Shown here one piece after another: positions 1 through 64,000 of a DNA stretch of 64,000 nt. The position numbers and the translations under genes are program-made. The DNA lies in NCBI GenBank assembly GCA_945876565.1, contig CAMCOS010000003.1:62001-126000 (forward strand). Reading direction: 5' to 3'. The notes under the pieces were generated by a model, which saw only the letters and a program-made list of their open reading frames with translations, searched no databases and had not been told where the DNA came from. How positions within the stretch are numbered: the first letter of the stretch is position 1; every line of letters begins with the position of its first letter. This DNA is from Lautropia mirabilis. Lineage in GTDB: Bacteria > Pseudomonadota > Gammaproteobacteria > Burkholderiales > Burkholderiaceae_B.

Positions 1-2
1 CG

Positions 3-548
3 GTCTATCAGCTGGTTGCTGATCAGGCATTAGAAGTTGCGCCGAACAAGTCAGTGCGAGTGCCGCAACTGTCTGCCGAGCAGTTTGTGGAAATTACGCG
101 CATTCGCTTGGAAATTGAGGGGTTCGCGGCTGCGCAAGCTGCCCCAAACGTGAGCACCGAATTCATTGAGTCACTGCGGGCTTTAAATGGTCGATTATCG
201 GCGGCGATGGATCAGGCAGGTAGCAAAGTTGACGCCGTGCGACTGAACAAAGAGCTGCACTTTTCTATTTACGCGGCGGCACAGATGCCGATGCTCATTA
301 AGATTATTGAGACCATGTGGCTCAGAATCGGCCCGATATTGAATTACGATTTGCGCGTGGGCTCAGAGCGTACTGTCAAGAAAATTGCAGTTAAGCATCA
401 TGATGATTTGATTACCGCACTTCAGGCGAAGGATTCGGCAGCGGCTCGAGCAGCGCTTTGTGGGGATATAGAAAGCGCCTTTCAGTCTATCTACCAAAAG
501 CAATTTGGCTCTTCGTCATTAAGCGCACAAAAAGAAACATCTGCTTGA
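3..548 (+). CDS. FCD-domain GntR-family transcriptional regulator (3' part)
   Basis: The reading frame is open from the left edge of the window, so the N-terminal winged-helix domain lies outside it. What is visible is the all-helical FCD ligand-binding domain: an EITRIRLEIEG helix, then HFSIYAAA and a late KHHDDLITAL helix with AAARAAL, which is the usual order of metal- and effector-binding helices in FadR/VanR-type GntR proteins. Such proteins are cytoplasmic repressors or activators that bind operators of the form TTGT..ACAA and respond to small carboxylates. The effector cannot be told from this fragment. Its TGA stop (546-548) is followed directly by the encoded CCA end of a convergent tRNA gene. 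Confidence 0.85.
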   Translation, partial: VYQLVADQALEVAPNKSVRVPQLSAEQFVEITRIRLEIEGFAAAQAAPNVSTEFIESLRALNGRLSAAMDQAGSKVDAVRLNKELHFSIYAAAQMPMLIKIIETMWLRIGPILNYDLRVGSERTVKKIAVKHHDDLITALQAKDSAAARAALCGDIESAFQSIYQKQFGSSSLSAQKETSA

Positions 549-624
549 TGGTGCCGATGAGAGGAGTCGAACCCCCGACCTTCGCATTACGAATGCGCTG
601 CTCTACCAACTGAGCTACATCGGC
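549..624 (-). tRNA. tRNA-Thr (anticodon CGT)
   Basis: Read on the minus strand this folds as a standard cloverleaf: acceptor stem GCCGATG pairing with CATCGGC, D-loop AGCTCAGTTGGTAGAGC, anticodon stem-loop with TTCGTAA (anticodon CGT), T-arm GGGGGTTCGACTCC, and an encoded CCA end at 549-551. Its length of 76 nt is normal. Its 3' end touches the stop codon of the convergent GntR gene, so transcription from the two sides must meet here. Confidence 0.97.
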
Positions 625-764
625 ATAGTTTGACATTCTAGCAGAATCTTCAATAGACTCCTGCTCTGTTGGACGTGGTGATCGACTATTCGGGAGGCTT
701 GCGTATCGCATCCAGTCGATTTGCGTGGGCGGTGATTTCAATGCTAGAATCTTCGCTTCGCCGG

Positions 765-840
765 TCCCCAATAGCTCAGTCGGTAGAGCGCCGGACTGTT
801 AATCCGTAGGTCCCTGGTTCGAGCCCAGGTTGGGGAGCCA
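765..840 (+). tRNA. tRNA-Asn (anticodon GTT)
   Basis: Cloverleaf of 76 nt: acceptor stem TCCCCAA pairing with TTGGGGA (830-836), discriminator G, encoded CCA at 838-840, D-arm AGCTCAGTCGGTAGAGC, anticodon loop CTGTTAA giving GTT, and T-arm CCTGGTTCGAGCCCAGG. It is followed by a strong hairpin terminator. Confidence 0.97.
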
Positions 841-847
841 AGCAATT

Positions 848-889
848 CAAAAAACAGCCGTCTTTCGCGAGAAAGATGGCTATTTTTTT
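848..889. terminator. Bidirectional intrinsic terminator
   Basis: An 11-bp stem (AGCCGTCTTTC / GAAAGATGGCT, one G-U type pair) with a GCGA tetraloop lies at 856-881. A run of seven T follows on the plus strand (883-889), and a run of A precedes it on the plus strand, which is a T-run on the minus strand. It can end both tRNA-Asn from the left and brnA from the right. Confidence 0.85.
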
Positions 890-917
890 GCCCGCGTTGA
901 ATTTCAAGCGTTTGACT

Positions 918-1193
918 CTAAAGTTGTCCGGCTAACTTCAACGATGCACGCAAGGCATCATTGATTCGTGTCTGCCAGCCTTCGCCACTGGCACGCAGGG
1001 CAGCAAGCACATCGGCATCCAATCGCAGTTTTACCGGCTCTTTGGGCGACGCAGACTTCGGTCTGCCGCGCGTTTTACTTTTAAGTTTGGTGCCTTCGTA
1101 TAAGTCGGCATTCTTGAAAAAGTCCTTTGTTAGTTCTGGTGCGTCGTCAGGATCTTTCCAAGTGGCGGGCGTAGAGCGCTTTTTCGCGGTCAT
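918..1193 (-). CDS. brnA: BrnA-family antitoxin
   Basis: This 91-aa protein has the BrnA layout: a polar N-terminal half (residues 1-50) followed by a ribbon-helix-helix segment with EPVKLRLDADVLAALRASGEGWQTRIN (about residues 52-77). BrnA neutralises the BrnT ribonuclease and represses the brnTA operon. The start at 1193 has a purine-rich ribosome site (AGGAAAGGAA) just upstream. That site lies inside the end of the former brnT reading frame, the usual overlap of this operon. The partner toxin is damaged, so BrnA appears to be an orphan here. It could still act as a DNA-binding regulator. Confidence 0.85.
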   Translation of the reverse strand: MTAKKRSTPATWKDPDDAPELTKDFFKNADLYEGTKLKSKTRGRPKSASPKEPVKLRLDADVLAALRASGEGWQTRINDALRASLKLAGQL

Positions 1194-1358
1194 TTCCTTT
1201 CCTCATACTGATGATGCGACGGGCCTCGCCGCGAGGTCCTCGCCGCGAGGTGTCCATACCAAAACTACCAATCGAGCATCCAACCATCCTGCGGTTATGA
1301 ATCGATCTTCTTGATATGGGAGTCTGGTATCTTGTGCAAGTACGAAGGGCAACTTTGA
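1147..1358 (-). pseudogene. brnT: brnT toxin remnant, frameshifted by a 14-bp duplication
   Basis: On the minus strand, one frame reads ...PYQEDRFITAGWLDARLVVLVWTPRGE and is the middle of a BrnT RNase. It then stops at a TGA (1203-1205) after a nonsense tail. A second frame carries the proper BrnT end, EARRIISMRKGNDREKALYA, and stops at 1147-1149, overlapping the brnA start by 47 bp. The frame change falls exactly on a perfect tandem copy of a 14-bp unit (1224-1237 and 1238-1251). Removing one copy restores a continuous frame. The N-terminal part is also missing: an in-frame TAA lies at 1359-1361 and a neighbouring gene ends at 1373. The toxin should therefore be inactive. Confidence 0.8.
1224..1251. 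repeat. Perfect 14-bp tandem duplication inside brnT
   Basis: The unit CCTCGCCGCGAGGT occurs twice with no gap. Because 14 is not a multiple of three, the second copy shifts the toxin frame. The unit is itself nearly palindromic (CCTCG..CGAGG), which would favour slippage. Confidence 0.95.
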
Positions 1359-1372
1359 TTAATCAGGGTAAC

Positions 1373-1564
1373 CTAGTCGGTGTTGTGATCGTTGGGCGCT
1401 GATGGGCCCGTCGAATCTGCCTTGCTCGTTTGATCATCGCCGTCGCTTGTCTTTAGCGCAGGCAAATACATCTTTTCGCCATCCCATTGCTGTCCGCACC
1501 AACAGCGGCCCGCCGGGTCAATAATGCAGGTGCCGCTACCGCAGCAGCGAGGATCCTCTGTCAT
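1373..1564 (-). CDS. Small Cys-rich conserved hypothetical protein
   Basis: This 63-aa protein begins with Cys-rich DPRCCGSGTCIIDPAGRCWCGQQWDGEK. The CC..C..C.C pattern (residues 7, 8, 13, 21, 23) suggests a small metal or iron-sulfur site. The tail (residues 40-63) is polar and probably disordered. Small proteins starting this way are common in Burkholderiales, but their function is not known to me. It reads toward the brnT remnant, ending 14 bp before it. A purine-rich site (AGGAGTAAG) precedes the start. Confidence 0.7.
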   Translation of the reverse strand: MTEDPRCCGSGTCIIDPAGRCWCGQQWDGEKMYLPALKTSDGDDQTSKADSTGPSAPNDHNTD

Positions 1565-2040
1565 GTCTTACTCCTGGTGATTAACAAATACGTCTTTTGA
1601 TGCCATTCAAATGGGCTAGACAATTCGTGAGATGGTGTTACTTAAAATTTATGAACCACCGCACTTTTTTACAATGTTTGGTGAATCGAACGGGTCATCA
1701 TTACAAAAACTGTTGTCAAATGTTGTCTGTCGCTTTAGCTATCAATGTACACCGACACGATCACTATACTTAGATTGTTTTTACTTAAAAAAAGGCCAAC
1801 TGAAAAGGTAAAGGTATTTGTTTATCGTACAGATGCCACCTAGCCAGCGCGGTAGAGATGCCTGAACTCTTGCACGCCGCGCGTGACGCTCAGTCTCTGG
1901 CTATATCCCTTCACCTATTATGTTAGCTGCCCTGATCTATCTCGCTTTACTTTGGCCTGTGGTGCGCTTGCTTAGACATTATGTACTGACCTGCCACACC
2001 TCAAGCGACGCGGATTACGCTAGAGGTTGGAGAAACCAAA
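1565..2040. other. Intergenic region, 476 bp
   Basis: No gene or RNA is recognised here. It is richer in A+T than its neighbours and must hold the divergent promoters of the Cys-rich protein gene (minus) and the aldolase gene (plus). The only clear signal is a GGAG ribosome site about 9 nt before the aldolase start. Confidence 0.5.
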
Positions 2041-3081
2041 ATGATTGAACCAATCGAGCTGCGCAGTGACAATGCGGCTGGTGTAGCACCGGAAATCCTG
2101 CAAGCGCTTGCCAGTGCCAATATCGGGTCTGCGCTGGCATATGGTGCGGACGATTGGAGCGCACGTTTGCAGGCGAAGGTGCGTGAAGTATTTGAGCACG
2201 CAGATGCTGCTGTGTTCCCGGTGGTTACTGGCACCGCGGCCAATGCGATTGCTTTATCGGCGATGTGTCCACCCTGGGGTGCAGTTTTGTGTCACGAGAC
2301 AGCGCATATTCTGCGCAGTGAGGGTGGTTCAACTTCGATGTTTGGAGCCGGTCTGATCATGAGAGGACTGCCGGGCAAGAACTTCAAACTGAGTGTCGAA
2401 TCGCTTGAGCAGGCATTTGAAACAACGCGCTGGGGTGATCCTCATCATTCGCAACCCAGCGTGCTGTCGCTGACAAGCCCGACCGACCTAGGCACGATTT
2501 ACAGCGTTGCAGAAATCCGGGCTTTGGCTGATAAGGCAAAAGCGCGTGGTCTGCGCGTGCATGTGGATGGTGCACGGCTAGCCAATGCCATCGCTGCGCT
2601 CGGTTGCAGTCCGGCACAATTGACATGGCGTGCTGGCGTGAGCGTCTTTTCTTTGGGGGCCACCAAGAACGGCGTTATGACGGCTGATGCGATTGTGAGT
2701 TTTGATCGGCGGGTCAATGATGAGTTGACATATCGACTCAAGCGAGCAGGGCAAGTCGCATCCAAGATGCGGTTTCAGTCCGCTCAATTGCTTGCGTACT
2801 TGGAAGATGAGCTGTGGCTTCAGTTGGCCGATCGTGCCAATTCAGCGATGCGGCAGTTGTCTGTTGGTTTGGTGGAACTCGGCGTTGAGCTAGTGGCTGA
2901 GCCGCAGGCTAATATGGTTTTTTTGAAGGTGTCTAGCGACTTGGCGGATCGCTTGGCGAGCAGTGGTCTCTTGTTCTATCGAACCGGCCCTAATGTAGTC
3001 AGGTTTGTAACGAGTTTCGCGACACGGGATGATGAGATCGTTGAGACCTTGGGGCGTTTCAAACGTGCTCTTTCCACTTGA
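2041..3081 (+). CDS. Low-specificity L-threonine aldolase family protein
   Basis: This 346-aa cytoplasmic PLP enzyme of the beta-eliminating lyase/aldolase fold cleaves L-threonine or L-allo-threonine to glycine and acetaldehyde. Visible family marks are the N-terminal ELRSDNA start, HETAHI (residues 85-90) with the stacking His, HVDGARL with Asp176 and Arg179 for the PLP ring and carboxylate, and SLGATKNG with Lys209 as the Schiff-base lysine. Full length for the family. A GGAG site precedes the ATG. It stands alone, between the Cys-rich gene and ygiQ. Exact stereospecificity cannot be judged. Confidence 0.88.
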   Translation: MIEPIELRSDNAAGVAPEILQALASANIGSALAYGADDWSARLQAKVREVFEHADAAVFPVVTGTAANAIALSAMCPPWGAVLCHETAHILRSEGGSTSMFGAGLIMRGLPGKNFKLSVESLEQAFETTRWGDPHHSQPSVLSLTSPTDLGTIYSVAEIRALADKAKARGLRVHVDGARLANAIAALGCSPAQLTWRAGVSVFSLGATKNGVMTADAIVSFDRRVNDELTYRLKRAGQVASKMRFQSAQLLAYLEDELWLQLADRANSAMRQLSVGLVELGVELVAEPQANMVFLKVSSDLADRLASSGLLFYRTGPNVVRFVTSFATRDDEIVETLGRFKRALST

Positions 3082-3276
3082 TGGATGCACACATCAAGCT
3101 TTCTCGTGACCTGATGAAGTGCACACTCAGCTCGTTTGATCGGTCCAAGAGTGATTTTTTCTTCTCCAAGATGGTAATTACGTCAATAACAAAGGGTTAA
3201 TATCCATATTTGAATCTATTGCTCATTAAGAGCTGTCCCGCCGAGCATTGGTGCTTAGAGCATTGTCCGGGTTGAT

Positions 3277-5622
3277 ATGACTACCTACAGCGACGTTTCC
3301 TATTTTCCGCGCAACGCAAAGCCACTGAGCAGCTACCGCAAGTATTGGGCTGAGCGCTTTGGCGTGGCCCCGTTTTTGCCAATGAGTCGCGACGAGATGG
3401 CGCAACTTGGCTGGGATAGTTGCGACATCATCATCGTCACGGGTGATGCTTATGTCGATCATCCAAGCTTTGGCATGGCGGTTATCGGACGCATGCTTGA
3501 GAATCAAGGTTTTCGGGTTGGCATCATTGCACAGCCTGACTGGCAAAGTGCCGAGCCATTCAAAGCCCTTGGAAAGCCAAATCTATTTTTTGGTGTGACC
3601 GCGGGCAACATGGATTCGATGATCAATCGCTACACGGCCGATCGCAAAATGCGCAGCGACGACGCTTATACGCCCGGTGATGTGGGCGGCAAGCGACCCG
3701 ACCGAGCCGCGATTGTCTACACCCAGCGTTGCAAAGAGGCTTATAAGGACGTGCCCATCATTCTGGGTGGCATCGAGGGTTCCTTGCGTCGTATTGCGCA
3801 TTACGACTACTGGTCAGACAAAGTGCGTCGTTCCGTGGTGGTGGACAGCAAGTGTGATTTGCTTTTGTACGGCAATGCAGAGCGCGCGATCGTAGAAATC
3901 GCGCATCGCTTAGCTGCCAAAGAACCGATCCAAGGTATGACCGATGTCCGTGGTACTGCGTTTGTGCGTCGCCAGACACCTGAGGGCTGGTTTGAAATTG
4001 ACTCCACGAGCGTTGATGCACCAGGGCGGGTAGAAGCGCACGTCAACCCTTATCTGATGATTAGCGAACAGGCGCTCGAGCAGGGCGAGAGCTGTGCGCG
4101 CAATGATGAGGCACGTGCGGTTGCGCAGCAAGCGAATGCCCAGTACTCGGGCAAGGGTGTTGCATCTGAATCACCGTTGGTTTTTCAGCCAAATCCGGCT
4201 TTGCAGGGAAAAGGCAAGCTCAAGGTACCACCGCGTGACCGAAGTGTGATTCGATTGCCTTCGTACGAGCAAGTTAAATCGGATCCGGTTTTGTATGCGC
4301 ACGCCAATCGCGTGCTGCATCTAGAGACAAATCCAGGCAACGCCAGATCGCTGGTGCAAGCGCATGGTGACGGGCGCACGGCACGGGATGTTTGGATCAA
4401 CCCACCACCGATCCCGCTAACAACCGCCGAGATGGACTTGGTGTTTGACTTGCCCTATGCGCGAAGTCCACACCCCGTCTATGCGGATGAGCATGGCAGT
4501 CACGATGGTGCGACCAAGATTCCGGCTTGGGAGATGATCCGCTTTAGCGTCAATATCATGCGTGGGTGTTTTGGGGGCTGTACGTTTTGCTCGATTACCG
4601 AACACGAAGGGCGGATTATTCAGAGCAGAAGCGAAGACTCCGTTATCCGGGAAATTGAGGATATTCGCGACAAGGTACCTGGCTTTACGGGTGTGATCTC
4701 TGACTTGGGTGGGCCCACGGCCAACATGTACCGCATCGGTTGCAAAAGTCCGGAGATCGAGTCGGCCTGCCGCAAGCCAAGTTGCGTGTACCCCGACGTT
4801 TGTCAAAATTTGAATACCGATCACAGCTCGTTGATTCACATGTATCGGCGTGCGCGTGCGCTCAAAGGCGTAAAGAAAATACTGATAGGTTCTGGCCTGC
4901 GTTACGACTTAGCCGTCAAATCGCCCGAGTACATCCGTGAACTGGTGACGCACCATGTGGGCGGGTACCTCAAAATTGCGCCAGAGCACACTGAGATGGG
5001 CCCTTTGTCCAAGATGATGAAGCCAGGTATCGGTAGCTACGACAAGTTCAAGCGGTTGTTTGACAAGTTCAGTCTAGAAGCCGGCAAAAAGCAGTTTTTA
5101 GTGCCGTATTTCATTGCGGCGCACCCAGGCACGTCCGATGAGGACATGATGCATTTGGCTTTGTGGCTTAAAAGCCATGGCTTTCGGGCTGACCAAGTCC
5201 AGACCTTCTATCCGAGCCCGATGGCAACGGCTACCGCGATGTATCATTCTGGCCGCAATCCGCTTGGACGGATTACCCGGCAAAGCGAAACGGTCGACAT
5301 CGTGCGAGGTGACCGCCGCCGACGATTGCATAAGGCGTTCTTGCGATACCACGATCCAAACAATTGGCCGTTATTGCGTGAGGCCCTCAAAGCAATGGGT
5401 CGTGCGGATCTGATCGGCAATGGGAAACGGCATTTGATACCTTTCCATCAACCAAAGACGGATGGCAGTTATACCAGTGTCCGACGCAAGAACAGCACAG
5501 AGGCAAACAGCGTGCGTGCAGCGAAACCCATGGGCGCTTCGGGCAAGCCAGCCAAGTTCTCGAAAACGGTTAAGCCTGGTCGCCTATTGACTCAACACAC
5601 TGGGTTGCCACCGCGTAAGTGA
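3277..5622 (+). CDS. ygiQ: YgiQ-family radical SAM protein
   Basis: This 781-aa protein matches the YgiQ (UPF0313) family along its whole length. The N-terminal part contains [17 protein letters not shown], a cobalamin-binding-like segment. The central radical SAM core has Cys431, Cys435 and Cys438 in CFGGCTFC, which bind the 4Fe-4S cluster. A family-specific C-terminal region follows with [16 protein letters not shown] and a basic tail. The enzyme uses SAM-derived radicals, but its substrate is not established. It is a single gene followed by a terminator. Confidence 0.92.
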
Positions 5623-5633
5623 AGGTTCATTGC

Positions 5634-5657
5634 AAAGGCGTCCATTGGCCTTTTATT
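5634..5657 (+). terminator. Likely terminator of ygiQ
   Basis: A short 6-bp stem AAAGGC/GCCTTT around an 8-nt loop is followed by a T-rich stretch (TTTTATTT). It lies 12 bp after the ygiQ stop and between convergent genes. Confidence 0.6.
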
Positions 5658-5766
5658 TCATGCCTTTGTCAGAAGCGAACGCGCTGCCAGAAACCTAAAC
5701 CCAGCAGCCGAAGACCTTGCTTTCTCAATAGAAACCTGAGGAAACCTGAGAATGTTTGGGTGTCTA

Positions 5767-7230
5767 TCAAGCGTGGGCGGTCGCGGTGTCAGTAACTGGC
5801 CGGGGATGGATATAGGTTCCAAGCACCATGCCGACTGCGCCAGCCATCAGTCCAACAAGTTGAGGTGGAACTGGATCGTGCACGCCAGTCACAGACAGGA
5901 CGATCCAAGTAGAGAGCCCGAAAAAGATCGAGAGACCCGCTCCAAGGTTGCTGGCTTTTTTCCAGAAGATGCCAGCAACCAGCGGCACAAAGGCACCGGC
6001 CAGCGTAATTTGATACGCATTTTCAACCATCTTGTGAATGCTGTCGCCCGTACGCAAGGCATAGATGGTGACGATGATGCTAAACACGAACACGGTTGCA
6101 CGCGTTGCCCAGAGAAATTGCCGGTCAGTCAAACGCGGCATGAAGTTTTTCAGGATGTTTTCAGTGAAGGTCACTGACGGTGCGAGCAAAGTCCCTGAGG
6201 CTGTGCTCATGATGACAGAGAGCAGGGCACCAAAAAATACGACTTGCATCACGAAAGGCATGTGGTTCATGACCAGTGTTGGCAATATGAGTTGCGAATC
6301 CACGGTGAGCAGTTTTTCGACCATTTGTGGATCGATCATCACTGCGCTGTAAGCCAGAAATAGGGGTACTGCTGCAAAAAGCAGATAACTAAATCCACCG
6401 ATGGTTGTGCCCCAGACAGCGGCCCGTTCGGAGCTTGCTGAGTTGACGCGTTGAAATACATCCTGCTGTGGAATAGAACCCAAGGCCATGGTCGCAAATG
6501 CGGCTATCCAGGCAATGATCTCCATCGCATTGAGGTCTGGCCAAAACTCGAACTTGCCTGCCGCCGCGGCATGCTCGATCACGCTACCAACCCCACCTGC
6601 TTTGTCAGCGGCAAAACCAGCAACGACAAATAAGCCAATGATGATCACGATCATTTGTACGAAGGTGGTCATGGCGACCGACCACATGCCGCCAAACGCC
6701 GTGTAAAGAACCACGACCGTCGCCCCGATGACCATTCCAAGCTCTTTACTTATCACGCCCTCAGACAGAACGTTAAATACCAGTCCGAGTGCGGTGATTT
6801 GGGCTGAGACCCATCCCAGATACGAGACCACGATGCACAGGGATAACAACAGCTCGGTTGACCGGTTGTAGCGCACGCGAAAGAAGTCAGCCAGCGTCGT
6901 CAGCCCCATACGATAAAGTGGGCGTGCGAAGATCAGGCCAAAAATCACCAGGCACATCGCTGCCCCAAAAGGGTCGGAAACCAAGCCCCTTAAGCCTTCT
7001 TCCAAAAAGGTGGCGGATACACCCAAAACAGTTTCCGCACCAAACCAGGTGGCAAAGACCATGGCGATCACCACAGCCATGGGCATGTTGCGACCAGCGG
7101 TGATGAAATCTTTAGCGTTATGGACGCGCGAAGCGCCGTAGAGCCCGATGCCGATGGAAATCAAGAGGTAAATCAGCACAAGCCCGAGCATTGTCATCGT
7201 CCAAGAATCGTTAACCGGAAGAGCGGGCAC
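5767..7230 (-). CDS. Sodium:solute symporter family permease
   Basis: This 487-aa integral membrane protein of the SSS family couples solute uptake to Na+. About 13 hydrophobic segments are visible, with the typical early GRNMPMAVVIAMVFATWFGAETVLG stretch (near residues 46-70) and LTTLADFFRVRYNRSTE after the third helix. The TAFGGMWSVAMTTFVQM segment (near residue 175) is another family mark. The substrate cannot be read from the sequence. ATG at 7230 gives the full length, and an internal ATG at residue 12 is an alternative. It is convergent with ygiQ and stands alone. Confidence 0.85.
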   Translation of the reverse strand: MPALPVNDSWTMTMLGLVLIYLLISIGIGLYGASRVHNAKDFITAGRNMPMAVVIAMVFATWFGAETVLGVSATFLEEGLRGLVSDPFGAAMCLVIFGLIFARPLYRMGLTTLADFFRVRYNRSTELLLSLCIVVSYLGWVSAQITALGLVFNVLSEGVISKELGMVIGATVVVLYTAFGGMWSVAMTTFVQMIVIIIGLFVVAGFAADKAGGVGSVIEHAAAAGKFEFWPDLNAMEIIAWIAAFATMALGSIPQQDVFQRVNSASSERAAVWGTTIGGFSYLLFAAVPLFLAYSAVMIDPQMVEKLLTVDSQLILPTLVMNHMPFVMQVVFFGALLSVIMSTASGTLLAPSVTFTENILKNFMPRLTDRQFLWATRATVFVFSIIVTIYALRTGDSIHKMVENAYQITLAGAFVPLVAGIFWKKASNLGAGLSIFFGLSTWIVLSVTGVHDPVPPQLVGLMAGAVGMVLGTYIHPRPVTDTATAHA

Positions 7231-7374
7231 GTTAGCAACCCAGTGTTACAGCTGCGTGACCAAGCGGATCTGGTGGATTTTGCCATCCGACCGGCCCTGA
7301 GCGTGTAATCTAAAAACTCTCGATATGTATGTTTTGTCCCGTAACTGAGACTCTGTTGCACCTCGGTTAATTCA

Positions 7375-7938
7375 ATGTCAGCATGGAATGAAAAGATGAC
7401 TTCTACACTAGCCTCAATTCGGCTTCGCCCACTTGAACGGGAAGATTTGCGGTTTGTTCATGAGTTGGACAATAACGAATCGGTCATGCACTACTGGTTT
7501 GAAGAGCCATACGAAGCTTTCTTTGAGCTTTGTGATCTTTACGAGAAACACATCCACGACCAATCCGAGCGCCGCTTCGTGGCTGAAGTCCACGAGACCC
7601 GGGTTGGTCTAGTCGAGTTGGTCGACATCAACCATATCCACAGGCGCGCGGAGTTTCAAATTATCATTGCGCCGGATTTTCAGGGGCGTGGCTATGCTCA
7701 GGAAGCCACTCGGCTTGCGGTTGAGTACGCGTTCACGACCTTGAATTTGCATAAAGTCTATCTAGTGGTCGATGTGGACAATAGGGCAGCCATTCATGTG
7801 TACGAGCAAATTGGCTTCAAGCAGGAAGGTTTGTTGAAAATGGAGTATTTTGCAGCCGGGCAATATTGCGATGTGATTCGCATGGCTATATTCCAGACAG
7901 AGTTTCTTCAGACGTTAAGGTCAGCACCCAGAAACTGA
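7375..7938 (+). CDS. speG: Spermidine N1-acetyltransferase (GNAT family)
   Basis: This protein is closely similar to E. coli SpeG along its length: [33 protein letters not shown], then [11 protein letters not shown], then [12 protein letters not shown]. The acetyl-CoA pyrophosphate loop QGRGYA lies at residues 103-108, and the C-terminal IRMAIFQ strand is present. SpeG acetylates spermidine and spermine to limit polyamine toxicity and works as a dodecamer in the cytoplasm. The ORF gives 187 aa. An internal ATG at 7396 would give 180 aa, nearer the usual length. It is not in an operon with the next gene, which starts 77 bp later. Confidence 0.93.
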
Positions 7939-8015
7939 CTGGAGCTAGATTTTTGTATGATGCAGTTGAAATGGGCGAAGGTTGAACAAGGTAAAAAATT
8001 GGGGGGTTAGACAAG

Positions 8016-8897
8016 ATGCTTTCTTACAAACCACTTAAGCTTTCGGCAACTGCCATGGCTGCATTGCTGTTTTGCCTAGCTCTCGCTTGGGCGGGTTCGG
8101 TATCGGCCGAGGCTGGAGTGACGGCCCAAGGCGATGATGTGTACAAACCAACTGTTGGCCAAGAAGGCAAGGATGTGATCTGGGTTCCTACCGATGACTC
8201 CTTGGTGAGGCTAATGCTTGAAGCAGCCAAAGTAACGCCGAACGACCTTGTATATGACCTGGGGGCGGGTGACGGGAAAATCGCGATTGCTGCTGCGCGC
8301 GACTTCGGTGCCACGGCCGTGGGTATTGAGTACAACCCTGAAATGGCCGCTTTGGCTCAACGTAATGCTGAGCGAGCAGGCGTTGCCGACAAGGTCAAAA
8401 TTATCCACGCAGACATATTTGTTGAAGACTTCTCAGATGCGACAGTGGTTACGCTTTACCTACTGCCGCACCTTAACATGAGGCTGCGACCAACCTTGCT
8501 CGATATGAAGCCTGGTACCCGTATTGTGTCTAATAGTTTTGACATGGAAAACTGGCAGCCTGATGAGTACCTCAACACTGAATATAGAAGCGGCTATTTC
8601 TGGATAGTGCCAGCAAAAGTGCAGGGTAGTTGGTCACTCAGTGGATTGCCTGGCAACGGGCCGATCAGCCTTGATCTGAGTCAGCAGTTTCAGATCGTCG
8701 AGGGTGTTGCGAAATCAAACGGTGTGGAGCTGGCGCTGATCGAGCCCAAACTTAGCGGTGAAAACTTTTCATTCGAGTTCGTTGACGCCAAGGGCTTGCA
8801 GCAGAAGGTGGAACTGAAAGTCGCCGGTGACCAAATGACGGGTAAGGCGAGCAGTCCGCAGTCATCGTCTGCCGTTAGAGCCTCACGACTGAAGTAA
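8016..8897 (+). CDS. Class I SAM methyltransferase-like protein with a signal peptide
   Basis: Residues 1-31 form a clear Sec signal peptide (hydrophobic core about 12-27, cleavage likely after VSA). A Rossmann-type methyltransferase domain follows with motif I VYDLGAGDGKIAI (residues 79-91), an acidic residue after strand 2 (GIEYNPE), and the LLPHLNMRLRP segment in place of motif IV. The C-terminal third (residues 200-293) is beta-rich without known motifs. Export is odd for this fold, since SAM is not expected in the periplasm. It may bind another ligand, or a substrate on the membrane. The APC permease gene follows after 17 bp and could be cotranscribed. Confidence 0.75.
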   Translation: MLSYKPLKLSATAMAALLFCLALAWAGSVSAEAGVTAQGDDVYKPTVGQEGKDVIWVPTDDSLVRLMLEAAKVTPNDLVYDLGAGDGKIAIAAARDFGATAVGIEYNPEMAALAQRNAERAGVADKVKIIHADIFVEDFSDATVVTLYLLPHLNMRLRPTLLDMKPGTRIVSNSFDMENWQPDEYLNTEYRSGYFWIVPAKVQGSWSLSGLPGNGPISLDLSQQFQIVEGVAKSNGVELALIEPKLSGENFSFEFVDAKGLQQKVELKVAGDQMTGKASSPQSSSAVRASRLK

Positions 8898-8914
8898 ACG
8901 CAAGTAGGCGAACG

Positions 8915-10261
8915 ATGCAATCAGGCACACCCGAGCGCAGGCTGGCAGTTGCGAGCGCTGTGACGATCATTATCGGTATTGTGGTTGGTGCTGGAATTTT
9001 TCGTACCCCCTCGCTCGTTGCTGCAGTGACCGGCGACGTGGGGTGGGCGCTGCTCATTTGGGTGTTGGGCGGCGTGATTTCTCTGATTGGTGCGTTGTGT
9101 TACGCAGAGCTGGCTTCGACCTATCCGCATGCCGGTGGCGATTATCATTTTCTTTCCAGAGCCTATGGCCGGCAGGTCTCGTTTCTATACGCGTGGGCCA
9201 AAGCGATGGTGATCAATACGGGATCGATTGCTTTATTGGCATTTGTTTTTGGTGACTACCTAACTGCCATTGTTAACCTAGGGAGCAATTCTTCTGCCAT
9301 TTGGGCTGTTCTGATTGTGTTGGTTCTGACGGTGGTAAATGTCACTGGTCTTCGCATCGCCAGTAGTTTGCAGGCTTTTTTCACGGTGATCGTTTTCCTT
9401 GGTTTGCTGATGGTCGCGGCAAGTGCTTTTTGGGCTGAGCCGGTCTCGGTGTCGTCGCCAGCTTTGTTCGCATCGACCCCGTCGTTGGGGATGATGGGTC
9501 TTGCCATGGTGTTTGTACTGCTAACTTTCGGTGGCTGGAATGAGTCGGCATACATATCGGCTGAAGTCAAAGGAGGGCCCAAGACGATTGTGTCAGTGAT
9601 TGTCGTGAGCTTGTTCCTCATCACGGTCTTGTATGTTCTCGTTAATCTGGCATTAATCCACGGGCTAGGCCTTTCGGCGCTGGCATCGAGTCAAGCACCG
9701 GCCTCCGATTTGGTGCTTAAGGGCATGGGACTGTGGGCGGAGTGGCTCGTCAGTGCCTTGGTGGCTTTGGCGGCGTTAACTAGCATCAATGCGACGATGA
9801 TCGTTGGCGCGCGATCCAATTACGCGCTAGGCAACGATTGGAGGCAATTACGCTTTATTGGGCAGTGGCGAGCGGACCGAGGTGTGCCCGTCGCGGCTCA
9901 CATCGTCCAAGCGATGATCTGCGTTGCATTGATTGGCCTTGGGTCTATGTATGCCGATGGCTTTGAGGCCATGGTGGAATTCACGGCACCGGTTTTTTGG
10001 GGGTTTTTATTTCTCGTTGGGCTCGGCCTGATGCGCCTTCGACGAGTTGATCCCGACATGCCACGTCCTTACAAGGTGCCGTTTTATCCAGTGCTGCCCA
10101 TCATCTTCTGTTTGATGTGTGGGTACTTAACCTATTCGAGCATTGTTTATGCGCATAGTCAGGGTGCTGTTCATATATCGTTGTTGGTGATGGTCGTTGG
10201 GGTAGTGGCGTTAATGATCCTTAACTTATTTAAGAAACCGCGAATCGAAGAGCTACCCTGA
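8915..10261 (+). CDS. APC-family amino acid permease
   Basis: This 448-aa protein has about 12 hydrophobic segments and the APC signature in TM1, IIIGIVVGAGIFRTPS (near residues 18-33), the unwound helix that binds the amino acid backbone. TM6 has FGGWNESAYISAEVK (near residues 206-220), another conserved family segment. It should exchange or import amino acids or amines at the inner membrane. The substrate is not predictable. It follows the exported methyltransferase gene on the same strand with a 17-bp gap, so the two may form a unit. Confidence 0.87.
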   Translation: MQSGTPERRLAVASAVTIIIGIVVGAGIFRTPSLVAAVTGDVGWALLIWVLGGVISLIGALCYAELASTYPHAGGDYHFLSRAYGRQVSFLYAWAKAMVINTGSIALLAFVFGDYLTAIVNLGSNSSAIWAVLIVLVLTVVNVTGLRIASSLQAFFTVIVFLGLLMVAASAFWAEPVSVSSPALFASTPSLGMMGLAMVFVLLTFGGWNESAYISAEVKGGPKTIVSVIVVSLFLITVLYVLVNLALIHGLGLSALASSQAPASDLVLKGMGLWAEWLVSALVALAALTSINATMIVGARSNYALGNDWRQLRFIGQWRADRGVPVAAHIVQAMICVALIGLGSMYADGFEAMVEFTAPVFWGFLFLVGLGLMRLRRVDPDMPRPYKVPFYPVLPIIFCLMCGYLTYSSIVYAHSQGAVHISLLVMVVGVVALMILNLFKKPRIEELP

Positions 10262-10271
10262 ATTGCTTTGA

Positions 10272-10778
10272 TCAGGTTGATTTTGCCAGCAGCCCTGAAC
10301 GACGCACTAGTAATCGATCAAGCTGGTTGGCAAAGTTCCTGGCGTCTCTGGCGCTAAAAGCCGCCGGACCGCCCGTTTGAACTCCGCTCTCACGCAAGCC
10401 CTCCATGAAGTTTCGCATGGTGAGCTTCGCTTGAATGGTGCTGTGGTCGATGAGATCACCGCGTGGATCGATCACCCAAGCTCGCTTCTCGATAACCAGT
10501 GCGGCCAGTGGAATATCGGCTGTCACCACGATGTCTCCTTGATGCGCCTCGCTCGCGATGCGTTGATCAGCGACATCGAAGCCTGACGGAACTTGCAGCG
10601 ACTTGATCCAAGGCGATGGTGGAACGTGCAGCATTTGGTTCGCAATCAGTGTCACGGGGGTGCTGGTCCGGTTGGCAACCCGAAACAGAATTTCTTTGAT
10701 CACCAATGGGCACGCATCGGCGTCAACCCAAATATGCAAGCCACGCTTGTTCAGCGAATCAGCGCTAGGCGCAGTCAT
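10272..10778 (-). CDS. yaiI: YaiI/YqxD family protein (DUF188, UPF0178)
   Basis: This 168-aa protein starts its domain with [23 protein letters not shown] (from about residue 15) and contains [23 protein letters not shown], hallmarks of the UPF0178 family. The conserved aspartates in DADACP and TADIPLA resemble PIN-type nuclease sites, but no activity is established. It overlaps the upstream mscS-type gene by 4 bp (ATGA), so the two are translationally coupled. It converges with the permease gene. Confidence 0.9.
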
Positions 10779-11656
10779 TGCGGTGCTGATTGATCTTTGA
10801 TTCGAACAACCCGCTGTGGGAAGGGAATCTCAATTCCGGATTTCTGAAACGCTTGTTTTAAGTTTGCCAGGATGGCACGTCGCACCACCCATTGTTCAAG
10901 CGCCACGACCTTCAGGCGTACACGAATGGTAACAGCTGAATCGCCAAGTGCGTTCACGCCCAGGATTTGAATATCCTCCAGAATTTTGCTTTCAAATTCG
11001 GGATCCTGGCGCAGTTCAGTGCCTACTTGTTTGATCACTTCATAGGCCTGCCCGAGGTTAACGTCATAGCCGACACCGATTTCAACCACTGCGTAGGCAA
11101 AATCCCTGCTTTGATTGCTCACGGTCGTGATGGCACTGTTGGGCACGAAGTGCACAGTGCCTTCACCATCGCGCAGCCGAACGTATCGCAAAGTGACTTC
11201 TTCAACGTTGCCAGATTTGCCAGCCACATCAACAAAGTCACCCTGACGAATCTGGTTCTCAATCAGCATGACAAATCCAGTGAAGTAGTCTTTGACTAGA
11301 CTCTGTGCCCCGAAACTGATGGCAATGCCCACGACACCTGCTGTTGCCAGAAACGGTGCAATCGAAATCCCCAGTTCCGATAGAACCACCATGATGGTGA
11401 TGACCCAAATCACAACCGAGGCAACATAACCGAATATGCGGTTCAGGGTGTCGATCCGCTTGCGCTCTTCATTGCCTGCCATGCGTTTGCGCAGGCGCAC
11501 GTGAATCGCATTCAGTAGGTGTCCGACCACGCGACGCACGGCAAACGCCAACACAATGATCAGAATCAGGTTCAGGCTCGAAATGAGCAGAACAGCCCAC
11601 TTGGGAATGTCTGGCCAGCCTAATTTAGTTAATGATTCAAGGATGAGTTGTTCCAT
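10775..11656 (-). CDS. Small-conductance mechanosensitive channel (MscS family)
   Basis: This 293-aa membrane protein has three hydrophobic N-terminal segments (residues 20-45, 75-95, 100-130). The third carries the pore helix [31 protein letters not shown], the Ala/Gly-packed TM3 of MscS. The cytoplasmic beta domain follows with [25 protein letters not shown] and a C-terminal alpha/beta vestibule. Such channels open under membrane tension to release solutes during hypo-osmotic shock. Length is typical for MscS (286 aa in E. coli). Confidence 0.92.
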
Positions 11657-11733
11657 GACTGTCTTTTTTGCGCTAAGTATTGATGTGCAGGCCAGTGTAA
11701 CCAGCCAGCAGGTGAGTGACCGATCACTATCGA

Positions 11734-12222
11734 TTAGCCAAGTGCAGCCGCTCTTTGCGCCCGACGTGCGAGCGCCATTTTGTGTCGGTTTACTTCTTCA
11801 GGGGTGGTAGGAACAAACTCGGTCACGGCCACTGGTTTTCGGTCATCACCGACGGCAACCATCGTAAAGAAACAGCTGTTGACATGACGGGTTGCTTGAG
11901 TGCGGATGTTCTCGGCAATGACCTTAATGCCCACCTCCATCGAGGTTCGACCCGTGAGGTTGATGCTAGACAGGAACGTGACAAGCTCACCGACATAGAT
12001 TGGTTCGCGGAAAGTCACGTTTTCTACGTTCAGTGTTACCACGTAACGACCCGCGTATCGGCTGGCACAGGCGTAGGCAACTTCATCAAGCAACTTCAAG
12101 ATGGTGCCGCCATGCACATTGCCAGCAAAATTAGCGGTGTCAGGTGTCATGAGCACCGTCATGACAAGTTGGTGTCGGGCTTGGTTCACGGTGTTTTTTC
12201 GAGTTGACAGTTTGATCCGCAA
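11734..12222 (-). CDS. Hotdog-fold acyl-CoA thioesterase (YciA-like)
   Basis: This 162-aa protein is a single hotdog domain: NFAGNVHGGTILKLLDEVAYACASRYAG (residues 31-58) holds the central helix with the catalytic acidic residue. The ENVTFREPIYVGELVTFLSSINLTGRTSMEVGIKV strand series follows. The family hydrolyses acyl-CoA in the cytoplasm to free CoA and fatty acid, usually as a hexamer. The basic C-terminal tail (MALARRAQRAAALG) is an extra. It lies 77 bp upstream of the MscS gene on the same strand. Confidence 0.88.
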   Translation of the reverse strand: MRIKLSTRKNTVNQARHQLVMTVLMTPDTANFAGNVHGGTILKLLDEVAYACASRYAGRYVVTLNVENVTFREPIYVGELVTFLSSINLTGRTSMEVGIKVIAENIRTQATRHVNSCFFTMVAVGDDRKPVAVTEFVPTTPEEVNRHKMALARRAQRAAALG

Positions 12223-12409
12223 TGTTACATCGATAAACCCTGGTGATCATGTTTACCCAGACACAGATGCGTTGGTGCTTGAAGAGATCGAATTCGCCCA
12301 CCGGCGGACCGGTCAAGTTCCCCGACCTGAGGCGCTCGATCTACACTAGCAGGAGAAGCAATCTATCGACAGACATTAATTCAGACCACCGACCCATGCG
12401 AGCGCTTCG

Positions 12410-13099
12410 ATGGCCAATCAAATGCAGATAAACAGCGATTTCACGGCTCGCGTGACTTTGGACACCAATCAGATGGACTGGGTGCCCTCGCCCATTGTGG
12501 GGGTCCAACGGAAGATGCTTGACCGCTTTGGTGGTGAGGTGGCCCGTGCGACTTCGATTGTCAGGTATGCACCCCAATCCCGATTTGCATCTCACACTCA
12601 CGGTGGTGGTGAGGAGATACTCGTTTTAGGTGGTGTGTTTGAGGATGAGCACGGAACATATCCAGCCGGTACCTATCTTCGCAATCCGCCAGGGACCAGC
12701 CATCAGCCAGTTTCTGAGCTCGGTTGCACCTTGTTCGTGAAGCTCTGGCAGTTCACCCTTGGTGACGAGCAAGCCGTCCAAATCGACACAAAAACCGCGA
12801 GCTGGTATCAGGGTCTAGTGCCGGGTTTGTCGGTTATGCCGTTGCATCAAGCCGATGGTGTCAATACAGCGTTGGTTCGCTGGGCGCCCGGCACGCAATT
12901 CAATCGCCATGTTCACCCGGGTGGCGAGGAAATCTATGTGCTGCAGGGCGTGTTTCACGACGAGAATGGCGCATATCCTGCCGGCAGTTGGTTGCGTAGC
13001 CCTCGCTACAGCATGCACACTCCCTATACCAGCGATGAAGGCGCACTCATCTACGTCAAGACGGGACATCTGGATGCGCCGATGCTTGCGCTGCCCTAA
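12410..13099 (+). CDS. Two-cupin protein of the ChrR-like anti-sigma family
   Basis: This 229-aa protein is made of two cupin domains in tandem. Domain 1 (about residues 25-115) has SHTHGGGEEILVLGG and YPAGTYLRNPPGTSHQP. Domain 2 (about 125-225) repeats the pattern as NRHVHPGGEEIYVLQG and YPAGSWLRSPRYSMHTP. The HxH...E...H ligands needed for Zn or Fe are present in both. In ChrR this cupin senses singlet oxygen for an ECF sigma factor, but no sigma gene or anti-sigma N-terminal domain is present here. A metal-bound enzyme or sensor role is equally possible. No good ribosome site is seen. Confidence 0.8.
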   Translation: MANQMQINSDFTARVTLDTNQMDWVPSPIVGVQRKMLDRFGGEVARATSIVRYAPQSRFASHTHGGGEEILVLGGVFEDEHGTYPAGTYLRNPPGTSHQPVSELGCTLFVKLWQFTLGDEQAVQIDTKTASWYQGLVPGLSVMPLHQADGVNTALVRWAPGTQFNRHVHPGGEEIYVLQGVFHDENGAYPAGSWLRSPRYSMHTPYTSDEGALIYVKTGHLDAPMLALP

Positions 13100-13108
13100 A
13101 TGGCTTGA

Positions 13109-13801
13109 CTACCTCTCGAAACGAATGGCGTCGTTGGCGTGTCTCTTTAGGTTGCGGTCTCGCCAAGCGAAGTAGCTGCGATACAGGAATACGCTCAAGA
13201 CCATGCCCCAAACCATCCCGGAGAACATGCCAGACAACATGGCGCTTAAATTCAAGTTGCCGTTATTGCTTTGTTGAATCACCTGGACAAACAAGACTGC
13301 GCCCACGGTCATGCCAAGAAACATCCAGCCGGAGCAAAGCAGGTTTTGAGCGAGCATGGAGCAAAGTTTGCGGCATTCAGGACGCAAGAGCCTGAGGCTA
13401 GGGATCGCGGCAAGCCCACCGATTAGCATCCCAATGTGCATGTACGGCATCAGCTCGACATGAAGCCTTAATGACCCCCAAATCGATAGTGACTGACTGC
13501 TTGAGCAGATGGACGCAATGATGGCGACAGGGGTTCGCTGAAAGTCAAAAAATAACCCGATCAGCATGCCGCCGAAGCCCAAGCTCAACATCACGTGTGG
13601 CGGAGAAAATCCAAAGCGTTGAGGCCGCAAACGGGACAACGCGAGACAACCACCGCCCACCCCGATAATCGATAGAGATGAGATTGACCACCAGTCGCCA
13701 GACGGGCCAAGGTTGACATACGCCATGGTGAGCGCCACCAACCCGACCAACGTTGCGCTAACGATGATGTTCGTGTGCCGATCAAAAAACGAATGTTGCA
13801 A
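13109..13801 (-). CDS. Hypothetical inner-membrane protein
   Basis: This 230-aa protein has about seven hydrophobic segments: near residues 12-30, 38-56, 67-85, 90-108, 118-140, 155-175 and 187-207. The cytoplasmic tail is basic (YFAWRDRNLKRHAND). No family motif is recognised. It converges on the cupin gene with only 9 bp between the stops. It is the first gene left of the CO dehydrogenase operon and divergent from it. Function unknown. Confidence 0.6.
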   Translation of the reverse strand: MQHSFFDRHTNIIVSATLVGLVALTMAYVNLGPSGDWWSISSLSIIGVGGGCLALSRLRPQRFGFSPPHVMLSLGFGGMLIGLFFDFQRTPVAIIASICSSSQSLSIWGSLRLHVELMPYMHIGMLIGGLAAIPSLRLLRPECRKLCSMLAQNLLCSGWMFLGMTVGAVLFVQVIQQSNNGNLNLSAMLSGMFSGMVWGMVLSVFLYRSYFAWRDRNLKRHANDAIRFER

Positions 13802-14152
13802 CCGCGTCTCCTGAATACACTGCTCTGATTAGGTCGGGTGCTGCTAAACCCATCGATTAGTAATTTCTATTGTGGCAACGATGTCAGTGAGGCAAAACAT
13901 TAACGGGTGATTGGTGTTAAACAATAGAGCCATCCTGACTAAGTGGCAAGTGCTGTAAGTCCTATGTAATCGTTATCCCTAGTGACTACTGACTTATACG
14001 GTTTTTTTCGATAGCATGAATCGAATACAGACCTATGATAATAAACAAGATTGATATGACGCAACTAATCGGTTATTTTACGACTGATCGGTTCACAATA
14101 GAAAAAAACTAAATCATTCGCAATGAAATGATCTGACAACCAGGAGGCATGG
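13802..14152. promoter_or_regulatory. Control region of the CO dehydrogenase operon
   Basis: This is 351 bp between divergent genes. Three symmetric or repeated elements stand out: TTAAC-N11-GTTAA at 13900-13920, a 19-bp dyad TTCGAT-N7-ATCGAA at 14007-14025, and two 10-bp direct repeats CTAATCGGTT and CTGATCGGTT starting at 14065 and 14084, 19 bp apart. These are candidate regulator sites and no binding protein is known. AGGAGG at 14142-14147 is a near-perfect ribosome site for coxM. Confidence 0.55.
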
Positions 14153-15016
14153 ATGATCCCGCCAGATTTTGAGTATCACGCACCGACCACCTTAGGCGAT
14201 GCGATTGCTTTGTTGAATCAGTTTGGCGAGGAGGCCAAACTTCTAGCTGGCGGACACAGCTTGCTGCCAATGATGAAAATGAGGTTTGCTGAGCCCGCCC
14301 ACCTAATCGATTTGAACAAAATCGAGCAGTTGCGTGGCATACGCGAGGAGGGTGGTGTCATCAAGATTGGTGCCATGACCGTTGAGAACGACATTTTGGA
14401 CTCCGAGCTTTTGAAGCAAAAGGCCTCTTTGTTGCCTAAGGCCGTTAAGCTGATTGCAGATCCTCAGGTCCGCAATCGTGGCACGATCGGTGGCGATATC
14501 GCTCACGGCGATCCAGCCAATGATCATCCCGCGATCATGAAAGCCATGGATGCAACGTTCGTTTTGACTGGTCCGGATGGTTCGCGATCCGTCAAGGCCG
14601 TGGATTTTTTCCACGGCACCTACATGACTGACATGGCGGAAAACGAGATTCTGACGGAGATACAGTTTGAGCCTTTGGCCAGCAACACCGGCACTTCCTA
14701 CATCAAGCTCAAGCGCAAGACGGGTGACTGGGCCACGGCGGCTGCCGCTGTGGTGTTGCAAATGAACGCGGGTAAGGTATCGATGGTTCGCATAGGCTTG
14801 ACCAACGTGGCGGACACCGCGTTGCGTGCCACCGAGGCTGAACAAGTGTTGATGGGCAATGCCCTGACGCCAGAAGTGCTGGCTAAAGTTGTCCAAGCCG
14901 TGACTGCCATTTGTAACCCCGCTGAGGATTTGCGCGGCGACGCTGAGTACAAGACCGCCATGGCCGGTGAAATGACCAAGCGAGCTTTGCTCGATGCGGC
15001 CAGCCAGATCCGTTAA
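14153..15016 (+). CDS. coxM: Carbon monoxide dehydrogenase medium subunit (FAD)
   Basis: CoxM carries the FAD that passes electrons from the iron-sulfur subunit to quinone in the (CoxL-CoxM-CoxS)2 complex at the inner face of the membrane. The 287-aa protein shows both FAD-binding motifs of the family: [17 protein letters not shown] (residues 30-46) and the [21 protein letters not shown] stretch (from about residue 106). Length matches family members of about 288 aa. AGGAGG lies 5 nt before the ATG. It is the first gene of the operon, 31 bp before coxS. Confidence 0.95.
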
Positions 15017-15047
15017 GGCATACACAACTATTCGAGTGGAGAACACC

Positions 15048-15533
15048 ATGAGCAAGAAAATAGTGGGCATGACGATCAACGGGCGCAAGGTCGAAGAAGC
15101 AGTTGAGCCCCGCACTTTGTTGATCCATTTTTTGCGTGAACAGATGAACCTGACTGGCGCCCACATCGGTTGCGAAACCAGTCACTGCGGCGCATGTACG
15201 GTTGATATTGATGGCAAGTCGGTTAAGTCCTGTACCCATCTGACGGTTCAGTGCGAGGGCAGCGATATCCTGACCGTTGAAGGTCTTGCCAAAGACGGCG
15301 TGTTGCATGCAGTCCAAGAGGGTTTCTACAAAGAGCACGGTTTGCAGTGCGGCTTTTGCACCCCAGGTATGTTGGTTCGCAGCTATCGACTGCTGCAAGA
15401 AAATCCAAACCCGACTGAAGAAGAAATTCGCGCTGGCATCTCGGGCAATTTGTGCCGATGCACAGGTTACCAAAACATCGTCAAAGCCGTTCAGTACGCG
15501 GCCAAGAAACTGCAAGAAACGGCTGTTGCCTGA
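15048..15533 (+). CDS. coxS: Carbon monoxide dehydrogenase small subunit (2Fe-2S)
   Basis: This 161-aa iron-sulfur subunit relays electrons from the Mo-Cu site to FAD. The N-terminal plant ferredoxin-like domain has [11 protein letters not shown] and a later Cys (KSC). The C-terminal helical domain has CGFCTPGM and CRCTGYQNI, so all eight cluster cysteines are present. I chose ATG at 15048, which follows a GGAG site and begins [11 protein letters not shown] longer upstream frame from 14994 would overlap coxM and add a non-family leader. Confidence 0.95.
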
Positions 15534-15569
15534 ACTTGCTCAACCGATGCTGAATTAGGAGACGAGACA

Positions 15570-17975
15570 ATGAATGCACCTTTAAAAGATCGCGAAGCGG
15601 CGCTCATGGGCATGGGCGACTCACGCCTGCGCAAGGAAGATGCGCGCTTTATACAAGGCAAGGGCAATTACGTTGATGACATCAAGATGCCGAACATGGT
15701 GTTCATGGACATCGTACGGTCGCCTTTGGCCCATGCACGCATCAAGGCGATCCACAAGGAAGAAGCCCTGAAAATCCCCGGTGTGATCGCTGTGTTAACG
15801 GCTCAAGACCTTAAGCCGCTGAAGTTGCACTGGATGCCAACGTTGGCCGGTGATGTGGCAGCGGTTTTGGCTGATGAGAAAGTTCATTTTCAAATGCAAG
15901 AGGTCGCGGTTGTTATCGCTGAGAACCGCTACGCGGCCGCCGATGGCAAAGAAGCGGTCTTTGTAGAATACGAAGAGCTTGATGTGGTGATTGATCCGTT
16001 TGAGGCGATCAAGCCAGGCGCACCAGTGCTGCGTGAGGATCTGGTCGGCAAAACCGAGGGTGCTCACGGTGCCCGTAACCACCCAAACGAGATTTTTACC
16101 TGGACCGCCGGAGACAAACAAGCCACCGATGATGCTTTTGCCAACGCTGCGGTGCGCGTTGAGCAGGAAATGCTGTATCCGCGTGTGCATCCGTGCCCGC
16201 TAGAGACCTGCGGTTGCGTCGCATCATTTGATCCAATCCGTGGCGACTTGACGACCTACATTACCAGTCAGGCACCGCACGTGGTGCGCACGGTTGTATC
16301 CATGCTCTCTGGTATTCCTGAGTCCAAAGTCCGCATTATTTCACCGGATATCGGTGGTGGTTTTGGCAACAAGGTCGGTATTTATCCAGGTTACGTTTGC
16401 GCCATCGTGGCGTCCATCGTCTTGGGTCGCCCTGTGAAATGGATTGAAGATCGGATCGAAAACCTGTCATCAACGGCATTTGCGCGTGACTACCACATGA
16501 CTGGTGAGCTTGCAGCGACTGCTGATGGGAAAATCCAGGGTTTGCGTGTTGAAGTGGTCGCTGATCATGGTGCGTTTGATGCGTGTGCTGACCCCAGCAA
16601 ATTTCCGGCTGGTCTGTTCCACATCTGCTCAGGGTCCTATGACATTCCAGCGGCACATTGCTCGGTAAAAGGTGTTTACACCAACAAGGCGCCAGGTGGT
16701 GTGGCCTACCGGTGCTCGTTCCGGGTGACCGAGGCTGTGTATCTGATTGAGCGCATGGTCGATGTTTTGGCGCAAAAGCTCAACATGGATAAAGCCGACA
16801 TTCGTGAGAAGAACTTCATCCGTAAGGAGCAGTTCCCGTACACGTCGGCATTTGGGTTTGAATACGATTCAGGTGACTATCACAACGCCTTGAACAAAGT
16901 CCTTGAGGCGGTCGACTACAAGGGGCTGCGAGCCGAGCAAGCTGCCAAACGTGCTGACCCCAATAGCCCAACGCTCATGGGGATTGGTCTTGTGACTTTT
17001 ACCGAAATCGTTGGTGCTGGCCCAAGCAAAATCTGTGACATTTTGGGCATCGGCATGTTTGACTCATGCGAAATTCGTGTGGATCCGACTGGCAGCGCGA
17101 TTGCCCGCATGGGGACGATTTCCCAAGGCCAAGGCCACCAAACCACCTATGCGCAGATCATCGCGACCGAATTGGGTATCCCCTCCGAAGTGATCCAGGT
17201 TGAGGAGGGTGACACTAACACAGCGCCCTACGGGTTGGGTACCTACGGATCACGCTCTACACCTGTGGCTGGTGCGGCCATTGCGATGGCTGCGCGCAAG
17301 ATACACGCCAAAGCCAAGAAAATCGCGGCTTCATTGCTTGAAGTCAGCGAAGAGGATCTGCAGTGGGAGGTTGATCGATTCAAGGTTCGTGGCAATGATG
17401 ACAAGTTCAAGACCATGAAAGATATTTCTTGGGCGGCATACAACAAGCCACCAGAGGGTTTGGAGCCAGGTCTTGAGGCGGTCCATTACTACGATCCACC
17501 GAACTTTACCTATCCATTTGGTATTTATCTGTGTGTGGTTGATATCGATCGCGCCACGGGCGAAACCAAGGTGCGTCGCTTTTATGCACTCGATGATTGC
17601 GGCACACGCATCAACCCAATGATCATCGAAGGCCAGATTCACGGTGGCTTGACCGAGGGGTTTGCCGTGGCGATGGGTCAGTTGTTGTCCTTTGATGCTC
17701 AGGGCAACATCCAGGGCAATTCATTGATGGACTATTTCCTGCCCACGGCTGTTGAGACCCCACATTGGGAGACTGATTACACCGTCACGCCATCACCGCA
17801 TCACCCGATTGGTGCCAAAGGCGTTGCAGAGTCTCCTCACGTGGGCAGCATTCCAACCTTTACCGCAGCGATCGTGGATGCGTTGTCACACGTGGGTGTG
17901 ACCCATATCGACATGCCACACACGGCATTCCGGGTTTGGAAAGAGCTCAAGCATCACGGCTTGAACTTGAACTGA
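15570..17975 (+). CDS. coxL: Carbon monoxide dehydrogenase large subunit, form I
   Basis: CoxL holds the Mo-Cu centre that oxidises CO with water to CO2. The 801-aa protein has the form I active-site loop AYRCSFR at residues 379-385 (bases 16704-16724), where Cys382 would bind copper. Form II relatives have AYRGAGR there. IGGGFGNK (261-268) contacts the molybdopterin cytosine dinucleotide cofactor, and GAKGVAESP near the end supplies the conserved Glu754 beside molybdenum. Length is typical. An AGGAG site precedes the start. This is strong evidence for true aerobic CO oxidation, not a generic xanthine dehydrogenase relative. Confidence 0.97.
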   Translation: MNAPLKDREAALMGMGDSRLRKEDARFIQGKGNYVDDIKMPNMVFMDIVRSPLAHARIKAIHKEEALKIPGVIAVLTAQDLKPLKLHWMPTLAGDVAAVLADEKVHFQMQEVAVVIAENRYAAADGKEAVFVEYEELDVVIDPFEAIKPGAPVLREDLVGKTEGAHGARNHPNEIFTWTAGDKQATDDAFANAAVRVEQEMLYPRVHPCPLETCGCVASFDPIRGDLTTYITSQAPHVVRTVVSMLSGIPESKVRIISPDIGGGFGNKVGIYPGYVCAIVASIVLGRPVKWIEDRIENLSSTAFARDYHMTGELAATADGKIQGLRVEVVADHGAFDACADPSKFPAGLFHICSGSYDIPAAHCSVKGVYTNKAPGGVAYRCSFRVTEAVYLIERMVDVLAQKLNMDKADIREKNFIRKEQFPYTSAFGFEYDSGDYHNALNKVLEAVDYKGLRAEQAAKRADPNSPTLMGIGLVTFTEIVGAGPSKICDILGIGMFDSCEIRVDPTGSAIARMGTISQGQGHQTTYAQIIATELGIPSEVIQVEEGDTNTAPYGLGTYGSRSTPVAGAAIAMAARKIHAKAKKIAASLLEVSEEDLQWEVDRFKVRGNDDKFKTMKDISWAAYNKPPEGLEPGLEAVHYYDPPNFTYPFGIYLCVVDIDRATGETKVRRFYALDDCGTRINPMIIEGQIHGGLTEGFAVAMGQLLSFDAQGNIQGNSLMDYFLPTAVETPHWETDYTVTPSPHHPIGAKGVAESPHVGSIPTFTAAIVDALSHVGVTHIDMPHTAFRVWKELKHHGLNLN

Positions 17976-17996
17976 ATTTATCAACAGGGAATCGGA

Positions 17997-18635
17997 ATGG
18001 AAGTCACGATTGACAAGCAGTATCCGATCGCAGCCGGGGAGCAGGCTTGCTGGCAAATTCTGTCGAACATACCAGAGCTGGCTACTTGTATGCCTGGCGC
18101 GGTCATCACCGAGCAAATCGATGACATCCACTACAAGGGCACGGTCAAGGTCAAAGTTGGACCTGCGACCGCGGCCTTTGCGGGTGATATTGAGGTGCTC
18201 GGTGTCGATGAGGGTGCCCGCCAGATTCGTCTGCTCGGTAAGGGTGCGGACAAGGGAGGATCTTCCGCATCCATGGAGCTGACTGCGTCATTGCAGGTGC
18301 AAGATGACAGCAATGTCATGCTATTGGGCAAGGCGGATGTGATTGTTAACGGCAAATTTGCACAGTTTGGCGGGCGCATGATGACGTCTGTGTCTGACAT
18401 GATTTTGAAGCAGTTTGCGGACAACTTCGCGGTGAAGGCTCAGGCTGCTCAGGCTGCTCTTGCACCTGCCACGGGCGCTCAGTCAACCAACGACACGAGT
18501 TCGTCTGAAGGCAGTGCGCCGGTTAAAGCACATGCCTCAGAAGCGCCAAAGATGCAGACTGAACTCAATGGCTTGGCCATTGCTTGGATGTTGATCAAAG
18601 GTTTTTTCGCGCGATTGTTTGGCAAGTCTTCGTAG
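17997..18635 (+). CDS. coxG: CoxG, SRPBCC-type membrane anchor of CO dehydrogenase
   Basis: This 212-aa protein has an SRPBCC (Bet v1-like) domain at residues 1-145: CWQILSNIPELATCMPGAVI, GTVKVKVGPATAAFAGDIE and a final VSDMILKQFADNF helix. A low-complexity Ala/Ser linker (150-190) and a short hydrophobic C-terminal segment (AIAWMLIKGFFARLF) follow. In carboxidotrophs CoxG recruits the dehydrogenase to the membrane and carries quinone, and the C-terminal segment fits that role. It starts 21 bp after coxL. Confidence 0.92.
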   Translation: MEVTIDKQYPIAAGEQACWQILSNIPELATCMPGAVITEQIDDIHYKGTVKVKVGPATAAFAGDIEVLGVDEGARQIRLLGKGADKGGSSASMELTASLQVQDDSNVMLLGKADVIVNGKFAQFGGRMMTSVSDMILKQFADNFAVKAQAAQAALAPATGAQSTNDTSSSEGSAPVKAHASEAPKMQTELNGLAIAWMLIKGFFARLFGKSS

Positions 18636-18655
18636 GCGCTTCCCGGTGACCTTGC

Positions 18656-19570
18656 ATGGACGTTAAAGAAATTTCCACGGGGCTTGCAGCCGCTGGCTAT
18701 CTAGCGGACGACAGCTTGGCCGAGATCGTGTGGATGGGACTGACCATTGACAGACCCATTTTGCTCGAAGGCGAGGCTGGTGTTGGTAAAACCGCGATTG
18801 CTCAGGCAAGCGCCACGGCACTCGGGCGCACTTTGTTTCGTTTGCAGTGCCATGAGAGTCTGGATCTGAATCAGTCTGTTTACGAGTGGAACTACAGTCG
18901 GCAACTACTGGAGATTCGCTTGCGTGAGGCTGAGGGTGTGGGGCAGGCTGGTCTTCGTCATGACTTGTTTAGCGAGGATTTTCTGTTGCAGCGCCCGCTG
19001 ATGCAGGCCATTACATCGAGCGAGCCCTGTGTGTTATTGATCGATGAGATCGACCGGGCAGACGAGTCATTTGAAGCCTATTTGCTTGAGCTGCTCGGTG
19101 AATATCAAATCTCAATTCCTGAGCTCGGAACCATCCGCGCCAAAAGCCATCCGATGGTCGTGCTCACGAGCAACGGAACAAGAGATCTATCTGATGCATT
19201 ACGCAGGCGTTGCTTGTATCACTACGTCGACTATCCGACGGTTTCGCGCGAGCTCAATATTGTGCAAACACTCATCCCGCACGCGAATGCGGAGTTAGTG
19301 CAACAAGCGGTTCTGTTTGTGCATCAACTACGCAAAGAGGATCTAGATAAAACCCCTGGTATTGCTGAAACACTGGATTGGATTCGCGTGCTTTGCGCGC
19401 GTCAATACAAGGCCTTGCCGCAAGATCCGGCTGAGCTAGTCGGCACGCTGAGTGCATTGCTAAAGACCCGTGCTGATCAATGGCAAGTGTCTGATGAGGT
19501 GGTGGCCAAGCTCACGGGATCACGCAATCGGGTTGGAATCGATGCGGGTGTGGTTGCCTCAAGAGCCTAA
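18656..19570 (+). CDS. coxD: CoxD, MoxR-type AAA+ ATPase for active-site maturation
   Basis: This 304-aa AAA+ protein has Walker A GEAGVGKT at residues 39-46, Walker B LLIDEIDRAD, sensor VVLTSNGTRDLSDALRRRC, and the small C-terminal helical domain. CoxD is needed to insert sulfur and copper into the CoxL centre, working with the von Willebrand factor A protein encoded next. Its stop codon lies directly before the coxE start. Confidence 0.93.
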   Translation: MDVKEISTGLAAAGYLADDSLAEIVWMGLTIDRPILLEGEAGVGKTAIAQASATALGRTLFRLQCHESLDLNQSVYEWNYSRQLLEIRLREAEGVGQAGLRHDLFSEDFLLQRPLMQAITSSEPCVLLIDEIDRADESFEAYLLELLGEYQISIPELGTIRAKSHPMVVLTSNGTRDLSDALRRRCLYHYVDYPTVSRELNIVQTLIPHANAELVQQAVLFVHQLRKEDLDKTPGIAETLDWIRVLCARQYKALPQDPAELVGTLSALLKTRADQWQVSDEVVAKLTGSRNRVGIDAGVVASRA

Positions 19571-20794
19571 GTGATGAGTCCGGCTCACAGCGTTAGAAAC
19601 TTTGCTGGGTATTTGCGTGATCACGGGTTTGTGATTGGATTGGCTGAGTTGCACGCAATGCTTGACGTTGCCGTGCGGGCCAGCATTGATCAGCCTGAAA
19701 AAATTCAAAAGTATTGGCGTGGCATTGCTTGCTCGTCACAGAAGCAATGGCGGCAGTTCCCCGGGCTGTTCGAGGCCTACTGGTTTCCCGAGCGAATGAA
19801 GGGCAAAGTCAAGTCCTCGCAAAAGCAGCGCCAGGGAAAATCCTTGCATGAGTTGGTTCAGGAGATCAAGGGCCAAGGGCAAAGTGTGCCGACGAGCGAT
19901 CAGTCGGGCACTCTGGGTTTGAGCAGTGAGGGTGAAGCAACTGGCGGTGACGAGGCTGAGCGTGGTCAAGGTGGCGCTAGCCGCGTGGACCCATTGACCG
20001 ACAAACCGCTTGGCCAGTGGTTACCGCATGACAGTGAGCAGCTTGATCGTCTGATTGAGCCATTGCAGGCGAGATTGCGGCGCAAGCTGATTCAGCGGTA
20101 TCAGCGTTCACCCAATGCGCCCCGAATTGATTTGCGTGAATCGATACGACGAGCCATGGGCACGGGCGGCGAATTGATCCGGCTACAAACTCGCGCTCGC
20201 AAGACGGTGATGCCCAAGGTCTATATCCTCGTTGATGTGAGTCATTCGATGGAGGCGCATGCTCAGTTTTTTTTGCGAATGGCGAGATCCTTTTGTCAGG
20301 TCATGAACGCACGGGCTTTCGTATTTCATACCTCGTTGATCGAAGTAACTGAATTGCTAAAACGCAATAGCGGTAGGGTTCAGGAAAAAATCAATTCAGT
20401 TGCGTTCGGTTTTGGTGGTGGTACCAAGATTGCGACTAACCTTCAGCGGTTTATGGAGCAAGCGCGAAGAGGTCCTAGCGGTCAGCGGGTCAGGGGGCTG
20501 GGCCGGCGCGACTTGGTGTTTGTGCTCAGTGATGGTTTTGATACGGATCCGCCAGAGCAGCTGTCAGTGTCGGTTCAGGCGATACGCCGCGCCGGTGCTG
20601 AGGTGTTTTGGTTACACCCAACAGTGGATTTGCCACAGTCACGAGCGATGCATGAGGCGCGCGATTTCATGTCAGGTTTTTTGAGTGTCAGTCACTTGAG
20701 CAGTCTCGAAGGGCTCGTTGATCTGATTGGCGGGCGCGGCGGGTATGATAGCAAGTCGATGCTCTTGACGAATCAGACGGCCTCAAGTCTTTAG
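19571..20794 (+). CDS. coxE: CoxE, von Willebrand factor A-domain protein
   Basis: This 407-aa protein has an N-terminal helical region (1-100), a charged low-complexity linker (100-160), and a VWA domain from about residue 215 with the MIDAS motif DVSHS, followed by GGGTKIATNLQRF and VLSDGFDTDPPEQL. CoxE partners with the MoxR ATPase CoxD in maturing the Mo-Cu site. The frame begins with GTG at 19571 right after the coxD stop, and the ATG three bases later (19574) is equally likely. It is the last classical cox gene here. Confidence 0.9.
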   Translation: MMSPAHSVRNFAGYLRDHGFVIGLAELHAMLDVAVRASIDQPEKIQKYWRGIACSSQKQWRQFPGLFEAYWFPERMKGKVKSSQKQRQGKSLHELVQEIKGQGQSVPTSDQSGTLGLSSEGEATGGDEAERGQGGASRVDPLTDKPLGQWLPHDSEQLDRLIEPLQARLRRKLIQRYQRSPNAPRIDLRESIRRAMGTGGELIRLQTRARKTVMPKVYILVDVSHSMEAHAQFFLRMARSFCQVMNARAFVFHTSLIEVTELLKRNSGRVQEKINSVAFGFGGGTKIATNLQRFMEQARRGPSGQRVRGLGRRDLVFVLSDGFDTDPPEQLSVSVQAIRRAGAEVFWLHPTVDLPQSRAMHEARDFMSGFLSVSHLSSLEGLVDLIGGRGGYDSKSMLLTNQTASSL

Positions 20795-20815
20795 AGTGTC
20801 GATCTAGCTCGGTTT

Positions 20816-20851
20816 GGTGACTGGTTAGGTGACCGGTTAGGTGAGTGATTG
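20816..20851. repeat. Imperfect 12-bp direct repeats before the mocA-like gene
   Basis: Three head-to-tail units GGTGACTGGTTA, GGTGACCGGTTA and GGTGAGTGATTG fill the gap after coxE. They could be slippage products or a binding site. No hairpin terminator is seen in the gap, so cotranscription with coxE is likely. Confidence 0.6.
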
Positions 20852-21634
20852 AGTTTGGTTCAGCGAGGAGTGATCGCAATGGGCTGCATGTTCAAGCAAG
20901 GCGGGGGCTTGTATTCAAGGATGCGCATTGGCGCTGTTTTGCTCGCCGCTGGCCAAGGCAGTCGCATGGGCAATGTGCCGAAGGCTTTGATGCACCTGCA
21001 GGGTGTACCGCTGATTAATCGTCACCTCATTGCGCTCAGTGGAGCAGGTGTCGATGAAGTGGTGGTGGTTACAGGCTTTTATCATGAGGTGGTTGAGCCG
21101 GCGGTCCAAGCATTTCCGGTTCAGATTGTGCGCAACCAAGACCCAGCGGCTGGTCAGCCGAGTTCAGTTCGGCTTGGCATCGAAACGATTGGGGAGCGCT
21201 TTGATGCGGTCATCATGATGTTGTGTGACCAACCGCTTGTGAGCGCGTCTGATATCACCGCATTAATAGCCGCTTTCAAGAAACGCACCCATGGTGAAAT
21301 TTTGATGCCAATGGTTAGTGGCAAGCGAGGCAACCCGATTGTATTGTCGGGCAAGGCCATTGGCGACATTTTGTCGCAGGGGCAGAATATGTACTGCCGA
21401 AAGTACATCGATGCACACCCGGAGCTTGTCACGTTTTTTGATACGGACAACGAGCACTTTGTCACGGACGTCGATACGCTTGAGGACGTCAGCGTTTTTG
21501 AGCAGAGTTCTGGTTTCAAGCTCGAGTTGCCGCAGCTTGTGGCTAATTCAGTCGCATCAAGTCAAGAGGGTAATGAAGGGCTTGGTGCTGAGCCAGTCTA
21601 TTTGGCGCTCAGGCGACGCATGGCGGTATCTTAA
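20849..21634 (+). CDS. MocA-like molybdenum cofactor cytidylyltransferase
   Basis: This is a nucleotidyltransferase of the MobA/MocA group: LLAAGQGSRMGNVPKALMHLQGVPLINR holds the CTP/GTP-binding loop and its lysine. MMLCDQPLVSASDI holds the metal-binding Asp, and RGNPIVL follows. MocA adds CMP to molybdopterin to make the cytosine dinucleotide cofactor used by CoxL, which fits its place 54 bp after coxE. The start is uncertain. The family domain begins at ATG 20921 (MRIGAVLLAAG), while ATG 20879, ATG 20888 and 20849 give longer leaders. The C-terminal 40 residues are outside the family. Confidence 0.85.
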   Translation: MSLVQRGVIAMGCMFKQGGGLYSRMRIGAVLLAAGQGSRMGNVPKALMHLQGVPLINRHLIALSGAGVDEVVVVTGFYHEVVEPAVQAFPVQIVRNQDPAAGQPSSVRLGIETIGERFDAVIMMLCDQPLVSASDITALIAAFKKRTHGEILMPMVSGKRGNPIVLSGKAIGDILSQGQNMYCRKYIDAHPELVTFFDTDNEHFVTDVDTLEDVSVFEQSSGFKLELPQLVANSVASSQEGNEGLGAEPVYLALRRRMAVS

Positions 21635-22327
21635 ATGGCGGGTATTCATTGGCCAGTGCCGCTGGGCATTCATCAGTTTGATCGCGCAGAAGATATCAAT
21701 CCGACGCTGGCGCGCGCGTTTTCTGCCATGCGTGCCACTGATCTGGCTCATAGAGCCAGTGAGCAAACATCTAGAGATGTTTTTTACGCCAGTCACGATC
21801 AGTTGCTCGCTCGTGTGCAGTTGCCTGAGTTTCAGTCACTGGTGAGGTTTATCGCTGACTCGCTACAAAAGACCGTCGGGCAGGCCAACGCGGGGGTATG
21901 GCCTGGTGGCCGGATCCGGTTGCAACTGCAAATTGTGGGATGCTGGTTTCAGATTCAAAACGGCATGGCATTCCACGATGTGCATACACATGGCAATTGC
22001 TCTTGGTCTGGCGTGTATTACGTTCAGTGCGATAGCAAGGACAAGCGCCAGATGCATCAAAGTCTGGGTAGCATGAACGGCGTGACGCGTTTTTATGGAC
22101 CTTACACCGATTGGTTAAGCGGCGCATATATGGATATTGGTAACGCCTATTTGCAAAAGAATACGCTTGACGTTGACCCTGAACCTGGCAAACTCGTCTT
22201 GTTTCCATCTTATTTGCCACACAAAGCGATGCCCTACGAGGGTGAGCAAGACCGCATTATTGTGTCTTTTAATGCCCAGGTTCATTCGCCAGAGGGTGAC
22301 GAGTTGTTTGGCTATCAGGCCACCTAG
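21635..22327 (+). CDS. 2OG-Fe(II) oxygenase-like protein (TIGR02466/PF13759 type)
   Basis: This 230-aa protein resembles the putative 2OG-Fe(II) oxygenases of the TIGR02466 group. HTHGNCSWSGVYYVQ gives candidate iron ligands His117 and His119. PGKLVLFPSYLPHKAMPYEG gives His196, and DRIIVSFNAQV gives Arg207 for 2-oxoglutarate. No substrate is established for the family. The ATG follows the stop of the mocA-like gene with no gap (TAAATG), which points to translational coupling and so to membership in the cox operon. Confidence 0.75.
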   Translation: MAGIHWPVPLGIHQFDRAEDINPTLARAFSAMRATDLAHRASEQTSRDVFYASHDQLLARVQLPEFQSLVRFIADSLQKTVGQANAGVWPGGRIRLQLQIVGCWFQIQNGMAFHDVHTHGNCSWSGVYYVQCDSKDKRQMHQSLGSMNGVTRFYGPYTDWLSGAYMDIGNAYLQKNTLDVDPEPGKLVLFPSYLPHKAMPYEGEQDRIIVSFNAQVHSPEGDELFGYQAT

Positions 22328-22463
22328 CCGTCTGTACAATTGGCGAGCGCTTGCCAAAATCTGAAGTTAAACCCTTTTGTTAACATTCAAATACCGGTAT
22401 AGCGTGCGATTGGTATGTGCCGTGAGCTTGTTTCATTAACCTGAATAGGTAAATTACGCCCCC

Positions 22464-23627
22464 ATGGGATCGTTCGATTTTGAGCCCGTTGCCAGTTTTG
22501 CAACGAACGTCGGCGGCATTCTGGCGACTCTGCCTGAGCCAGTCGTGAGTACAGACGTCATTTTGTTGTTTCTGTTCGTTGTATTGGCGTTGTGTTTTTC
22601 CTTCTTGTGCTCGATTGCAGAAGCTTCTTTATTGAGCATTACCCCGGCTTACGTGGCTGGCCTGCGTGACAAAAACCCCAAACGCGCTGAGTTGTTGCGT
22701 CAACTCAAGGGCGAAAAGCTTGAGCAGGCATTGGCTGCGATTCTGACTGTCAACACGATAGCAAACACGGTTGGCTCGATTGGCGCAGGTGTCAAAGCGA
22801 CAGCGGTATTCGGTAGCGAGTGGTTGGGCATTTTTTCAGCGGTGATGACGCTACTCATCCTGTTTTTGTCAGAAATCGTTCCAAAAACACTCGGTGCTGT
22901 TTATTGGCGTGAAGTCTGTGGCATGACGGCCCTGTATGTCAATTTCCTGATTAAGTCGATGTATCCCCTGATCTATGTCTCTGAGTTAATCACCAAACTG
23001 ATTTCTGGTGGTAGGAAGGCCGGTGACTTTAATCGGGAAGAGTTCGTTGCCATGGCTGGTATCGGCCAGGAAACTGGGCACTTGAATGAACGTGAGTCAG
23101 CCATCATCGGTAACTTGTTTGGTTTTAAGTCATTGAAAACCAGTGCCATCATGACACCTCGCGTGATGGTGGCGGCTTTGAAATCAGACATGACGGTTGA
23201 TGATGCCTTGGTGAAAACCAGTTCAGTGCCATTTTCCCGGTTACCGATCTACGGTGACACCATTGACGAAGTCACTGGATTCGTCTTGCGTGAGGATTTG
23301 CTTTTGGCGCAGTCGCGTGGCCAGGGGCAGCAGACAGTGCAAATCTTTCATCGGGATATCGTGGCTGTGCTCGATACCTTGCCGGTGTCTAAAGTTCTGG
23401 AGACGTTGTTGCAAGAGCGTCAGCACATCGCGCTGGTGGTGGGTGAGTATGGCGAGACTGAGGGGATTGTGACGCTTGAGGATGTGGTCGAAACTTTGCT
23501 GGGTAGTGAAATCCTGGACGAGGGCGATCGGGCGATTGATATGCAAAGTCTCGCGCAGCAACTTCGTCAAAAAAGAGCCGAACGCATGGGGATAAAACTT
23601 AGTGACGATGACCAGCCGGGCAAGTAA
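22464..23627 (+). CDS. CNNM/CorC-type membrane protein (DUF21 and CBS domains)
   Basis: This 387-aa protein has an N-terminal DUF21 domain with about four hydrophobic segments (near residues 30-60, 90-110, 125-145 and 155-175) and a short acidic helix NREEFVAMAGIGQETGHLNERE. Two CBS domains follow (about 205-265 and 270-335; MTPRVMV starts the first, EGIVTLEDVVETLLG ends the second). The HCC/TlyC-like family is linked to Mg2+ or Co2+ efflux and to haemolysin annotations, and transport is the likelier role. It lacks the C-terminal CorC/HlyC domain. A -10/-35 region could lie in the 136 bp upstream. Confidence 0.87.
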   Translation: MGSFDFEPVASFATNVGGILATLPEPVVSTDVILLFLFVVLALCFSFLCSIAEASLLSITPAYVAGLRDKNPKRAELLRQLKGEKLEQALAAILTVNTIANTVGSIGAGVKATAVFGSEWLGIFSAVMTLLILFLSEIVPKTLGAVYWREVCGMTALYVNFLIKSMYPLIYVSELITKLISGGRKAGDFNREEFVAMAGIGQETGHLNERESAIIGNLFGFKSLKTSAIMTPRVMVAALKSDMTVDDALVKTSSVPFSRLPIYGDTIDEVTGFVLREDLLLAQSRGQGQQTVQIFHRDIVAVLDTLPVSKVLETLLQERQHIALVVGEYGETEGIVTLEDVVETLLGSEILDEGDRAIDMQSLAQQLRQKRAERMGIKLSDDDQPGK

Positions 23628-23696
23628 AAATTCGATGTAGCCACACTTCTCCGGGAGTCCGATAGCAGCCCACCCCCGGCTTCCAATGCTTGCTCG

Positions 23697-24947
23697 CTAC
23701 AGCACTGCGCGGGCCAGCATGGCGTCACAGAGCACTTGCGCGCCAGCGCCTAAGTCCTCAGGTGTGGCATCCTCGATTTCGTTATGACTGACACCATCTT
23801 TGCATGGCACAAAAATCATGGCAGTTGGCGCCACACTGGCCATATACACCGCATCATGGCCAGCACCGGTGACGATGTCCATGTGACTAAATCCATTTTC
23901 TCGGGCGGCATCTCGCACGGCATTGACCATGGATGTGTCAAAGGGGGTGGGTGGAAAATAAGACACCTCTTTGATTTGTACATCCACGTTGTGCGCCTTT
24001 GCGATGCGCTCGCAAGTGGCAACTAGGCGCTCATGCATGGCTAGCAGGGACTTTGCATCCTCGTGGCGGATGTCAACCGTGAATGTCACGCGGCCAGGAA
24101 TGACGTTGCGCGAGGAGGGGTGAACGGTGGCGGATCCAACCGTGCCACGGCCCTGTGGGGCGTGATCCAGCGCATTTTGCACCACATCTTGCATGATGAA
24201 TGTCGCCGCGTAAAGGGCATCTTGTCGGATTGGCATTGGCGTTGGCCCAGCATGCATCTCCATGCCAGTCACTGTCACGTCATACCAGCGCAATCCCAAC
24301 GAGCCAGTGACTACGCCAATGACCTTGTTTTCATGTTCCAGGATGGGACCTTGCTCAATATGAGCTTCAAAATACGCGCCGATCGGCCGATTACCAACCG
24401 GTTCTTGGCCGTCGTATCCAATGGCTTTCAGTTCGTCTTCGACCCGTTTGCCGTCTTTGTCCGTGGCATTCAGTATGTCAGCGATATCGAATTTACCAAT
24501 GAAGGCGCCAGAGCCCATCATCACGGGCACAAAACGCGTGCCTTCTTCGTTTGTCCAGATAGCCACTTCAATCGGTGCATCCGTTTCGATCCCGTGATCG
24601 TTTAGCGTACGCACCACTTCAAGACCAGCAAGCACACCGAAACAGCCATCGAATTTTCCGCCAGTCGGCTGTGTGTCGATGTGGCTGCCGGTCATGATGG
24701 GCGGCAAGTGATTGTCCTTGCCCGAGCGTCTGCCAAAGATGTTGCCAACCTGATCGACTGTCACCGACATGTTGGCTTGGCGCATCCATCGGGTAACGAG
24801 GTCTCGACCCTGGCCATCTAGTTCGGTTAACGCAAGCCTGCAATTTCCGCCTTTGGGTGTGGAACCGATTTTTGCCAAATCCATGAGTGTTTGATACAGG
24901 CGTTGCGAGGATACTTTCACGTTTTGCTCTATCAGGGTGCTTGGCAT
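23697..24947 (-). CDS. Zn-dependent amidase: N-carbamoyl-L-amino acid hydrolase / allantoate amidohydrolase family
   Basis: This 416-aa protein belongs to the M20/M28-like amidohydrolases that cut carbamoyl or ureido groups. Two-metal ligands are visible: His89 in GSHIDTQPTGGKFDG, Asp100, Glu134-Glu135 in WTNEEGTRF, His in AHIEQGPILE, and a late His in GAGHDAVYMA. A dimerisation domain with GMEMHAGPTPM and SRNVIPGRVTFTVDIRH sits in the middle. HyuC, AllC and beta-ureidopropionase share all these marks, so the exact substrate is open. GGAG lies 5 nt before ATG 24947. A sigma-54 promoter match lies upstream. It is divergent from an ABC importer. Confidence 0.85.
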   Translation of the reverse strand: MPSTLIEQNVKVSSQRLYQTLMDLAKIGSTPKGGNCRLALTELDGQGRDLVTRWMRQANMSVTVDQVGNIFGRRSGKDNHLPPIMTGSHIDTQPTGGKFDGCFGVLAGLEVVRTLNDHGIETDAPIEVAIWTNEEGTRFVPVMMGSGAFIGKFDIADILNATDKDGKRVEDELKAIGYDGQEPVGNRPIGAYFEAHIEQGPILEHENKVIGVVTGSLGLRWYDVTVTGMEMHAGPTPMPIRQDALYAATFIMQDVVQNALDHAPQGRGTVGSATVHPSSRNVIPGRVTFTVDIRHEDAKSLLAMHERLVATCERIAKAHNVDVQIKEVSYFPPTPFDTSMVNAVRDAARENGFSHMDIVTGAGHDAVYMASVAPTAMIFVPCKDGVSHNEIEDATPEDLGAGAQVLCDAMLARAVL

Positions 24948-25013
24948 ACATACTCCGCTGCGAAAAGGTCTTGGTTAAGTAAACCGAGGGCATGAGATAA
25001 CCGTCATGGACAC

Positions 25014-25029
25014 TGCAAAAAGTATGCCC
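25014..25029 (-). promoter_or_regulatory. Sigma-54 promoter match upstream of the hydrolase gene
   Basis: Read on the minus strand it is GGGCATACTTTTTGCA. The -24 GG and -12 GC are exactly 10 bp apart, and TTGCA matches. Only the first base of TGGCA differs. Transcription would start near 25003, leaving a leader of about 56 nt before ATG 24947. Confidence 0.6.
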
Positions 25030-25444
25030 GCTTCAACGGGCTTTTGTCGAGCCGCATTTCAAACTCAAACAAACTTCGTGCACTTGTTTTTAGAGGGCTG
25101 AATGTCGCTGAACTAGGGAAATTACTAACTGGCGATTACCCTTGATGGTACACAGCCGAATCAAAAATTGTATGCAATCTAGTGGCTAACCCCAGTGTTT
25201 TCTTATTGATCTTCGGCTGGGTATGTGCGAAATTTCAGTGGGCACTTTTGGTGCTCAATGCACTGATTCAGGGAGTCGCTGTTGACTGATGCATCAGATT
25301 GGAACGGTTTGGACGTTTTGCGAGAGGTTTAGTCAGCAAGACGCGTTCATTGATCTGCAGCGGCCGGAATCATGCTTTTGTTGTGGCTTTGAGCACTGAT
25401 GGCAGAGATTGGTTTTCTGTTTGTAATGTTTGGTGTGAGAATGC

Positions 25445-25460
25445 TGGCATGTAAATTGCT
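25445..25460 (+). promoter_or_regulatory. Sigma-54 promoter match upstream of the ABC importer
   Basis: TGGCATGTAAATTGCT fits TGGCAYR-N4-TTGCW with GG and GC 10 bp apart. The predicted start is near 25471, about 130 nt before the ATG of the binding protein gene. Confidence 0.7.
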
Positions 25461-25480
25461 GTTCAAGGAGAGTCGTGGTT

Positions 25481-25603
25481 ATGAAGTTTTGCTCGACGTT
25501 GCAGAAGTTCATGACGAGTCGTCGCAATGACTTCGGATTGGCAAGCCAAGCCAGTGTCGAAGCCGTGTTTGAGTCAACAACCTTGTGGTCGGAGAACGTA
25601 TGA
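25481..25603 (+). CDS. Possible 40-codon upstream ORF coupled to the importer gene
   Basis: ATG 25481 opens a 40-codon frame ending in TGA (25601-25603) that overlaps the ATG of the next gene as ATGA. Such an overlap is typical of translational coupling. AAGGAG lies 10 nt before the ATG, a rather long spacing. If transcription starts at the sigma-54 site, that ribosome site is outside the RNA, which counts against translation. The peptide has no signal or known motif. Confidence 0.35.
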   Translation: MKFCSTLQKFMTSRRNDFGLASQASVEAVFESTTLWSENV

Positions 25604-27273
25604 AACATTCCAAGTTAACTTCTAAATCATTTTTAACGCCCTTCAAGACAGCGGCTGTTTGCGGTGCATTGCTGGTGGCGTTTGGCGGCTCGGCAAATGC
25701 TGAGCAGGTCTTGCGCATTGGCATGACCGCAGCTGACATACCACGCACGCTTGGTCAGCCGGACCAGGGCTTTGAGGGCAACCGGTTTACGGGCATACCG
25801 ATGTATGACGCGCTAACACAGTGGGATCTCTCGAAATACGACGAAGCTAGCGTTTTGATGCCGGCGCTTGCAACTGCTTGGCAAGTTGACCCTAGCGATC
25901 AAACCAAGTGGGTCTTCAAGTTGCGCAACGACGTAAAGTTTCACGACGGTTCGCCGTTTAACGCGGATGCCGTGGTTTGGAATGTCCAGAAAGTGCTTGA
26001 CAAAGAAGCGCCACACTTTGATGCCAGTCAGGTTGGAGTGACCGCATCTCGTATGCCCACGCTGCGTAGCGCACGCAAGATCGATGATTTCACGGTTGAA
26101 TTGACAACCAGTGTTCCGGATGCGTTTTTGCCCATTAATTTGACTAACCTTTTCATGGCTTCTCCTGCTCAGTGGAAGGCCAAGTATGACGCCGTGCCTG
26201 CCAGCGTGACTGATCCAGCAGAGCGTGCCAAGCAGGCATGGATTGCATTCGCATCAGATGCATCGGGCACAGGTCCATTCATGATGGACAAATTTGTGCC
26301 ACGTGAGCGTCTGGAGGTGGTTAAAAACCCGAACTACTGGGATCCAGCCCGCACGGCCAAGTTAGACCGCGTTGTGATGTTGCCTATGCCTGAGGCCAAC
26401 GCTCGCACGGCAGCACTTTTGTCGGGTCAGGTGGATTGGATTGAGGCACCCGCGCCTGACGCGATTCCTCAGATTGAAGCTCGAGGCTTTAAGGTTTACA
26501 GCAACCCACAGCCCCATGTCTGGCCTTGGCAGTTGTCTTTCGCTGAGGGGTCGCCTTGGCTTGACAAGCGCGTGCGTCACGCAGCAAATCTTTGCGTTGA
26601 CCGTGAGGGTTTGAAGACGTTGCTAGGCGGACAAATGGGCATTCCGAAAGGCACGGTGCCACCCGGACACCCATGGTGGGGCAATCCATCGTTTGACATT
26701 CGTTATGACCCTGATGCCGCGAAAAAGCTGATGTCTGAGGCTGGCTTCTCTGCGCAAAAGCCCATGAAAGCGAAGATTCAGATCTCGGCTTCTGGCTCTG
26801 GTCAGATGCAGCCATTGCCCATGAATGAATTCGTTCAGCAATCGCTCAAGAACTGCTTCTTTGACATCGAGTTTGATGTGGTGGAGTGGAACACACTGTT
26901 TACCAACTGGCGTAAAGGTGCAAAGGATCCAACCGCAAATGGGGCGTCAGCCACCAACGTGAGCTTTGCTGCGATGGATCCATTCTTTGCCATGGTCCGC
27001 TTTGCCAGCAGCGGAACCGTGCCGCCGACCTCGAACAACTGGGGTTACTTCACTTCCCCCGAGTTGGATGCGCTGATTGCTAATGCCCGCACATCGTTCG
27101 ATGACAAGAAACGTGATGAGGCATTGGCCAAGCTGCATGCAAAAATTGTCGACGAAGCGCCATTTGTCTGGATTGCGCATGACACTGGTCCTCGCGCAAT
27201 GAGTCCCAAAGTGCAAGGTGTGGTTCAGCCCAAGAGCTGGTTCATCGACATTGCACCAATGTCAATGCAATAG
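25600..27273 (+). CDS. Family 5 ABC transporter substrate-binding protein
   Basis: This is a periplasmic binding protein of the DppA/OppA family. With ATG 25600 it is 557 aa and has an N-terminal signal peptide (basic start, hydrophobic core ending GGSANA before EQVLRIGM). GGAG sits 5 nt upstream of this ATG, whereas the frame can be extended back to 25585. Family marks are ALATAWQVDPSDQTKWVFKLRNDVKFHDGSPFNADAVVWN and later GTGPFMMDKFVPRERLEVVKNPNYW. Family 5 proteins bind di- and oligopeptides, nickel, or other solutes, so the ligand is not predictable. The neighbouring amidohydrolase and racemase genes hint at a ureide, hydantoin or D-amino acid derivative. Confidence 0.88.
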   Translation: MKHSKLTSKSFLTPFKTAAVCGALLVAFGGSANAEQVLRIGMTAADIPRTLGQPDQGFEGNRFTGIPMYDALTQWDLSKYDEASVLMPALATAWQVDPSDQTKWVFKLRNDVKFHDGSPFNADAVVWNVQKVLDKEAPHFDASQVGVTASRMPTLRSARKIDDFTVELTTSVPDAFLPINLTNLFMASPAQWKAKYDAVPASVTDPAERAKQAWIAFASDASGTGPFMMDKFVPRERLEVVKNPNYWDPARTAKLDRVVMLPMPEANARTAALLSGQVDWIEAPAPDAIPQIEARGFKVYSNPQPHVWPWQLSFAEGSPWLDKRVRHAANLCVDREGLKTLLGGQMGIPKGTVPPGHPWWGNPSFDIRYDPDAAKKLMSEAGFSAQKPMKAKIQISASGSGQMQPLPMNEFVQQSLKNCFFDIEFDVVEWNTLFTNWRKGAKDPTANGASATNVSFAAMDPFFAMVRFASSGTVPPTSNNWGYFTSPELDALIANARTSFDDKKRDEALAKLHAKIVDEAPFVWIAHDTGPRAMSPKVQGVVQPKSWFIDIAPMSMQ

Positions 27274-27287
27274 GCGCAATAGCGCCC

Positions 27288-27319
27288 AACGCGGGAGAGC
27301 AATGCTCTCCCGCGTTTTT
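27288..27319 (+). terminator. Strong hairpin between the binding protein and permease genes
   Basis: A perfect 13-bp stem (AACGCGGGAGAGC / GCTCTCCCGCGTT, loop AAT) is followed by TTTTT, 14 bp after the stop codon. Such hairpins after binding protein genes usually cause partial termination or protect the upstream mRNA, so that more binding protein is made than permease. Confidence 0.8.
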
Positions 27320-27357
27320 GCAAGCTGTTGGTGTGTCGTTGTCTCGGGGTTGCCTGC

Positions 27358-28311
27358 ATGTTTAATTTTCTTCTCAAGCGCATTCTCTACACAGTGCCGA
27401 TTATGTTGGGTGTGGCGCTCGTGTGTTTTGCATTGGTTCATATTGCGCCAGGTGATCCGCTGGTCTCGATCTTGCCGCCAGATGCGTCAGTGGATTTGCA
27501 AAATCAGCTTATGGAGCTTTATGGGTTCAACCGATCCTTGCCGGAGCAATTTTTTTCGTGGGTCTTTCGTGCACTCCAAGGTGACCTAGGAACGTCGATC
27601 GCCACTGGGCGTTCGGTGAGTGAGGAAGTGTTAAAGGCAGTCGTCAATACACTCAGGCTGGCCATGGTTGCGACCATCATTGGCTTTGTGTTTGGTTGCT
27701 TGTTTGGATTTGTGGCTGGTTACTTTCAAAACTCATGGATCGACAAAGCGGCATCGGCCACGTCGGTTCTTGGCGTGAGTGTGCCGCATTACTGGCTAGG
27801 CATGGTGCTCGTCATTATCTTTAGCTCGACCCTGATGTGGTTGCCGCCAAGTGGTGCCGGGCCAGGTGGATCGAGCTCCTGGGCTTGGGACTGGGTGCAT
27901 ATCAAGTTTCTTATTTTGCCTGCTGTGACCATGAGTGTGATTCCAATGGGGATCATTGCGCGCACGGTGCGCGCGCTGGTGGCTGAAATTTTGGCGCAAG
28001 AATTTATCGTTGGCTTGCGAGCCAAAGGCCTCACCGATGTGGGGATTTTTCTGCACGTCGTTAAGAACGCTGCGCCCACCGCATTGGCTGTGATGGGTCT
28101 GCAGCTTGGTTACCTCCTTGGCGGGTCGATTTTGATTGAAACGGTGTTTTCCTGGCCAGGCACTGGTTTTTTGCTGAACTCGGCGATCTTCCAGCGTGAC
28201 CTGCCTTTATTGCAAGGCACGATTTTGGTGTTGGCAACCTTCTTTGTGATGCTGAATTTATTGGTGGATGTCATGCAGACGCTGCTTGATCCGCGCATTG
28301 CCAGAAGTTAA
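27358..28311 (+). CDS. ABC transporter permease (DppB type)
   Basis: This 317-aa inner-membrane permease has about six transmembrane helices. The typical start MFNFLLKRILYTVPIMLGVALVCFALVHIAPGDPL is seen only from ATG 27358, so I prefer it to an upstream frame start at 27328. The EAA loop that contacts the ATPases is present as GLRAKGLTDVGIFLHVVKNAAP. It pairs with the next gene product to form the channel. Confidence 0.9.
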   Translation: MFNFLLKRILYTVPIMLGVALVCFALVHIAPGDPLVSILPPDASVDLQNQLMELYGFNRSLPEQFFSWVFRALQGDLGTSIATGRSVSEEVLKAVVNTLRLAMVATIIGFVFGCLFGFVAGYFQNSWIDKAASATSVLGVSVPHYWLGMVLVIIFSSTLMWLPPSGAGPGGSSSWAWDWVHIKFLILPAVTMSVIPMGIIARTVRALVAEILAQEFIVGLRAKGLTDVGIFLHVVKNAAPTALAVMGLQLGYLLGGSILIETVFSWPGTGFLLNSAIFQRDLPLLQGTILVLATFFVMLNLLVDVMQTLLDPRIARS

Positions 28312-28339
28312 CGAGACCACATCGGGAAGGTAAGCAATC

Positions 28340-29239
28340 GTGAACATGTTAAATATCACCGTCGATAGCAGCAAAGTGCCTGACATTCCATTCGAGCGCT
28401 CCGCTGGGTATTGGGAGAATGTTGGTCGCAGATTCATGCGTGATCCCGTTGCGCTCGTGGCGGCAGCGGTTATTTTGTTCTTGTTGATCCTGGCGGTATT
28501 CGGTCAATGGATCGCACCGCACGACCCTTATGCGGGTTCCATTATGAAGCGTCTCAGACCGATTGGGTTTGAGGGCCACCCGCTAGGCACCGATGAGCTC
28601 GGGCGTGACATGCTGAGTCGATTGATTGTTGGTGCAAAGCTCTCGCTTTTTATGGGCATCACGCCTGTGATTATTGCGTTTGTGGTGGGATCGGCGATCG
28701 GTATTTTGGCGGGGTTTAGTGGTGGCTGGATCAATAGCATCATCATGCGCACGATTGATGTCTTCTACGCTTTTCCATCGGTGTTGTTGGCCATCGCCTT
28801 ATCGGGCGTGCTCGGTGCGGGCATTACCAATTCACTGATCTCCTTGACGATTGTTTTTATTCCGCCAATTGCGCGCGTGGCTGAAAGCGTGACAACGCAG
28901 ATCCGAAGCCGCGATTTTGTCGAGGCCGCCCGCGCATCGGGTGCGCATGCGTGGACGATCGTTCGAGTCCATGTGCTTGGCAACGTTTTGGGGCCGATCT
29001 TTGTATATTCGACTAGTTTGATTGCTGTTTCGATGATTCTTGCGTCCGGCCTGAGCTTTCTGGGTCTGGGCGTCAAGCCACCGGAGCCAGAATGGGGTTT
29101 GATGCTCAACACATTGCGAACGGCGATTTATGTGCAGCCATGGATTGCGGCATTGCCAGGGGTGATGATTTTCATCACGTCGATTGCTTTCAATATGGTG
29201 TCTGACGGACTTCGAACGGCAATGGAGATTAAAGACTGA
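28340..29239 (+). CDS. ABC transporter permease (DppC type)
   Basis: This 299-aa permease has an N-terminal cytoplasmic stretch, TM1 at about residues 35-60, the HPLGTDELGRDMLSRLIVGAKLSL segment common to DppC/OppC, and the EAA loop EAARASGAHAWTIVRVHVLGN. It starts with GTG at 28340 after a GGGAAGG site. The stop shares one base with the next start (TGATG). Confidence 0.9.
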   Translation: MNMLNITVDSSKVPDIPFERSAGYWENVGRRFMRDPVALVAAAVILFLLILAVFGQWIAPHDPYAGSIMKRLRPIGFEGHPLGTDELGRDMLSRLIVGAKLSLFMGITPVIIAFVVGSAIGILAGFSGGWINSIIMRTIDVFYAFPSVLLAIALSGVLGAGITNSLISLTIVFIPPIARVAESVTTQIRSRDFVEAARASGAHAWTIVRVHVLGNVLGPIFVYSTSLIAVSMILASGLSFLGLGVKPPEPEWGLMLNTLRTAIYVQPWIAALPGVMIFITSIAFNMVSDGLRTAMEIKD

Positions 29240-30288
29240 TGGGCAAAGATTTGAACGATCAGGATCGGGGTGGTTCCGCGCAGCCATTGCTAAGTGTCAA
29301 GGGGCTGGTTAAGCATTTTCCGCTGGGCAAAGATCTCATTGGGCGCAGCACCGGTGTGGTTCGAGCGGTGGATGGCCTGTCTTTTGATGTTTTTAAGGGT
29401 GAGACGCTGAGTGTGGTTGGTGAGTCTGGCTGTGGCAAATCAACGACCGCGCGTCTTTTGATGAATTTATTGGCTCGCGATGCAGGAGACATTGTTTTCG
29501 ATGGCATGACAGTTGGCGGTTCGGACCTTGGTTTGACAGAGTTTCGCCGCCAAGCTCAAATGGTATTTCAAGACAGTTACGCGTCCTTAAATCCACGATT
29601 GACCATCGAAGACTCGATCGCATTTGCCCCACAAGTTCATGGTGTGCCAAAGCGCGAGGCAATTGAGCGGGCTCGATCCTTGCTCGTGAAGGTTGGCTTG
29701 GAGCCAAGACGGTTTGCAGAACGCTATCCGCATGAGCTGTCTGGTGGGCAGCGACAAAGGGTGAACATCGCACGAGCCTTGGCGCTGCAGCCAAGGTTGA
29801 TCGTTCTCGATGAGGCTGTCTCGGCGCTAGATAAGTCGGTTGAGGCGCAGGTGCTCAATCTGTTGCTCGATTTAAAAGATGAGTTTGGCTTGACCTATGT
29901 TTTTATCAGTCACGATTTGAACGTGGTCCGATTTATTTCGGATCGAGTGATGGTGATGTATCTGGGGCAAGTGGTTGAGATTGGCGAGAGTGAAGCCTTG
30001 TTTGAGTCGCCACGTCATCCTTATACGCAGGCATTGCTGTCATCGATCCCCTCGCTTGATCCGGATCGCAGAACGGAGAAGCCGCCTTTGTCGGGCGATC
30101 CACCGAATCCGATTAACCCACCGAGTGGTTGCAGGTTCCACACCCGTTGCGCCAAAGCTCAGCCAGTTTGTGCGCAGGAAGTGCCGGCACTGGCCGGGCA
30201 AGCTGATGGACAGTCGGTTGCTTGTTTGATGTATGTGCCTAGTAGTCAATACGATTCGTCTAAACAGTCTGCGGAGGCGTTGGCATGA
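29239..30288 (+). CDS. ABC transporter ATP-binding protein (OppF/DppF type)
   Basis: This 349-aa ATPase has Walker A GESGCGKST, signature LSGGQRQRVNIARALAL, Walker B LIVLDEAVSALD and the switch His in FISHDLNVV. The C-terminal oligopeptide-transporter domain has SGCRFHTRCAKAQPVC with Cys residues that can hold an iron-sulfur cluster. The second ATPase gene overlaps by 4 bp. Confidence 0.92.
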   Translation: MGKDLNDQDRGGSAQPLLSVKGLVKHFPLGKDLIGRSTGVVRAVDGLSFDVFKGETLSVVGESGCGKSTTARLLMNLLARDAGDIVFDGMTVGGSDLGLTEFRRQAQMVFQDSYASLNPRLTIEDSIAFAPQVHGVPKREAIERARSLLVKVGLEPRRFAERYPHELSGGQRQRVNIARALALQPRLIVLDEAVSALDKSVEAQVLNLLLDLKDEFGLTYVFISHDLNVVRFISDRVMVMYLGQVVEIGESEALFESPRHPYTQALLSSIPSLDPDRRTEKPPLSGDPPNPINPPSGCRFHTRCAKAQPVCAQEVPALAGQADGQSVACLMYVPSSQYDSSKQSAEALA

Positions 30289-31301
30289 ATGGGCTAGCTC
30301 AAGGTGTTGATGCGCTGGTTCGAATCGAGGAACTGTCAGTGACATTTACGGCCGGTAAGAAGCCGGTGCGGGCAGTTGATGGCGTGAATTTGAGTGTCAA
30401 ATCTGGCGAAGTAATTGCCCTGATTGGTGAGTCAGGTTCAGGCAAAAGTGTCACCTTGCGTTCGATCTTGCGGTTGCATCCGCCGCGGCGAACGGTGATG
30501 CAAGGTCAGATCGTGATTGACGGTGAAGATGTCATGCGACTGCCACCAGGTCCGCTCGCTGATTTTCGGGGCAGTAAGGTATCGATGATTTTTCAAGAGC
30601 CGCTGCTTGCGCTTGACCCCGTTTACACGGTCGGTGATCAGATTATTGAGGCCATTCGTCGACACGAAAATGTGGACAAGGCAACCGCGCACGCGCGTGC
30701 CCTTGAGCTATTTGAACTTGTGCGAATTCCTAGCCCAGAACGCCGCTTGAAGGCTTATCCCCACGAGATGTCTGGCGGCATGCGCCAGCGTGCGATGATT
30801 TCCCTGGCGCTCGCTAGTCGCCCCAAGTTGTTATTGGCCGATGAACCAACAACGGCGTTGGATGCAACGGTACAGATTCAGATTTTGTTGCTCTTGCGTG
30901 AGCTTCAGCGTGAGTTGGGTTTGTCGGTTATTTTCGTGACCCACGATATCGGTGCGGCCGTCGAGGTGGCCGACCGAATTGCCGTTATGTATGCCGGCAA
31001 AATTGTTGAAGAGGGTCCGGTTCGCAGCTTGATCCGTGAACCTGCGCATCCTTACACGAAAGCCTTGCTAAGTAGCGTTGCTCATGGTGGCTTTGTCAAA
31101 GGTAGCAGGTTACAGACCATTGCTGGGTCGCCGCCGGATTTGGCGAATTTGCCGCCGGGCTGCTCATTCGCGGATCGCTGTGAACAGGCAACTCAGGCCT
31201 GCAGGCAATCGACACCCGAGGAGGTATGGCTGGCGCCAGACCATCGTGCGCGCTGTGTTTTGCTTGAGCCGGCCTCGAGGCACAATCAAGCCCAGATTTA
31301 A
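30285..31301 (+). CDS. ABC transporter ATP-binding protein (OppD/DppD type)
   Basis: This 338-aa ATPase has Walker [10 protein letters not shown], signature [17 protein letters not shown], Walker [13 protein letters not shown], and switch [14 protein letters not shown]. The C-terminal [16 protein letters not shown] motif is present as well. It overlaps the previous gene by ATGA and is the last gene of the importer operon. It converges with the racemase gene, with only 10 bp between stops. Confidence 0.92.
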
Positions 31302-31311
31302 GCCGATGGCA

Positions 31312-32019
31312 CTACTTAACGGTTAGTTTTGCTGGTGGGGGTGGTGCGTAGCCGCCTAGCCTCGATGTACGTAGTCCAATTCGACCCATCGACTCCACGA
31401 GGGCCACAGCACACGCAACGCCATCCAAAACCGGTAGTTGGTACTTGGCTGCAAGACCCTGTGCAAGATCGGTCATGCCAGCGCAGCCAAGCACGATGGC
31501 TTCTGCGTGATCGTGTTCAATGGCTTTTTGTATCTCGGCCTCGATTCGTGCCATGGCTTCGGGCTTGCCGTGTTCAAGTTCGAGCACGGCAACATCAGAG
31601 GCTCTAACACTGACACACTGCCGATCTAGGCCGTATCGCAGCAGGTTGTGCTCAAGTGCGGGGACTGAGCGGGACAGAGTGGTCACCACTGAAAATCGGT
31701 TAGACAACATCGCCGCCATCCGGTAGCCCGCCTCGCCGATGCCCACGACTGGTCGGTCAGTTAGACATCGGGCAGCATCGAGCCCAGTGTCATCAAAGCA
31801 CGCGATAACGACTCCGTCGACCTGTGGATTGTTGCGAATCTCCTGCAACATACCCGCAAGGCTAAGGGCCTCATCGTAGTAGCCTTCGATCGACACCGGC
31901 CCAAAACTGGAGGTGGTGGCCATGATTTCCGTGCCCGGACAACACACCTGTCTCGCGGCCACCGCGACCTTGTCAGTCATGGATTGTGTGGTGTTCGGAT
32001 TTACAATCAATATGCGCAT
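31312..32019 (-). CDS. Asp/Glu/hydantoin racemase family protein
   Basis: This 235-aa protein of the hydantoin/allantoin racemase group begins MRILIVNPNTTQSMTDKV. It has the two catalytic cysteines in IACFDDTGLD (Cys74) and VLGCAGMTDL (Cys179), and VVGIGEAGYRMA between them. These enzymes interconvert the enantiomers of 5-substituted hydantoins or allantoin, feeding a stereospecific hydrolase. No hydantoinase or allantoinase gene is seen in the window. Its placement beside the importer and opposite the carbamoylase-type hydrolase supports a shared ureide pathway. Confidence 0.85.
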   Translation of the reverse strand: MRILIVNPNTTQSMTDKVAVAARQVCCPGTEIMATTSSFGPVSIEGYYDEALSLAGMLQEIRNNPQVDGVVIACFDDTGLDAARCLTDRPVVGIGEAGYRMAAMLSNRFSVVTTLSRSVPALEHNLLRYGLDRQCVSVRASDVAVLELEHGKPEAMARIEAEIQKAIEHDHAEAIVLGCAGMTDLAQGLAAKYQLPVLDGVACAVALVESMGRIGLRTSRLGGYAPPPPAKLTVK

Positions 32020-32200
32020 GGTGACTGAGGCACTTATTCAATGGGGTTGGTTGAGGTAATTTAACCACGATGATGCTGTTCTTGTATCTAGTCAAAGGGC
32101 TGTTTAGCTAAATGCAAACGGACTCGAGTCGTTTGAGTCGGGAAGCTCAATTGCTTGCGCAGGGTAGTGTTTCACGCGCACGCATGTCAAACGGATAGTT

Positions 32201-32217
32201 CGCACGCTTATGGTGCA
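32201..32217. promoter_or_regulatory. Secondary NtrC-type box
   Basis: CGCACGCTTATGGTGCA matches TGCACC-N5-GGTGCA with two changes, both in the left half. It lies 49 bp upstream of the stronger box. Confidence 0.5.
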
Positions 32218-32249
32218 TTGTAGTGGTTATGCACCATTAATCATCTTTA

Positions 32250-32266
32250 TGCACCTTCTTGGTGCT
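32250..32266. promoter_or_regulatory. NtrC-type enhancer box
   Basis: TGCACCTTCTTGGTGCT matches the NtrC consensus TGCACC-N5-GGTGCA in all but the last base. Its centre is about 65 bp upstream of the predicted start site of the urease operon. Confidence 0.75.
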
Positions 32267-32296
32267 TGGTTGGCTGTGCTGGGTGTCGCATGGCAA

Positions 32297-32312
32297 TGGC
32301 ATGGATTTTGCT
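32297..32312 (+). promoter_or_regulatory. Sigma-54 promoter of the urease operon
   Basis: TGGCATGGATTTTGCT fits TGGCAYR-N4-TTGCW with GG and GC 10 bp apart. The predicted start is near 32323, so translation must begin downstream, which supports the short ureD reading. Confidence 0.75.
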
Positions 32313-32341
32313 CGGTTCAAGCGATTAATAGAGCAGGGAGT

Positions 32342-33241
32342 ATGTCAGTGCTGGTATCAGAGACTGAGCGAGATGATGGGTCGACTGTGGTGCCTGAGGT
32401 GCCTGAGGTGCCTGAGGTGCCTGAGGTGACTTTGGGCTGGCAGGCAAGGCTGAATCTGGACTTCTCACGGCGGTTTGACTTCACTGATCTGCGTTTCAAG
32501 CATGAGGGGCCTTTACGCGTACAAAAACCCCTTTATCCAGAGGGCGGTGATTGCTGCCACGCTGTGGTTGTCCACCCGCCTGGCGGGATTGCTGGTGGTG
32601 ATCGCCTGGCGATGGATATTGCTGTTTCATCAGACGCACATGCCCTTGTGACCACGCCGTCTGCGAGCAAATGGTATGGCTCGTTTGATCGAACGCAGGC
32701 CATGCAGGTGATTGACATTGATATACAGGGCAGGCTGGAGTGGCTGCCTAGCGAGACGATTGTGTTTGACCGAGCTTGGGTTAAGTCAACGATATCGATC
32801 CAGGCCCGAGCCTGCGCCAGCATGTTTGGGTGGGATTTGCTGATATTTGGTCGACACGGCAGCGGCGAGGTATTCGAGTCGGGCTGTTTCGATCAGACAC
32901 TGAAGGTGATGATGGATGCGGACACGGTTTGGATCGATCGGTTGCGCCTTCATGGCGCGGATCCGCTGTTTCGCTCCCCGATCGGCTTAGGGGGGCATCA
33001 CGCTTTAGCCACCTGCTGGGCGATTGCACCTGGCGATTTGCCGTGGCTTGATGAGGTGGTTGATTCGGTTCGTACGAACTCGCCTGCAATCGCATGGACT
33101 CGGCTACACCCCCGATTACTGGTGGGGCGACAAGTCGGCTGTCCAATTCAAATGCAACAGCGCCTGCAAGGCGCTTGGCGTTGGATTAAGCAAACCTATT
33201 GGGGCCTGCCGGCGCAAGACCTGCGTTTGTGGTCGACTTGA
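32342..33241 (+). CDS. ureD: Urease accessory protein UreD (UreH)
   Basis: UreD binds the urease apoprotein and, with UreF and UreG, guides nickel into the active site. About 299 aa. Family marks include LRVQKPLYPEGGDCCHAVVVHPPGGIAGGDRL and PSASKWYGSFDRTQAMQ. The frame is open back to 32210, but that region holds the sigma-54 promoter, so the start is ATG 32342 or GTG 32348. The latter has the better 7-nt spacing from AGGGAG. Residues about 16-28 are an in-frame VPE repeat not found in the family. Confidence 0.92.
   Translation: MSVLVSETERDDGSTVVPEVPEVPEVPEVTLGWQARLNLDFSRRFDFTDLRFKHEGPLRVQKPLYPEGGDCCHAVVVHPPGGIAGGDRLAMDIAVSSDAHALVTTPSASKWYGSFDRTQAMQVIDIDIQGRLEWLPSETIVFDRAWVKSTISIQARACASMFGWDLLIFGRHGSGEVFESGCFDQTLKVMMDADTVWIDRLRLHGADPLFRSPIGLGGHHALATCWAIAPGDLPWLDEVVDSVRTNSPAIAWTRLHPRLLVGRQVGCPIQMQQRLQGAWRWIKQTYWGLPAQDLRLWST
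32390..32428 (+). repeat. 9-bp tandem repeat in ureD encoding (VPE)n
   Basis: GTGCCTGAG occurs four times head to tail, followed by GTG. Copy-number change would stay in frame and only alter the length of the UreD N-terminus. Confidence 0.95.
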
Positions 33242-33295
33242 TTTGGTTGATGTGATGATTGATGCTGTCATGGCTTGTAACAAGAGGAATTCAGG

Positions 33296-33598
33296 ATGGA
33301 TTTGACGCCCCGTGAAAAAGATAAGCTGTTGATCTTTACAGCAGCGCTGTTGGCCGAACGCAGGCTTGCCAGAGGTCTGAAACTGAATGTGCCCGAGGCG
33401 ATTGCTTTGATCACGGCGACCATCATGGAGGGTGCTCGAGACGGCAAAACCGTTGCGGAACTCATGAGTGCTGGTCGCGATGTTTTGACAAGAGATGAGG
33501 TTATGGAGGGTGTGCCACAGATGATCCCGGACATTCAGGTTGAGGCAACATTCCCCGATGGCACCAAACTAGTCACGGTTCACAAACCGATCGCTTAA
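33296..33598 (+). CDS. ureA: Urease gamma subunit
   Basis: This 100-aa smallest structural subunit starts [31 protein letters not shown] and contains [25 protein letters not shown], as in all UreA proteins. Length is exactly typical. It is followed after 14 bp by an unusual small gene and not directly by ureB. Confidence 0.97.
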
Positions 33599-33612
33599 TG
33601 CAGGAGAAAACC

Positions 33613-33936
33613 ATGAATACGAAGTGGAGTAGTACTAAATGTATCAGTACTAAATGTATCAGTACTAAATGGATCAGTGCTAAATGGATCAGTGCTAACA
33701 GGATGGGCGCAGTATTGGCGTCTGTTGTGTTGAGTACTCCCGCTGTTGTGTTGGCGCACGACGGGCATGGCAACACGCCGCTACACGCGATCATGCATAT
33801 GCTGGAGGCTAATGGTATCTGGATTGGCTTAATGCTGCTTGCGGGCATCGGCACCCTGGTGTATCAGGCGCTGCGGCGCAGCTCAGGCAAGATTAGAACA
33901 GTGGGCAAGCCGGGGCGATATCATGATCCCCGGTGA
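33613..33936 (+). CDS. Small single-pass His-rich membrane protein inside the urease operon
   Basis: With ATG 33613, which has GGAG 6 nt upstream, this is a 107-aa protein. Residues 4-30 are encoded by a 15-bp repeat. A signal-peptide-like hydrophobic stretch ([18 protein letters not shown]) follows, then [16 protein letters not shown] with five histidines. One further transmembrane helix ([21 protein letters not shown]) comes before a basic tail. The His cluster after the signal recalls the start of HupE/UreJ nickel permeases, but the rest of that family is absent. Its last 14 bases overlap ureB. A role in nickel handling at the membrane is a guess from position and histidines. Confidence 0.7.
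33631..33705 (+). repeat. 15-bp tandem repeat at the start of the small urease-operon gene
   Basis: Units AGTACTAAATGTATC (twice), then AGTACTAAATGGATC, AGTGCTAAATGGATC, and a decayed fifth copy. They encode [20 protein letters not shown] and SANRM in the n-region of the signal sequence. Divergence rises toward the 3' end. Confidence 0.93.
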
Positions 33937-34249
33937 AGTGATTGTTCAGCCAGGCGACATTGAGCTCAATGCGGGACGCGAAACAATTGTTCTTCGCGTG
34001 GTCAACACAGGTGACCGACCCGTCCAAGTGGGGTCGCATTATCATTTCGCTGAAATTAACGAAGCCCTGATGTTTGATCGCCACATGGCGACGGGCTTTC
34101 GCTTGAACATCGCCGCTGGTACCGCGGTTCGATTCGAACCCGGTCAGGCGCGGGATGTCGAGTTGGTTGCCTACGATGGTTCGCGCATTGTTTATGGTTT
34201 CCAAGGCAAGGTCATGGGCGCGCTTGGCGCCACGGGAGCGAACACATGA
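33923..34249 (+). CDS. ureB: Urease beta subunit
   Basis: This 108-aa structural subunit has [20 protein letters not shown] at its start and [18 protein letters not shown], where the histidine-rich loop contacts UreC. I chose ATG 33923. A longer frame from 33839 would add 28 residues with no family match, inside the upstream gene. It overlaps ureC by 4 bp. Confidence 0.96.
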
Positions 34250-35958
34250 GAATCTCCAGGCAGGCATATGCTGAGATGTATGGCCCAACGGTGGGTGATC
34301 GTATTCGACTGGCTGACACAGCGTTGCTGGCTCAAATCGAGCAGGATTTCACCATCTATGGTGAAGAGGTGAAATTCGGTGGTGGTAAGGTGATTCGAGA
34401 CGGCATGGGACAGTCCCAGCGGGTCAGTAAGGACTGTGCAGACACAGTGCTGACCAATGCTGTACTGATCGATTGGTGGGGCATTGTCAAGGCCGATATC
34501 GGCATCAAGGACGGACGAATCAGCGGCATTGGCAAGGCTGGCAATCCAGATGTCCAACCGGGTGTGAGCATTGTCATTGGTCCTGCCACCGAGATCATTG
34601 CCGCCGAAGGCATGATTGTGACGGCTGGTGGCATTGATAGTCACATCCACTTTATCTGCCCACAACAAATTGAAGAGGCGCTGACATCCGGCGTCACCAC
34701 CATGATCGGCGGAGGCACCGGACCAGCCACCGGGACGTTTGCCACGACAGTGACGCCTGGGCCGTGGTACATGGCGCGCATGCTGGAAGCGGCTGAAGCC
34801 TACCCCATGAATTTGGGGTTTCTGGGTAAAGGCAATGCTTCACTGCCGGGTGCCTTGTTTGAGCAAATTGATGCGGGCGCGATTGGGCTGAAACTGCATG
34901 AGGACTGGGGCAGTACACCCGCAGCAATCGATAACTGCCTAAACGTGGCAGAGCAAACCGACACACAAGTGGCGATTCACACCGATACCTTGAACGAATC
35001 GGGGTTTGTTGAGTCCACCATGACGGCCATCAATGGACGTGTTATCCACACGTACCATACCGAGGGTGCGGGCGGCGGACATGCGCCAGATATCATCCGT
35101 GCCTGCCAGTTTCAGAACGTGTTGCCCTCATCGACTAACCCCACGCGACCCTATACGGTCAACACCATTGACGAGCATCTGGACATGTTAATGGTTTGTC
35201 ACCATCTTGATGCCAGCATTGCCGAGGACATCGCTTTTGCTGAAAGTCGTATCAGGCGTGAAACGATTGCAGCCGAAGATTTGTTGCATGACATGGGCGC
35301 TTTTTCAATGATTGCCTCCGACAGCCAGGCAATGGGCCGTGTGGGTGAGACGATCCTTCGTACCTGGCAAACTGCCCACAAAATGAAGGCTCAATTTGGC
35401 TCCTTATCCTCGGGTGGTTTGTTTGATCCTGACCGCAACGACAATAACCGGATCAAGCGCTACATTGCGAAGTACACCATCAATCCAGCTATCACGCACG
35501 GCGTGGCTCATGACATCGGTTCGGTAGAGGTTGGCAAGCTCGCTGACCTCGTACTTTGGCGGCCTGCGTTTTTTGGGGTTAAGCCAACCACAGTCATCAA
35601 GGGTGGCATGATTGCAACCGCACTCATGGGTGATCCAAACGCTTCGATTCCCACACCACAGCCTGTGCATTACCGCCCCCAGTTTGGAGCGTCTGCAAGG
35701 GCAGTGGCACAGACCAGTTTGACGTTTTTATCACAGGCTGCCGTGGCGTGCGGTGTGCCCGACAAGCTCGGCTTGCAACGGTTGATCAGTGTGGTCGGTA
35801 ACATTCGTCAGGTAACAAAGTCAGACATGAAGCTCAATGACGCCACGCCGCAGATCAAGGTTCACCCCGAGAACTACAAGGTCTATGCCGATGGTGTTTT
35901 GCTGGATTGTGAGCCAGCCAGCGTATTGCCCATGGCGCAACGATATTTTTTATTCTGA
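34246..35958 (+). CDS. ureC: Urease alpha subunit (catalytic)
   Basis: This 570-aa catalytic subunit hydrolyses urea to ammonia and carbamate with two nickel ions. All ligands are present: His133 and His135 (DSHIHF), carbamylated Lys216 (GLKLHEDWG), His245, His271 and Asp359 (SDSQAMGR). The flap residues Cys318 and His319 (MVCHHL) are also present. Length and ends are standard. Start overlaps ureB as ATGA. Confidence 0.98.
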
Positions 35959-35960
35959 TC

Positions 35961-36506
35961 ATGCCGACGCTCTATAACCAGTTAGTGCGTGCCGATGCAG
36001 CTGCGAGCCACCCTAAAGCGCAGGCTGTGCGGTTAAGCTGTAACGAGCGTCAGCGTAATCGTCTAGCGATTATGTTGCAAGACGGCCAGGCAGCGGCGAT
36101 TGTTTTGCCACGTGGCCAATTCATGCAGCCAGGCGATGTTCTATTGGCCGGTGATGATAAGGCGTTACGGATTGAGGCTGCAGTCGAGCCTTTGATGAAA
36201 GCAAGCTCGCAAACCAGTCTGGGCTTGATGCGTCTGATTTACCATTTGGCTAACCGGCATGTGCGGGCCATGATTTCGATTGACGCAGTTTTTATTGAGC
36301 CAGACCCCGTGCTGGCCCAAATGATCCAAGCTCTAGGGGGCCAGGTCGAAGCAGTCGAGGCGGTGTTTGAGCCTGAGGCCGGCGCCTATGCGGGTGGGCA
36401 TCACCATCATGGTGAGTATGATCCTGCCGATCAAGCGATGGGCAATGTCGGCGAAATGCTGTCGATTGCCGCTCATCAGTCAAGAGGCAATGATGCAGGC
36501 GCATGA
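35961..36506 (+). CDS. ureE: Urease accessory protein UreE (nickel chaperone)
   Basis: This 181-aa nickel-binding chaperone has an N-terminal peptide-binding domain with RQRNRLAIMLQDGQAAAIVLPRGQFMQPGDVLL. The C-terminal metal-binding domain has LIYHLANRHVRAMI and a His-rich tail, GGHHHHGEYDPADQAMG. The central NRH motif supplies the interface metal site. It starts 2 bp after ureC and overlaps ureF. Confidence 0.95.
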   Translation: MPTLYNQLVRADAAASHPKAQAVRLSCNERQRNRLAIMLQDGQAAAIVLPRGQFMQPGDVLLAGDDKALRIEAAVEPLMKASSQTSLGLMRLIYHLANRHVRAMISIDAVFIEPDPVLAQMIQALGGQVEAVEAVFEPEAGAYAGGHHHHGEYDPADQAMGNVGEMLSIAAHQSRGNDAGA

Positions 36507-37203
36507 TTCGGATTGGCTTGATGCGTTGCATTTGGCTAGTGCCAGTTTGCCTATCGGTGGGTTTGCCTACTCGCAAGGGCTCGAGCAAGCCTGTCAATTG
36601 GGTGACGTGCACGATGCGCAGTCTGCGCAAACCTGGATTGAAGATTACTTGTTGCTGGTTTTGGCTCGACAAGAAATGCCATGGTGGATAGCGGTGTACC
36701 GGGCAAGTCTGAAGCGCGACTGGCCTGCTGTTCGGGACGCTACCAACACTTTGTGTGCACTGCGTGAAACCGCTGAGCTCCGATTGGAGTCCAGGCAAAT
36801 GGGCCATGCATTTGTTCGCTTATACGACCAGTGGTTTGGGCATGGCACTGAGGCCTGCGCAGTTGATTCACGAACGATGGCCAGTGAATTGGCGCTGGTT
36901 TTACAGACCGACTACACCGCAGCGCATGGCGCCTTGTGTGGTTTGCGTCAGATGCCAATCACATTGGCCCTGACGGCCTGGCTCTGGTCGTGGCTAGATA
37001 ACCAAGTGCTTGCGGCAGTCAAGCTCGTACCATTAGGGCAGCGTGACGGCCAGCGGGTGCTGCATGCAATAAAGCCCAAGATTTCGCAAGCGGTTGAGAT
37101 TGCACTTGCCACACCAATGTCGCATGCTGGATCAGCCCCAATTGGTCTGGCCATGGCCAGCACTCAACACGAAACACAATATGCGCGTTTATTCAGGAGT
37201 TGA
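36490..37203 (+). CDS. ureF: Urease accessory protein UreF
   Basis: This all-helical protein of about 237 aa bridges UreD and UreG during nickel delivery. Typical text is LHLASASLPIGGFAYSQGLEQA near the start and GHAFVRL in the middle. The family begins at ATG 36490 or 36493, inside the end of ureE. A longer frame from 36367 only re-reads ureE. AGAGG precedes it. Confidence 0.94.
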   Translation: MMQAHDSDWLDALHLASASLPIGGFAYSQGLEQACQLGDVHDAQSAQTWIEDYLLLVLARQEMPWWIAVYRASLKRDWPAVRDATNTLCALRETAELRLESRQMGHAFVRLYDQWFGHGTEACAVDSRTMASELALVLQTDYTAAHGALCGLRQMPITLALTAWLWSWLDNQVLAAVKLVPLGQRDGQRVLHAIKPKISQAVEIALATPMSHAGSAPIGLAMASTQHETQYARLFRS

Positions 37204-37206
37204 ATC

Positions 37207-37824
37207 ATGACATCATTGAGCGGCCCACTGCGTGTGGGTGTCGGCGGGCCGGTTGGCTCAGGCAAAACTACCCTGGTTGAAATGCTTTGTAAGCGGATGC
37301 GGCAAAAGTACAACCTTGCGGTTGTTACTAATGACATCTACACCAAAGAGGATGAGCGATTGCTCGTTGCTGCCGGTGCATTGGCACCCGAGCGAATCAT
37401 GGGTGTGGAAACAGGTGGCTGCCCGCATACGGCCATTCGCGAAGATGCCTCGATTAATCTTGAGGCAGTTGACCGGATGCATCAGCGATTCCCCGATTTG
37501 GAGTTGATTTTTATCGAGTCTGGCGGTGACAATCTGGCTGCAACCTTTAGCCCTGATCTCTCCGATTTGACGATTTACGTGATCGATGTGGCTGGCGGTG
37601 AAAAAATTCCCCGCAAAGGTGGCCCTGGGATCACCAGAAGTGACTTGCTGGTGATCAATAAAATTGACCTTGCACCACACGTGGGCGCCGATCTCGATGT
37701 CATGCGCCATGATACCGATCGCATGCGTCCAGATCGTCCTTGGGTCATGACCAACCTGAAGTCGGGTCAGGGTTTGGATGAGATCATTGATTTTATTGTT
37801 AACAAGGGTTGTCTGGCACTCTAG
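37207..37824 (+). CDS. ureG: Urease accessory GTPase UreG
   Basis: This 205-aa SIMIBI-class GTPase drives nickel insertion into urease. P-loop GPVGSGKT lies at residues 14-21. The nickel-binding CPH motif is in [11 protein letters not shown], with [16 protein letters not shown] and [15 protein letters not shown] for the remaining G motifs. It is the last gene of the urease operon, 4 bp after ureF. No clear terminator follows. Confidence 0.97.
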
Positions 37825-37899
37825 GTACCAGGAGGTGTGGCTTAATCGCGCCGATGAGGCCAATCCGAGACTAGTCCTCACGCAGATAGTTCAGACTGG

Positions 37900-40677
37900 C
37901 TAACCGTGATAGTGATTCCTGCACATGATCATTTTCTCTAGTTCGAGTATGACAAGCACTGAGGCACCAGTCACCAGGATCACGCCAAGCTGTGATAGCC
38001 CAAGCGGTTCGGTGTGAAACAAAGTCTGCAAAGCGGGTAAATAGGTCATGGCGACTTGCAGGGCGGTCACCAATGCAATCGAAGCCAGAACCCGCGCAGT
38101 GCCTTGCACGCCCCTCCAGCTAAATGACTTTGACTTCAAGTACCGCACGCTAAATAGATAGAACACTTCCATACACACCAAGGCGTTAACCGCCATGGTT
38201 CGGGCAACCTCAATGGATTCGCCTTGGCTTAAAGTCCAATGGAAGACACCAAAAATGCCGGCCAGGAACAGAGTCGACACAAACAGAATGCGCCATATGA
38301 GGAAAGTCGACAACAATGGCTCGTCTCGGGCACGGGGAGGGCGCTTCATGATGTCTGGCTCAGGCGCTTCGAAAGCCAGCACCATGGCCAATCCAATGGA
38401 GCTCACCATGTTGATCCACAAGATCTGTAGCGGTGTGATCGGCAGGCTTGCGCCAAGCAAAATGGCCGCGCCAATGGCCATCGACTCACCGCCGTTAATC
38501 GGCAATAGAAAAGCGATGGTTTTTTTCAGGTTGTCATAGACCGTTCGGCCCTCTTCGACTGCACTCACAATAGATGCGAAGTTGTCGTCGCCAAGCACGA
38601 TTGCTGAAGCTTGTTTGGCTGCCTCTGTGCCTTTTTTGCCCATGGCGATGCCAATGTCGGCCTGCTTAAGTGCAGGGGAGTCATTGACGCCGTCCCCAGT
38701 CATGGCGACCACGTGGCCTTTGGCTTGTAAAGCCCGCACAATTCGGATTTTGTGCTCAGGGCTCGCTCTGGCAAATACATCCACCTGTTCCACACACGCG
38801 AGCAAATCCCGGTCCGAGAGTTTCTCAAGCTCGTGACCAGAAATCGTGTGCTTGCCATCGCCAATGCCCAACGCATTAGCGATGGCCAGTGCTGTGCCTG
38901 AGTGATCGCCTGTGATCATCTTGACTCGAATGCCCGCTTGTTTGCACAAGCTGACCGAGTGCACCGCTTCATCTCGGGGTGGGTCCATGATACCGATAAG
39001 CCCGACGAAGGTTAAATCATGAATCTGACTATCAAGGTTATGTTGATTGAGTTCGACGAGATCGGTTTTGATCGCAATGGCCAATAAGCGACGCCCACAT
39101 TCAGATTCTCGGCTAATCGCTTGAGTCCAATACTCATGGTCAAGCGGCTCGCGTTGTCCATCCGCTACCATTTCGTTTGCGGACAGTGACAGCAGCTTTT
39201 CTGGTGCGCCCTTGACCAACACAAAACTGCCTCGCGCTGAATCAGGCGTTGGGTCTTGGTGAGCTGTTGCCATGAACCGATGTTCCGACTCAAACGGCAC
39301 AACACAGGTGCGAGGAAATTTTGTGTGTAACTCTTTGAGTTCACCGCCTAGCTTCATGGACAGCGTTAGCAAGGCCGCTTCAGTTGGATCACCACTGACC
39401 AACCAGTTGGCATTGGTATCTTCTGATAAGGCGGCGTCATTGCAAAGGGCACTGCACAAGGTGATCCAGTCGACTGAGCCAAGCTTAGCTAATCTCTCCA
39501 GTGAACCGTCGCACTTGATTTCGGATTGGTCACTGCTGTGGACCTCACCATCTGGCGAGTAGCCAGAGCCTGTAACGCTAAGCGTTTGATCGCCGAGTAC
39601 CACAGTCTGGGCCGTCATCTCATTGCGGGTCAAGGTGCCGGTCTTGTCTGAACAAATGACGGTGACAGCCCCCAGTGTTTCCACAGCGGGTAAACGGCGT
39701 ATGACCGCATGGCGTCGAGCCATGCGTTGAACGCCTATGGCCAGCGTGATGGTCAAAATCGCGGGCAGACCTTCAGGAATGGCTGCTACGGCTAAGCCAA
39801 CGACCGCCATAAAGGTTTCGGCCAAGGGCATCTTCATCAGCAGCGTGCCGTAAAACAATAGCAACACGGCAAAAATCAAGATCGTGAAGGTCAGCCAGCG
39901 AGAAAACTGCGCCATGTTTTGCACCAGCGGTGTCTGACCGGCTTGAACGGTTTTGAGTAAGCGTCCGATTCGACCCATCTCTGAATTCATGCCGGTTGCA
40001 ACCACAACGGCTCGACCCTGGCCTTGGGTAACCAGCGTTCCTGCAAACCCGATGTTGCCTCGGTCACCGATCGGCGCATCAACGGGGGCAGTGTCAGTGG
40101 ATTTGCCCACCGCAACGGACTCGCCTGTCAAGGCGGATTCGTCGACCCGTAAATTAACCACGCTGAGCCAACGAAGGTCCGCTGGCAAATTGTCGCCTGA
40201 AGCCACCGTTACGATGTCACCTGGCACCAGTTCCTGAGCATCTAGCGTTTGAAGCCTACCGTCTCTGAGTGCTCGTGCTTTGGGCGCCAGCATTTTGCGG
40301 ATCGCTTGCAGTGACTTTTCCGCCTTTCCCTCTTGGTATAGCCCGATGGAGATATTCAAGATCACCACGGCAAGAATAACCAGTGAGTCGAGCTTGTGGT
40401 CAATCAGCCAGGTGATCAGGGCAGCTGCCAGCAGCACATAAATCAACAGATTGTGAATTTGTGCGCCGAGGCGCCTAAAAAAACTCGCTGATTTTTCCTC
40501 TTCGAAGCGGTTCTCGCCAAACTGGGCACGACGTTTGAGCACTTGTTCAGCGCTCAGACCGTTTGAGTCGACATCGAGTGATACGAGCACTGAATCGACG
40601 GGTTCAGCATGCCAATGGGTCATGCCAACGCCTGAGTCACCGTCCTTCTGAGTTGCTTGGTTCTTGCGCGCAATCAT
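37900..40677 (-). CDS. P-type cation-transporting ATPase (type II, Ca2+-like)
   Basis: This 925-aa ATPase has a cation ATPase N-terminal domain (residues 20-95), the actuator loop TGES at 184-187, and PEGLPA at 301-306 in TM4. The phosphorylated Asp344 is in [15 protein letters not shown] follows in the nucleotide domain, and the hinge is [20 protein letters not shown]. About ten transmembrane helices are visible. Type IIA pumps move Ca2+ or Mn2+ out, but type IIIA proton or Mg2+ pumps look alike, so the ion is uncertain. It converges with ureG. It stands alone. Confidence 0.9.
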
Positions 40678-40969
40678 GGCGAGTCCTATGGCTTTGTATC
40701 TAATTCCTTATAGCAGTAAACGGTAGCATCTGATTCAATATGACTGGGATCAGTTTGCGCCATCTCACGGCAGCGGTAACTTGGCCGTGGGCGTTGGCGT
40801 TTTTGGGGGCGGCAGAAGTGCTTTACAGCGTTTGATAATGAATTCTTCATGCCGCAGTGGGGTAGCGCCGATGAGGCATTCATGGAGTGGTAAGTGACAT
40901 GCGTGCCCTGTGCAGTAGGCGCATCTGGCTCGATGTATGACACCCAGCACAGGGTCGTGAGCGGGTTAC

Positions 40970-41776
40970 TTAAAATTGATAAGCAATACCGGTGGTTAGC
41001 GCCCAGCTCCAGCCATTGTCGGTTGAGTTCAGCGCGGTTGCCCCGATGATTCCCAGTCCAAGTTGCAAATTCTCCATGGGTGCATATTGAAGACCGAGCT
41101 CGCCAAACGCTTGGTAACGACTGCTAAAGGTGGGATTGGTTTCAAAGCCGATGCCTAGGCCAGCTTTCCATTGATCGCTGATCACATAGACAGGCGCAGC
41201 TGAAACGCGCCAAAGAGCTTTACGTTGTGCCTCAGATGATTCGGTTGAGGCGTAGTTGTTGCTGGTGTAGTCAAGGTTCAGGTGCAGTTCGTGAGTGTCT
41301 GTCATGTATGAGCTGACCAAGGTTAACCCAACATTGGTTCGGGCATTGCCCAGTCCTCGATCTTGCATGTTTTTACTGATGGGCAAAAACAGGGTCGGTT
41401 TGATTGCCGCGCTCCAACCCTGTGCCTGATCACCGGCAAACACCCATTTGGCGCCAAGCTCGGTGTTCAACCAGCCGTTGACTGGGCTCGTTTGACGTGC
41501 CACACCAACAAATAGGTCAAGGTTATCGGTCAGACCATAGGTGTATCCGGCCGGGAATGTGTTGATTACGCCAGACCCGGTTCCAACGGGGCGTCCCTCG
41601 AGATCGAGTTCGTCATTGCGTTCTTTAACAAACTCGTAGTTGACCTCAATTTGATTGCCGCCCTGACCTTGTGTGCCAGTGTCGTCAGTAACAAAGGGAA
41701 AAAACGCATGCGCAGTTGGTGCCATTGAAACGGTAGCGGCGAGCGCGAGTGCGCCCAAAGTGGGCCGAAATGTCAT
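40970..41776 (-). CDS. Outer-membrane-type protein (Phenol_MetA_deg-like)
   Basis: This 268-aa exported protein has a Sec signal peptide ending near AHA (residues 22-24). The rest alternates polar and hydrophobic residues, as in a beta-barrel, and ends in TTGIAYQF with the terminal Phe used for outer-membrane insertion. It starts FFPFVTDDTGTQGQGGNQIEVNYEF, as in the MetA-pathway-of-phenol-degradation family of putative channels. The transported compound is unknown. It lies downstream of feoC with 228 bp between them, so any tie to iron uptake is only positional. Confidence 0.75.
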   Translation of the reverse strand: MTFRPTLGALALAATVSMAPTAHAFFPFVTDDTGTQGQGGNQIEVNYEFVKERNDELDLEGRPVGTGSGVINTFPAGYTYGLTDNLDLFVGVARQTSPVNGWLNTELGAKWVFAGDQAQGWSAAIKPTLFLPISKNMQDRGLGNARTNVGLTLVSSYMTDTHELHLNLDYTSNNYASTESSEAQRKALWRVSAAPVYVISDQWKAGLGIGFETNPTFSSRYQAFGELGLQYAPMENLQLGLGIIGATALNSTDNGWSWALTTGIAYQF

Positions 41777-42004
41777 GAACTATCTCCATAGAAAATATGC
41801 AAACAAAGTGGTTTGCCAGCTGGCGTGCCCGATCGTTTGCCGAGCGCGCCGGTCATACAGGATGCCCAATGGAGGCGTTTCATGATGTGTTGCTTGAATC
41901 GAGGAAGAGTCTGAGTTGGTGGTGTTAAGAGTCGAGGGTCTGGTTCATGGACAGCTCCACGGCCATCTGCAAGAACCAGCCCTCATTTCAGGTTGTTGCG
42001 TTCG

Positions 42005-42229
42005 TTAAGCGTCAGCCCACTCATATAGCTCGATGGCGTCTGGCTTACATTTATTGCAACCACCACCGCATGCGGTCCCGGCTGGCAAACGCCTAATGTT
42101 GCCTTTGGTCTCAAGCCGATCCAGCATGGCTCTTAGCGCATCGGGACTGATATCCAGTACGGATGCCATGTCTAGCAAGGCAGCCCGTCGGTTTAGTTTT
42201 AGATAGCTGCGAACTTTACTCAGAATCAT
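42005..42229 (-). CDS. feoC: FeoC-like transcriptional regulator of iron uptake
   Basis: This 74-aa winged-helix protein begins MILSKVRSYLKLNRRAALLDMASVLDISPDALRAMLDRLETKGNIR, which is the helix-turn-helix. It then carries CGGGCNKC, a Cys cluster suited to a 4Fe-4S cluster that may sense oxygen or iron. FeoC protects FeoB from proteolysis or controls its operon. I chose ATG 42229. A longer frame to 42289 overlaps feoB and adds unrelated residues. Confidence 0.85.
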   Translation of the reverse strand: MILSKVRSYLKLNRRAALLDMASVLDISPDALRAMLDRLETKGNIRRLPAGTACGGGCNKCKPDAIELYEWADA

Positions 42230-42239
42230 CTTTGATCTC

Positions 42240-44579
42240 TCATGCGTTTTGTGCGTGCGGTAGTTCGGCGCGCTCGCCGTTGTTTCCATATTGGCGCATG
42301 GCTAACATGGCGGCGATGAAGGCGACCGCCATGGCGGCAATCCACGCAGATGCTGACGCAGGGTCACGATCGAAATTGGCAGCCTGATACCAGATGGTGG
42401 CTAGGCCGTACCCCAAGCCAGTTGTCCAGCCGACAACGAAAAATGTCCAGCGTGCGCCGCTTTCCTGATAGACCGCCGCCGTGGCCGCGGTGCATGGAAA
42501 GTAGAGAAGGATGAAGAGCAAATATGCAAAAGCGCCTGCAGCGCCATCAAAGCGCTCAGCCATGGCACCAAAGGTTGAGACAGAGACCTCTTCTTGCTCG
42601 GCTACTGCCTCTTGGTCGGATAAATCACCTACATTGATCCCCAACGGATCAGTCCACATTGATACGGCGTCAAGCAAGTTCACAGGGATGGTCTCGATGG
42701 CTTGCGCCAGCGCTTTGCCTAAACTGAAGGGCTCTTCAGGTTCCGGTGTTTCGCCACGATCGATGGCGTCGCTTTTGGCCAATGATTCGTAGGTCGCATT
42801 TAAAGTGCCGACCACGGCTTCCTTGGCAAGAATGCCTGTGAAGATGCCAACGGCTGCGGGCCAGTTCTCTGCGTTTAACCCGAAGGGGGAGAATGCGGGT
42901 GAGATGGTTCTTCCGACTGCTGCAAGAACCGAGGTTTCACTGTCCTCATGCCCAAATGTTCCATCGGTTCCCATGGCATTGAGCACGTTAAGCACCAGGA
43001 CCATCGGCACAATGATCCTGCCGGCTCGCAGTACAAATCCCTTTAGCCTTTCCCAGGTGTGTATCGCGATTCCTTTGATTGTCGGTAGATGATAAGCAGG
43101 CAATTCCATGATGAATGGTGTTGCTTGGCCTTTCAGCAGTAAACCTTTCAACACCAGTCCGGTCATGACCGCAGCAGCAATACCGATCAGATAAAGTCCA
43201 AACACCACGTTCTGAGCGTTGCTTGGAAAGAAAGCAGCGGCGAACAGCACATAAACCGGTAAACGGGCACCACATGACATGAAGGGCGCCATTGCAATGG
43301 TTAGCAGGCGATCACGTCGATGCTCGAGCGTGCGTGTGGCCATAATTGACGGAACGTTGCAGCCAAATCCGACAATGAGTGGGACGAAGGATTTGCCAGG
43401 CAAGCCTACCCAGCGCATGAAGCGGTCCATGACAAATGCTGCCCGAGCCATGTAGCCCGAATCTTCCAGGACAGAAAGAAACAGGTACAAAAAGCCAATC
43501 ACAGGGATAAAAGTGGCGACTGTCTGGATGCCGCCGCCAATGCCATTGGCCAAAATGACTGTCAGCCACTGTGGTGAACCGATGCCGCCAAGTGCTTGCC
43601 CAAATCCATCGACAAAAATAGCCGCCGCAGCCATGTCAAAGAAATCGATAAAAGCCCCGCCAATGTTGATGGTCAGCATAAACATCAAGTACATCAAGAG
43701 CAAAAAAATTGGTATACCTAGTATGCGGTTCAGCACAACCCGGTCTATGCGGTCTGTCATGTCCCTAGCCACCTGGCCTTGGGTTTTGACCACGACTTGG
43801 CTGATCTGGTTGGCCACGGCGTAACGGCCATCAGCGAGCATCAAGTCGATGTCTTGCCCAATGTCGTTAGAGAGCTTCTGAGCCAAGTCCGAGACACGCT
43901 GGTCAGCGACGCGATGGGCAGTGGTGTCACCTTCGAGCAACTGAGTTGCTAGCCATCGGGTGCCCTCTTGTTCGGGCGCAGTATGTTCGAGTGCGTGTTG
44001 AATTTTTGTGATTACTGCCTCGATGGCAGTGTCGTATTTTACCTTTAGGGTGGAGCGGGCCGGCTTGTCTGCCAAATGGACAATCGCGTCTTTTAGTTCG
44101 GCGATACCCTGTCCCTCGCAAGCGACCACGGTAACCACGGGACATCCCAGTTCCTGTTCCAGCCGCTGAGCACTGACGGTCATGCCTTTGGATTTCGCCA
44201 CGTCCATCATGTTGAGCACGACCAGCAGGGGTGCGCCCATGTCACACAGTTGCGTGGTCAGATATAGGTTGCGTTCAAGATTGGCTGCATCCAGAATATT
44301 GATCATCAGATCAGCTGTGTTTTGCTGAACGTACGTACGCGCAACCATTTCATCCAAGGAAATGGCATGGTCAACAACGTCGAGCGAGTAGGTGCCTGGT
44401 AGGTCTACGACTTCTACCGTGGTGCCTTCAAGCCGAAACTGGCCGCTCTTGCGCTCAACGGTGACGCCTGGCCAGTTGCCAACGCGCTGTTTTGAGCCGG
44501 TTAGTGCATTGAAGAGCGTGGTTTTTCCGCAGTTTGGGTTGCCAATCAGCCCAACGGTAAGTTGTTTGTTTTTTGACAT
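42240..44579 (-). CDS. feoB: Ferrous iron transporter FeoB
   Basis: This 779-aa inner-membrane Fe2+ transporter has an N-terminal G domain with GNPNCGKT (residues 13-20), VVDLPGTYSLD and VLNMMDVAK (G1, G3, G4). A helical linker and a membrane domain of about ten helices follow, with the two gate motifs including FVPLIVGFGCNVPSIMATRTLE. Length is typical. Its start codon directly follows the feoA stop. Confidence 0.97.
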   Translation of the reverse strand: MSKNKQLTVGLIGNPNCGKTTLFNALTGSKQRVGNWPGVTVERKSGQFRLEGTTVEVVDLPGTYSLDVVDHAISLDEMVARTYVQQNTADLMINILDAANLERNLYLTTQLCDMGAPLLVVLNMMDVAKSKGMTVSAQRLEQELGCPVVTVVACEGQGIAELKDAIVHLADKPARSTLKVKYDTAIEAVITKIQHALEHTAPEQEGTRWLATQLLEGDTTAHRVADQRVSDLAQKLSNDIGQDIDLMLADGRYAVANQISQVVVKTQGQVARDMTDRIDRVVLNRILGIPIFLLLMYLMFMLTINIGGAFIDFFDMAAAAIFVDGFGQALGGIGSPQWLTVILANGIGGGIQTVATFIPVIGFLYLFLSVLEDSGYMARAAFVMDRFMRWVGLPGKSFVPLIVGFGCNVPSIMATRTLEHRRDRLLTIAMAPFMSCGARLPVYVLFAAAFFPSNAQNVVFGLYLIGIAAAVMTGLVLKGLLLKGQATPFIMELPAYHLPTIKGIAIHTWERLKGFVLRAGRIIVPMVLVLNVLNAMGTDGTFGHEDSETSVLAAVGRTISPAFSPFGLNAENWPAAVGIFTGILAKEAVVGTLNATYESLAKSDAIDRGETPEPEEPFSLGKALAQAIETIPVNLLDAVSMWTDPLGINVGDLSDQEAVAEQEEVSVSTFGAMAERFDGAAGAFAYLLFILLYFPCTAATAAVYQESGARWTFFVVGWTTGLGYGLATIWYQAANFDRDPASASAWIAAMAVAFIAAMLAMRQYGNNGERAELPHAQNA

Positions 44580-44810
44580 TTAAATGAGATCCACCTTGAC
44601 CAAACTGGCTTCATCGCGGCGCAGAGAGAGATTGCTGCCACGCACTCGAACCTCGACAGGGTCTCCCATGGGTGCCATGCGCACGACCACGAAAGCTGTT
44701 GAAGGTGTTAAGCCCATGGCTAGTAACTTGCGCCGATAGTTTGAGCCGCTTTGAGATAGTCCTAGTACTTTCGCGTGATCGCCCACTTTGAGCTCACCTA
44801 AGGTTTTCAT
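44580..44810 (-). CDS. feoA: FeoA, SH3-like partner of FeoB
   Basis: This small cytoplasmic protein of 76 aa from ATG 44810 (80 aa from ATG 44822) has the FeoA beta-barrel pattern TLGELKVGDHAKVLGL...RRKLLAMGLTPSTAFVVVRMAPMGDPVEVRVRGSNLSLRRDEA. A longer frame start at 44903 lies in the upstream gene and is not supported. It sits directly before feoB. Confidence 0.93.
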   Translation of the reverse strand: MKTLGELKVGDHAKVLGLSQSGSNYRRKLLAMGLTPSTAFVVVRMAPMGDPVEVRVRGSNLSLRRDEASLVKVDLI

Positions 44811-44841
44811 TGCTGTTTCCATAAATTGAGAACTCGTTTTC

Positions 44842-45099
44842 CTAAGTCTTCTGTTTGAGGAGTTCGACCATGATTTTGTGTGCCATGCCGGCACCGATGG
44901 CATAGCGCGTTTGCCCCCGGCAGACCACCACGGATCCGCGTTCTTGCTGCTTGACTTCGATTTGGGCGCCTGCGTTCAAGCCTATTTCAGTGATTTTGTG
45001 TAGCAGTGAACATCCACCCAACATTGAGACAATTCGAAGCGGTACGCCTGTCTGCGCCATGCTCAGTGGCAGGGTCTGCTGCGCCATTTTGCGGTCCAT
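44842..45099 (-). CDS. Second FeoA-domain protein
   Basis: This 85-aa protein also shows the FeoA core (CSLLHKITEIGLNAGAQIEVKQQERGSVVVCRGQTRYAIGAGMAHKIMV). It differs strongly from the downstream FeoA, so it is not a recent duplicate. Tandem FeoA genes occur in many Feo operons, and both may bind FeoB. As first gene of the operon it lies under the Fur box. Confidence 0.87.
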   Translation of the reverse strand: MDRKMAQQTLPLSMAQTGVPLRIVSMLGGCSLLHKITEIGLNAGAQIEVKQQERGSVVVCRGQTRYAIGAGMAHKIMVELLKQKT

Positions 45100-45143
45100 G
45101 TGTTTTCCCGGTTTTGGGTATTCATTGTCTTTATGACAATTGA

Positions 45144-45149
45144 ATTATA
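45144..45149 (-). promoter_or_regulatory. -10 element of the feo operon
   Basis: On the minus strand this reads TATAAT, 45 bp upstream of the first FeoA start, just downstream of the Fur box. No convincing -35 hexamer is seen. Confidence 0.55.
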
Positions 45150-45154
45150 CACAT

Positions 45155-45173
45155 GTAAATGAAAATCATTCTT
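45155..45173. promoter_or_regulatory. Fur box
   Basis: GTAAATGAAAATCATTCTT matches the 19-bp Fur consensus (GATAATGATAATCATTATC) at 14 positions, with the central ATGA..ATCATT core intact. It lies 6 bp upstream of the -10 of the feo operon, where binding would block RNA polymerase when iron is plentiful. Confidence 0.75.
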
Positions 45174-45306
45174 GTTGCAGGTCAAAAGTGATATCGAATC
45201 AGCCACTAGACCGTCAAGCGCCTGTGGCGATCAAGACTTTGACCCAGAGTTGATCCGGAAGCGTAAATTTTGAGGGGGTTGAAATCGGCCAGTACAACAG
45301 TGGTAC

Positions 45307-45675
45307 TTAGCGGTTGGCTTGGCAGTTTGTTTGTTGGTCAGCCTGCGCTGCCTGCGCTTGGGATTGCTCGCGACGCTCTTTCAGGCTGCTGCAGATAAAC
45401 AGGTAGACAGTCATGGGCACGAGTAGTTGAAACGGTACGATCAACACCAGAACAAAAAGTCCCATCTTCATAAACGAATCGAAACCAGTGCCGGAAGGTG
45501 CGGTCAGAGCAAAGCCTGCAATGGTTAGGATCGAAAGCAGTGGTCCGGTTCCAGTCACCAGCAACGTCCAGCGCCAAAAGTAGGGGGGGGCGTATTTTCG
45601 GGTGGTGTAGACGGGCAGGTAACTGACCCAACTCACGAACGAAAAGTAAATCAGGAAATAAAAGAGTGTGCCCAT
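45307..45675 (-). CDS. Hypothetical small membrane protein
   Basis: This 122-aa protein has three hydrophobic segments (about residues 3-24, 36-58 and 70-97) and a polar Gln/Ala-rich cytoplasmic tail (SQAQAAQADQQTNCQ). No family recognised. It lies upstream of the feo control region on the same strand. Confidence 0.55.
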   Translation of the reverse strand: MGTLFYFLIYFSFVSWVSYLPVYTTRKYAPPYFWRWTLLVTGTGPLLSILTIAGFALTAPSGTGFDSFMKMGLFVLVLIVPFQLLVPMTVYLFICSSLKERREQSQAQAAQADQQTNCQANR

Positions 45676-45782
45676 TCGTGTGCTTTGGGATTCAGAATTG
45701 TGCTGGGCAAGATAGCCTTGACGTACGAATAGATTGTAGCCATGACGAGCCGTGCGCGCAGCTAAACCTGCTTACACTAAAC

Positions 45783-46217
45783 CTAACTAGTCTGGTGGAG
45801 TTGTGCAAAGTTGTGTCGATGGCTGCGCTCAAACTCGATCGGATCCCATGCGCCATCAAGTAGGTCTGGCATGAGCCACTCGTAGATTTGTGCTGGATGT
45901 GGTCCTGATTGGCTAACGACCTCGATTGCGACTCGCCGATATTCGTGACCTTCGAAGCGATCTAGGGCGGCGAGTGCCTTAGGTGTGACTTCTAGCCAGA
46001 TGACTCCAGTGATGGCAGCGTTTTTCTGAAAGTCGGGCACTGCACCAGGATAGGTTCGGTTCTTGAGACCATATCTGGACCAATGATGGGCTATTGCCGG
46101 TACTGATACAGGACTGGACCCGGTCACCTGAAAAAAAACGTCTGGATACATCAGGGATCCATACGCGAACACATGAAGCATCTGGGAGTATGTTTGGTGT
46201 TTCATTTCAGTGTGCAC
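45783..46217 (-). CDS. Gamma-glutamylcyclotransferase-like (AIG2/GGCT) protein
   Basis: This protein of up to 144 aa has the GGCT fold motif FAYGSLMYP (near residues 17-25), which binds the gamma-glutamyl group. The catalytic Glu lies in LDRFEGHEYRRV (residue 89 or 92). Such enzymes release 5-oxoproline from gamma-glutamyl compounds, but the AIG2-type members are often of unknown substrate. ATG codons at residues 5 and 13 are alternative starts nearer to the domain. Confidence 0.8.
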   Translation of the reverse strand: MHTEMKHQTYSQMLHVFAYGSLMYPDVFFQVTGSSPVSVPAIAHHWSRYGLKNRTYPGAVPDFQKNAAITGVIWLEVTPKALAALDRFEGHEYRRVAIEVVSQSGPHPAQIYEWLMPDLLDGAWDPIEFERSHRHNFAQLHQTS

Positions 46218-46409
46218 GGTATTTGCGAGCTAGTAAAGTGATTCATGTTTGGGTGGGTTTAGATTGAGTCAATTTCTAAACGAATTTAGCTCAGCCTACA
46301 GCAAACGGATTATTTCCGAAGCATGAGAGTTCATGGCCCCCGATAGCGCTTTTTATATTGTGGCGGTTGGTTTGGTCTTGTCGAAGGTTGCCTGGTCAAA
46401 GTTGGGTCG

Positions 46410-46604
46410 ATGCACACAGGTCCGATTGGGTTGATGGCGCGAGTCTTGCTCGCTGCTGGTGGTTTTGCTACGACCATTCCTGGCGGAGGTGATTTGGGCT
46501 TGAGTCATGTTCAATTGAGTTTGGCTGGTTTCGTGATCGCTGCGCTGGCGATCCTTGTTGCTAGGCTTGGGCAGCGACTGTGGCCTGTTGTGCTTTCTGT
46601 GTGA
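46410..46604 (+). CDS. Possible 64-aa membrane protein or permease remnant
   Basis: The frame encodes two hydrophobic segments (about residues 7-25 and 36-60). ARVLLAAGGFATTIPG..LGLSHVQLSLAG faintly recalls the C-terminal end of fused TRAP permeases, so it could be a degraded gene end. No ribosome site is seen before the ATG. The surrounding 46218-46624 stretch otherwise shows nothing. Confidence 0.3.
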   Translation: MHTGPIGLMARVLLAAGGFATTIPGGGDLGLSHVQLSLAGFVIAALAILVARLGQRLWPVVLSV

Positions 46605-46624
46605 TGTGCTTTGGGACCTTATAG

Positions 46625-47320
46625 CTAATCCAGAAATTTGGTAAACCGATCGACTGACTCACGCTCGGTGATGAGCGTATTCTCGATTTTGCTTGGGTCG
46701 GCTTTTCCGAGCGCCATGCAACACATCAGAATCTCTTGTTCAGGCATACCAGTGTGCTTTCGAATAATCCGGTGGTACCGATTAAATGCTGCTTGGGCAC
46801 AGGTATCTAGATCGCGTGCTCTTGCCGCCACCATGATGTTTTGCATAAAGCAACCAAAGTCTAGCCATGATCCGGTTCCCAATGTGCGGTCGATGCTAAA
46901 AACTAGACCGACTGGTGCATCGAAGAACTTAAAGTTTCTGGCGTGCTGTTGTTGCATGCCATCGTGATCGTCCTTCTTGAGGCCCAATAAGCGGTACAGA
47001 TCGAGACCAACTTTGCGTCGTCGCTCAATGTAGGGTGAGTGCCATTGTTGCGGGTAGTACTGGTACTCTTCGGTAAATTGCTCAGACGCAATCGGGTTGA
47101 GAAAGGCTTGGACAATCTCATCGCTCATGGCTGCAAGGCGCTTTCCGGTCAGCACATAGGTTTTCCAGGGCTGGGTATTTGTCCCTGATGGCGCGCGGGC
47201 AGCCACCGTGAGAATTTGCTTGATGTCTTCGCGCGCGATGGCTATCGGCAGAAATGCACGTACTGAACGCCTTGACGTAATCGCCTGATCGACGATGTGT
47301 TGGGACTCGGATTCAATCAT
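46625..47320 (-). CDS. Nitroreductase family FMN oxidoreductase
   Basis: This 231-aa flavoprotein has the N-terminal SRRSVRAFLP with the FMN-phosphate-binding arginines, AARAPSGTNTQPWKTYVLTG and a late IRKHTGMPEQEILMCCMALGKAD region. Family enzymes reduce nitro compounds, quinones or other acceptors with NAD(P)H, and the natural substrate cannot be told. Length is typical. Confidence 0.87.
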   Translation of the reverse strand: MIESESQHIVDQAITSRRSVRAFLPIAIAREDIKQILTVAARAPSGTNTQPWKTYVLTGKRLAAMSDEIVQAFLNPIASEQFTEEYQYYPQQWHSPYIERRRKVGLDLYRLLGLKKDDHDGMQQQHARNFKFFDAPVGLVFSIDRTLGTGSWLDFGCFMQNIMVAARARDLDTCAQAAFNRYHRIIRKHTGMPEQEILMCCMALGKADPSKIENTLITERESVDRFTKFLD

Positions 47321-47418
47321 TTGTGTGCAGATATACTTACGCGTGGTTTATTTAATTCGGTCGAGGCGGAATCAACCCTTGGTGAACTATACCTAATTGA
47401 CAGGCAACCGAAAGCCTT

Positions 47419-47904
47419 GTGCTTAAGTTTCCAAACGGGCGAGATAAAGTGAGCAACGACGCTAGCCGTCTAATCGAGCAAATCATCAGAACTGGCGCAT
47501 CGGACAAGCGTATCCCGGTGCTTGTGCTACTCGGTACGTCATTGAGTCGAGCTTTGGCCGAGGTTTTTGAAGGGCTGGACAGCGATGTTCTGAGGCAGGT
47601 TGTGGTGCTCGCGGGCCAGGCTACGCCAGCGCATTGGCCAGAGAGTTTGCGCTGTATTCATTTCTCTGACGATGAGCTGATCAATTCGGATGGATGTTTG
47701 TGCTGTGCGTTGGGATCTGAACTGCCCGCCGCCTTGAGCCAATTATTTTTCGGTGTGCTTAGGCGTCAACAAGAAAAAGTGGGCACGGTAGTGATCGTGA
47801 CGCTGGCTAACACTGCGGATGCTTTGGCTAACACTCTGAAGCACGCGCCGTTTTTAGGCCAGCGTTACAAGCTTTTGGTCAGTTTGCCGTCTGTGGTTGC
47901 ATGA
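47419..47904 (+). CDS. COG0523/CobW-like protein lacking the Walker A motif
   Basis: This 161-aa protein lines up with the first half of COG0523 metallochaperone GTPases. IPVLVLLGTSLSRALAEVF stands where GxLGxGKT should be. GCLCC (residues 92-96) is the family metal-binding CxCC. VVIVTLANTADALANTLKHAPFLGQRYKL matches the G3 region and what follows. The P-loop Gly-Lys-Thr is absent, so GTP hydrolysis is unlikely. GTG 47419 starts the frame, and GTG 47449 is an alternative. The C-terminal CobW domain is also missing. It may be a metal-binding relic or regulator. Confidence 0.6.
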   Translation: MLKFPNGRDKVSNDASRLIEQIIRTGASDKRIPVLVLLGTSLSRALAEVFEGLDSDVLRQVVVLAGQATPAHWPESLRCIHFSDDELINSDGCLCCALGSELPAALSQLFFGVLRRQQEKVGTVVIVTLANTADALANTLKHAPFLGQRYKLLVSLPSVVA

Positions 47905-48414
47905 TATAAACTATCCGATACATAGTTAATCCAGCTTCGATTCACGTAGTCATTCACGTAATGCCGCTGCGGTTAGCAATGACGGCTGTGATTACCACAG
48001 GCGTGCGCCGTTCCATGTATCGGTCTTAATACCTGTAGGTCTTAACACCCATATCCTGATTTGGCGGTTATCAAGAATCGTTTATCAAGAGTTGGTATCT
48101 AGTTGGGCGGTCAGAGGTGAGAAATCTCGTCTCAAAGTTCCTTGGCGACAGCAGATAGCAGAACACCGTCTTGAGTGATTTCCATAAGGCTAGCCATGTT
48201 GTGGGCACAGCCTCAGGGTCGTCGGGCGTCTGCTTGGCGGGCTACATTCACAATGACACGGTATGCATTTCGTTTTCTGCGCGGGATGGTGTGGGTTGTA
48301 GCAACGGTTGGCGCGCAGCGAAACAAGTTTCTTGCGGTGTTTTTTTGCGATGTTGTTTGTTCGATGGTTTTGGTTGCTCGGTGGCGTGATGGCAGTAATC
48401 GCGAAGAGCGAGCA
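47905..48414. other. Intergenic region, about 510 bp
   Basis: No convincing gene. Short direct repeats are present: ATTCACGTA twice near 47940-47960, GGTCTTAA twice near 48023-48047, and TTATCAAGA twice near 48068-48090. Plus-strand frames from 48171 and 48175 have no ribosome site, and the 48175 frame runs into the tRNA. Confidence 0.4.
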
Positions 48415-48439
48415 ACAAAAAACCGGCAAGAAGCCGGTT
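48415..48439 (-). terminator. Terminator of the initiator tRNA gene
   Basis: On the minus strand a 7-bp stem AACCGGC/GCCGGTT with loop TTCTT is followed by a run of T, 10 bp after the tRNA end. Confidence 0.85.
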
Positions 48440-48448
48440 TCTCTAATT

Positions 48449-48525
<77 letters not shown>

Positions 48526-48616
48526 TCTGATAAGCAGAAGTATAGCAAATCGCCGCTTGATCTTCAAGTTGGTAATTTTGTTCAATGAGTAAAGCGTTTA
48601 AGAGTTACGGAGAAAC

Positions 48617-49621
48617 ATGGAAGACCAACAAGCAATTAACGTGGTTGAGACGGCATTGCTATGTGCAGACTCCCCAATGAGCGTGGGATCGCTGCAGAAA
48701 CTATTTGAGCCCGAGCAAGTTAGTGCTCAACAAGTCAGGCAATGGCTTGAGACATTGCAAATGGGTTGGCTGGAGAGGGGATTGGAGCTAGTTGAGATTG
48801 CGACCGGCTGGCGTTTCCAAAGTAGATCGCCGATGCAACGGTTCCTGGAGCGACTGAACCCTGAGCGAGCACCTAAATACTCACGAGCAGTTCTAGAGAC
48901 ACTCGCGATTATTGCTTGGAAGCAACCAGTTACGCGCGGAGATATCGAAGCCATTCGAGGTGTGACTGTCTCGTCGCAGATTATTAAGACGCTTGAGGAT
49001 CGTGGCTGGGTGGAGACAATTGGGCATCGCGATGGGCCTGGCAGGCCCGCACTTTTGGGTACGACCAAGCTTTTTCTGGATGATCTCGGATTGAGAGCAT
49101 TGGATGAGTTGCCAGCTTTGCACTCTATTCTAGAGCTGCCGCAGCAGGAAAACAGTTTGGCGCTCAATGAGACCGCTGCAGTTCAGCTACAGCAAGGTAA
49201 TGTCGCTGACCTGTCTTCAGAGATGGAGACCAAACATGATGTGGTCGAGCATCGTGACCAAACACTTAGCTTGGCCGGGGGTGTTAGTGGTGATGGATCC
49301 AGATCCATCGAGGCACCTGTTCAGGCATTAGTGCAAGCATCAGACTCAGACTCAGACTCAGAGTCCGAGGACGCGACGGATGTTTTTGCCAGTGAGATGG
49401 ATTTGGATTTCAGGCTGTCTGAGGATGGTGCTCAAGATTCGGATGGAGATAACCAGGCTCCGGGGTTTGCAGGAGACGATAGAAAGCCCCATGAAGAAGT
49501 AGCACTTGCCACGGCAAGTGAGTTTGCGTCAACAGACACTCAAATTAGCGTTCAACGTGACGCTGACCAAACCCAATACGAAGACAATTCCTTCAATATT
49601 TCCAAGCGCGAATCGGAGTAA
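48617..49621 (+). CDS. scpB: Segregation and condensation protein ScpB
   Basis: ScpB forms the SMC-ScpAB condensin complex for chromosome segregation. Residues 1-175 match the family: tandem winged helices with [28 protein letters not shown] and [25 protein letters not shown]. The protein is 334 aa long, much longer than the usual 190-220. Residues 185-334 are an acidic, low-complexity tail with an [11 protein letters not shown] run (6-bp repeats GACTCA). It reads into rluB with a 2-bp gap. Confidence 0.93.
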
Positions 49622-49623
49622 TC

Positions 49624-51189
49624 GTGACCATCAATGAACATGACAATGAGGCACACAAATCCAGTGCTGGCGCCACACCGGACTCAGCTGGCGCCAGCAC
49701 TGAAATGAAAGATTCCGCATCGCAGACAAAACCTGCTCGTGAAAAGCGATCCAAGTCGAGCAAGTTGCGAGCACCGTTTCGGCGCCGACGTAATCAGGCG
49801 ACCGTCGCTGATCCGCAATCTTATCAACGCGAGCCAGGCGAGGCCGTGCAGAATAGGCAAAGCGAACAAGGCCAAACTGAGCAAGACGCGATGGCTGAGC
49901 ATGCTGCGGCAGTCGATGATTCGCCTGCGGCAGCGCTGAACTATCTGGAGGCCACGCCGAAGACAGCGCAACGGTTGGGTAAGTATTTGCAAAGCGAAGT
50001 GCTCATGCCAAAGTTGCACAAGGTTCTTGCTCAAGTTGGCATTGGTTCTCGCCGGGAGATGGAAGAGCTGATCATCGCTGGGCGAGTTTCGGTCAATGGC
50101 GAGCCAGCGCATATTGGTCAGCGCGTTGGCAGTAATGATGTTGTTCGAGTAAACGGTAAGCCCGTTAATCGCAGCGCAAGCAAAAAGCCGCCTCGCGTGG
50201 TGCTCTATCACAAGCCAGCTGGTGAAATTGTTAGCCACGATGACCCCGAGGGTCGTGCAACGGTGTTTTCTCGATTGCCTCGCATGAAGGTCGGGAAGTG
50301 GCTCTCCATTGGTCGCCTTGATTTAAATACTGAAGGTTTGTTGATTTTGACGACCTCTGGTGACTTGGCCAATCGGTTGATGCATCCACGCTATGGTAAC
50401 GAGCGAGAGTATGCGGTGCGTGTTTTGGGTGAGCTCACGGACGATATCCGGGCCAGGTTATTGGACGGTGTGGAGCTCGAAGACGGTGTAGCAAAGTTCG
50501 GAAGTGTCGAGTTTTTGGGTGGTGAGGGAAGCAACCGCTGGTATCGGGTGACCCTGCAAGAGGGCAGAAACCGCGAGGTTCGTCGAGTTTTTGAGTCGGT
50601 TGGTTTGACTGTCAGCCGATTGATTCGGACACGCTTCGGTGAGGTGGTGTTGCCGAGCAATTTGCGTCGTGGACGATGGGAAGAGCTCAGTGGGGATCTC
50701 GTCAATGCATTGCTTGTGCAGGTTGGCCTGCTTCAGGATGAGGACGAGGCGGGGGCCAAACGTGGCGGGCGTAGTCGCCAGCCAAAACAACCAGTCAGTC
50801 ATGATAGCGCGATGCCCCCTGGCTACGGTGCTCAAAAGCAAGCCTTATTGCCTGCTGACCAAGGCCGCAGGAGTGCTAGCAGGCCCAATTCTGGTAAGGG
50901 TGGGCACGCTCCCAACCCTTTGACCACGTCCGCATTGTCAGTCAATGGTGGGTTCGCTAATGGGCATCCCGGACCGTCAGCTGCAGGCCGCAAGAGCCGA
51001 GGCGGCCCGGCGGCGGGGCAGTTTGCCGGCGCACGAGGCAAAAGTAAAGGCCCTAAAAAAACATCCCAGCCAATGGCGGGTAAGTCTCAAGGGGCGCGCG
51101 AAGGCGGCAACGTCCGGCGGGATGATGATTGGCAACCTTCAGGTGCTAAGGCGCATGAATCCCGCCTTGGATTTTTAAAGAACCGTTAA
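49624..51189 (+). CDS. rluB: 23S rRNA pseudouridine(2605) synthase RluB
   Basis: This enzyme makes pseudouridine at 23S rRNA position 2605. It starts with GTG 49624. Residues 1-125 are polar and disordered. An S4 RNA-binding domain follows (about 130-185, [27 protein letters not shown]), then the catalytic domain with [14 protein letters not shown], catalytic Asp233. From residue 375 a long basic Gly/Ser/Arg-rich tail follows. The 521-aa total is about twice the E. coli enzyme, the extra length being low complexity. Confidence 0.93.
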
Positions 51190-51272
51190 GTTATTGGTAG
51201 TTACGGAATTTTCGATCGCTACTTGTGGTTTTAATCATGCTACAATTTTTCACTGAATGTACGATCATTGAA

Positions 51273-51295
51273 AAAACTCGCACGGTGCGAGTTTT
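51273..51295 (+). terminator. Hairpin after rluB
   Basis: Perfect 11-bp arms AAAACTCGCAC and GTGCGAGTTTT around a single base end in TTTT. It probably ends the scpB-rluB transcript or forms the first stem of the rimP leader. Confidence 0.65.
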
Positions 51296-51316
51296 GTAAG
51301 AATCGTCGCCGGATAC

Positions 51317-51346
51317 AAATGGGCTGTTCAACAGCCCATTTTTTTT
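51317..51346 (+). promoter_or_regulatory. Attenuator-like terminator in the rimP leader
   Basis: Arms AAATGGGCTGTT and AACAGCCCATTT are followed by eight T in all (51339-51346), and the rimP ATG comes only 5 bases later. Any transcript that expresses rimP from upstream must read through it. This fits the class of terminators reported in rimP leaders, so regulated attenuation of the nusA operon is likely. Confidence 0.75.
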
Positions 51347-51351
51347 AGGGC

Positions 51352-51852
51352 ATGAAAGACTTAGTCGAGCTAACCCGCGAAGCCATCGCTGGAATGGATC
51401 TGGAACTTGTTGATGTTGAGCGCGCACCGCTTGGGTTGTTGCGTGTCACGATCGATCGTCCGTTTTCAGGTCAAGTCGGTGCGATTTCGGATGTCAAAAT
51501 CGAAGATTGTGAGCGAGTCTCACGGCAGTTGTCTCGGGTTTACGAAGTTGAGGGAGTTGACTATCGACGACTAGAGGTTGGGTCGCCAGGCGTCGACAGA
51601 CCGCTGAAGTCCGAGCGGGATTTTGAGCGATTTGTGGGTGAGCGCATTGACCTTAAGTTGCGGGAAGCTGTCGAGAACCGTAGGTCTTTCCAGGGTGTTT
51701 TGCAGCTGTCTTCTGAGCAGGGCAGCGCAAAACGTTTTGTAGTCGAGTATCAAGAGAACAAGGGTGTGATTAAACAGGTGGCGTTCGGTTTGATGGATGT
51801 TGAGCGTGCCAAGCTTGATCCGCTCCTAGATTTCAAGGGTAGAAAGCGATGA
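51352..51852 (+). CDS. rimP: Ribosome maturation factor RimP
   Basis: This 166-aa protein is needed for 30S subunit assembly. Marks include [24 protein letters not shown], and [26 protein letters not shown]. The C-terminal SH3-like domain follows. AGGGC directly precedes the ATG. It overlaps nusA by 4 bp (ATGA). Confidence 0.94.
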
Positions 51853-53330
51853 GTCGCGAAATTTTGTTGCTAGTTGATGCGCTGGCGCGCGAAAAAAACG
51901 TCAGCCGAGAGGTTGTGTTCGATGCACTTGAGGGCGCATTGGCTTCGGCCATGAAGAAACGGTTTGACCATGATGCGGATATTCGTGTTGCGGTGGATCG
52001 TGCCACCGGCGAGCACGAGGGGTTTCGTCGTTGGCTGGTTGTCCCAGATGAAGCTGGACTACAGGAGCCGGATCGTCAAGAGCTATTGACCGATGCACAA
52101 GAGTCTATTCCTGATATTCAGGTTGGCGAGTACATCGAAGAAGCAGTTGAGCCTGTAGAGTTCGGTCGGATCGGTGCCCAGGCGGCAAAGCAGGCGATTT
52201 TGCAGCGAATTCGAGACGCAGAGCGTGAGCAAATGCTCAATGATTTTCTTGAGCGTGGCGAAATGATCGTGTCTGGCACCCTTAAGCGCATGGATAAGGG
52301 CGATGCCATCGTTGAGGTTGGCAAAATCGAAGCGCGACTGCCAAGAAGCGAAATGATCCCCAAAGAAAATCTGCGGCTAGGTGATCGTGTTCGTGCTTGG
52401 GTTTTGCGCATTGACCGCGCGGCCAGAGGTCAGCAAGTGATTCTGTCTCGCACAGCGGCTGAGTTCATCAAACAATTGTTTGAAAACGAGGTGCCAGAGA
52501 TTGAGCAGGGTTTGCTAGAGATTAAAGGCGCGGCTCGCGACCCAGGTGTGCGGGCCAAGATCGCTGTCATTGCATATGACAATCGCATTGATCCAATTGG
52601 AACCTGCGTCGGTATGCGTGGTTCGCGCGTCACCGCTGTGCGCAACGAGCTCGGTGGCGAGCAAGTCGATATTGTTCTTTGGTCTGAGGACCCTGCGCAA
52701 TTCGTGATTGGTGCGTTGGCACCGGCAAACATCGAGTCTATTCTGGTCGACGAGGACCGGCATGCCATGGACGTCGTTGTTGATGCAGAGAACTTGCCCA
52801 AGGCAATTGGGTCACGGGGGCAAAACGTCCGTCTTGCCTCTGATTTGACCGGGTGGCAGATCAACATCATGACGCCTGAAGAAAGTGAGAACCGTCAGGC
52901 ACAAGAGCGCAGCCAGTTGCGTGTCACGTTTATGGATAAGCTCGATGTTGATGAGGAAGTCGCCGACATCTTGATTGATGAGGGATTCACTGGGCTCGAA
53001 GAAATCGCCTATGTTCCGATGTCGGAACTGCAGGAGATCGAGGCATTTGATGTGGACACCATTAATGAGCTGCGCAACCGAGCCCGTAATGCGCTTTTAA
53101 CCGAGGCGATTGTTCAGGAAGAGCGCGTTGAGTCTGCTCAGGACTTGCTCAATATTGAGGGTATGACAACCGAGCTGGTTGCCAAACTAAGCGAGCACGG
53201 TATCAATTCCCGCGATGATCTGGCTGATTTGGCAACCGATGAGCTTGCTGAAATGGCTGGTTTGTCGGTTGATCAGGCGGCTGAGTTCATCATGGCGGCC
53301 CGTGCTCACTGGTTCGAAGACCAGCAATGA
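51849..53330 (+). CDS. nusA: Transcription termination/antitermination factor NusA
   Basis: This 493-aa RNA polymerase-binding factor has the NusA N-terminal domain (1-130, [34 protein letters not shown]) and the S1 domain (about 135-200). Two KH domains (about 205-345) contain [27 protein letters not shown] and [17 protein letters not shown]. Two acidic helix-hairpin repeats (350-493) bind the polymerase alpha subunit. All domains of the proteobacterial form are present. Confidence 0.97.
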
Positions 53331-53409
53331 AGAGCTAGCGTAGTGTGATGGTTCGTGATGTTTCAGTACTGATGGTGTCACGAGCCAATTCAAGGTAAGA
53401 GAGAGTCTA

Positions 53410-56271
53410 ATGTCGAGTACTACCGTTGCCCAGTTTGCCAATGAACTGAAGATGCCAGCCGAGGTGCTGCTTGAACAGTTGCGTGCAGCGGGTGTGAGTG
53501 TTGCGTCCGCGGATGATGCTGTGTCTGAGGGAGATAAAGCGCAGTTGCTCGAATCGTTGCGTCGATCGCATGGCGCTAAAGATGAAAAGAAGATCACGCT
53601 CACGCGTCGACAAACGTCTGAGATTCGGCAAGCCGACTCAGCGGGGCGTTCGCGCACCATTCAGGTCGAAGTTCGCAAAAAGCGGGTGTTTGTAAAGCGA
53701 GACCTTGCTTCGGACGTAAGTGATACAGCGACGGCAGAGGTGCCACAAGACTCGATGGCCACCGAACCGGTAACAGAGCCGGTAACCGGTGACGTGTTGC
53801 TGCACACCAATACTGAGATCCCCGGTTTGAGTGATCTCGTCGAACAGGGCGCGGTTGCACAAGAGCCAGTTTCCGAAGCGGCTGCGCCGTCTGAAGTGAC
53901 TAAGGCAGTTTTGACAACGCCCGCAGAAGACTCTAAGGAACAAACCGAGTCTGTCCAACAGGTTTCAACACAGTCCGATTCGGTCCCTGAGTTGGCTCTG
54001 GAACCTGTTGCTGATCAAGAACCTGTTGCTGATCAAGAACCTGTTGCTGAGCAAGAACCTGTTGCTGAGCAAGAACCCGTTGCGCATGCTGCAGCGAAGG
54101 TTTCCGAACCCATCGTTGTTCTAGAGACTCAGGCGAGTGCGCCCTTAGCTCAAGCTAGCCAGCTAGTCAGGGAAGAAGCGAAACGCAAGTCCGAGCGTGA
54201 AGCGGCTGCGTTGCGTGATATGCTGAATCGACCTAAAAAGGTTTTGCGGGCCGAGCCAGAGGCTGACCCGTCTGCCATCAAAGGGACTTTGCATAAGCCG
54301 GCTGGCACAAAGGCCACAGATAAGAAAGCTGACGGTGCTAAAAAGACAATCAAGTCGGGTACGGTTGCTTCGACATGGTCAGAAGAGGCCGGTCGCAAAA
54401 AGCCAACGGGCAAACAAGCGCTTGCGCCAGCGCGTGACGGTTGGCGTGCAGGCAAGGGCGGCAAGTCCAATAAGCGTGGCAAGGGCGCTCAGATACAAGA
54501 GGCAGCACCAGTCGAGTTTGTGGTGCGTGAGATCCACGTGCCGGAGACCATTACAGTTGCTGATTTGGCGCACAAAATGTCGGTCAAGGCCGCTGAGGTG
54601 ATTAAGCATTTGATGAAGCTTGGTCAGATGGTCACCATTAACCAGGTGCTTGATCAAGAGACTGCCATGATTGTGGTCGAGGAACTCGGTCATACCGCAG
54701 TGGCTGCCAAGCTTGATGACCCAGAGGCGTTCCTTGACGAAGCAGACACCGTGGTATTTGAGGAAAGGCCACGCGCCCCAGTGGTGACGGTGATGGGCCA
54801 CGTTGATCACGGCAAAACTTCGCTGCTCGACTACATCCGTCGTGCCAAGGTGGCTTCTGGAGAAGCCGGTGGCATTACCCAGCACATTGGCGCATACCAC
54901 GTGGAGACGGACCGTGGGATTGTGACGTTTTTGGATACACCTGGCCACGAGGCATTTACGGCCATGCGTGCGCGTGGCGCCAAAGCAACCGATATCGTGA
55001 TTCTGGTGGTTGCCGCCGACGACGGTGTGATGCCGCAGACCCGTGAAGCGATCCATCATGCGAAAGCTGCGGGTGTGCCCTTGGTGGTGGCAGTCAATAA
55101 AATTGACAAGCCTGAAGCCAATCCTGAGCGTGTCAAGCAAGAGCTAGTAGGCGAGCAGGTTGTGCCAGAAGAGTACGGCGGTGATGTTCCTTTTGTGCCG
55201 GTCTCAGCCAAGACTGGGCAAGGGATTGATGAGTTGCTTGAGAACGTCTTGCTACAGGCTGAGATTCTTGAGTTAAAGGCCTCGGTTGATTCTTTAGCCA
55301 AGGGGCTCGTGATCGAAGCTCGTCTGGACAAAGGGCGTGGCCCGGTCGCTACTGTGCTGGTTCAATCAGGCACCCTAAATCGCGGTGACGTGGTTTTGGC
55401 TGGTGCGAGCTTTGGACGCGTTCGAGCCATGCTCGATGAGAATGGCAAACAGATACAGTCTGCCGGACCTTCGATTCCTGTTGAGATTCAGGGCTTGACT
55501 GAGGTGCCAGCAGCGGGTGATGAGATCATTGCGCTGGCTGATGAGCGAAAGGCACGTGAGATCGCGCTGTTCCGTCAAGGAAAGTTCCGCGATGTGAAGT
55601 TAGCCAAGCAGCAAGCGGCCAAGCTTGAGTCCATGTTCGATCAGGTTGTTGAAGGTATGCAAACCTTGTCGTTGATCGTCAAGACGGACGTGCAAGGCTC
55701 TCAGGAAGCACTGGTCTCTGCATTGCTCAAGTTGGCGACTGAGGAAGTGAAAGTGCAGGTCGTGCACGCGGCTGTTGGCGGCGTCTCGGAAAGTGATGTC
55801 AACCTGGCCATTGCCTCGGGTGCAGTCGTGATTGGTTTTAATGTTCGTGCCGATCAAAGTGCCAAGAAGCTCGCTGAAAACAATGGCGTTGATATTCGCT
55901 ACTACAACATTATTTATGACGCCGTGGACGAGGTCAAAGCCGCGATGTCGGGCATGCTTGCGCCGGAACGGCGTGAAGAAGTGATTGGTATGGTCGATGT
56001 TCGCGAGGTTTACACGATTTCCAAGATTGGAACGGTGGCCGGTTGCATGGTCATCGAAGGTCATGTGCGCCGTGATTCGCAGCTTCGTCTGCTCAGAGAT
56101 AACGTCGTCATGTGGACTGGATATATTGACTCGCTGCGTCGCTTTAAAGACGATGTCAAAGAGGTGAAATCTGGATTTGATTGTGGTATTACCTTAAAGA
56201 ACAACAACGACATCAAAGTGGGTGACCAGTTTGAGGTCTTTGAGGTTCGAGAAGTGGCTAGGTCACTTTGA
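53410..56271 (+). CDS. infB: Translation initiation factor IF-2
   Basis: This 953-aa GTPase brings initiator tRNA to the 30S subunit. The IF2-N module is at residues 1-50. A long variable charged region (to about 375) includes a six-residue tandem repeat. A second IF2-N module lies near 375-425, and the G domain starts with GHVDHGKT at 463, then DTPGHEAF and NKIDKPEA. Domains II-IV follow. AAGGTAAGAG precedes the ATG. Confidence 0.97.
54001..54084 (+). repeat. 18-bp tandem repeat in infB
   Basis: GAACCTGTTGCTGATCAA occurs twice, then GAACCTGTTGCTGAGCAA twice, then a partial fifth copy. It encodes [12 protein letters not shown] in the disordered N-terminal part of IF-2. Copy-number change would stay in frame. 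Confidence 0.95.
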
Positions 56272-56281
56272 GGTTTTTGTG

Positions 56282-56671
56282 ATGACACGGCATAAACAGA
56301 AGGTCGCGGGCGGGCGAAACATCCGCCTAGCTGATCAGATCCAGAAAGACTTGGCGCACTTGATTCAGAGAGAAATCGATACGGCTAAGGCGGGTCTGAT
56401 CACCCTGTCCGGTGTCGAGTTGTCGGCAGATTACGCGCACGCCAAGGTGTACTACACCGTGCTCGGTGCTGAGCCGGCGTTTGCCCAGAAGGCACTCGAT
56501 GATAAAGCTGGGTGGTTGCATGCCCAGTTATTTAAGATGCTCCATATCCACACGGTGCCAACTTTGCGGTTCTTCCACGATCCACAGGTAGAGCATGGCA
56601 TTGAGATGTCCAAGCTGATTGATCGTGCCAACGCAGACCAGTCTCTGCCTAATCACGATAGTGACAACTGA
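56282..56671 (+). CDS. rbfA: Ribosome-binding factor A
   Basis: This 129-aa KH-fold protein is needed for 16S rRNA maturation in the 30S subunit. Marks: [36 protein letters not shown] and [21 protein letters not shown] chose ATG 56282, with GTG 56279 possible. The frame start at 56222 lies inside infB. Confidence 0.94.
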
Positions 56672-56699
56672 GTGGTGCTTGTGAGTTTGGAAGGCGCTA

Positions 56700-57443
56700 A
56701 TGCGTAAACGTCGTGGTCAAGTCATTGACGGGCTCGTTCTGGTGAACAAGCCGGTTGACTGGTCCAGCAACCAGATGTTGCAGCGTGTAAAACGCCTGAT
56801 TGATGCTCAAAAGGCGGGTCACACGGGCACGTTAGATCCCTTTGCAACAGGACTGTTGATTTGTTGTCTTGGCAAGGCAACCAAACTAGCTGGCAAGATG
56901 CTGGACGCCGACAAGCAGTACGTCGCAACCCTGAAGTTCGGTCAAGAGACCGACTCGGGTGATCTGACCGGTGTTGTGACGGTTGATCTGGAGTCGGAGT
57001 TTGTCAGGCCCAGTGAACAACGTTTGCTCGAGGTGTTGCAACAATTTGTCGGTAGCATCACCCAAGTGCCGCCAATGACTTCGGCGCTTAAGCATAAAGG
57101 CAAGCCTTTGTACGAATACGCCCGACAGGGCATAGAAATTGAGCGTCAGCCTCGGCAAGTCATGATTCATGGTCTTAGTTTGCTTGAGTTTGATGGTTTA
57201 AGCGCCACGGTTTCGGTTGACTGCAGCAAGGGCACTTATATCCGTATATTGGCTCAGGATATCGGTCGTGCGTTGGGTGTGCGCGCCCATCTAGTGGCTT
57301 TGAAGCGCACTCGTATTGGTCCCTTCAGACTCGAGGATGCTTGGAGTTTGCAGGCATTGGAGTCGATTGAATCCGCTACTGAAGCGGTGCTTGGAGTTGA
57401 ACAATTGCCTGAGCCATACCGGTTAGCGTCGATGGTTCAGTAA
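56700..57443 (+). CDS. truB: tRNA pseudouridine(55) synthase TruB
   Basis: This 247-aa enzyme makes pseudouridine 55 in the T-loop of tRNAs. The catalytic Asp46 is in GHTGTLDPFATGLL, followed by KQYVATLKFGQETDSGD and SALKHKGKPLYEYARQG. VSVDCSKGTYIRILAQDIGRALGVRAHLVALKRTRIGPF comes in the second half. It is slightly shorter than E. coli TruB because it lacks most of the C-terminal PUA domain. Confidence 0.95.
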   Translation: MRKRRGQVIDGLVLVNKPVDWSSNQMLQRVKRLIDAQKAGHTGTLDPFATGLLICCLGKATKLAGKMLDADKQYVATLKFGQETDSGDLTGVVTVDLESEFVRPSEQRLLEVLQQFVGSITQVPPMTSALKHKGKPLYEYARQGIEIERQPRQVMIHGLSLLEFDGLSATVSVDCSKGTYIRILAQDIGRALGVRAHLVALKRTRIGPFRLEDAWSLQALESIESATEAVLGVEQLPEPYRLASMVQ

Positions 57444-57468
57444 TTTATTGATTTATAAGGAAATATTT

Positions 57469-59292
57469 ATGTCACGCGCGCTGCGTAACGTCGCTATCAT
57501 CGCCCACGTTGACCATGGCAAAACGACCCTGGTTGATCAGCTGCTCCGTCAATCAGGAACCTTTCAGGAACATCAGCAGCTCGATGAGCGGGTGATGGAC
57601 TCCAATGATCTCGAACGTGAGCGTGGCATCACCATCCTGGCTAAAAACTGCGCTGTGCAGTATGAGGGCACCCATATCAATATTGTCGACACCCCTGGGC
57701 ACGCTGACTTTGGTGGTGAGGTCGAGCGCGTGCTCTCAATGGTTGACGGTGTGTTGTTGCTTGTGGATGCCGTTGAAGGCCCAATGCCACAAACCCGGTT
57801 TGTGACTCGTAAGGCCCTAGCGCTCGGCTTAAAGCCAATCGTGGTGGTTAACAAGATCGATCGTCCCGGTGCTCGCCCGGACTATGTGGTCAATGCGACC
57901 TTTGATTTGTTTGACAAGCTTGGCGCCACAGAAGAGCAGCTTGATTTCCCGGTGATTTATGCGTCAGGCCTTGATGGCTATTCCGGTCATGAGCCGAGTG
58001 TCAGAGACGGTGATATGCGGCCATTGTTTGAGGCAGTGTTAGACCATGTGCCCATGCGAAACGACGATGTGGACGGTCCATTGCAGCTTCAGATCATCTC
58101 TCTTGATTACAGCAGTTACGTTGGCAAGATCGGGGTCGGCCGAATTAATCGGGGTCGCATTAAGCCTGGTATGGAAGTGGTTTATCAGTATGGTCCAGAT
58201 GGCCAGTCTGGCAAGGGGCGCATCAATCAGGTGCTCAAATTCCAAGGTCTGGAGCGCGTTCTGGTTGACCAGGCCCAAGCTGGCGACATTGTGCTCATCA
58301 ATGGCATCGAGGACATCGGTATCGGTTGCACCTTGATGGATTCCAGTGCGATCGAGCCATTGCCAATGTTGAGGATTGATGAGCCAACGCTGGTGATGAA
58401 CTTCATGGTCAACACCTCACCACTGGCTGGTCGGGAAGGTAAGTTTGTGACGAGCCGGCAGTTGCGTGATCGCTTGGATCGTGAGCTAAAGGCCAATGTG
58501 GCCTTGCGTGTACGTGACACAGATGATGACACGGTATTTGAGGTGGCCGGTCGTGGTGAATTGCATCTAACTATTTTGCTAGAAAACATGCGTCGCGAAG
58601 GCTATGAGTTGGCAGTTTCACGTCCGCGCGTCGTGTTTAAAGAGATTAACGGCGAGCGCTGTGAACCGTTTGAGTTGCTCACCTGTGATGTCGAGGATGC
58701 GCATCAGGGCGCAGTGATGGAAGAGTTGGGTCGTCGCAAAGGTGAATTACAGGATATGCAGTCAGATGGCCGTGGCCGCACGCGTCTGGAGTATCGCATT
58801 CCAGCCCGTGGGTTGATTGGGTTTCAGAGTGAGTTTCTGACCTTGACCCGCGGTACCGGGCTGATGAGTCACATTTTTGATGACTACGCACCAGTTCGAG
58901 AAGGCTCTGTGGGTGAGCGGCGCAATGGTGTCCTGATCAGTCAGGATAACGGTGATGCAGTGGCGTATGCTTTGTGGAAACTTCAAGAAAGGGGTCGGAT
59001 GTTTGTCAGCCCTGGCGAGTCCTTGTATGAAGGCATGCTAATTGGCATTCACAGCCGTGATAACGACTTGGTGGTCAACCCGATTCGTGAAAAGAAGTTG
59101 ACCAACGTTCGTGCATCGGGCAAGGACGAGCACATTGACCTGACGCCGCCTGTCAAGCTCACACTCGAATACGCCGTTGAGTTTATTGACGATGATGAGC
59201 TCGTCGAAGTCACGCCGAAATCGATCCGATTGCGTAAACGCCACCTGCAAGAGCACGAGCGTCGACGCTGGTCGCGCGAGGGCGCAGTCTGA
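57469..59292 (+). CDS. typA: Ribosome-associated GTPase TypA/BipA
   Basis: This 607-aa translational GTPase acts in 50S assembly and stress adaptation. G1 is [10 protein letters not shown], with [14 protein letters not shown] (switch I), [16 protein letters not shown] and [15 protein letters not shown]-like domains and the BipA-specific C-terminal domain ([26 protein letters not shown]) follow. ATG 57469 has AAGGA upstream. The frame start at 57448 has no ribosome site. Confidence 0.96.
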
Positions 59293-59305
59293 GCTCTGCT
59301 CGGGA

Positions 59306-59328
59306 AGCGCTTACCGATGTGTAAGCGC
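59306..59328 (+). terminator. Possible hairpin after typA
   Basis: AGCGCTTAC pairs with GTAAGCGCT around a 5-nt loop, about 14 bp after the stop. There is no T-run, so termination here would be weak or Rho-assisted. Confidence 0.4.
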
Positions 59329-59392
59329 TCTGTCGCACTTGAATCGAAGTCAAGAATAAGTGCCTCTACCAAGATTGGTAAAGGCTCTTAAA

Positions 59393-60877
59393 TCATACGC
59401 CTCCTAAGCAGACGTATTTCATTTCGAGAAAGTCGTCGATGCCATAGACTGAGCCTTCGCGGCCAAGGCCAGATTGCTTAATCCCGCCAAATGGCCCGAC
59501 TTCGTTAGAGATGATGCCAGCATTGACCCCGATGATCCCGTATTCCAGTGCCTCAGCGGTGCGAAAGATGCGACCAATGTCACGACTGTAGAAATAAGCG
59601 GCTAGCCCGAATTCGGTGTCGTTGGCCTGGGCGATAACGTCTGCATCGCTGTCGAATTTGACGATGGGTGCCACGGGTCCAAACGTTTCTTCTCGCATGC
59701 AAATCATCTCACGGCTTACGTTGGTTAGCACGGTTGGTTCGAAGAACCGACCACCACGCACATGGCGCTTGCCGCCGGTGATCACTTTGGCACCCTTGGC
59801 GATTGCGTCCTGCACGTGCTCTTGAACCTTGGCGATGGCTGCGTCGTCAATGAGCGGGCCCGTGGTGATCGCGTCTTCAAAGCCTTCACCAACCTTTAGA
59901 CGCTGCTCGACTGCACGCGCGAGCTTTTCAGCGAATGCATCATAGACCTTGGCGTGAACATAAAAGCGGTTGGCGCATACGCAGGTTTGACCGGCATTGC
60001 GGTACTTGGATGCCATGGCCCCCTCGATCGCCGCATCAAGATCAGCATCTTCAAACACAATGAAGGGAGCGTTGCCACCGAGCTCTAACGAGAGCTTCTT
60101 AATGGTCGGGGCACTTTGCTGCATCAAAATCCGACCCACCTGGGTTGATCCGGTGAACGTGAGCTTGCGAACAACCGGGCTGTCACAAAGCACTTTGCCG
60201 ATGGCGATTGACCGCTCACTGTCGCTAGTCATAATGTTCAGTACACCCGGTGGTATGCCAGCTCGTTGCGCGAGCTCAGCCAGTGCCAATGCAGATAATG
60301 GCGTTTGCTCGGCCGGTTTGAGCACCACGGTGCAACCAGCTGCAAGTGCTGGTGCCACTTTGCGTGTGATCATGGCATTAGGAAAGTTCCAGGGCGTGAT
60401 GGCCGCACACACGCCGATTGGTTCACGCAGGACCAAGATACGGGTGTTGGGCATCGTTGCCTCAAGGGTGTCACCCATGATGCGCTTAGCCTGCTCGGCA
60501 AACCATTCAACAAACGAAGCGCCGTAAGTCACCTCACCCCGTGCTTCGGCAAAGGGTTTACCTTGTTCCACGGTCATGATTCGTGCGAGATCGTCAGCGT
60601 TTTGATTGATGAGATCAAACCATTTGCGTAAGATGCCAGCCCGTGCTTTGGCGGTGAGTGCGCGCCAGGCAGGCCAAGCCGCATTGGCGGCGGCGATGGC
60701 CTTTTCAGCTTGATCTGGCCCGAGATTGGCCACTTGAGCCACGGATTGGCCACTGGCCGGGTTGTCCACCGCAAATACAGCACCATCTAGTGCGTCAACC
60801 CAGGCGCCATTGATGTAAGCCTGGGTATGCAGCAAGGCAGGGTTGTCGAGTTTGACGGGAAAGGCTGCTGATGACAT
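59393..60877 (-). CDS. gabD: Succinate-semialdehyde dehydrogenase (GabD type)
   Basis: This 494-aa aldehyde dehydrogenase has ITPWNFPNAMITRKVAPALAAGCTVVLKPAEQTPLSALALAELA for NAD(P) binding, FTGSTQVGRILM, catalytic Glu in LELGGNAPFIVFEDADLD and catalytic Cys in GQTCVCANRFYV. The tail GPFGGIKQSGLGREGSVYGIDDFLEMKYVCLGG is typical of GabD. It oxidises succinate semialdehyde to succinate in 4-aminobutyrate breakdown. Glutarate semialdehyde is also possible. It converges with typA. Confidence 0.9.
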   Translation of the reverse strand: MSSAAFPVKLDNPALLHTQAYINGAWVDALDGAVFAVDNPASGQSVAQVANLGPDQAEKAIAAANAAWPAWRALTAKARAGILRKWFDLINQNADDLARIMTVEQGKPFAEARGEVTYGASFVEWFAEQAKRIMGDTLEATMPNTRILVLREPIGVCAAITPWNFPNAMITRKVAPALAAGCTVVLKPAEQTPLSALALAELAQRAGIPPGVLNIMTSDSERSIAIGKVLCDSPVVRKLTFTGSTQVGRILMQQSAPTIKKLSLELGGNAPFIVFEDADLDAAIEGAMASKYRNAGQTCVCANRFYVHAKVYDAFAEKLARAVEQRLKVGEGFEDAITTGPLIDDAAIAKVQEHVQDAIAKGAKVITGGKRHVRGGRFFEPTVLTNVSREMICMREETFGPVAPIVKFDSDADVIAQANDTEFGLAAYFYSRDIGRIFRTAEALEYGIIGVNAGIISNEVGPFGGIKQSGLGREGSVYGIDDFLEMKYVCLGGV

Positions 60878-60981
60878 TTGGCTTGTCCTCTTCTTCTAAT
60901 ATAAATACAGTGTCCCTCAGTGTATCGCTGCGGCCGGGTGCGGGCAACGCGCACCGTTAGAATGCTGTTAGAGCCGTCTTG

Positions 60982-61659
60982 TTATCTAGGTAAGCTGCTC
61001 GGTCGGTTTGCTTGGGCCATGTGGGTGTATTCGTACGCCAAAACCATATCAACGACTTTCTGAGGCTCGTCCTCTATCTGAAAAAGCGCCATGTGACTTG
61101 GTGTGACCATATCCAAGCTCAGCACTTCACGCTCGACCCATTCGATTAAACCCGTCCAAAATGATCTGCCCATCAGAATCACTGGTCCGGGCGGGATTTT
61201 GCGGGTTTGAATCAGGGTGAGCGCCTCGAATAGCTCATCGAGTGTTCCAAACCCCCCCGGCAGTGCGATGTAGGCCATGCTGTGCATGAAAAAAGTCGCT
61301 TTGCGTGAGTAGAAGTACTCAAACTGAAGGTCAATGCTTTGAAAGGGGTTGTTGACCGGCTCAGCGGGTAAACGGATATTTAGCCCAACGCTGGTGCCGC
61401 CCGCTTCAAACGCACCGCGGTTGGCTGCCTGCATGATGCCAGGGCCGCCACCGGCGATCACCGCCAAGCCAGCCTTGGCTAGACGTTCACCAAGCTCAGT
61501 GGCCAGCGCACAGTAGGGCGAGCGAGCTGGAAGCCTGGCACTACCAAAAATGCTCGCGGCAGGCCCAATGTGCGAGAGCGCTTCGGCAGCGCGCACTAAC
61601 TCTGACATAATTTGGGGTGTTTGCTCGATGGCGGGCAGTGATTGATGGTTCTGATTCAT
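60982..61659 (-). CDS. LOG-family protein (TIGR00730)
   Basis: This 225-aa protein has the LOG phosphoribohydrolase motifs GGGPGIMQAANRGA and PGGFGTLDELFEALT. Plant and bacterial LOG enzymes release nucleobase from 5'-monophosphates, including cytokinin forms, and the bacterial role is often purine nucleotide hydrolysis. If it starts at 61659, its ATG overlaps that of the divergent polA by two bases. Met18 at 61608 (MSELVRAAEALSHIG) is an alternative start that would free space for a polA promoter. Confidence 0.88.
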   Translation of the reverse strand: MNQNHQSLPAIEQTPQIMSELVRAAEALSHIGPAASIFGSARLPARSPYCALATELGERLAKAGLAVIAGGGPGIMQAANRGAFEAGGTSVGLNIRLPAEPVNNPFQSIDLQFEYFYSRKATFFMHSMAYIALPGGFGTLDELFEALTLIQTRKIPPGPVILMGRSFWTGLIEWVEREVLSLDMVTPSHMALFQIEDEPQKVVDMVLAYEYTHMAQANRPSSLPR

Positions 61660-64000
61660 GAAAAAAAACCTGTTGCTAGTCGATGGCTCAAGCTATTTGT
61701 ACCGTGCCTATCATGCCATGCCTGACCTGCGAAATGTGCAAGGCGAACCGACTGGCGCAATATATGGCGTCATCAACATGATGCGCAAACTGATTCAAGA
61801 TTACCAGCCTGACTATGCAGCTTGCGTCTTTGATACGAAAGGCAAGACGTTTCGGGAGGATATGTATGAACAATACAAGGCTAATCGAGCGGCCATGCCC
61901 GAGGATCTGGCGCAGCAGATAGAGCCGATTCATGAAGCCGTGGCCGCGCTGGGTTGGCCGGTGATCGGCATTGCTGGCGTGGAGGCCGATGACGTCATCG
62001 GCACACTGGCTAGGCTTGCTAGCGAGCACGGTGTGCACACAATTATTTCCACTGGTGACAAGGACTTGGCACAGTTGGTTACACCCGACTGCACATTGGT
62101 GAACACCATGAATGGTGAGAAACTGGATCCCGCTGGCGTGAAGGCCAAATTTGGCGTGCCGCCTGAGCGCATCGTCGATTATTTGATGCTGGTTGGAGAC
62201 GCCGTGGACAATGTGCCTGGCGTGAACAAGGTGGGTCCTAAAACTGCCGTGAAATGGCTTGATGCCTACGGTAGTGTTGACAATCTCGTGGCCCGAGCGG
62301 AAGAGATCACAGGCGCGGTGGGCAATCACCTTCGCGAGGCGCTTGGGCAATTTGATCTGACGCGTGATTTGTTAACCGTGCGCACGAACTGCACCTTGCC
62401 CGACGATCTCGCCTCGATCGAGTCGCTGGTGCCCAAGCCCGCCGACACGGATAAGCTGTTGAGTTTGTATGAGAGATATGGTTTGCGCAGCTGGCTTCGT
62501 GAGCTCACCGGAGATCAAACGCGTATTCCGAGTGGTGACAGTCGGGTGGTCAGATCAACGGCGCAGACAGACGATGCATCTGCTGTGGTTGCCCAAGCGA
62601 TCGAAACCAGCTACGAGATTGTTACCTCGCTGGCGCAGGCACAGAATTGGCTCGCACAAATTAAAACCGCTCATTTGGTCGCATTTGATACCGAAACCAC
62701 GTCCCTGGATGGCATGCAGGCGAGGCTTGTTGGGTTTTCTTTGAGTGTTCAAGCGGGCAAGGCCTGCTACATACCCTTGGCACATCGGGGTCCACAAAGC
62801 ATGGATCAGTTGCCCAAAAAGGATGTCTTGGCGCTTTTTAAGCCCTGGCTTGAGTCTGAGCAACTAACCAAAGTGCTTCATAACGCGAAGTACGATACGC
62901 ACGTTCTGGCTAACGAGGGCATTGCCTTGTCGGGTGTGGCCCATGACACGATGTTGCAAGCCTACGTACTAGAGTCCCATCGAAGCGTGGCCTTAGACCA
63001 GTTGTCACAACGTTGGCTTGGGCTTAAGGGTCTGAGTTATCAGGATATTTGTGGCAAAGGTGCCCAACAAATCGGATTTGATGAGGTTGCGATTGAACAG
63101 GCCAGTCAGTACGCCTGTGAAGATGCAGATTACACATTCAGGCTACATGAGACGCTTTATCCCCAAGTGCTGGCGGCGCCTGATTTGAGAGGCATCTACG
63201 AGCTTGAGCTTGAAGTGTCAAAGGTGCTTTGGCGTATCGAACGCACGGGTGTGGCCATCGATGTGGCGGTGTTGCAGCGACAAAGTCAAACGCTGGGTGA
63301 GCAGTTGCTGGACCTGGAAAAGCGTGCATACGAGCTAGCGGGGCAGCCGTTTAATTTGAATTCCCCCAAGCAGCTTGGCGAGATTCTGTTTGGTCAGATG
63401 CAGTTGCCCGTTGTCCGCAAAACTGCTAGTGGTGTGCCATCTACGGATGAAGAGGTGCTCAGCAAGTTAGCTGAAGATTATCCCTTGCCTAAATTATTGA
63501 TGCAGTATCGTGGGCTAGCTAAGTTAAAGTCGACTTACACCGATAAATTGCCCAAAATGGTCAATCCAAGAACAGGCAGAGTGCATACCAATTATGCGCA
63601 GGCCGCCGTGATCACGGGCAGGTTGTCATCGTCTGAGCCGAATTTGCAAAACATCCCGATCCGCTCGCCAGAGGGTAGGCAAATCAGGCAGGCGTTCATT
63701 CCGACTCACGCAGGTGGCAAGCTCGTGTCAGCGGACTATTCGCAGATTGAGTTGCGGGTGATGGCGCATGTCTCAGGCGATGTGGGGATGCGTGAGGCAT
63801 TTGCCAAGGCAGAGGATATTCATCGGGCAACGGCTGCGGAGGTCTTTGGTGTCGCGCTAGACGAAGTGACCGTCGATCAGCGTCGCACAGCCAAGACGAT
63901 CAATTTTGGGTTGATATACGGCATGGGTGCTCATGGCCTGGCCACCAACCTCAGTATTACCCGTGAAGCCGCGCAGAGCTACATTGATCGGTACTTTGCG
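61658..64000 (+). CDS. polA: DNA polymerase I (5' part; runs off the window)
   Basis: The frame is open from ATG 61658 to the window edge, 781 codons. The 5' nuclease domain (1-290) starts LLLVDGSSYLYRAYHAMPDLRN and has GVEADDVIGTLA and LVGDAVDNVPGV. The 3'-5' exonuclease domain has its DTETT acidic motif at residues 344-348, then FDTK-type and YACEDADYTF motifs, so proofreading should be active. The polymerase domain shows motif A DYSQIELRV (Asp693) and the O-helix RRTAKTINFGLIYG (from 742). The last part, with motif C, lies beyond the window. Confidence 0.96.
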   Translation, partial: MKKNLLLVDGSSYLYRAYHAMPDLRNVQGEPTGAIYGVINMMRKLIQDYQPDYAACVFDTKGKTFREDMYEQYKANRAAMPEDLAQQIEPIHEAVAALGWPVIGIAGVEADDVIGTLARLASEHGVHTIISTGDKDLAQLVTPDCTLVNTMNGEKLDPAGVKAKFGVPPERIVDYLMLVGDAVDNVPGVNKVGPKTAVKWLDAYGSVDNLVARAEEITGAVGNHLREALGQFDLTRDLLTVRTNCTLPDDLASIESLVPKPADTDKLLSLYERYGLRSWLRELTGDQTRIPSGDSRVVRSTAQTDDASAVVAQAIETSYEIVTSLAQAQNWLAQIKTAHLVAFDTETTSLDGMQARLVGFSLSVQAGKACYIPLAHRGPQSMDQLPKKDVLALFKPWLESEQLTKVLHNAKYDTHVLANEGIALSGVAHDTMLQAYVLESHRSVALDQLSQRWLGLKGLSYQDICGKGAQQIGFDEVAIEQASQYACEDADYTFRLHETLYPQVLAAPDLRGIYELELEVSKVLWRIERTGVAIDVAVLQRQSQTLGEQLLDLEKRAYELAGQPFNLNSPKQLGEILFGQMQLPVVRKTASGVPSTDEEVLSKLAEDYPLPKLLMQYRGLAKLKSTYTDKLPKMVNPRTGRVHTNYAQAAVITGRLSSSEPNLQNIPIRSPEGRQIRQAFIPTHAGGKLVSADYSQIELRVMAHVSGDVGMREAFAKAEDIHRATAAEVFGVALDEVTVDQRRTAKTINFGLIYGMGAHGLATNLSITREAAQSYIDRYFA

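Follow-up and report, generated by a model that had tools for sequence, protein, structure and literature searches.

In Klebsiella, urease is nitrogen-regulated indirectly, through NAC. Dependence on NtrC has been reported for Burkholderia cenocepacia H111, in which an ntrC mutant could not use urea as sole nitrogen source, urease transcripts fell (log2 -5.2 for ureC and -7.8 for ureE) and the urease cluster was counted among the common targets of sigma-54 and NtrC (PMC5491218). A comparative study also assigns urease to the NtrC regulons of Alteromonadales, Oceanospirillales, Rhizobiales and Rhodobacterales (PMC5343134), and predicted sigma-54 promoters of urease genes are described mainly from alpha- and betaproteobacteria in a survey (PMC12316311). 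Nothing plainly on the promoter considered here, in this lineage, appeared among the titles and abstract beginnings that our literature search returned.

The window, the whole stretch of 64,000 nucleotides that was analysed, corresponds to positions 62001-126000 of contig C3 in genome G000 (2.82 Mb, 89 contigs). It carries a urease cluster at 32348-37824 with the order ureD, ureA, a small ORF, ureB, ureC, ureE, ureF and ureG (Table 1), and the best 80 UreA relatives kept from named genomes came mostly from Burkholderiales, with Pseudomonas and others making up the rest. The gene upstream of ureD (31312-32019, Asp/Glu/hydantoin racemase family) is oppositely oriented, so that 32020-32347 is a divergent intergenic region. 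The original prediction had placed a sigma-54 motif, an NtrC-type box one base off consensus and a weaker NtrC-type copy in this region, and all three were found at the positions listed in Table 1, the first as an exact consensus match with GG-N10-GC in its TGGCAC-N5-TTGCW context, and the other two as paired upstream palindromes that match imperfectly, at 11 and 10 of 12 bases. An inverted repeat, ATGGTGCAT-N10-ATGCACCAT, with arms at 32210-32218 and 32229-32237, covers the central half-site.

Table 1. Predicted promoter elements and genes of the urease locus, in window coordinates
Feature	Position	Strand	Basis or remark
Distal NtrC-type site CGCACGCTTATGGTGCA	32201..32217	+	10/12; two off TGCACC-N5-GGTGCA
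Central half-site TGCACC	32230..32235	+	sequence; between distal and proximal boxes
Proximal NtrC-type site TGCACCTTCTTGGTGCT	32250..32266	+	11/12; one off TGCACC-N5-GGTGCA
Sigma-54 -24/-12 promoter TGGCATGGATTTTGCT	32297..32312	+	exact TGGCA-N6-TTGCW
Predicted transcription start	32322..32323	+	from sigma-54 geometry
AGGGAG, ribosome-binding-like	32335..32340	+	by eye; GTG 32348 lies 7 bases on
ureD	32348..33241	+	297 aa from best start GTG 32348; PF01774 (scanned from 32342)
ureA, urease gamma subunit	33296..33598	+	PF00547, TIGR00193
Small ORF between ureA and ureB	33598..33936	+	no match in Pfam/NCBIfam
ureB, urease beta subunit	33920..34249	+	PF00699
ureC, urease alpha subunit	34246..35958	+	TIGR01792, PF00449
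ureE	35961..36506	+	PF05194, PF02814
ureF	36493..37203	+	PF01730
ureG	37207..37824	+	PF02492 (CobW/HypB/UreG) plus position

From these sequence features and their recurrence in related genomes, we conclude that ureD-ureA-orf-ureBCEFG is very probably driven by an NtrC-activated sigma-54 promoter. When nitrogen is short, phosphorylated NtrC would bind the three-part array at 32201-32266 and contact sigma-54 RNA polymerase waiting at 32297-32312, leading to an open complex and to transcription of what would be a single, nitrogen-dependent transcription unit. Transcription of sigma-54 promoters starts about 12 bases past the GC of the -12 element, a geometry that we take to hold here and that puts the ureD start at 32322-32323. 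Several observations weigh against this reading. The box matches are imperfect, and the proximal box is centred some 65 bases ahead of the predicted start, nearer than the NtrC sites of the classical glnA promoter. The three family loci that lack a good box, the rarity of the arrangement beyond the family, the weak urtA boxes of relatives, the g27 boxes and the presence of a NifA-like activator, all described below, count against it too.

The predicted transcription start also bears on where ureD translation begins. As had been claimed, it falls within the longest ureD frame (32210-33241), which excludes the in-frame starts at 32210, 32213, 32249, 32270 and 32276 and limits the choice to 32342 or 32348. 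The unconserved ATG at 32342 follows AGGGAG by one base; the GTG at 32348 follows it by seven and has an aligned GTG in 4/4 species (GTGCTTGCACC and variants). In all four, this GTG lies 50-51 bases downstream of where the -24 element starts (counted by hand for G161). Because of this conservation and the normal spacing to AGGGAG, GTG 32348 appears to be the better ureD start, and translation would begin there.

Two coding regions of the cluster contain short repeats. At the 5' end of ureD, a 9-base repeat of 4.9 copies (32385-32428) reads VPE VPE VPE VPE, and gain or loss of whole units would keep the frame. The small ORF contains a 15-base tandem repeat (33631-33698) and, by eye, a membrane-like stretch, and tblastn found relatives of it in eight other fetched loci, seven of them in genus members.

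To assess conservation of the promoter, 250 family genomes were searched for ureD, which matched in 80 (85 match rows). We examined 70 of the 85 rows (69 genomes), leaving out the 14 lowest-scoring rows and a fragment (G246:C213), and scanned from 360 bases upstream (248-360 at contig ends) to 15 bases beyond the codon at which the ureD alignment begins for an exact (TGGCAN6TTGCW) and a relaxed (NGGCAN6TTGCN) sigma-54 pattern, with reversed versions as control. The exact pattern was present at 20 and the relaxed pattern at 33 of the 70 loci, counts that overstate the number of separate observations since related genomes are not independent. The reversed patterns matched at 0/70 loci, and neither forward pattern occurred at any of the 70 in the next 375 bases inside ureD (at least 230 where the stretch ends). 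Exact sites precede ureD in all nine sampled genomes of the window's genus (g1), in 5/6 loci of g6 (relaxed, 6/6), in both of g20 and in the single one of g12. Genus g27 has exact sites at 3/26 and relaxed sites at 14/26 loci, g36 has a relaxed site at one of two, and the remaining 14 genera have none (0/24).

Loci with and without the motif differ in what lies upstream. An ORF at least 300 bases long, on the same strand as ureD, ends near the gene in 20 of the 37 loci lacking a relaxed site versus 3 of the 33 with one. Seven such ORFs were scanned, and five encode UrtE of the urea transporter, although one of these is a truncated piece that falls short of the cut-off; the other two encode a nickel transporter and a KdgR/PcaR-type regulator. 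Where urtE precedes ureD, urease probably follows a urea-uptake operon. The scan was also applied to 80 named loci outside the family sample, among which ureD could be placed with upstream sequence by tblastn in 37 (42 had no plus-strand ureD match and the remaining one was at the end of a contig). Relaxed sites were found in only two of these 37 (control, 0/37), which speaks against the arrangement being a general one beyond the family: Duganella (L026) has an exact site with a 10/12 box, and Pseudomonas (L067) has a relaxed site at the projected ureD start itself with an 8/12 box.

NtrC-type boxes accompany the sigma-54 sites. Within 200 bases upstream, 30 of the 33 loci with a relaxed site have a box of at least 10/12, the exceptions being in G175, G228 and G176, and two scrambled versions of the palindrome, equal in composition, reached 10/12 at 0/33 and 1/33 loci. 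In G000 and its nearest relatives by UreD identity, G032 (70 percent) and G130 (66 percent), box centres lie at -38/-39 and -88/-89, counted from base 1 of the -24 element. The proximal box scores 10/12 in G032, G130 and G161, and the distal box 10/12 in G130 and 9/12 in G032; G161 has its proximal box at -38 and another box at -100. When G000, G130 and G032 are aligned, both boxes and the central half-site line up, with TGCACTA in G130 and CGCACTA in G032 as counterparts of the half-site. This comparison of relatives strongly supports the original prediction of a sigma-54 promoter with NtrC boxes in front of urease.

A second pattern was seen in g27, where nine genomes (G242, G218, G230, G201, G238, G225, G244, G236 and G210) carry, exactly 54 bases ahead of a conserved TTTGCA, an NtrC-like box (TGTACCAAAATGGTGCA or close to it), a fixed spacing that may partly reflect shared descent as these genomes are related. 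Box and TTTGCA without a GG at -24 are found at loci L098, L099, L100, L102, L104, L105, L106, L112 and L113, and none of these nine g27 genomes has a -24 GG or canonical -24/-12 element before ureD. All nine have rpoN, and eight (not G236) have an ntrC over the cut-off, with GAFTGA in 8/8. The g27 boxes thus indicate that an NtrC box and a sigma-54 site can separate. That NtrC sites before urease outlast the promoter class in this family, with NtrC in g27 using an unusual sigma-54 element or a sigma-70 promoter, is an unlikely but conceivable extension of this pattern.

We considered whether the ureD motifs could be chance matches without function, which would agree with the NtrC-type boxes by themselves, as sites with up to two mismatches show no enrichment in the window (5 observed, 5.17 expected). 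Sigma-54 sites with one mismatch allowed are similarly unremarkable (22 versus 16.8 expected, with 13 of 100 shuffles reaching 22), but exact sites number 3 versus 0.84 per shuffle, and in 300 dinucleotide shuffles of the window an exact site preceded, no more than 200 bases upstream, by an NtrC box scoring 11/12 or better came up once. Requiring a further box of 10/12 or better as well left 0/300. Genome-wide, the exact sigma-54 pattern has 53 matches and its reverse 7, and NtrC boxes with at most one mismatch occur at 13 places versus 3 for the control. Given the joint occurrence, together with the conservation across genera and the clean controls described above, a chance origin is extremely improbable. 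A different possibility is that control of urease lies with NAC, a different LysR protein or a sigma-70 promoter, with the sigma-54 site playing a minor part. NAC controls urease in Klebsiella, and 11 LysR-type proteins were found in this genome; none of them reaches the NAC cut-off of 309 bits (best score seen, 124), a simple scan of 31950-32420 found no sigma-70-type site, and the sigma-54 site is conserved in 9/9 genus members. We therefore regard this as very unlikely, and the contrast with NAC control that had been drawn from the sequence fits the LysR scores.

The remaining alternative accepts the sigma-54 promoter as real and changes its activator. The genome has one rpoN and one NtrC protein over the family cut-off, with a GAFTGA loop, and only one other strong sigma-54 activator, a NifA-like protein encoded on contig C36 (438 bits, below the NifA cut-off of 529); five further PF00158 matches are weak and partial (22-28 bits). 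As the second of two strong activators, the NifA-like protein is a candidate. However, NifA uses the upstream site TGT-N10-ACA, and no such site lies near ureD (the window has five, all of them outside 12.3-44.5 kb). The promoter is instead accompanied by NtrC-type palindromes in 30/33 loci, and the gene for the NifA-like protein sits among other sigma-54 sites, suggesting a local role. We consider it highly improbable that this protein, rather than NtrC, drives ureD.

Activation by NtrC also fits the distribution of sites over the genome. The 53 exact sigma-54 matches were classed as 25 outside and 28 inside long ORFs, with four of the 25 (ureD, C36:20749 and two on C12) retained as outside by hand, setting ORF overlap aside. 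An NtrC box of at least 10/12 lies within 200 bases upstream of 8/25 outside sites versus 1/28 inside sites; scrambled palindromes gave 0/25 and 2/25 outside and 1/28 and 1/28 inside, and an earlier, cruder version of the count gave 7/24 versus 2/29. The eight include ureD, glnA, a gene for an Amt-family ammonium transporter (an assignment below the curated cut-off) and urtA; at the last three, the boxes that accompany the exact sigma-54 site score 10-12/12. The urtA gene is on contig C18, and its box centre is at -39, as at ureD; the urtA boxes in relatives having urtA reach only 8-9/12 (3/3).

On C36, three exact sigma-54 sites lie from 14203 to 20764 around the NifA-like activator, whose gene has NMT1/SsuA-type binding proteins and an OsmC-like protein as neighbours. 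These sites are perhaps a local sigma-54 regulon.

Other genes adjoin urease in the window. Between 23697 and 37824, a member of the allantoate amidohydrolase/N-carbamoylase family (23697-24947), an oligopeptide-type ABC transporter operon (25585-31301), the racemase gene and urease stand side by side. An exact sigma-54 site (25445-25460, + strand) precedes the transporter operon, and in all seven genus loci checked, the window's included, such a site is found 170-191 bases upstream of the aligned start; the other two genus genomes have no close orthologue of the operon. NtrC-type boxes before the operon score 8-11/12, and in G032 and G130 the transporter is likewise 5-7 kb from ureD. This region could be a ureide-scavenging island ending in urea.

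Control of urease by NtrC and sigma-54 is already known, as an ntrC mutant of B. cenocepacia is reported to lose urease transcription (PMC5491218), and the ureD promoter predicted here is a further case. The original prediction held that direct NtrC control would be informative; the comparison of relatives supports such control, and its novelty is smaller given the Burkholderia precedent (PMC5491218). For this lineage the analysis yields a precisely located candidate promoter and an improved ureD start. Within the sampled family it shows urease with an NtrC/sigma-54 promoter of its own in some genera and directly behind a urea-transporter gene in others. The evolution of nitrogen control of urease becomes easier to study as a result, and knowledge of how NtrC works is unchanged.

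Compared with Klebsiella, where urease is under NAC, the genome studied here has no LysR protein at the NAC cut-off. With the classical glnA promoter, ureD shares a -24/-12 element and upstream TGCACC-N5-GGTGCA palindromes. The glnA gene of this genome also has a sigma-54 site, with two 10/12 boxes 32 bases apart, whereas the ureD palindromes have a spacing of 49 bases and flank a half-site. Pseudomonas stutzeri A1501 is described as having NtrC-dependent urease genes and likewise a predicted NtrC site, but there the putative site is before ureE and is a prediction only (PMC8443478). The closest parallel is B. cenocepacia H111, with its NtrC/sigma-54-dependent urease and with urea-transporter transcripts that also fall strongly in the ntrC mutant; its urea genes are listed as a single block (I35_0765-0775) (PMC5491218), whereas ureD in this genome has a promoter of its own and urtA sits on C18.
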